From a virus: a DNA stretch of 21,598 bases. The translations under genes were made by a program, and so were the position numbers. The stretch's first letter is position 1; each line of letters begins with the position of its first letter. Location of the stretch: IMG/VR virus record IMGVR_UViG_3300005664_000119, positions 1 to 21,598 of that record; one strand, 5' to 3'. Shown here in pieces: positions 1-21,598 of the stretch. The notes beneath the pieces were generated by a model, which saw only the letters and a list, made by a program, of their open reading frames with translations, was not told the DNA's origin and did not search any database.

Positions 1-212
1 TAGTACATATTCGATATACGAGAACCTCCTGTGGAGTTCTCCATATCATAATCGTACTTATTTGTTACAGACAGACGCTGAATTTTTTTATCCTTTGATA
101 TAGAAGCTGTATCAAAAATTTCATACTTGTTGTTTATCTTCTGGAGATCGTCGTCTCCGAACATACCTCTAATATATGGTAATTTTTTGAGCAATTTATC
201 CGATGAATTCAT
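1..212 (-). CDS. 5' part of an unrecognised protein, cut by left edge
   Basis: A reading frame opens with ATG at 212 on the minus strand and stays open for 70 codons to the window edge, so the 3' end is missing. It begins MNSSDKLLKKLPYIRGMF and is rich in Lys, Asp, Asn and Ser, with no signal peptide or membrane segment. The start is supported by a TATAAATA box five bases upstream (218-225), as at most genes here, and by its position 25 bp after the stop of the upstream 918-aa gene on the same strand. I do not recognise the family. Its place at the end of the tail-appendage block suggests another structural or assembly protein, which is inference from context only. Confidence 0.75.
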   Translation of the reverse strand, partial: MNSSDKLLKKLPYIRGMFGDDDLQKINNKYEIFDTASISKDKKIQRLSVTNKYDYDMENSTGGSRISNMY

Positions 213-217
213 AGAAT

Positions 218-225
218 TATTTATA
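218..225 (-). promoter_or_regulatory. TATAAATA box before the left-edge gene
   Basis: An exact TATAAATA on the minus strand, five bases before the ATG at 212. It matches the T4 late-promoter -10 consensus. Confidence 0.6.
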
Positions 226-237
226 ACAGTGCATCAA

Positions 238-2994
238 TTATTCAAATTCTATATTATTCAAAACAGTGTTTACGGGTTTGATTTTGTTTATCATGTTATT
301 TATGTACTGTATTATGATGTTTCGAAGATCGGTATTATCTGTGAAATTTTTAATTCGTATATTAAATAAATTACTTTTAAATCCTTTGTATCTATTAATG
401 TGTAATTGTTCCATCTCTTCTATTAGAGTAATTGGAGACACTTCAACAAAATAGTTCATATCACTCCATTCTATGAAATGATCATGTCTCGATAGCCGCG
501 ATATCGCAAAATTATCAAGAGACGTAGAATATATTCTAATATCATCTACCTTACCCACAAAAAATTCCCCGGTGGTTACTGATTTTTCTAGATTCTTTGC
601 ACCCAGTTTTCCACTTACCCCTCCGATAATAAACGGGGAAGTATCTGAATCATATGATATGGAATAGTTACCAACTAATGTTTCAGATTGTTTAAGAATA
701 CCGTTTACAAATAGATTAATTTCTGTAATATCTTGATCATTTATGATATTAAATGCTAAGTGTGTCCATCCAGATATATCCGTTATAGAAGTGTTAAACT
801 CCACATATCTCGTAGCACTTCCGCACTTCAAGCCAAGTTTCAAACATATGGATGGATTGGTAGGAGATATTGGGTATTCATTTAGCTGTTGGAACTTTCT
901 CTTATTATCAAATCCTGTAAAATCCCCTTTTATATTAAGGTCAAAACTACCACAGTTGTTAGAAGTTAACATGTTGTTTATATCTATACGTTTAATAATA
1001 TTTCCTGCCAAATCTAGTATCAATAATTTCTTACTAGTATTGTATATTATCCATAATTGAACGACACTTCTGCCGTTCTTCAATATTGACACAAACCCGA
1101 TTTCTGCCGAATAATCCGTCAATGTTATGTCGAGATGCTTCATAAATAATATGTTACCAGTGTTATCTGTCTTTATTATTCTATCTTCAAGAAGAATCCA
1201 TATGTAATTATCTATATCCACCTTTATCGAAGAGGGTTTATCAGTAAGGTGTAAAATTCTATTGTTATTATTATATAGGGTAGAACCTATAAGTTTTATA
1301 ACATTATTATTGTTATCTACAATGAGGAAATCTGCATTATCATAAACTATCGAATCTGATAAGTCTATTTCAAAATTATCATAATATGACGACATAGCGC
1401 CAGAAGACAGTAATATACCAGTCGAATCAAATGATGATATATTATTGGACACACTATCTAGAACAAACAATTCATTCCTAGAATTACATTCCATTTTAAT
1501 AATATTCGAAGAAACCGGAAGATCAACTATATAGTTTACAATATCGTCATTTTCCAATTTATAGATGGATTTATTATGATTATCATATAACCATTTATTA
1601 TCAAATATGTCATTCTTTATATATGTTATAGAACTCGCAGACAATCCTAAATCTGCTATTATATTTTTATCAAACACCTTAAAGCCTCTAGTATTTATAG
1701 ATACACAATTCCCCGACAGAGTGGGTACGGTTATTAGAGAATTATGTTTACCAGTATTATAACCCAAGCTATATCCGTTTCCATTATAGAAATTTCCAAA
1801 AAACTGAGTATCGTTACACGTATTCCAATTATCAGAATATGCCCATAAAGAAACAGTTAAACCGTTTTCAATAATAAGGTTATCCACTGGTGGTATATGA
1901 ACATGAGTATTTCCGTCCAAATTGAGTTCTTCTGCTATACCATCGAAATTTCCTAATAGTACCCCAGATATACCACCTACGGACGATGATATGTTGCGGT
2001 TCCATGCAGATAGATACATAATTAAATTATTATCCAGAGAATTTATGAAATTCTCATTACGTATCGGTCCATAATGGATATACGACATTGTTTCATTTTC
2101 GTGTATTGTTTTAGATGAGGGTATATCCACTATATGGGATAATGATGCCGATAATATATTATTTGAAACTATAAAGGCATCTCCTTGCGTAACCGTATTT
2201 GGATCATACCACCTCTCCATCCAAATTTTACTAGAAGATGCTTCGTGTGTTTGGGATGACAACCATGCACATAACATCGTTCCGTTATTGAAATCAAATC
2301 TATCCGAGTAGTCATCGCACGACAGAGAATATTCTGATGTGTTGAATAAGATATTATCAGAATTTGCTGGACAGTTTCCACCAATTGCACCAAATTCTAC
2401 GAAGTTCATATTCGTTATGGTGGTAGACGATACACCATATGACCGTATTATATCGGTAGTTACGTCAGATTGTAATGTAATCGGTATATCTGATATTTTA
2501 AATTGTAGAAAATTATTATCGTTGATATAAATCTTTTGATAGTTCTTATGATTAACATCATTCCTATAGGATATTCCATCTACAGAATATCGATTTTTTA
2601 GAGGAATAATGTTTAACTCCACCCCACTAGTCACAACACCTAGCATGTTTATTATATTATTATTGTGATAAACCGAAGAAAATTCATTATTTATAGTAGA
2701 GTATTTAACACTTTCTTGTGATGCTGATAATCCATAATCTTTTGTATTCACAGATGTTAACGTTGAAAATATAGATGATATACTACAAGCATTAGTTAAA
2801 AAACAATAATAATTATCATCTATTGATAAATTTGTTGTCTTATCTGAAAAATTTAAAAATTTAATATCAGACCCATCTATCGAAGATGTAACACACGTAT
2901 CTGTTACCAATCTATCTCGGTTTATAAATGATACTTGGTTCCATATAAAAGAACTTAGTGGATTTATGGTTGTATCTGTATTAACGACGAACAT
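238..2994 (-). CDS. Large LamG/ConA-like structural protein with a propeller-like insertion
   Basis: A 918-aa protein, probably a virion surface or tail-appendage protein that binds glycan. Around residues 350-425 a sequence including TVSLWAYSDNW (W384) looks like the first half of a LamG/concanavalin-type fold. The second half appears only at about 735-830, with GWTHLAFNI (W743), FVNG and VDDIRIY (V816). Between them, roughly 430-700, lie several short beta-rich blades of the kind I..D..N.LFVLDS and VDIDNYIWILL, suggesting an inserted NHL-like propeller. The last 80 residues look helical. No signal peptide or membrane segment is seen, as expected for a virion protein assembled in the cytoplasm. 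The start is preceded by a TATAAATA box six bases upstream. The lectin-like assignment is moderately sure; the propeller is inferred from blade periodicity. Confidence 0.7.
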   Translation of the reverse strand: MFVVNTDTTINPLSSFIWNQVSFINRDRLVTDTCVTSSIDGSDIKFLNFSDKTTNLSIDDNYYCFLTNACSISSIFSTLTSVNTKDYGLSASQESVKYSTINNEFSSVYHNNNIINMLGVVTSGVELNIIPLKNRYSVDGISYRNDVNHKNYQKIYINDNNFLQFKISDIPITLQSDVTTDIIRSYGVSSTTITNMNFVEFGAIGGNCPANSDNILFNTSEYSLSCDDYSDRFDFNNGTMLCAWLSSQTHEASSSKIWMERWYDPNTVTQGDAFIVSNNILSASLSHIVDIPSSKTIHENETMSYIHYGPIRNENFINSLDNNLIMYLSAWNRNISSSVGGISGVLLGNFDGIAEELNLDGNTHVHIPPVDNLIIENGLTVSLWAYSDNWNTCNDTQFFGNFYNGNGYSLGYNTGKHNSLITVPTLSGNCVSINTRGFKVFDKNIIADLGLSASSITYIKNDIFDNKWLYDNHNKSIYKLENDDIVNYIVDLPVSSNIIKMECNSRNELFVLDSVSNNISSFDSTGILLSSGAMSSYYDNFEIDLSDSIVYDNADFLIVDNNNNVIKLIGSTLYNNNNRILHLTDKPSSIKVDIDNYIWILLEDRIIKTDNTGNILFMKHLDITLTDYSAEIGFVSILKNGRSVVQLWIIYNTSKKLLILDLAGNIIKRIDINNMLTSNNCGSFDLNIKGDFTGFDNKRKFQQLNEYPISPTNPSICLKLGLKCGSATRYVEFNTSITDISGWTHLAFNIINDQDITEINLFVNGILKQSETLVGNYSISYDSDTSPFIIGGVSGKLGAKNLEKSVTTGEFFVGKVDDIRIYSTSLDNFAISRLSRHDHFIEWSDMNYFVEVSPITLIEEMEQLHINRYKGFKSNLFNIRIKNFTDNTDLRNIIIQYINNMINKIKPVNTVLNNIEFE

Positions 2995-2999
2995 TACAT

Positions 3000-3668
3000 C
3001 TATTTATATAGAAAAGAGCCGCGATAATCACCGATCTTACAATAGCAATTATGATTGTCAATACCTTCAACGACTATATCGGTTGGCATCGATGATATCA
3101 TACTGTAATTGGTTATGGTTATATTGTCTGTTTTTGTATCTAGAGATAATATGTTTATAAAATTAGCATCACCCGTCACACTATTAAAACATATATTTAT
3201 TTCGTCATCATGTTTACTTGCCACCGGAAACTGTGCAGAATTAAATATAAAGTTGGTGAATCCAACCCAATCACTTAAATGGGCATCTAGTGGAAATTTA
3301 AGTGATGCACGGTGATTATTTATATTGTAATTATACACCACCGGAATGGTATAATCAGAAAATGATGACAATCCGACTACATAAACTTCTTTATTTGTGT
3401 GATTTATAAATGACTTTATATATACATTTCCTTCGGTACAATATGGAGAATTACTTCCAGTATCACCAAAGTTTATTAATATTCCAGGTTTTGGATTTGT
3501 TATAGAACCAATATCATAATCGGTTTTTACTTTTTCTATTAATAATATATTAGGATTTGTGTTATCGTCTTGTACCTTTAGGTTGAAAAATAGACTATCG
3601 AAAAATACCTCCAAACTTTGAATCCCTTCACCACTTGAAGTAAAAATTGAATTATATATATTGAACAT
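3000..3668 (-). CDS. Unrecognised 222-aa protein of the appendage block
   Basis: A 222-aa protein beginning MFNIYNSIFTSSGEG. It is rich in Asn, Ser, Thr and aromatic residues with alternating hydrophobic stretches, which suggests a beta-rich fold like its neighbours. There is no signal peptide or membrane helix. A Cys pair (CYC) lies near the C-terminus in HNCYCKIGDYRG. I do not recognise a family. It lies 16 bp after the sulfotransferase gene and its stop overlaps the promoter-like box of the 918-aa lectin-like gene. It could be a partner or adaptor of that protein, but this rests only on adjacency. Its own start has a CATAAGTA variant of the local box five bases upstream. Confidence 0.65.
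   Translation of the reverse strand: MFNIYNSIFTSSGEGIQSLEVFFDSLFFNLKVQDDNTNPNILLIEKVKTDYDIGSITNPKPGILINFGDTGSNSPYCTEGNVYIKSFINHTNKEVYVVGLSSFSDYTIPVVYNYNINNHRASLKFPLDAHLSDWVGFTNFIFNSAQFPVASKHDDEINICFNSVTGDANFINILSLDTKTDNITITNYSMISSMPTDIVVEGIDNHNCYCKIGDYRGSFLYK
3001..3008 (-). promoter_or_regulatory. TATAAATA box before the 918-aa gene
   Basis: An exact TATAAATA on the minus strand, six bases before the ATG at 2994. It overlaps the TAG stop of the upstream 222-aa gene, so that gene's last codons contain the box. Confidence 0.6.
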
Positions 3669-3673
3669 AGAGA

Positions 3674-3681
3674 TACTTATG
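3674..3681 (-). promoter_or_regulatory. CATAAGTA variant box before the 222-aa gene
   Basis: CATAAGTA on the minus strand, five bases before the ATG at 3668. It differs from TATAAATA at two positions. The same variant recurs at 20642-20649 on the other strand. Confidence 0.45.
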
Positions 3682-3684
3682 TAT

Positions 3685-4362
3685 TCATCTTTCTATAGTA
3701 GGCGAGTAACCAAAATAATCGAAATCCTCTTTATATATACCTGCTACAAACTTTTCCAATGCTGGTGTGTAATATTCTTTATATAAACTGTGATGACTTG
3801 TCATAGTCTGAACAGGCTCAACACCTAGCCATTTAAAACATTCATCTATTTTCTCAAATCTGAATATATTAATATCAAAATCAATATCGTTTGTCTCGTT
3901 GGTTATAAATGATTTTTGTGTTTCTAAGTGAGAGTCGAATAACACCAATCTGGCAAATGTGGGAAGTTTAAACACACTATATACAAATTCTTCAAAATTC
4001 ATTTTTTTATAATCTTTTGGAAGTGTTACTGGATGATTCTGAATATATGCCCACTCACTTACCAATCGTTCAAACGGATTTCTAACTACACAAAATATCT
4101 TATATTCATCAGTAAATGCATCAGGAATAATCTTAAACAGTTGGGTTATAGTTAGATGTTGTGGTGTCCTATACCACATAGATTCTAATGCGCCTTTGGT
4201 GTACATGAATTTTGATCGATCCACTGGAATATTGGTATACTTCATCGGTGATAATGAATATATATTATTCTCTGAATTCATTCCGAGCGATTGTTCTATA
4301 GAAGAACCACCCGTCTTCGGAATGTGAACAAATATAATTTTCTTATCATTACAGATAGGCAT
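3685..4362 (-). CDS. Sulfotransferase (Sulfotransfer_2-like)
   Basis: A PAPS-dependent sulfotransferase that would move a sulfuryl group onto a sugar hydroxyl. The N-terminus carries the classic 5'-phosphosulfate-binding loop in FVHIPKTGGSSIEQ (H13 to Q24 from the ATG), and the 3'-phosphate-binding motif follows as VVRNPFERLVSEW (R94-N95-P96). Both key motifs are intact. At 225 aa it has the size of a compact family member, and no membrane anchor or signal peptide is seen, unlike Golgi enzymes. I chose ATG at 4362 because every other gene here starts with ATG; an in-frame TTG at 4380 would add six residues. No TAAATA box lies upstream, so it is probably co-transcribed with the glycosyltransferase 37 bp before it. 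The substrate is unknown; a glycan on fibres or the host surface is inference. Confidence 0.85.
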   Translation of the reverse strand: MPICNDKKIIFVHIPKTGGSSIEQSLGMNSENNIYSLSPMKYTNIPVDRSKFMYTKGALESMWYRTPQHLTITQLFKIIPDAFTDEYKIFCVVRNPFERLVSEWAYIQNHPVTLPKDYKKMNFEEFVYSVFKLPTFARLVLFDSHLETQKSFITNETNDIDFDINIFRFEKIDECFKWLGVEPVQTMTSHHSLYKEYYTPALEKFVAGIYKEDFDYFGYSPTIER

Positions 4363-4399
4363 GTCTATATCTATTATCAACCTATTAGATAATCAATTT

Positions 4400-5590
4400 T
4401 TATTGAACAAAATTTATCATGTAATTTTCTATAAACGGAATTTTAACGCTACTATCTAAAAAAGGTGCAGTAAAATGGATGAAGATATCATCATCATCAT
4501 GTATCTTCGCCGGATTGACGACAGTTGCATTACCTATGACAAATCTATCACTAATCGACTGATCGATTATATCCGCAATAACCGCATAGTTGTTCATAAA
4601 TGATTGTTCTGCAAAATATTCCCCCGGCCACACAACCATCGTATCGTTCAAAATCTTGAAATGTTCTTGTATATATGTGCTATTTAAGAATGCGAACTGC
4701 CCAGCATTAAATGGCCTATAACCCTTCAAATCAGCTTTATCTTTAATATCCTGTGCTCTATACTTTAAACCATGATAAAGTGTTAAAAAACTACCAGTAT
4801 TAACTGTTGGATTATATACTGTATATATTTTATTGGTATCTAATACCCCATCAAAAATAGGGGCAACATCATTGATACATATGATATCACAGTCTAAGAA
4901 TAAAATCTTACGATATTCATTTATAATGTCCCATTCGAATATCCTTGTTTTAGCCATAGATGCAGCAATACCATCTTCGGGGGTATCAATTATATGATAT
5001 GAAATATTAAATTCCACAGGTAGGACTAGTTCTTTAATATATCCCTCAGTAACTAAATCTGTTATAACCAATACATCAAAATTTATTACACTGTTGTTTT
5101 TTATAGTCTCTAGTGAAGTTTTAAATAAATCTGCATACCCCCCGCCGAACACACTATAGTATATTAAGTTTTTCGATCCTAAATTAATTTCCGAAGTGTT
5201 ATATATATTTGAGATATCACTCATCATCTTATGTATAATGATAGCTTTATCCACATCATTATTTAAGTAGTACGGTGATTTTGTATTTATTTTAGTATTA
5301 GGTATCTCTTTCTTTCTTTTAGGAACTGTAAACAGTGCATCTTCTTTATTTGGAAAATCGAATTCCTGTTTTATTCCATTTTTAAACAACACTTCATATT
5401 TTATAGAATCATAAGAATTATATAGATTATCAGAAATCTCTAACCCGAAAACATTATTTTGTTTACATGATTTCAGATGATCTATATTTAATGAAATAGT
5501 CTTTGTCTTATTCGCGGTGTACAATACAAGATCGACAGTATTTATAAGAACACTGTCATCCAAAAGAGTTTTTAATATTGAGATTTTCAT
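4400..5590 (-). CDS. GT8-type glycosyltransferase
   Basis: A 396-aa glycosyltransferase resembling family GT8 (retaining, nucleotide-sugar dependent, GT-A fold). The catalytic region starts near residue 140 with LIYYSVFGGGY. It contains the metal-binding DxD as D233-C234-D235 in LFLDCDIICINDV. Next come F294-N295-A296-G297, the family's FNAG motif, E328-Q329 in FAEQSFMNN, and a late HFTAP (H372) in place of the usual HxxGxxKPW. Residues 1-125 precede the catalytic domain, look beta-rich and are not typical of GT8; they may dock the enzyme to a phage structure. The gene starts three bases after the stop of the 296-aa repeat gene, has no TAAATA box, and is followed by the sulfotransferase. A fibre- or host-glycan-modifying role is inferred from context. 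Donor and acceptor are unknown. Confidence 0.82.
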   Translation of the reverse strand: MKISILKTLLDDSVLINTVDLVLYTANKTKTISLNIDHLKSCKQNNVFGLEISDNLYNSYDSIKYEVLFKNGIKQEFDFPNKEDALFTVPKRKKEIPNTKINTKSPYYLNNDVDKAIIIHKMMSDISNIYNTSEINLGSKNLIYYSVFGGGYADLFKTSLETIKNNSVINFDVLVITDLVTEGYIKELVLPVEFNISYHIIDTPEDGIAASMAKTRIFEWDIINEYRKILFLDCDIICINDVAPIFDGVLDTNKIYTVYNPTVNTGSFLTLYHGLKYRAQDIKDKADLKGYRPFNAGQFAFLNSTYIQEHFKILNDTMVVWPGEYFAEQSFMNNYAVIADIIDQSISDRFVIGNATVVNPAKIHDDDDIFIHFTAPFLDSSVKIPFIENYMINFVQ

Positions 5591-5593
5591 AAA

Positions 5594-6484
5594 TTAAGTT
5601 CCACAATCCGAGCTATATGTGGTGCCACCGCCCTGAGAATAACTGTAATTAGCACCACCAAATACAAATCCACCACCAGCCTTTTCAGTACTTTGGTCAG
5701 CATCTAGATATAAATGTGTTCCATCGACACTAGGAGGTGCAGAAGCAAAAACAACCATTGGATCATCTAATGCACAATTTGCATATATAGTATATTGTCC
5801 TAAACATGTGAATACAGATGTTACAAGTCCAGTAACTCCGGTTGTGTACCTTACCCCTCCATATGAAAATGTTGTAGAATTTAAAGTGGTAGTTAAGAAT
5901 GTATCAGTATAGAGATATATTCCAACTTGTAGTGCAGTGTCTTTAGATACAAAAATTGATAGGGGTGTTCCATCTGAACAAGAAATAGTACCTGTATACT
6001 CATCTCGACATTTTCCAACGTGTGTAGTAAATGAACTGGTTGCTACATAATCATATTGTTCATCGAGATATACAAAAGAGAATGAAGTGTGTTCAGTTGT
6101 TCGATCAGAATTTATGTATATTGCTGTTCCATTAGGAAATGGATTGGTGTAACTATAAGGGTAAACCTCTTCCGTGCCACCGTTATTACAATCCGAATAA
6201 ACTGTAATAGAATCAGCACATGTAATGGTTCCAGATTGTATTTCGCCATTAATATCAGTCGTAAACTGATATCCATAATTAAATGTCGAAGATACCAGAA
6301 GTGAAGTTAGACCTGCATCTGTGTATAATGGAGTTCCTTCGGCCAAAACTGCACCAATTGTCGTATAAACTGTTCTCGGGGTGAGATCATTACAAGAAAC
6401 TGTACCAATAAGTTCAGTACTATTGTATACAATAGTTGAAGTATCACTTATGGATAATATCAATGGAACGACTGGTAGAGACAT
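5594..6484 (-). CDS. Four-repeat, cysteine-framed adhesin/fibre-type protein
   Basis: A 296-aa protein made almost entirely of four degenerate repeats of about 68-70 residues. Each has a G-x-x-[L/I]-Y-x-[D/N] strand (for example GTPLYTDAGLTS and GIYLYTDTFLTT), an aromatic [V/Y/F]-x-[Y/F] strand, and a Cys at each end. The eight cysteines are C31/C89, C99/C159, C169/C227 and C237/C294. The gap from one repeat to the next is 10 residues every time. Such repeats occur in tail-fibre and surface proteins and suggest host contact; no enzyme motif is seen. The start is taken at ATG 6484, one base after the stop of the fibre gene, rather than an ATG at 6508 that would overlap it. There is no TAAATA box. 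The protein name is descriptive. Confidence 0.75.
   Translation of the reverse strand: MSLPVVPLILSISDTSTIVYNSTELIGTVSCNDLTPRTVYTTIGAVLAEGTPLYTDAGLTSLLVSSTFNYGYQFTTDINGEIQSGTITCADSITVYSDCNNGGTEEVYPYSYTNPFPNGTAIYINSDRTTEHTSFSFVYLDEQYDYVATSSFTTHVGKCRDEYTGTISCSDGTPLSIFVSKDTALQVGIYLYTDTFLTTTLNSTTFSYGGVRYTTGVTGLVTSVFTCLGQYTIYANCALDDPMVVFASAPPSVDGTHLYLDADQSTEKAGGGFVFGGANYSYSQGGGTTYSSDCGT
5603..6394 (-). repeat. Four degenerate protein repeats of about 69 aa
   Basis: Coding repeats corresponding to residues 31-294 of the 296-aa protein. Cysteine periods are 68, 70 and 68 for the first Cys and 70, 68 and 67 for the second. The DNA copies have diverged, so this is old duplication rather than recent slippage. 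Confidence 0.75.
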
Positions 6485-6485
6485 G

Positions 6486-7202
6486 TTATGTAATATTCGA
6501 ACCACCAATAACCCATCTAGTACTTGTGACTTTCATTGCTGTGGCTATTCCTGTTGTAGATAATAATCTACTTCCTGTACTTATCCCCCCCGCAAGTACC
6601 ATAGTATCATCATTTATAGAAATAGTAACTACATTCATATCATTAACTATTGTCAAAGTTGTCCCTATTGTATAAGGCACGGAAGCATTAGATGCAATGG
6701 TGAATGTTCGTGGATTATTATCTGACACTGGATGATAAAAATGCTTTCCAGCATCCGATAATACAGAAACCATATCTGCGGACAACACTATTTGTGTAAG
6801 AGGAATATTTATTATGGTTCCTGCTGAGATGGATACAGGACCAGTTATATCTCCACCCGATAGAGGAAGCTTAGTTCCGTCTGGTGCCACCCATGCACTT
6901 GCTGAATTTGTATTAACAGTTGTATATGTAGACTGCCAATTACTAGATAACGTCTTCACGTCCACGCCTTGATAATTCCAAGTGATTGATGAATTCGACT
7001 GTACTGTTGAATAAAGGGATGTTAGAGTATTTGATGATGTTGACCAAAATTCTGCTTGTATAGAGGATATAGGCGATATCACAACACTCCCTACCGCATC
7101 TTGAACGGTATTAGAGGTATCTAATACTAGAACATACGAAAAATCGACATTATCAACAGTAGTGTCAAATGATGATAATGCAGAAACTTTAATGGTGGAC
7201 AT
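6486..7202 (-). CDS. Tail-fibre protein
   Basis: A 238-aa fibre-type protein. The N-terminal part is low in complexity (Ser, Thr, Val, Asn) and contains SNWQSTYTTVNTNSASAW, typical of fibre shafts. The middle holds LPLSGGDITGPVSI, a motif recurring in phage tail-fibre collars. The C-terminal half, with FTIASNASVPYTIGTT and ending VTSTRWVIGG, has the pattern of a beta-structured fibre tip domain seen in many phage tail appendages. There is no enzymatic motif. The protein would trimerise and contact the host surface. An AGTAAATA box ends two bases before the ATG, the shortest spacing among the perfect TAAATA cores. The next gene follows after one base, so the two are probably co-expressed. Confidence 0.75.
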   Translation of the reverse strand: MSTIKVSALSSFDTTVDNVDFSYVLVLDTSNTVQDAVGSVVISPISSIQAEFWSTSSNTLTSLYSTVQSNSSITWNYQGVDVKTLSSNWQSTYTTVNTNSASAWVAPDGTKLPLSGGDITGPVSISAGTIINIPLTQIVLSADMVSVLSDAGKHFYHPVSDNNPRTFTIASNASVPYTIGTTLTIVNDMNVVTISINDDTMVLAGGISTGSRLLSTTGIATAMKVTSTRWVIGGSNIT

Positions 7203-7204
7203 AT

Positions 7205-7212
7205 TATTTACT
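7205..7212 (-). promoter_or_regulatory. AGTAAATA box before the tail-fibre gene
   Basis: AGTAAATA on the minus strand, only two bases before the ATG at 7202 and just after the TGA of the 1284-aa gene. It may serve the box-less trio of genes downstream (repeat protein, GT8, sulfotransferase) as well. Confidence 0.5.
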
Positions 7213-7214
7213 TA

Positions 7215-10200
7215 TCACAAGAGTAAAAGCAGTCCATTTTCTATAGAAATATAATTTCCTATCTCATCGGTTATGTATATGTCATCAGAAGTATTCGACG
7301 TTCCAAAATACAGGTTGATATATTTAGAAAATACACTACTCAACCCGTTCTGGAATGATAATAAACGGTTATCAGATAATTTTATAAAACCTCCTCCGAA
7401 TGTAGTTGGTAATGATTTATAATCTATGGTTTCTGGTAATGTTATAAAATATTGATTTCCGAAAATATCAGTATCCCAACTCCACACATCATCCGACCAC
7501 GCATTTGTGTACTGTACACTTGACAATGCACCACTATCATACAAACCATAAACAAACGATTTACCTCTCTCATTTGTTGTAGTATAAGGGTAGAAAGTTT
7601 GAATAGGAGTCTGTATATGCCCATCATCATACCCTAGCGATTTATTTACTACATACGAAGAATCTATATCATTTTTATAAAATGGTTTGTTGAAAAAATT
7701 ATCCGATTTGAAAAATTGTATATCATTGTTATTAGAAGATATCAAATGAGAAGAATTATGTGTTTCATATCTACCCATTCCTATTTTTTTAGGATTATAG
7801 AATGCTACCTCTTTATTGGTTAATAAGGCATCAGAAGATTCCTCCCATACAAAGTTGGTAGTAAACTGGTTTAGAATATTTTTCCAAGGTTCTGATGCAG
7901 TATTAGCCAATCCCGTTACTACAGGAACATATAAGGATTCTTCTCCATCAGTTATGTTATGTACATTAAACGTTTGATTGAACTCTGACCGAGCAAAATA
8001 ATTAACAAACACAGGCATTCCACTAACTTCTGTATTAAATGATATAGTGGATTTTTCGTATGTAGGTGTTGTTCCTATTTTGGTTGTATTACAGAAATAC
8101 TCACATCCACATATTCTAGATGAGTCACAATCCGATAGACATCTCGCAACCGGACGATTACAATTTACACTTTCACTATTAAGATAATTTAATATGTCAC
8201 TTTCAACACAGTTGTTTATGTCTATTTTATTCCATTGGAAAATGGGATTATATACTTGGAAAGTTAACGGTTCGTCCCACACGAAACAGGTAGAACCACA
8301 ATCACCAAACTTATATTCTAATATATTTTTATCACTAATAGTTATGTTGATAGGTGCTGGTTGAGTAACATGCAAGTATTCAAATACTATTCGAGACGAA
8401 TCTGGATATTTAGTAGCCCAATAATTAGATGCACCATTCAGTGGTATCTTCAATAAGAAGTTTATAGATGGTACGGTTCTCTCTATGTTTACGAATGATA
8501 TCGCAGAATCGGATGGACTTAGTGTTATAAAATCGCCACTAAGCTGTTTTGAATCCAAACCATTATATAATAATTTTTTTCTTATCTCTGTATAATTTTC
8601 TTTGTGGTTATATGTTAATATGTCTCCAAAATTTAGCACCATATCCGATACAATACCACTGTCCACCCATACACCGTCCGCATCCTGAGTAGCCTTGGTC
8701 CATTGTGGAATAAATGACATCTTTTCACAATCTATATCTTTCATAGTTCCTTCATCATATTTTTGATTTATTATGAACGGAGGAGCATCAAATGCACAGT
8801 TGTTTATTTTTGATCTATAATAGATGTATGTGGTTCCCTTTTCTAAAATAAAAGATGTTCCTAACTGCGTCTCCCATGTACCCGCACCCCAACCGATATC
8901 AGTTTCGATTATTTCTGGTATAAATCTTGCCGAATCTACACTGTTTGTATAATTATTCCCATCACTACCTACCCATGTTTTTTTATTAAATAGGTTAGGG
9001 TATACAGTATCTTTGACGATAAAATCGGGAGTTATGGAAAAATGCTCCAATGAACTCTGTGTATGTCCCATCGGAGAATAATGAATAGCTTGACATGAAC
9101 ATTTTTTCCATTTTTCAAAGAGGGGTTTGTTTAAATCATCCAATCTATTCTTATCAACTAGAGAAACACTATGATCTAGTTGTTTATATGGACAGGAGTC
9201 GTCGTGTGAAAATCCTCTAAATCCGTTAACTGTGTTTATATCTACCGTATTACCAGTCCATACAAATCTGAAAAAATCTCCAGACTCACATTTAAACGAA
9301 AGTCCTGCCTGTGCTCCACCACTAACAAATATCCAATCGGTTGAAAAATGTTGAACAATATCATCACATGAACATTGTGTTTTGTCAGATGCACCAAAAT
9401 ATTTTAGAGGTACAGCCTTTAGCCATGCGGCTTCTATTTCTGGCCCACATATACTTTGTTTTTTTATCAACATATCAGACGTGTCTAATGTTTCGGATGC
9501 AACCGCTCCAACAAAACATTCTCCAACATCTAAGGATGATAAATTTATAGAATCACCCGTGTCGTAATTGAAGAATAATTCTTCGGGGTCGTCATATCTC
9601 GTAATAGGAAAGAGTATATTATTAACTCCTGATTTAATAGGGAGTTGTGATTGTTGAAACTTATACAACCATGCTATCTGATAGTTGTCGTTGTAAATTG
9701 ATCGCGAGGCACCATTATCATATGTGATTATTATTTTATCTGCATTTTTGTACATATTACTTGCATTGCCATATGAACCTATATTTGTATTTTGTAAATT
9801 TATAGACTGAACAGTAGATATTAATGAAAAATCTGTCCAATATTTATCTACCACATCTTTTTGGTTATTAGTAAAGTCCTCCTCTGTTGGGAAGAATATC
9901 CTTGTTTTTTCGGCGGTATCATCAATATTTGGGCCGTTCCATTCTCCACCAAATGCCGAAAGTCCATAATTACAGTACGGAAATTTGAATATCTTTCCAT
10001 CCTTCATTATAGCTGACATTGTTGCATTGACCGTAATATAGTCAGTCTTTTGCAACCATGCACCATAAACATCGGAACTTCCGATATTAACAAATATAAT
10101 ATCAGATTCATACATATTCTCACCACCAGTTGCAAAAGACCAGTCGATATCATTTATATCAACATCTTTATACATACCATCCGGTATATCGTACACATTT

Positions 10201-11069
10201 TTACCACGAAACCAATAAAAATAATTGTCACCTGTTGTAAAAGTATGAGTATACTCCTGCCAATTTTCCATATAGAAACCACCCGATATGTAATTTATAT
10301 CAGTTCCTAAATATTTCCCATATGCTTTTCTAATAAGTTCATCGACTGTTTCATTGGTCGGGTTGCATATATAGTTTTGTTCTAACGGGTCTGCCAATGC
10401 AGATGTAGGAGGTAAAACCACACTATCACAGATATTGTTGAATATACAAGTAAGCGGGTCTATTCCATCAGACTTATCAAAGTAATCTGTTGTGTCATAT
10501 AACTCTTCGATCTCTATTTCAAAATCAGTTCTTATTGCAGAAAATTCTGGAGATTGTGATATTAATGGATTTTCGTTATTAAAACTACTGATACCATTTT
10601 TAGTGAACACTGATACCAATTTATTATATATCAATCGCTCCAATCCTTCTGACGAACCTATTAAATTATATTCTAATTTTTTATATTTAAGTTCATTTCT
10701 CTTTTTGGCATATAGAAGTGCTATCTCCTTCAATTTTTTTGCATATGCAGGAATTACTAATTTGAGGTCTGTTTCCGAAGTTAAATCGGAATTTTTATAT
10801 CTCTCAAATGCCTCATCATTTTCAAAAATGACAGATAGTTTTTTTAGTAATAATACATAATCATCTTTTATCTTGGTAGATGCAGTCTGAGTTTTTGTAT
10901 CAAGATCAGTATAAAAATTATTTAAATAATTTTTATACTGATCCTGTGCATCATTAAATGCAATGCCGATGTGTCTTCTCTGCCATTCTGCGAAAGACAA
11001 CGGAACAGGATTATATCCGTTTGAAATCTTTTCTGGTTTTGAGATCGTATTTAAAGATATAGAAGGCAT
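7215..11069 (-). CDS. Very large baseplate-type protein in the gp7 position
   Basis: A 1284-aa protein encoded directly after gp6, the place of the wedge initiator gp7 (about 1030 aa) in T4. Residues 1-160 are Lys/Glu-rich and helical, including LSFAEWQRRHIGI and a probable coiled coil (about 40-150). The rest is beta-rich with many aromatic residues. Three similar stretches begin at about 262, 583 and 724, each a [S/G]-W/G-G start followed by a strand of the type GDNYFYWFRG, GDFFRFVWTG or GTTYIYYRSK. A Cys cluster lies at C970, C977, C981, C987, C989 and C993, and CSC pairs occur earlier. No signal peptide or membrane segment is present. The gp7 role is inferred from gene order and size; direct sequence similarity to T4 gp7 is not visible. 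AGTAAATA precedes the start by six bases. Confidence 0.65.
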   Translation of the reverse strand: MPSISLNTISKPEKISNGYNPVPLSFAEWQRRHIGIAFNDAQDQYKNYLNNFYTDLDTKTQTASTKIKDDYVLLLKKLSVIFENDEAFERYKNSDLTSETDLKLVIPAYAKKLKEIALLYAKKRNELKYKKLEYNLIGSSEGLERLIYNKLVSVFTKNGISSFNNENPLISQSPEFSAIRTDFEIEIEELYDTTDYFDKSDGIDPLTCIFNNICDSVVLPPTSALADPLEQNYICNPTNETVDELIRKAYGKYLGTDINYISGGFYMENWQEYTHTFTTGDNYFYWFRGKNVYDIPDGMYKDVDINDIDWSFATGGENMYESDIIFVNIGSSDVYGAWLQKTDYITVNATMSAIMKDGKIFKFPYCNYGLSAFGGEWNGPNIDDTAEKTRIFFPTEEDFTNNQKDVVDKYWTDFSLISTVQSINLQNTNIGSYGNASNMYKNADKIIITYDNGASRSIYNDNYQIAWLYKFQQSQLPIKSGVNNILFPITRYDDPEELFFNYDTGDSINLSSLDVGECFVGAVASETLDTSDMLIKKQSICGPEIEAAWLKAVPLKYFGASDKTQCSCDDIVQHFSTDWIFVSGGAQAGLSFKCESGDFFRFVWTGNTVDINTVNGFRGFSHDDSCPYKQLDHSVSLVDKNRLDDLNKPLFEKWKKCSCQAIHYSPMGHTQSSLEHFSITPDFIVKDTVYPNLFNKKTWVGSDGNNYTNSVDSARFIPEIIETDIGWGAGTWETQLGTSFILEKGTTYIYYRSKINNCAFDAPPFIINQKYDEGTMKDIDCEKMSFIPQWTKATQDADGVWVDSGIVSDMVLNFGDILTYNHKENYTEIRKKLLYNGLDSKQLSGDFITLSPSDSAISFVNIERTVPSINFLLKIPLNGASNYWATKYPDSSRIVFEYLHVTQPAPINITISDKNILEYKFGDCGSTCFVWDEPLTFQVYNPIFQWNKIDINNCVESDILNYLNSESVNCNRPVARCLSDCDSSRICGCEYFCNTTKIGTTPTYEKSTISFNTEVSGMPVFVNYFARSEFNQTFNVHNITDGEESLYVPVVTGLANTASEPWKNILNQFTTNFVWEESSDALLTNKEVAFYNPKKIGMGRYETHNSSHLISSNNNDIQFFKSDNFFNKPFYKNDIDSSYVVNKSLGYDDGHIQTPIQTFYPYTTTNERGKSFVYGLYDSGALSSVQYTNAWSDDVWSWDTDIFGNQYFITLPETIDYKSLPTTFGGGFIKLSDNRLLSFQNGLSSVFSKYINLYFGTSNTSDDIYITDEIGNYISIENGLLLLL

Positions 11070-11075
11070 TCAAAC

Positions 11076-11083
11076 TATTTACT
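11076..11083 (-). promoter_or_regulatory. AGTAAATA box before the 1284-aa gene
   Basis: AGTAAATA on the minus strand, six bases before the ATG at 11069. It contains the TAA stop of gp6. Confidence 0.55.
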
Positions 11084-12833
11084 GGATAGTGATTCTATCA
11101 GTAAAAATTTTATTGTTGAGATGAGGGAATTGAAAATCTTGTAGCAAACGAACTGAACCGATTTCTTCAACACTCTGATCAAAATATACAGAGTTCCATG
11201 CCACCATCTTCAAGCCTTCCACCGAAATACCAGTTGTGGTATTTTTAGTGTATAGTTTTTCAACACCATCTAGTTGTAAAATATCTGTATATAATTTTTG
11301 AATATTAATAGATTGACCTAGTGTATTATTTTCTTTCTTGAAAAACTCTACGATGAGGGATTCTATACTCTTTTTTATAGAAGATTCGTTTATCCTCGAA
11401 CCAGATGACCGTTCTACAACCAATTCACTATTATCTATATCATATGGATTTATCGTAGAAGACTCTGGTAAACATATGTCGAATAATATATAAACAGGAT
11501 CGACAGGAATAACATCACATGTTAACACCTTCTCTTCATCCATACTTTTTACTATTGCTGTTTTTTGTGATGGTGATAGATAACCTAATGAATCGCCTAT
11601 TATTTTCGGAACTATGAATATGTATACATTGTTAAAATTACATGCATCTGAAAATCTCAATTGATTGAATAATGCGCGACTTTCAAATTGTGGTTGGGTT
11701 AGTCCAAGATCATAGAAATATTTGAAATAAGAATCTTGATATTCGGAATTATTTTTAACCTTAACATCATGTATTATATTTGAGAAATTAGACTTCACAA
11801 AAGTCTCGAAAGATTTTGCAGTGGTCAGACTTAACTGCGATCTAAATGATCCAATAGCACTGGATTTTATAGAATTTACAGACTCTGGCTCTGTGTAATA
11901 TGTACTTGAAAATTTATTATTTATGGCTATTTTAGTTAAAGAAGAACTGGAAAGATATACTTCGGACGACACATCTGCTAATATCTCGTTCAATCTATCG
12001 GTGTTAAAAACATTCACCTTTTTATTAATGAGTGTTGATGCACCTATTTCCCCTGATTTACCTAATGATCGAAGATAGTATATTGCAACCTCATCAGAAC
12101 TTGATAATTTTTTTCCATTAATATCATCTCCAAATTTTATTTCATATCTCTTATTTTCGTTAAACCTTATTTCATATACCTTATCTAGATAACTGTTGAG
12201 AAACAACGACTGAGAACGCTTCCATTTTTCCCATACATTATTCGACTTAACATATACATCAATATTAAAAGAGTCTAATATATCAGAATCTTCTACGGTT
12301 AAAATTATAGTTTCATTAGTATTCCCCGCAGGAAATACTATAGGGAATTCTGTATAATCTCCTTGATAGAGAGTTGATAAATCTTCTATCCCTGTTATTT
12401 CTTCGGAACCACTAGTTGATTTCGTAAATGGTATATCTTCGGAAAAACTATACGTTATCCCTGCAACATTCACAGATGAATATCTGGGAATGGTATACAC
12501 TCCGACATCCATATCTCCGTTAGCGGTCAGGGTAAAATTGACACTGGCAGTCTGATGTCCAACCGGATTATATCCTAATTCTTTTACTATCTTGTTGATG
12601 TTTTCATAAATTGTCGTTTGTGAAAATTGTCCATTGACAGAGTTTTGATTTAGATAATATAAAAGCAACGAAAAACTCATCGAAATAGCATCGTTTATAC
12701 CAGCAAGATTAGAACCTTCAAAGTTCTGATCCGTGAATATCCCTGTTTGGTTTAAGCGTTCGCGTATTTTCTCCTTAATGGTAAGACCATCAAAGGCTAC
12801 ATAGGAATTTTTTGCTACAGGAAAATCGTTCAT
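11079..12833 (-). CDS. gp6: Baseplate wedge protein gp6 (gpJ-like)
   Basis: A 584-aa baseplate wedge subunit of the gp6/Baseplate_J class. In T4, gp6 dimers join neighbouring wedges and form the ring that expands on sheath contraction. The N-terminal region is the most characteristic: AFDGLTIKEKIRERLNQTG, then FTDQNFEGSNLAGI, LLYYLNQNSVN, YENINKIVKELGYNP and GHQTASVNF, which follow the pattern of T4-like gp6 proteins. Charged beta regions and a domain around 250-420 follow, and the C-terminus includes a helical segment near 480-520. It is slightly shorter than T4 gp6 (660 aa). The start has AGTAAATA five bases upstream, overlapping the stop of the 172-aa gene. gp25 is encoded divergently nearby, consistent with the wedge core. 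Confidence 0.92.
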   Translation of the reverse strand: MNDFPVAKNSYVAFDGLTIKEKIRERLNQTGIFTDQNFEGSNLAGINDAISMSFSLLLYYLNQNSVNGQFSQTTIYENINKIVKELGYNPVGHQTASVNFTLTANGDMDVGVYTIPRYSSVNVAGITYSFSEDIPFTKSTSGSEEITGIEDLSTLYQGDYTEFPIVFPAGNTNETIILTVEDSDILDSFNIDVYVKSNNVWEKWKRSQSLFLNSYLDKVYEIRFNENKRYEIKFGDDINGKKLSSSDEVAIYYLRSLGKSGEIGASTLINKKVNVFNTDRLNEILADVSSEVYLSSSSLTKIAINNKFSSTYYTEPESVNSIKSSAIGSFRSQLSLTTAKSFETFVKSNFSNIIHDVKVKNNSEYQDSYFKYFYDLGLTQPQFESRALFNQLRFSDACNFNNVYIFIVPKIIGDSLGYLSPSQKTAIVKSMDEEKVLTCDVIPVDPVYILFDICLPESSTINPYDIDNSELVVERSSGSRINESSIKKSIESLIVEFFKKENNTLGQSINIQKLYTDILQLDGVEKLYTKNTTTGISVEGLKMVAWNSVYFDQSVEEIGSVRLLQDFQFPHLNNKIFTDRITIQ

Positions 12834-12838
12834 CTAAC

Positions 12839-12846
12839 TATTTACT
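12839..12846 (-). promoter_or_regulatory. AGTAAATA box before gp6
   Basis: AGTAAATA on the minus strand, five bases before the ATG at 12833. It overlaps the TAG stop of the 172-aa gene. Confidence 0.55.
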
Positions 12847-13363
12847 AGTTATTTCCGCCGTTGTTTACTGTGCCTTTAGGTTGCTTACCTTTATTATATT
12901 CGTTTTCAAGCGTTGCACCTTTTTCGTGTTTAATTTTAGCAACAAACTGATCATCAATCGGATGTTGCATAATGTCTCCAGCTTCGGTTACGGTTTTCAG
13001 AATAGAACAAGGAACCGTAATTATTCCAGTGTATAGACCCGGAACCTTGTGATTAACTAGATCGGCTTCTTCTGGGTGACTAGATGGTGCCTCAGAAAGA
13101 AATCCCGAAGTTGATCTGAGAGTTTTAAGTGCAGACACAAACATTACATGTTTATCTGCTGCCATTTTATCTAATTGGGCCAAATATGTAGCACCTTTCT
13201 TAACTGTTAGTTCTCGACGAATATCTTGGTTTTTAAGCAACTCAGGATCAAGAACTACGAAACTTCCTGGATGTATTTTAGAAGAATCATAGTTTTCCAA
13301 AACTGTTTGGAAAAGTGATTCTGGATTATATTTTTCAAGAAGTTCTTTAATTTTGTCGTTCAT
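12845..13363 (-). CDS. Unrecognised 172-aa protein upstream of gp6
   Basis: A 172-aa protein, first gene of the leftward block. It begins with an amphipathic helix (MNDKIKELLEKYNPESLFQ). A mixed alpha/beta body follows with HPGSFVVLDPELL, a Lys/Ala-rich helical part (TYLAQLDKMAADKH) and VPGLYTGIITVPC. It ends in a Gly/Asn-rich tail (GTVNNGGNN) that is probably disordered. I know no family with this pattern. There is no signal peptide or membrane segment. It sits 36 bp from the divergent gp25 gene and 11 bp before gp6, so a small baseplate or assembly role is plausible but unproved. TATAAATA precedes its start by six bases. Confidence 0.7.
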   Translation of the reverse strand: MNDKIKELLEKYNPESLFQTVLENYDSSKIHPGSFVVLDPELLKNQDIRRELTVKKGATYLAQLDKMAADKHVMFVSALKTLRSTSGFLSEAPSSHPEEADLVNHKVPGLYTGIITVPCSILKTVTEAGDIMQHPIDDQFVAKIKHEKGATLENEYNKGKQPKGTVNNGGNN

Positions 13364-13369
13364 AATATG

Positions 13370-13377
13370 TATTTATA
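13370..13377 (-). promoter_or_regulatory. TATAAATA box at the divergent centre, leftward
   Basis: An exact TATAAATA on the minus strand, six bases before the ATG at 13363. With the rightward CATAAATA at 13387-13394 it forms a divergent promoter-like pair only nine bases apart, in the sole intergenic gap where transcription changes direction. Confidence 0.65.
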
Positions 13378-13386
13378 TATTTACCC

Positions 13387-13394
13387 CATAAATA
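13387..13394 (+). promoter_or_regulatory. CATAAATA box at the divergent centre, rightward
   Basis: CATAAATA five bases before the ATG at 13400. It supports that ATG, not the in-frame ATG at 13367, as the gp25 start: the box would otherwise lie inside the gene. Confidence 0.65.
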
Positions 13395-13399
13395 ATTAC

Positions 13400-13870
13400 A
13401 TGATAACTATTTCAAATCTTTCCAGTAAAAAAACAGGAAAGACTTATACATATTCTGATTTAGATTTGAATTTTGAAGAAAAACAAGTATCATCGAATAC
13501 TAGAAACAATAATATTGTTGCGGGAAATGATCTAGTAGTTGCAACTGATATTGAGGCTATAAAAAATTCGATAAGAAATATACTTTTTCAGAAAAGACAT
13601 CTTTCCCCCACAGTCGGCATCAATTTGCGGAAATACATAGGTCAACCAATCTCCGAAATGCGAGCACAGTCGATAGGAGAAGAAATCGAACGAGCAATCG
13701 TTCTATACGAACCACGGGTTAAAGTTAATAAAATAATAGTGCGATACAATATTGACCAAATGACATACTTTATTGAGATGCGGTTAGATTTGGTCAATTT
13801 CTCTGAATCGTTGACGATACTAAATGCAGCATTTACAAATACTGGTGAGTTCACATTTATAAATAGGTAA
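13400..13870 (+). CDS. gp25: Baseplate wedge protein gp25 (GPW/gp25 family)
   Basis: A 156-aa gp25-like protein (GPW_gp25, also called lysozyme-like domain), a small conserved subunit holding the wedge core of contractile tails together with gp6 and gp7. Visible family features are IEAIKNSIRNILFQKRHLSP, the segment GINLRKYIGQPIS, the helix IGEEIERAIVLYEPRVKV with its EPR triplet (the hallmark of the wedge core bundle), and a beta hairpin after it. Length suits T4 gp25 (132 aa) with a short N-terminal extension carrying Lys/Thr-rich GKTYTYSDLDLNF. The start is ATG 13400; an upstream in-frame ATG at 13367 would add 11 unlikely residues and overrun the promoter-like box. Two bases separate it from the next gene. 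Confidence 0.92.
   Translation: MITISNLSSKKTGKTYTYSDLDLNFEEKQVSSNTRNNNIVAGNDLVVATDIEAIKNSIRNILFQKRHLSPTVGINLRKYIGQPISEMRAQSIGEEIERAIVLYEPRVKVNKIIVRYNIDQMTYFIEMRLDLVNFSESLTILNAAFTNTGEFTFINR
13858..13865 (+). promoter_or_regulatory. TATAAATA box before the 625-aa gene
   Basis: An exact TATAAATA seven bases before the ATG at 13873, lying within the last codons of gp25. Confidence 0.55.
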
Positions 13871-13872
13871 CA

Positions 13873-15750
13873 ATGATCACCGTCTCTCAATTATCTGGTA
13901 TTAAAAATGTAACAACTTTTACATTTCAGATTTCGCCTTCCGCAGAAGCTCCCTTGATAAATTGGGGTGATGGGACATTTTCACACACCAATACAGCATC
14001 GCATATTTACTCCAGCATTGGTCTTTATAATATATATGGTGGAGGATGTTCTACAACTTCCGCATTTCAATTAAGTGTTTATAATGGGGCATATTTTACG
14101 GATAAGATATTAGTAACGAGTCCTGCAACATCATCCATCGTATCAAATATCCACACATTTACAATAAATCTTTCCTCAAGGAACGAAATGAATACCGTTG
14201 TATTATATTCCAGTGGAAGCGATTCGGTGCCATATTCAGATGTCAGAGGTTTCTGGACACATCTTCAACCTGAGTGGTCATTTACGTTTGATGATGAAAA
14301 TATATCTGAATTAGAAATAACTGGATCGCCTGTTTATTCTGGAACATCTGTTCTGGGATATTCAGCAACATCCTCTGTAAACTATTCCGATGATATGCCA
14401 GGACATAGAAATCTATGGTTCACTGTCAAACAAACCGATAAAAATGTTCCCATAAATTCCCGTGTATTTTCTACAGTTCAACACTCTGTATGTGCCAGTA
14501 CGCCTGATAAACTAATCATAACAGCAGATGGCATAAACGATATAAATCGAATACAGTGGGCAGGTATTGATATTCCTTATGTTATAAGTGTAGGTAGTTC
14601 ACAAAATTCATCCACTAACATACTTCATTATGTCTCCGGTAATTTAACAGATATCAAATTTTTATCAAATTGTTTCGGCGTTGATACCTCATCATTTGTC
14701 TATCCGACTTGTGCAATGAATTTATTAGATTCAAATTGTAAGAAAACTGGTGGATATATATTAACTAATTTCAATCTCCCCGCATCATCATTAGCAGTGC
14801 AAACGATAACAAATAATATAGATTCCTGTAATCCTGAATATGATAAAATCGAATATACACGAACTCGTAACACACCGAGAAGCATAATTCTATCAGCGAC
14901 TGGTGTATTTAATTATAATGGTATTGATTATACACTATCTGGTACCTCCTCACCTTTTGATATTGTCGCGCTAGAGAATCGTCATGAATTTTTCAGAAAA
15001 GGGGAAGATACGACTATCTATGATGTGTTGAAACAATCATTGCCATTTGATATAGAACAATATAGCAATTTCGACACATATTTAGATACGATTGCGGGGT
15101 CGGGTGATTCTTTTGGAAAGCTGTATGATAAAATACATAATTTTTCTGATGATCATTCTGATATCGATATATGTACAGTTGATGCATTAATAGATAAATC
15201 AATTATGTTGGATGATCCTATGGACGATTTCGGATTAGAATTGCCAGAAGAACTTAGACGCATATTCAATTTTTCAACAATACCTTTACAAAAACTTATC
15301 GGATCACGATGCGTATGCAATACTAATTTTGTCGGATGTATCGGTTGTAACAATTCTAATATATGTACTATATGTAAATTCGACAAAAGAAGTAATTTAG
15401 GAAATAAAATAACACTAACCGACTATATAACCGCTGGAGTAACCGTTCTGTACAAAGAAGACGGAGGAACGATATTCAATTTTCACACAGTATCTCCTCA
15501 GATCACCAATGTATTCATGTTGCAGACATTATCAGCAGAACCGTTTTTAACCAGAGGAATAGACAACTATTGCTTTTATACATGGGACAAATCTCCTCAA
15601 AACAATCCGGTAGAAAGCGTCATCAATTACAAAGATTCTCGAAATGCACTATCTCCATCACTATCATCCAATGATGATTGGTATAGTGATAACGGTGTAA
15701 TCGAGGAAATGTTTAACTATATACTAACAAAAAATCTCATAAATAGTTAA
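13873..15750 (+). CDS. PKD-domain baseplate-type protein with a Cys cluster
   Basis: A 625-aa protein following gp25. Residues 1-75 look like a PKD domain (Ig-like): W31-G-D-G34, H44-I-Y and G50-LYNI are its signature strands. Another beta domain, with FWTHLQPEWSFTF near 115-130, follows. Residues about 370-470 are different and helical: FDTYLDTIAGSGDSFGKLYD, then DIDICTVDALID and an ELPEELRRIF helix. This recalls the helical part of tail wedge proteins of the P2 gpI/T4 gp7 kind, but I rate that similarity as weak. A Cys cluster follows at C480, C482, C489, C492, C498 and C501 (CxC-x6-CxxC-x5-CxxC), which could bind a metal. The gene is adjacent to gp25 and ends with the stop immediately before the next ATG. 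Likely a baseplate component. Confidence 0.65.
   Translation: MITVSQLSGIKNVTTFTFQISPSAEAPLINWGDGTFSHTNTASHIYSSIGLYNIYGGGCSTTSAFQLSVYNGAYFTDKILVTSPATSSIVSNIHTFTINLSSRNEMNTVVLYSSGSDSVPYSDVRGFWTHLQPEWSFTFDDENISELEITGSPVYSGTSVLGYSATSSVNYSDDMPGHRNLWFTVKQTDKNVPINSRVFSTVQHSVCASTPDKLIITADGINDINRIQWAGIDIPYVISVGSSQNSSTNILHYVSGNLTDIKFLSNCFGVDTSSFVYPTCAMNLLDSNCKKTGGYILTNFNLPASSLAVQTITNNIDSCNPEYDKIEYTRTRNTPRSIILSATGVFNYNGIDYTLSGTSSPFDIVALENRHEFFRKGEDTTIYDVLKQSLPFDIEQYSNFDTYLDTIAGSGDSFGKLYDKIHNFSDDHSDIDICTVDALIDKSIMLDDPMDDFGLELPEELRRIFNFSTIPLQKLIGSRCVCNTNFVGCIGCNNSNICTICKFDKRSNLGNKITLTDYITAGVTVLYKEDGGTIFNFHTVSPQITNVFMLQTLSAEPFLTRGIDNYCFYTWDKSPQNNPVESVINYKDSRNALSPSLSSNDDWYSDNGVIEEMFNYILTKNLINS
15738..15745 (+). 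promoter_or_regulatory. CATAAATA box before the eight-repeat gene
   Basis: CATAAATA five bases before the ATG at 15751, inside the final codons of the 625-aa gene. Confidence 0.55.
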
Positions 15751-18700
15751 ATGCTGTCATCAACATTTGATATTTTCTCTAAAGTTATTCTGGAGAAAAA
15801 CTATTCATATTCAATTCCCCAAGATAAAGAATTAATTCTTTATGATTTCTATATGTTGGTGCATCTTAATGCATTAAAGAAAGAAGGAAAGTTTCAGCCA
15901 GGAGATAAGAAGGATCATTTCGGACAAGTATCGCAGACAACTACACATTCGATGGGATTGGACCACTCGACAGAGTTTTCGTTTGAAGAAATTAAAAAAC
16001 AATTAATAGGCTATCTTCAACCAGAGTTACTGGAAGCAAGTTTGTTTTCTATATCATGTGAGCTACGACATGTTTTTGATAATAATTCACCATTAAATAT
16101 AACGGCAACGCTAGGCCCGCAGATTGCCGAGTTTTATACTAATTTAAAATATAATTATGAAAAATTGAAGAAAGTATCCCAGATAAAACGGGATGGGGAT
16201 AGTACTATCAAAGATTTAATTAATAAACGTCGCCGTAAATTTAATAAAAAATATAATATTAAAATGAAGGAGGGGGGCGCATCACGTAATACCGACTACA
16301 GAATATCTTATAAAGCACTCAAACAGACGATAGCTAAACTTAATATATCAGAAGTAGAGGTCGCAGAAATTGGTCGAAAATCGTTTTTATCCCTGCAATG
16401 GGGCGCTTCTTATGGTGGAAAGCCATGGGCAAGTATATGTGACGCATACATCAAACTATATTATGCAAAGCGTGAAGTAGACCAGATTATCTACATAGAT
16501 AATATGTATCACCAGCAACATAATACCGATACGGTTTTTAATAAACTCCAGTCATATTATAAATCAAATGCGGGTTATCGTTGGGTATTAAATGCATTAA
16601 ACTTTAAGGCAGATGTTAAAGATAATTGGGATAGAATAAAAAAAATAAAAGAAGTTGCAACAATAAAAATAAAAGATGCCTCTGGAAATGTAACAAAAGA
16701 AGTGCCTGCACTTAGAAGTATAGATCGGATGTATATTGAAATGCTGAAAGCCTCTGGAGATAGAACATGGGAACAATATTATAAAGTTGAGAAGGCTCCT
16801 CCAAAAGAAGAGGTGAAACCGAAAAAAGAACCAAAAGAAATATTCCACGATTTAGGGAAATCTTTCCAATTTCCACAGCACATGATGCCTGGAAAAGTAC
16901 AATATCAAGATACATCTTCCAACATTGAGATGAATCGTCCACATTGGAATAAGATGGCAAAGGAAGGGTTTAAAAAATTTGGTAAAATATACAATAGCAG
17001 CGGGAACGAATTGATAGCTGTGGGACCAGGAGTAAATACACCACCACATTTAATGCACTTGTTAGACATAGATTCTTTTGATCTGTTTATGCGTCTTGAT
17101 TCAGGATCGTGGAGCGGTGGCAATGAGGGGTCATCCCCCTCACACGATTATGCAATCCCTAAAGATATTTGGATAAAAAAATTCGGAAAACTTCCTAAAG
17201 AATTTGATTCTTCTGATAAAACAAAATATACTCCTAATTCCACATATGTTTCCAAGTTTATAGCGGCGGCAAAACAAACCGATTCTGACATATATAAAAA
17301 AGGATTTATATTTATTGGTAATGGTGTTTCGGGTGAAGGGTTGGTAAAAGAGATAGGAGTATCAAGTATTAACAATTGTAGTGGATATCTAGATGATGAA
17401 CTTAGTATGGTCGAAAAAACGGGCTGTCCTAATTTGTACGGAAATGCGCCTAGTAATAAATATTATTTAAAAAAATCGCATTGGGAAGATATCTTTGGAC
17501 CATTTGAAGAAATAACAGGCTATAAAGAGAAAGCTAATAAGTTTGAAGCCGTTAAAAAATATTTTATAAAGGTTGCGAAAGAATTTAAAGATGAATCGTC
17601 GTTTGAGGAAGCGACTGCTGGCTCTCCAGATTTTTGGGTTTCATTGGGAAACTCTATACCTAAACATCTGGCAGACCCAGAAGATATACAAAATGGTGCT
17701 ACAATCACATTATCTAATATTATTGGAGGAGATGATCTCTCTCTTATAAAAAAGATATCGAAAAATATTGGACGCATCGAACATTCTAATAGTGGTTATT
17801 GTATAAGTGATTGGGGTGGTGATGGCATATTAGGAGCAAAAGAAGGTTATCAATATGTCATGAAAAAAACATTGTGGGAAAGTTTATTTGGAAAATTTAA
17901 ACCATCCGAAGACATCGAAGATGATAAGTTACCGAAAAATGATAAAATAACTCCTGAAATTATAAAGAAGTATAGAGACAATGATAATGTTGGTTATACC
18001 GTGGCAACTCATAAGTTTGCTATCCCATCTCTTCTTAATGCTCATCACTTAGGATTTGGACAGAACGTTGCAGAGGATATACATGCCGGGGTATTTCCCA
18101 AGAGCCTATTCGATAAAGAGGCGTTCGGTAAAATATATAATAGTGGATCATGGGAAACCCTCAACAATGAGGATGATGTATCGTTCGCATATCGTGTTTG
18201 GATGAAAGATAAATATTGGCAAGAGCTATTCGGTGATAAGAAAAAGACTAGAGAAAGTAAGACCAAATCAAAGGAATTTACCGAAAAGGAAATATCAGAT
18301 TTCCATGCCTTATTAGAATATGGTGAGAGTCATTACGGGGGAGTAGGAACGAATTGGCCGTATGTAGGAACGATAAGAGATGTCAAACAATTGTACGAGT
18401 CTGGTAAATTTAAAAAAGATATTTTTGTCAAACCTGCACTAGTATCATCTCCCATGATGTATACAATGAAAAAAGGCGGTGATTTATGGATTAAACTCAG
18501 ATCGTTTGATAATGTGACTGATCTAGATCAACCCGTTATCATGTGGATAGACATCTGGAAAAAATATTTCGGTGAGCATAAACCCGTTGTTGCAGAGAAG
18601 AAAAATGTTATTACTCCAGAAGTAATAAAAAAATATCAAAATCTTGCAAAAAGTGGGCATAAACAGTTAGCTTCGATTCCTAACGTAAAAGAATATATAG

Positions 18701-19575
18701 TATTATATGTTGGAACCGCTGTTGATGTTCTCGGTGCAATAAAAGACGGCATATTTACACAAGAATTAGTAGAAGATTATATGTTCGGGACTTGGATGAC
18801 GGGCGATAATTGGTCGGGAGTATCAAGCATGAAAAAACTTGAGGTCGATTTAAGTCCTGGGACTACTATATGGATGAAAGATTATGCATGGACCGAATTG
18901 TTCGGTCCTATCAAAAATTTAATAGACTCTACAACTTCGGACATATCTCCTGGCATTAAACGCAAATTTAAAAAGTTGGCAAAAATTGAAAATGCACTCC
19001 CGTATCTCAAGGACAGTAAAACAAAAGACGGGGAACAATTAATTTATATCGGAAAGGGTAGCCTTCGAGATAGTGGATTTCCTATGAAGTCTGTGAAACC
19101 GAAAGATATATATGGTGGTTCTTCGGGGGCTTCTGAATTTTCAAACAATATGCTTGGAACATCCACATCATACCATTATTTTATAACTGCAAAGAAATGG
19201 AAGGAAATATTTGACGAGGAACCACCTACAACAACTAAAGAAGACGATTCTAAATCTAATATCAAGGTGTCGGGCGAAGTGTTGTTACAATTTAGTAACT
19301 TGGCAAGAGAAGGATATAAAAAAGGACACTACAAAAATCAACAGGGTGATAACCTGATTTATATCGGAAAAGGACCGATAGGAGAGAAGGGGCTACCAAA
19401 TACAAACATCTACTATAACATTTATGCAATCGCATCCGATACTAAAACGGTTGAGGGTTATTATATTTTATCGGGTCACTGGTCGGGTGATAATAGAAAA
19501 AAAGACTATTTTATAACTGCCACCGATTGGACCGCACTGTTCGGTATTATACCTCCCAACAATCTCAACATTTAA
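15751..19575 (+). CDS. 1274-aa protein: leader, unknown N-domain, eight WxxxFG repeats
   Basis: I do not recognise this protein. Its first 15 residues (MLSSTFDIFSKVILE) share the leader of the next four genes. Residues about 20-300 form an alpha-rich domain including GGKPWASICDAY (222-233) and IDNMYHQQHNTDTVFNK (249-265), which looks conserved in character. A Lys/Pro/Glu linker (about 349-363) leads to eight degenerate repeats from about 395 to 1265. Each ends in W-x-x-x-F-[G/D]: W474, W578, W709, W823, W936, W1047, W1150 and W1260. Repeats often carry a LIYIGKG- or FIGNG-type strand and an SG-x-W-[S/T]-GDN-like loop. No catalytic site, signal peptide or membrane helix is seen. An internal virion protein or a large adhesive or structural filament are both possible; the leader favours the former. 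Confidence 0.75.
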   Translation: MLSSTFDIFSKVILEKNYSYSIPQDKELILYDFYMLVHLNALKKEGKFQPGDKKDHFGQVSQTTTHSMGLDHSTEFSFEEIKKQLIGYLQPELLEASLFSISCELRHVFDNNSPLNITATLGPQIAEFYTNLKYNYEKLKKVSQIKRDGDSTIKDLINKRRRKFNKKYNIKMKEGGASRNTDYRISYKALKQTIAKLNISEVEVAEIGRKSFLSLQWGASYGGKPWASICDAYIKLYYAKREVDQIIYIDNMYHQQHNTDTVFNKLQSYYKSNAGYRWVLNALNFKADVKDNWDRIKKIKEVATIKIKDASGNVTKEVPALRSIDRMYIEMLKASGDRTWEQYYKVEKAPPKEEVKPKKEPKEIFHDLGKSFQFPQHMMPGKVQYQDTSSNIEMNRPHWNKMAKEGFKKFGKIYNSSGNELIAVGPGVNTPPHLMHLLDIDSFDLFMRLDSGSWSGGNEGSSPSHDYAIPKDIWIKKFGKLPKEFDSSDKTKYTPNSTYVSKFIAAAKQTDSDIYKKGFIFIGNGVSGEGLVKEIGVSSINNCSGYLDDELSMVEKTGCPNLYGNAPSNKYYLKKSHWEDIFGPFEEITGYKEKANKFEAVKKYFIKVAKEFKDESSFEEATAGSPDFWVSLGNSIPKHLADPEDIQNGATITLSNIIGGDDLSLIKKISKNIGRIEHSNSGYCISDWGGDGILGAKEGYQYVMKKTLWESLFGKFKPSEDIEDDKLPKNDKITPEIIKKYRDNDNVGYTVATHKFAIPSLLNAHHLGFGQNVAEDIHAGVFPKSLFDKEAFGKIYNSGSWETLNNEDDVSFAYRVWMKDKYWQELFGDKKKTRESKTKSKEFTEKEISDFHALLEYGESHYGGVGTNWPYVGTIRDVKQLYESGKFKKDIFVKPALVSSPMMYTMKKGGDLWIKLRSFDNVTDLDQPVIMWIDIWKKYFGEHKPVVAEKKNVITPEVIKKYQNLAKSGHKQLASIPNVKEYIVLYVGTAVDVLGAIKDGIFTQELVEDYMFGTWMTGDNWSGVSSMKKLEVDLSPGTTIWMKDYAWTELFGPIKNLIDSTTSDISPGIKRKFKKLAKIENALPYLKDSKTKDGEQLIYIGKGSLRDSGFPMKSVKPKDIYGGSSGASEFSNNMLGTSTSYHYFITAKKWKEIFDEEPPTTTKEDDSKSNIKVSGEVLLQFSNLAREGYKKGHYKNQQGDNLIYIGKGPIGEKGLPNTNIYYNIYAIASDTKTVEGYYILSGHWSGDNRKKDYFITATDWTALFGIIPPNNLNI
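16933..19545 (+). repeat. Eight degenerate protein repeats, about 103-131 aa each
   Basis: Coding repeats spanning residues 395-1265. The last conserved element is W-x3-F-G (WIKKFG, WEDIFG, WESLFG, WQELFG, WKKYFG, WTELFG, WKEIFD, WTALFG). Distances between successive Trp are 104, 131, 114, 113, 111, 103 and 110 residues. Several repeats start with a helix of the type EVIKKYQNLAKSG. Copies share little DNA identity, so the array is old. Confidence 0.8.
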
Positions 19576-19578
19576 AAG

Positions 19579-19586
19579 TGTAAATA
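19579..19586 (+). promoter_or_regulatory. TGTAAATA box before the 106-aa gene
   Basis: TGTAAATA six bases before the ATG at 19593, in the 17-bp gap after the 1274-aa gene. Confidence 0.5.
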
Positions 19587-19592
19587 TTAAAT

Positions 19593-19913
19593 ATGACAAC
19601 AGAATTTGATACATTTATAAATAATATATTACAGGAATACTTTATTGCCGAACCTGACTTTCAAAATAAAGTTAATAATGCAATCTCAGGAACCAAGGTT
19701 AAATTGGAAAAATTCAATCTTGTAACTCAAGTAACCTTGTCGAGAACGGATGCACCAAAGGTTTTAAAAGCATTGAAAAATTCAAAGGTGATTTGTTTCT
19801 ATGAATATCCTGTCAATGATCCTGCACGTCTTTTATTATTTAAAAATGTCCAAGATGTGAAACGACTTGTCCGTGAATATCCCGGTGCTCTTGATGGTTT
19901 TGCTAAATATTAA
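19593..19913 (+). CDS. Unrecognised 106-aa protein with the shared leader
   Basis: A 106-aa protein starting MTTEFDTFINNILQE, close to the leader of its neighbours: F-D-x-F-x-x-x-I-[L/V], then L13-Q14-E15 as a [L/I/V]-x-E triplet. After the leader, a small alpha/beta body contains LVTQVTLSRTDAPKVLKALK, a beta strand with ICFYEYPVNDPA, and a C-terminal helix (VQDVKRLVREYPGAL). No signal peptide, Cys or membrane segment. The family is unknown. If the leader is a head-targeting peptide, the mature protein would have about 91 residues. It lies 17 bp after the eight-repeat gene and 5 bp before the next leader-bearing gene. Confidence 0.7.
   Translation: MTTEFDTFINNILQEYFIAEPDFQNKVNNAISGTKVKLEKFNLVTQVTLSRTDAPKVLKALKNSKVICFYEYPVNDPARLLLFKNVQDVKRLVREYPGALDGFAKY
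19902..19909 (+). promoter_or_regulatory. GCTAAATA box before the 240-aa gene
   Basis: GCTAAATA nine bases before the ATG at 19919, the longest spacing seen, inside the end of the 106-aa gene. It is a weaker match than the others. Confidence 0.35.
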
Positions 19914-19918
19914 TACAT

Positions 19919-20641
19919 ATGACTCCCTTGTTTGATAAATTTATATCCCATATTGTTGTTCAAGAAAGTGTGACATTTTCCGTTGCAGATAGTACAACAA
20001 CTGTTGCAACCCTTGGAGACTTGGCATGGATTCTTAATAATCAATTTCACCAGTTCATGTTGAAAAACTTGAACATACCTCTTGAAAAATATCCTGACGA
20101 ACTTCGGGGTGAAAAGATCGTGGTTGATGGTGATAGTGACTATTTCGGCCCCGAAGGAGTCCTGAGCATATATACAGATAAGGTGCCCGAAGAACTCACA
20201 ACTAAATTGATTCAAATGATTTCTTACTATGTCGGGGAAAACAATGCCGAAGTTCTTAATAAACCATATGTGGAAACTTCGGGTAGTCGTAAAGGAGATG
20301 TATGGAGGCTTCGTGTAAAGGTAAATCCAGTTACGGATAATCCTCCTGAAATGAACCTCTCTAATCTAAATGCAAGAACATTGATGTGTGATATTCTCAA
20401 CTATTCTGATGATGTGATGACGGAATATCCATCCATTCAGGCAAATGAATTATTAATGAAGATTGAACAAATCGAAGACAATGATTATCAACTTGATAAA
20501 GCCGTTCGCCCCGAAACACAGGATGGTAATCACTATCAGGGAGGTCTTTCCAAAGAACGTATAAAACAGGTACTCGATAATCTTAAAGCTATTTGCGAAT
20601 GGGCACTGGAACGAGATTATACATATATTCAACTTAGTTGA
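19919..20641 (+). CDS. Unrecognised 240-aa protein with the shared leader
   Basis: A 240-aa protein starting MTPLFDKFISHIVVQES. Its leader matches the 106-aa and 1274-aa proteins at F-D-x-F and ends in V14-Q15-E16, followed by Ser. The body includes LGDLAWILNNQFHQF, an acidic-aromatic stretch DGDSDYFGPEGVLSIY, DVWRLRVKVNPVTD, and a C-terminal helix KERIKQVLDNLKAICEWALE. No enzyme motif that I can name, and no membrane segment or signal peptide. Function unknown. It ends with TGA and lies 5 bp from the gene before and 14 bp from the gene after, within a compact rightward operon of leader-bearing genes. Confidence 0.7.
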   Translation: MTPLFDKFISHIVVQESVTFSVADSTTTVATLGDLAWILNNQFHQFMLKNLNIPLEKYPDELRGEKIVVDGDSDYFGPEGVLSIYTDKVPEELTTKLIQMISYYVGENNAEVLNKPYVETSGSRKGDVWRLRVKVNPVTDNPPEMNLSNLNARTLMCDILNYSDDVMTEYPSIQANELLMKIEQIEDNDYQLDKAVRPETQDGNHYQGGLSKERIKQVLDNLKAICEWALERDYTYIQLS

Positions 20642-20649
20642 CATAAGTA
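20642..20649 (+). promoter_or_regulatory. CATAAGTA variant box before the 283-aa gene
   Basis: CATAAGTA six bases before the ATG at 20656. The same variant stands before the 222-aa gene on the other strand. Confidence 0.45.
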
Positions 20650-20655
20650 AAATAT

Positions 20656-21507
20656 ATGACATTCCAAGAGCTTTATAAATTTCTCATAAAAGAAGATGAT
20701 GGGATCGAGAATATCGAACTCAAGGGCGATTGGGAATCTTCTAAACTCCATAAATATGATCGTGCATCTGTGGGTATTCTCAAAAATAAGAATTCCTTGG
20801 AACGCATAAAAAATAAATGGTCAAAGCTCGAACATCCTATTGACATCTATATTGCCAAAGGACCAGAGATATCCAAATTCTATGAACTTGGTCGTGTTGA
20901 TTCCTATTTTGTTCGCGATAAGATGAAACTTGATATTCCGTACAATGAAGATAACATCACCCTAATATTTACAAACAATATGGGAGATGAAAAGGTACCT
21001 CTCACCCCTTGGATTATGGCACACAGATTCGGCCATGCATTTTCCCGTGATACAGTTACAAGGAATGGTTCAGATTATTTCTGGAGGGAGATAAAAAAAA
21101 CAGTGAATAAGCTATTCGACGAAATACTTGGTATTGCATATGGTCAAAAACTAAGCATCAGCGATCCTTACTCTAGAACAAATCAAAAGATAAAAAGAGA
21201 ACTCGGCCATGCACTCGGAACATTTAAATCTGCAAGAGACAAAAATATAAGAAATGATGATGAATTCATTAATGAGTTAATTGCACAATATATTATAAAC
21301 GGAAAGATTACATTGAATACCAAACTTCCGAATATTCTTCCTATAAAAACTGCATGGGGCCGTGTAGACGGTTATCCTTTAAGAAGAAATCTATCTCAGG
21401 ATCAAAAGGACGAATTGGAATATACATTTGAACTATATGAGAATATGCTCAACAATGATATTGATACAATATTCACATCCAATATCGGACACATATTTGT
21501 AATGTAA
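20656..21507 (+). CDS. Protease-like 283-aa protein with HRxGH in place of HExxH
   Basis: A 283-aa protein with the leader MTFQELYKFLIKE (I11-K12-E13 triplet). The central segment TPWIMAHRFGHAF places H123-R124-F125-G126-H127 in a helix, like the zinc-binding HExxH of metallopeptidases but with Arg for the catalytic Glu. About 80 residues later E207 in FINELIAQYI sits where some such families have a third ligand. So this is either a metallopeptidase-like fold that binds metal without standard catalysis, or an unrelated His-rich helix. Strands around ITLIFTNNMGD precede the motif. No signal peptide or transmembrane segment. The enzyme-like reading is tentative; the motif itself is directly visible. 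It lies in the operon of leader-bearing genes. Confidence 0.7.
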   Translation: MTFQELYKFLIKEDDGIENIELKGDWESSKLHKYDRASVGILKNKNSLERIKNKWSKLEHPIDIYIAKGPEISKFYELGRVDSYFVRDKMKLDIPYNEDNITLIFTNNMGDEKVPLTPWIMAHRFGHAFSRDTVTRNGSDYFWREIKKTVNKLFDEILGIAYGQKLSISDPYSRTNQKIKRELGHALGTFKSARDKNIRNDDEFINELIAQYIINGKITLNTKLPNILPIKTAWGRVDGYPLRRNLSQDQKDELEYTFELYENMLNNDIDTIFTSNIGHIFVM

Positions 21508-21511
21508 AATA
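21504..21511 (+). promoter_or_regulatory. Imperfect GTAAAATA box before the right-edge gene
   Basis: GTAAAATA two bases before the ATG at 21514, with one extra A compared with the local consensus. It overlaps the end of the 283-aa gene. Confidence 0.25.
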
Positions 21512-21513
21512 CT

Positions 21514-21598
21514 ATGAAATTTAATGAACTATATAATAAACTAAACAAGTTAGATATTATCAAGGAAAATCCTGATACGATAATATCGAGAAGTTCTC
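21514..21598 (+). CDS. 5' part of a further leader-bearing gene, cut by right edge
   Basis: ATG at 21514 opens a frame that runs 28 codons to the window end. It encodes a leader beginning MKFNELYNKLNKLDIIKE, clearly like MTFQELYKFLIKE of the gene before it (F-x-E-L-Y, then I-K-E at 16-18). The rest of the protein is missing. It starts 6 bp after the preceding stop, in the same operon. Too short to name a function. Confidence 0.65.
   Translation, partial: MKFNELYNKLNKLDIIKENPDTIISRSS

Follow-up and report, generated by a model that had tools for sequence, protein, structure and literature searches.

The window (the whole 21,598-nt stretch analysed, IMG/VR record IMGVR_UViG_3300005664_000119) derives from an uncultured T4-like phage, in which five neighbouring plus-strand genes encode unrelated proteins with a common short N-terminal tag. 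The leaders are MLSSTFDIFSKVILE of a 1274-aa protein (15751..15795), MTTEFDTFINNILQE of a 106-aa protein (19593..19637), MTPLFDKFISHIVVQE of a 240-aa protein (19919..19966), MTFQELYKFLIKE of a 283-aa protein (20656..20694) and MKFNELYNKLNKLDIIKE of a protein ended by the end of the record (21514..21567), and they are followed by KNY, YFI, SVT, DDG and NPD, respectively. All five were found where the first-pass annotation had placed them. They are 13-18 residues long, take the form F-x-x-[F/L/Y] ... [I/L/V]-x-E and close with ILE, LQE, VQE, IKE and IKE. Their reported amphipathicity was clear in some leaders but not in all (helical-moment p 0.03, 0.03, 0.35, 0.06 and 0.71).

The bodies behind the leaders are indeed unlike, as had been claimed, the best body-to-body match covering 16 residues (E 0.12). 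In the body of the 1274-aa protein (15796..19575), the N-terminal domain (about residues 16-340) is conserved, and behind it come several segments that weakly resemble each other (..W..[IL]FG..); repeats within its gene are weak at the DNA level. The protein gave no Pfam match and a weak match to phrog_20946, and has homologues in the contigs G002 and G001 (within a fusion) and in LR756511 (as two tandem genes). A structure model of its N-terminal domain (pLDDT 56) was discarded, as its best PDB match (E 0.24, probability 0.08) is meaningless. The 106-aa protein (body 19638..19913) gave only weak profile matches, and profile search found no family for the 240-aa protein (body 19967..20641). 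No family was found for the 283-aa protein (body 20695..21507) either, which is 60% identical to a 288-aa G002 protein; an HRFGHA motif invariant between the two possibly marks a degenerate metallopeptidase, judging from the motif. A structure model from this two-row alignment was unusable (pLDDT 40). For both the 240-aa and the 283-aa protein, a viral-contig search returned no relatives beyond the contigs already known.

The leader genes lie in a gene run headed by a gp25-like baseplate wedge gene (13367..13870, plus strand; PF04965, 1.4e-7; phrog_261, 4.9e-15) and are preceded by a 625-aa gene, 15 nt before which stands the exact T4 late-promoter octamer TATAAATA (13858..13865, plus strand). 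Late-promoter-like octamers also lie on the plus strand 13 nt upstream of the ATG of the 1274-aa gene (CATAAATA, 15738..15745) and 14 nt upstream of that of the 106-aa gene (TGTAAATA, 19579..19586). T4-type late promoters stand ahead of leader genes in 3/4 cases in the window (P 1.4e-3), 5/9 in G002 (P 3e-5) and 4/6 in G004 (P 7e-5). Both in the window and in G002, the putative cargo genes adjoin baseplate genes (gp25, gp6) rather than head genes; the conserved gp6-neighbour protein of the relatives had no match among cultured phages. The statement that no minus-strand gene has the leader is probably not quite right, since homology to G001 and G004 proteins suggests that the 172-aa minus-strand protein (12845..13363) bears one (..SLFQTVLE then NYD, residues 16-23), placed behind a short N-terminal extension. 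Its homologues start with the leader itself (MNMSKFLELYESVMDE then VNL in G001; MDMSKFTSLYESILE then SVD in G004), and the G002 minus-strand genes 38203-39333 and 24470-24769 carry a clear one.

We wrote a strict pattern from the window, M.{1,5}F..[FLY].{2,8}[ILV].{1,2}E, and tested its frequency against internal positions and against shuffled N-termini. It occurs in 4/15 complete window proteins, with 0.06 expected from internal positions; this count is circular, as the pattern was derived from the same proteins, but the counts in relatives are not. There it was found in 7/15 proteins of G001 (P 7e-12), 8/59 of G002 (P 3e-10), 5/16 of G004 (P 3e-7) and 4/48 of G003 (P 3e-5). The enrichment persisted when homologues of window proteins were removed (G001 5/9, P 2.6e-9; G002 6/48, P 9e-8; G004 4/9, P 8.5e-7; G003 4/40, P 1.6e-5).

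The leader also behaves as a separable module on sequence comparison. In the 1274-aa family, homologues differ in the leader but agree in what follows the Glu (KNYSYxIPxDKELxLYDFYM), with identities of 41% in the leader versus 86% in the next 22 residues. Likewise, leader and following residues are 39% versus 74% identical in an 89-aa family and, among DUF6267 proteins, 50% versus 76% identical. No greater divergence of the leader than of the residues behind it was seen in the 283-aa, 83-aa and ART-like pairs. In the 240-aa family the leader has been swapped: the G001 homologue carries MGFKEFYQLYYE, and the 65%-identical match opens at query residue 16, the Glu. The G002 homologue of the 106-aa protein (MTKLFNEYVSNILE then KCWKGYKQKG) retains the leader type and has an insertion after the Glu. 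Conversely, four consecutive unlike G002 proteins carry the near-identical leaders MKFEELYNTLLLE, MKFEELYKIYTLLE, MNFQELYNLIHE and MNFQELYDILINE, which are of the same type as that of the 283-aa window protein. Moreover, fused proteins contain internal leaders. A 1061-aa G001 fusion has an internal ..MEESFKDHFLQLISE then KNYSYN as well as an N-terminal leader (MRFKDHFLLTE then NPD), and the L084 fusion has an internal ..MKNFSDFYNERLLLE then FND.

Domain matches in the relatives' cargo begin straight after the leader. A T7 gp0.7-type kinase profile (E 1.7e-16) spans residues 16-237 of a G002 protein whose leader has 14 residues, DUF6267 begins at residue 23, directly behind the leader, and LR756511 encodes a C39 peptidase behind MLEFRQWFE. 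Another leader-bearing protein, also from G002, has a GNAT (acetyltransferase) domain above the cut-off. An ADP-ribosyltransferase reading of the G001/G004 'FYHVC' proteins was dropped for want of Pfam or PDB sequence support.

The window record is a 21.6-kb fragment without head genes, and PF03420 had no match in it; therefore, protease and targeting sequence cannot be matched within its own genome. The gp21-like prohead protease that the first-pass annotation had proposed to look for was found in G002, the closest large relative, and also in G003 and LR756511. Members of this family, whose GELxH and G[LV]S[ST] motifs line up with those of T4 gp21, were above the cut-off in 12/34 related records. 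The same triplet, sought in head proteins, was present by alignment in gp23-like proteins at LLQE|APL (G002) and VIQE|TNY (G003), with a further site at LQE|AGN (L068; T4 counterpart LTE|AEI).

In T4, cut sites consist of a Glu followed by Ala, a small residue. Because the strict window pattern misses the T4 internal proteins (its 2/207 T4 matches include none of them), we regard the leader as a dialect rather than T4's own sequence and compared T4 by mapped residues. In T4 IPIII (MKTYQEFIAE), residues 4 and 7 (Tyr and Phe; i,i+3) determine targeting and residues 8 and 10 processing; with Asp at residue 10, the tag still targets but is no longer processed (PMC9026906). Both determinants are present here, and the reading of the leader as a T4-type capsid-targeting sequence held up in almost all of the feasible tests. 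All five window leaders are short N-terminal propeptide-like segments (within about 10-20 residues) on unrelated proteins and contain the pair as F-x-x-[F/L/Y]; among 47 hand-set leaders, 9-18 residues long, the [L/I]-x-E triplet has Leu or Ile at P3 in 41. The earlier caution that the residue after the Glu (P1') is not the small one preferred by T4 is only partly answered. The five window leaders have Lys, Tyr, Ser, Asp and Asn there, Ser being the only small residue. Over the 47 leaders Ser, Ala or Gly accounts for 19; Ser is the commonest (12), alongside Lys (8), Asn (6), Ala (6) and Asp (3). A small P1' is a preference, not a defining requirement of such targeting sequences. A non-small P1' therefore weakens the claim of cleavage and leaves that of targeting unaffected; since the relatives' capsid sites use Ala or Thr, cleavage in front of Lys, Asp or Asn is uncertain.

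Published virion proteomes link this kind of leader to virion content. A kinase, an NMNAT/cytidylyltransferase and a SAM lyase were detected by mass spectrometry in S-CREM2 and S-SCSM1 virions, and the available parts of the two reports do not mention a targeting sequence for them (PMC10665884, PMC9602691). In the S-CREM2 virion proteome, the SAM lyase starts with MKDFDSFLEE, the kinase with VKRFDAFLTE, the cytidylyltransferase with MKNFSSFLTE and ORF15 with MNFSEFNE. A pattern taken from the T4 literature matched 4/28 non-structural virion proteins, 0/24 structural and 0/155 undetected proteins of that proteome (P 4.5e-4). The S-SCSM1 virion NMNAT starts with MKSFLQFLKE, then A; S-SCSM1 alone was not significant (1/20 unassigned virion versus 3/228 undetected proteins, P 0.29), and the pooled data gave P 6e-4. 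The cyanophage enzymes carry the same kind of leader as the window proteins on other cargo families. Among cultured phages, the leader also occurs in Methylophilales phage Melnitz-3 and Rhizobium phage RHph_I1_18.

Taken together, the leader is most probably a T4-type capsid-targeting sequence, and the tagged proteins are most probably head-packaged, processed by gp21 and injected. They would be made late in infection from the T4-type late promoters; the F-x-x-[F/L/Y] face would bind the prohead core and draw each protein into the prohead, where the gp21-family protease, once activated, would cut after [I/L/V]-x-E and free the mature protein. The latter would remain in the DNA-filled head and enter the next host together with the genome. 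For this phage, it is from these comparisons that we infer binding to the core, cleavage, packaging into the head and injection, as well as what the five proteins do. Because the tag closely resembles the head-loading and injection tag of T4, the five proteins are probably delivered to the host, and together with the relatives' leader-bearing counterparts they may form a pool of interchangeable proteins injected for host takeover or to counter host defences.

The tag itself is known from T4, and the cargo marked here is larger and more varied. T4 IPI, IPII and IPIII likewise bear an N-terminal tag of 10-20 residues with a hydrophobic/aromatic pair at i and i+3 and an [L/I]-x-E end on unrelated small injected proteins. 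In contrast, many of the leaders here run to 12-16 residues and have pair and triplet spaced further apart (IPI, with 19 residues, is nearest in layout), P1' is not confined to small residues, the cargo reaches 1274 aa with many proteins per genome, and the relatives' fusions hold internal leader copies. T4 Alt, a virion ADP-ribosyltransferase, is likewise packaged in the head, serves host takeover and has a short propeptide at its N-terminus, but its leader lacks the F-x-x-F pair, and no ADP-ribosyltransferase is confirmed among the window proteins. In phiKZ and SPN3US, a gp21-family protease (gp175/gp245) removes propeptides after Glu from many ejected head proteins; those propeptides are mostly 111-254 residues (PMC10052503), whereas the leaders here are T4-like in length. 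More tentatively, and with somewhat less than even confidence, we propose that T4-type phages at large, cyanophages and huge uncultured phages alike, share one modular code for head targeting (an aromatic pair and [L/I]-x-E) and with it equip their virions with numerous enzymes for injection (kinase, acetyltransferase, SAM lyase, nucleotidyltransferase, peptidases). As internal leaders are kept in fused cargo genes, the head protease would, on the same proposal, cut a fused polyprotein into several effectors in the capsid. If the capsid-targeting reading is right, a signature of ~15 residues would list, from the genome alone, the proteins that T4-type phages carry into the host, uncultured phages included. 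Several 'hypothetical proteins' would become candidates for anti-defence proteins or for effectors of the first minutes. Enzymes found in virion preparations of cyanophages could be read on sequence grounds as packaged rather than contaminants, and there would be natural examples of tagged cargo far bigger than T4's internal proteins.

It is unlikely that the leader is a packaging tag that is never removed, with [I/L/V]-x-E as a by-product of a helix. The often bulky or charged P1' (Lys, Asn and Asp in the counts above), unlike the Ala or Thr of the capsid sites, would fit such a tag, as would the uncoupling of targeting from processing by Asp at residue 10 of IPIII; yet the junction Glu is kept while the remaining leader changes, P3 is strongly restricted, and full internal leaders in fusions are more easily explained by cutting. 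Loading into the tail tube or baseplate, in the manner of the N-terminal signals of extracellular contractile injection systems, is less likely still. The gp25 and gp6 neighbours speak for it, but the motif fits the T4 head determinants and the head-protease triplet, the lumen of a tube is a small space for bodies of 1000-1274 residues, and in S-CREM2 the leader is on enzymes and on none of the structural proteins, tail ones included. Furthermore, those systems are headless contractile particles, whereas the relatives encode T4-type head genes.

Jumbo phages can have compartments such as the phage nucleus. That the leader directs proteins to a compartment of this kind or to a membrane, unrelated to the virion, is highly improbable; no point in its favour was found, the relatives have a T4-type gp21/gp23 head, the leaders lack Sec-signal features, and the S-CREM2 data tie the leader to virion content. 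Finally, a looser form of the pattern is present in some 5% of the proteins of T4 and LR756511, as an N-terminal composition bias, a start-codon artefact or an ordinary amphipathic N-terminus might produce, but this explanation is already refuted, its probability being negligible, by the strict-pattern enrichment in four contigs, the swaps at the Glu and the internal copies in fusions.

The window is a 21,598-base virus fragment whose gene content is that of a T4-type myovirus tail region, carrying a gp6-like baseplate protein gene on the minus strand and, on the plus strand, a gp25-like gene, a gene for a 625-aa protein and a run of five leader genes starting at 15751 (1274 aa), 19593 (106 aa), 19919 (240 aa), 20656 (283 aa) and 21514 (cut by the record end), with 0-17 nt between consecutive genes. 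The five proteins are mutually unlike, yet their N-termini are as the first-pass annotation described, each with a 13-18-residue leader of the form F-x-x-[F/L/Y] ... [I/L/V]-x-E. We consider that the five genes probably encode injected proteins and that their shared leader is probably a capsid-targeting sequence of the T4 type. What the analysis shows is the leader and its modularity, the machinery in relatives, the late promoters and, in one cyanophage, a link between leader and virion content.

According to PMC9026906, residues 4 and 7 of the T4 IPIII capsid targeting sequence (CTS; MKTYQEFIAE) are the main determinants of targeting and residues 8 and 10 those of processing, and the prohead protease gp21 cuts after L/I-x-E. 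Each of the five window leaders has a Phe followed at i+3 by F, L or Y, as well as the triplet, and this agreement at the residues mapped in IPIII supports, on sequence grounds, the earlier proposal that they follow T4 CTS logic. Among 47 hand-set leaders, a non-random sample tabulated by eye, 41 have Leu or Ile at P3; the P1' position is taken by Ser in 12, Lys in 8, Asn in 6, Ala in 6, Asp in 3 and other residues in the rest.

A pattern defined on the window proteins (M.{1,5}F..[FLY].{2,8}[ILV].{1,2}E, first 24 residues) was applied to contigs found via homology to the 1274-aa, 240-aa and gp6-like window proteins. It was strongly enriched at the N-termini of the related records G001, G002, G003 and G004 compared with internal positions and with shuffled N-termini, and remained so with every window-protein homologue taken out. 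T4 showed no enrichment of this window-derived pattern (2/207 proteins). For LR756511, a 595-kb related genome, the strict pattern was modestly enriched (13 observed vs 5 expected) and an F..[FLYW] start clearly so (82 vs 34), its leaders having a slightly different dialect (MKTFAEWIVEKHPLDE, MRSFRQYITE, MKTFMQWLDDKRLTE).

The leader is a module whose end is the Glu. Window and G001 members of the 240-aa family have the leaders MTPLFDKFISHIVVQE and MGFKEFYQLYYE, respectively, and bodies 65% identical, the match starting at the leader Glu; in the 1274-aa family, identity is 41% across the leaders versus 86% across the next 22 residues. Four consecutive, otherwise unlike proteins of G002, the closest large relative, start MKFEELYNTLLLE, MKFEELYKIYTLLE, MNFQELYNLIHE and MNFQELYDILINE. 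Leader divergence was not faster than that of the following residues in the 283-aa, 83-aa and ART-like families. Fused cargo also occurs: the 1274-aa homologue of G001 (9678-12863) lies behind another leader-bearing protein and keeps the internal leader MEESFKDHFLQLISE|KNYSYN, and two fused proteins of the related record L084 (44-1789 and 1776-5834) likewise keep internal leaders. These fusions suggest polyproteins cut by the head protease; alternatively, internal translation starts could account for them.

Small Cys-pair stretches (CWKGYKQKGMKKKGKRIVPNC; CTGPTLPQLSDNPRYVFSRC; CTKVTGQQxSSRxDKKYMRC) recur directly after different leaders in related records (G002 45533-45925 and 24470-24769, G003 12902-13201, G012 2663-2929 and G028 27069-27338). 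A gp6-adjacent gene in many relatives (e.g. L055:8829-9434, minus strand) encodes a protein starting F-x-x-L-[YF]-E (MNKKFVKLYESALQRF..GGFLAGDVV), which had no match among cultured phages.

The first-pass annotation had also tied the leader to a gp21-like prohead protease and a like triplet in head proteins, and relatives have both, the triplet as read from alignment. Of 34 related records, 12 encode a gp21-family protease (PF03420, over the cut-off), among them G002, G003 and LR756511; in G002 it shares one 66.6-kb contig with nine leader proteins. Close to the protease, G002 and G003 also encode a gp23-like capsid protein and a candidate gp22-like scaffold, the latter named solely by position and sequence. 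By alignment, the predicted capsid protein sites are LLQE|APL (G002), VIQE|TNY (G003) and LQE|AGN (L068) where T4 has LTE|AEI. The PF03420 search of the window's record gave no match, which is uninformative and carries no weight because no head genes were recognised within its 21,598 bases. In three related records (L068, L012 and L014), the protease ORF (L068:1041-2801) is interrupted in frame right after GELEHP by about 400 residues that start near a Cys and end ..FWTGN|S, an insertion that from its sequence looks like an intein. LR756511.1 encodes a second, diverged gp21-family protease at 242240-243133 (PF03420, E 3.5e-9), the other being at 525953-526621.

The T4 late-promoter octamer is TATAAATA. 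In the window and G002, copies with <=1 mismatch precede the ATG of leader and structural genes, mostly by 13-14 nt; the right-hand region of G002, a region lacking structural genes, has almost none. Its excess was also significant in G003 and G004 and was not significant for the leader genes of G001 (P 0.10). These octamers fit the expression expected of leader genes.

Profile searches placed none of the window bodies in a family with confidence. A leader protein of a relative is a protein kinase of the T7 gp0.7 type, with a leader of 14 residues and a match to phrog_15752 over residues 16-237 (E 1.7e-16); other cargo includes a GNAT acetyltransferase, DUF6267 plus cytidylyltransferase and a possible LVHEWAH metallopeptidase-like protein (weak support) in relatives, and a C39-type peptidase in LR756511. 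Leaders also occur in the cultured Rhizobium phage RHph_I1_18 (kinase, LKSFSEHIAE|SL; neighbour, MISFKSHLNE|SM) and Methylophilales phage Melnitz-3 (MQGFKTFLSE|A, LINFSKYITE|D, MKKFSEIIE|A).

The leader was compared with the published virion proteomes of two cyanophages, that of S-CREM2 comprising 52 proteins (Table 3 of PMC10665884). A literature pattern (aromatic at i and i+3, then [LIVM]-x-E within 20 residues) fits 4/28 non-structural virion proteins (SAM lyase, kinase, cytidylyltransferase and ORF15), 0/24 structural ones and 0/155 undetected ORFs, giving P 4.5e-4, a value to be read with the patterns having been written after the S-CREM2 N-termini were inspected, four patterns having been tried (P 0.06 with the window-derived one) and six-frame ORFs, not annotated genes, having served as background. 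A relaxed pattern also takes in ORFs 13 and 136, together with 4/155 undetected ORFs. For S-SCSM1, the NMNAT fits the literature pattern (MKSFLQFLKE|A) and the genome-wide test was not significant (1/20 unassigned virion proteins vs 3/228 undetected, P 0.29); the two phages pooled gave P 6e-4. The virion-borne ORF12 of S-CREM2 (OR473000.1 7704-10313), annotated as a Cas9-like nuclease, had no Pfam match at E 0.01; its annotated start may be too early, because a leader-like LRFASFMAE|AA sits at residues 17-25.

This kind of leader is known from T4, and PMC9026906 already suggests that T4-like phages can package a variety of proteins by means of the CTS; less expected are how many cargo proteins there are, how large they are, which enzymes they include, and the leaders found internally. 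In open-access papers that name the 'capsid targeting sequence', as judged from their titles, abstracts and selected passages, no description in cyanophages or these uncultured phages was found.

Over its C-terminal two thirds (16800-19575), the 1274-aa protein contains several weakly alike segments ending ..W..[IL]FG, with IGKG/VGPG. Elsewhere in the tail region, two genes at 3685-5590 on the minus strand look enzyme-like by sequence, one with a sulfotransferase-like start (IIFVHIPKTGGSSIEQSLG) and the other glycosyltransferase-like with a DxD-type motif, FLDCDI.

Follow-up and report, generated by a model that had tools for sequence, protein, structure and literature searches.

Here, we report that a 1274-amino acid protein of an uncultured T4-like phage is probably an internal head protein of the T4 kind, which would be packaged into the head, trimmed by the prohead protease and ejected with the DNA, carrying an array of host-binding domains with it; we put the probability of this whole chain, as read from the sequence, at about 0.6. 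The protein is encoded on the plus strand at positions 15751-19575 of the window, i.e., the whole 21,598-nucleotide stretch analyzed (IMG/VR record IMGVR_UViG_3300005664_000119, positions 1 to 21,598), and consists of an N-terminal tag, an N-domain, a Lys/Pro linker and eight repeats ending in WxxxF[G/D]. Capsid-targeted internal proteins are already known as a class, and internal head proteins are among the earliest phage products that meet the host; outside T4 and giant phages, few have been described to our knowledge. In the literature searched, which included excerpts of PMC3012670, PMC9026906, PMC5694885 and PMC5512222, no title or abstract describes the family of the window protein.

Briefly, residues 1-15 would direct the protein into the prohead core as a capsid-targeting sequence, and the gp21-type S77 protease of the phage would cut after I-L-E15. 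The mature protein would remain in the DNA-filled head and leave with the DNA on ejection. The basic, conserved N-domain may be the constant part, serving for core contact, for DNA contact or as an enzyme, and the eight-domain array would be the variable part, offering multivalent binding of host targets. That the protein is packaged in the head seems quite probable from these sequence features; its ejection and its host targets are further steps that we infer.

Like T4 IPI, IPII and IPIII (and Alt), the window protein has a short N-terminal tag in which paired aromatics are followed by L/I-x-E (PMC9026906 and PMC3012670, excerpts), and, as with the T4 internal proteins, the tag is common to otherwise unrelated genes and is accompanied by a gp21-type protease, here in the sister phage. 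Unlike those proteins, it is far larger (1274 amino acids), combines a conserved N-domain with a repeat array and is known from sequence alone: the array and its fast divergence, the tag and its enrichment, the domain with its different arrays, and the protease and capsid protein of the sister phage are computed, while packaging, cleavage, ejection and binding are what we infer from them.

The N-terminal tag and its predicted cleavage site

The window protein starts with MLSSTFDIFSKVILE, with I-L-E at positions 13-15. In excerpts of PMC9026906, the T4 internal proteins are described as carrying N-terminal propeptides of 10-19 residues, with gp21 cutting after L/I-x-E; targeting of IPIII depends mainly on residues 4 and 7, and its processing on residues 8 and 10. 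Residues 1-15 (15751-15795, plus strand) resemble such a capsid-targeting sequence, with an L/I-x-E protease site at its end, and by the T4 rule a prohead-protease cut is predicted after E15. A propeptide-like stretch of the T4 length is thus present, purely as a feature of the amino acid sequence.

We scanned for a strict tag pattern (an aromatic residue, an aromatic or Leu three residues on, then L/I-x-E, within the first 24 residues), which was drawn up after these sequences had been inspected. The scan covered ORFs of at least 90 amino acids in the window and L002, as well as in the first 50.9 kb of the sister contig (G001) and the first 6.3 kb of L036; the remaining parts of G001 and L036, which look unrelated, were left out. 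The pattern stands at the start of 20 of the 69 ORFs, compared with a mean of 2.2 and a maximum of 8 in 2000 residue shuffles and with 34 of 2367 internal windows. Two of the 20 matches, both gp6-like, are probably false, and the repeat protein of the sister contig escapes the pattern, having L-L-E and no aromatic pair. As a control, nine of 174 T4 ORFs (147.0 of 168.9 kb scanned) matched, including all three of IPI, IPII and IPIII; Alt was missed. Genes on the opposite strand lack the tag except for one doubtful gp6-like match. Tag-like starts are common to many otherwise unrelated genes of these phages, as judged by sequence pattern. Downstream of the window protein, on the same strand, a 106-amino acid gene (19593-19913) has the tag MTTEFDTFINNILQE, a 240-amino acid gene (19919-20641) has the tag-like start MTPLFDKFISHIVVQE with V-x-E, outside the strict pattern, and a 283-amino acid gene (20656-21507) has the tag MTFQELYKFLIKE. 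One of the tagged neighbours in the sister phage encodes a GNAT acetyltransferase.

The same site recurs in front of related N-domains. Of 28 non-giant occurrences of the N-domain, 23 have an L/I-x-E motif at most 14 residues ahead of the domain core; the background rate is 269 of 2697 windows (10%), and none of seven giant polyvalent-type proteins has the motif there (Fisher p 1.2e-4, with the giant versus non-giant split made after looking). Five of the 28 non-giant N-domains lie inside longer proteins (L002, L011, the second copy of L018, L038, L048). The five lacking the site are those of L016, L018 (both copies), L037 and L046; four of them (L016, L018 twice, L046) are on S77-bearing contigs, which counts against our preferred explanation.

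Eight WxxxF[G/D] repeats and the predicted fold of one unit

The first-pass annotation had placed eight diverged repeats at residues 395-1265, and this holds, with the mapping to positions 16933-19545. Behind the Lys/Pro-rich linker (residues 347-392, 16789-16926), we delimit the units, all on the plus strand, as R1 (residues 393-482, 16927-17196), R2 (493-586, 17227-17508), R3 (598-717, 17542-17901), R4 (732-831, 17944-18243), R5 (843-944, 18277-18582), R6 (954-1055, 18610-18915), R7 (1066-1158, 18946-19224) and R8 (1172-1268, 19264-19554). The units are 90-120 residues long, and each of the eight closes, as annotated, with W-x-x-x-F-[G/D], at W474, 578, 709, 823, 936, 1047, 1150 and 1260, i.e., with spacings of 104, 131, 114, 113, 111, 103 and 110 residues. 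The glycine-rich segments also described were recovered in part: IGNG/IGKG occurs in R2, R7 and R8, and SGxWxG[GD]N is whole only in R1 and R8.

An HMM built from the repeats of two relatives only gave 14.8-32.7 bits on seven of the eight window repeats, compared with at most 7.4 in 200 shuffled arrays; in leave-one-out scoring within the window, seven of the eight exceeded the best of 500 shuffles. Because seven of eight repeats score above shuffles in both hold-out tests, the similarity is not due to chance. R5 is marginal and fails both (-0.7 bits with the relatives' HMM; 7.8 versus 13.1 in leave-one-out), and is a probable repeat by its position and its WxxxFG end. No tandem repeat was seen at the DNA level across the array, and the copies must therefore be old and diverged. 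Past residue 392 the protein has five L/I-x-E sites (708, 854, 881, 1006 and 1210), all within repeats and none in the linkers between them. Cleavage of the array between repeats by the prohead protease was rejected on this ground, and chopping into single units is probably not what happens.

The structure of a single unit, R8, was predicted with AlphaFold2 from 19 aligned repeats (mean pLDDT 83.0, pTM 0.79). The model runs from a helix through a strand pair, short helices and a second strand pair to a closing helix that bears WxxxFG. Comparison of a one-repeat model with known folds, a check proposed with the original annotation, gave a confident fold and no solved match: the best Foldseek hit among solved structures had E 1.2, and VIA-align returned one chain (Z 2.3, 3.3 Å rmsd over 58 residues). 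The repeat is possibly a new fold, as far as this model goes. The absence of a named repeat family was borne out by Pfam, PHROG, PDB sequence and fold searches: the window protein matches no Pfam family up to E 1, PHROG matches over the repeats are weak (best 0.13), and no PDB sequence is significant (best E 0.26). Nothing in the phage collection matches the array significantly; its best hit, between R3 and MT838079 at E 0.2, was set aside.

In IMG/VR, two other contigs carry relatives of the whole window protein; a search with the repeat region returned G001 again and only that, and pattern scans reach close relatives only. A profile from the window repeats finds four repeats at 27 bits or more in G001/L003 (shuffles reach 6.8) and one at 15.6 bits in L002, the remaining copies in both relatives being near noise. 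The suggested profile search thus recovered repeats in two relatives, and a profile from the 15 repeats of our first alignment found no further protein in the ORFs of 54 sequences. The earlier reading, in which copies of a single small domain follow a Lys/Pro linker and an unrelated N-domain, is upheld, in that a single repeat folds confidently, with R5 individually unproven; it had missed the tag resembling a capsid-targeting sequence, the wide spread of the N-domain family and the fact that arrays are exchanged.

The N-domain and PHROG 20946

The N-domain (residues 16-346, 15796-16788, plus strand) is mostly helical, with a pI of 9.4. Its family occupies 45 IMG/VR loci (near-identical contigs counted) and two neighbouring genes of the 595-kb phage LR756511. 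PHROG 20946, which carries no function annotation, is matched by all 32 aligned members (window E 3.7e-8), and Pfam and NCBIfam gave only weak, single-member matches over these 32. The predicted model (pLDDT 85.2, pTM 0.82) is helical except for one strand pair; it has no solved match, and four unnamed viral models at probability 1.00, with E at best 0.009, do not supply a known fold. None of 45 pattern matches in cellular genomes encodes a relative. As far as we searched, the link from PHROG 20946 to capsid tags, repeat arrays and giant proteins is drawn here.

The N-domain also occurs within phage proteins that are 2 to 3.6 thousand residues long, and one of these contains a GNAT domain. This embedding, together with the tagged GNAT neighbour, recalls the polyvalent proteins (Iyer et al. 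2017, PMC5512222, excerpts). Unlike those, which combine several distinct effector or LPD domains per chain, the window protein has one conserved domain, repeats and a tag, and no Pfam domain. Two side observations concern copy number: L018:4153-8118 encodes a single protein with two N-domain copies, and the N-domain genes of LR756511 (414037-430894, L004) are adjacent paralogues, one of which matches KOW; the S77 protease is matched twice in that phage. In L036:5968-6171, an N-domain gene ends after 67 amino acids and is followed by unrelated-looking genes, pointing to either a broken gene or a chimeric contig.

Different arrays behind one domain

Identity between the window and G001 is 29.5% in the array, 64.1% in the N-domain and 37.4-84.0% in nine neighbouring genes; of the parts of the locus compared, the WxxxFG array is conserved least. 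Different C-terminal arrays sit behind the one N-domain: WxxxFG repeats in the window, G001 and L002; KOW matches in L013 (1.3e-18) and LR756511; GTWxDGxW repeats, matched by no Pfam model, in L019, L032 (by eye) and L007 (from the array start); and other repeats in L022. In 15 of 19 N-domain proteins, the C-terminal part self-aligns above all 30 shuffles; in the other four (L006, L026, L016 and L041) it does not. The KOW arrays of L013 and L004 occupy the same place behind the same N-domain as the WxxxFG array, but KOW repeats match Pfam while the WxxxFG repeats give no KOW/SH3 profile match, and the modelled unit is a helix-and-strand domain.

The repeat protein of L002 follows another module in one fused chain, and the tag-like stretch EESFKDHFLQLISE lies at the joint. 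This leading module also precedes, again as a fusion, a different protein in L036 (1.6e-12) and a GNAT protein in G001 (7.5e-9); what is the cargo in L036 stands in L002 as a gene of its own, with a tag-like start and 67% identity. The joints of L002 and L036 are tag-like, that of G001 not clearly so; tags may, by this sequence pattern, be recombination joints. The three fusions (L002:5311-8496, L036:2650-5154 and L003:12382-13404) carry three cargos in three phages. Separately, L003:1983-3113 (minus strand) encodes a 376-amino acid protein with a tag at its start and the tag-like stretch DSFTNFVNTVLTES in its second half, as if two packaged units had been fused. Tag-like helices are also seen at the extreme C terminus of two proteins, ESFKQHFLNYTKKLIN in L002:5311-8496 and FSSMFEQYVKNLL in L003:9707-11698.

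Protease, gene context and alternative readings

An S77 (gp21-type) prohead protease (PF03420, 3e-18) is encoded on the sister contig G001. That the window phage has one is taken from this contig; no protease was seen in the window itself, a 21.6-kb fragment. The protease occurs in 11 of 33 further records (10 above the curated cut-off) and in none of eight giant-protein contigs (L012, L020, L025, L027, L028, L029, L035, L039), an absence that is weak, as the records are often fragments. G001 also encodes a gp23-related capsid protein, whose first 130 residues contain a single L/I-x-E that ends at residue 75.

The tag and protease logic would be identical for a prohead core or scaffold-like protein, which would enter the head and act in assembly (size, DNA packing), its repeats touching capsid or DNA, with no delivery to the host. 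A basic N-domain suits such a role, and T4 core proteins likewise have L/I-x-E sites (PMC9026906, excerpts). However, the scaffold-like gene of G001 has 14 such motifs in 296 residues against the five past residue 392 here, the array has diverged beyond all neighbours compared, and the N-domain also occurs in giant polyvalent-type proteins, a class thought to be injected (PMC5512222, excerpts); we regard a pure assembly role as unlikely. The gene order speaks against our preferred reading: the window protein adjoins baseplate genes in a T4-type context, namely a gp25-like wedge gene (13367-13870, plus strand) and a gp6-like wedge gene (11079-12833, minus strand), and a lectin-like gene is close by, all of which would suit a structural tail or baseplate protein with adhesin- or fibre-like repeats. 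Such a protein would not be expected to bear a tag that is spread over unrelated genes and is missing from the opposite-strand genes save one doubtful gp6-like match, nor to have its tagged N-domain form go with S77-bearing phages, and we find this assignment improbable.

Invariant or nearly invariant polar residues of the N-domain across 32 members, including D32, E104, R106, H107, D250, Q256, H257, N258 and K265, make an enzyme possible. If it were the chief effector, the repeats would merely position it on a substrate; yet it matches no solved enzyme fold, and we think this quite unlikely. For the internal head protein with a host-binding array that we prefer, one further point is adverse: the repeats are not uniformly basic (pI 5.3-9.5). 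Only tentatively do we extend the proposal to PHROG 20946 as a constant head-targeted, protease-released delivery domain with swappable tandem arrays in many T4-like and giant phages, the tag/cleavage site being the recombination joint and the arrays diversifying against host targets.

If the internal head protein reading is true, packaged proteins could be picked out among uncultured phages by a simple tag plus PHROG 20946, a domain of unknown function would gain a testable role, and the WxxxFG repeat would offer a small domain with no known fold match. Counter-defence binders might then be sought in arrays that change fast behind a constant domain.

Some neighbours in the window deserve mention on their own. 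The 625-amino acid gene directly upstream (13873-15750) is found in four of seven related records and has no match in 50,697 phage records. On the minus strand, a 918-amino acid protein (238-2994) has a laminin-G-like lectin domain (PF13385), and a sulfotransferase (3685-4380; PF03567, 9e-16) and a family-8 glycosyltransferase (4400-5590; 2.5e-7) lie among the tail-side genes.
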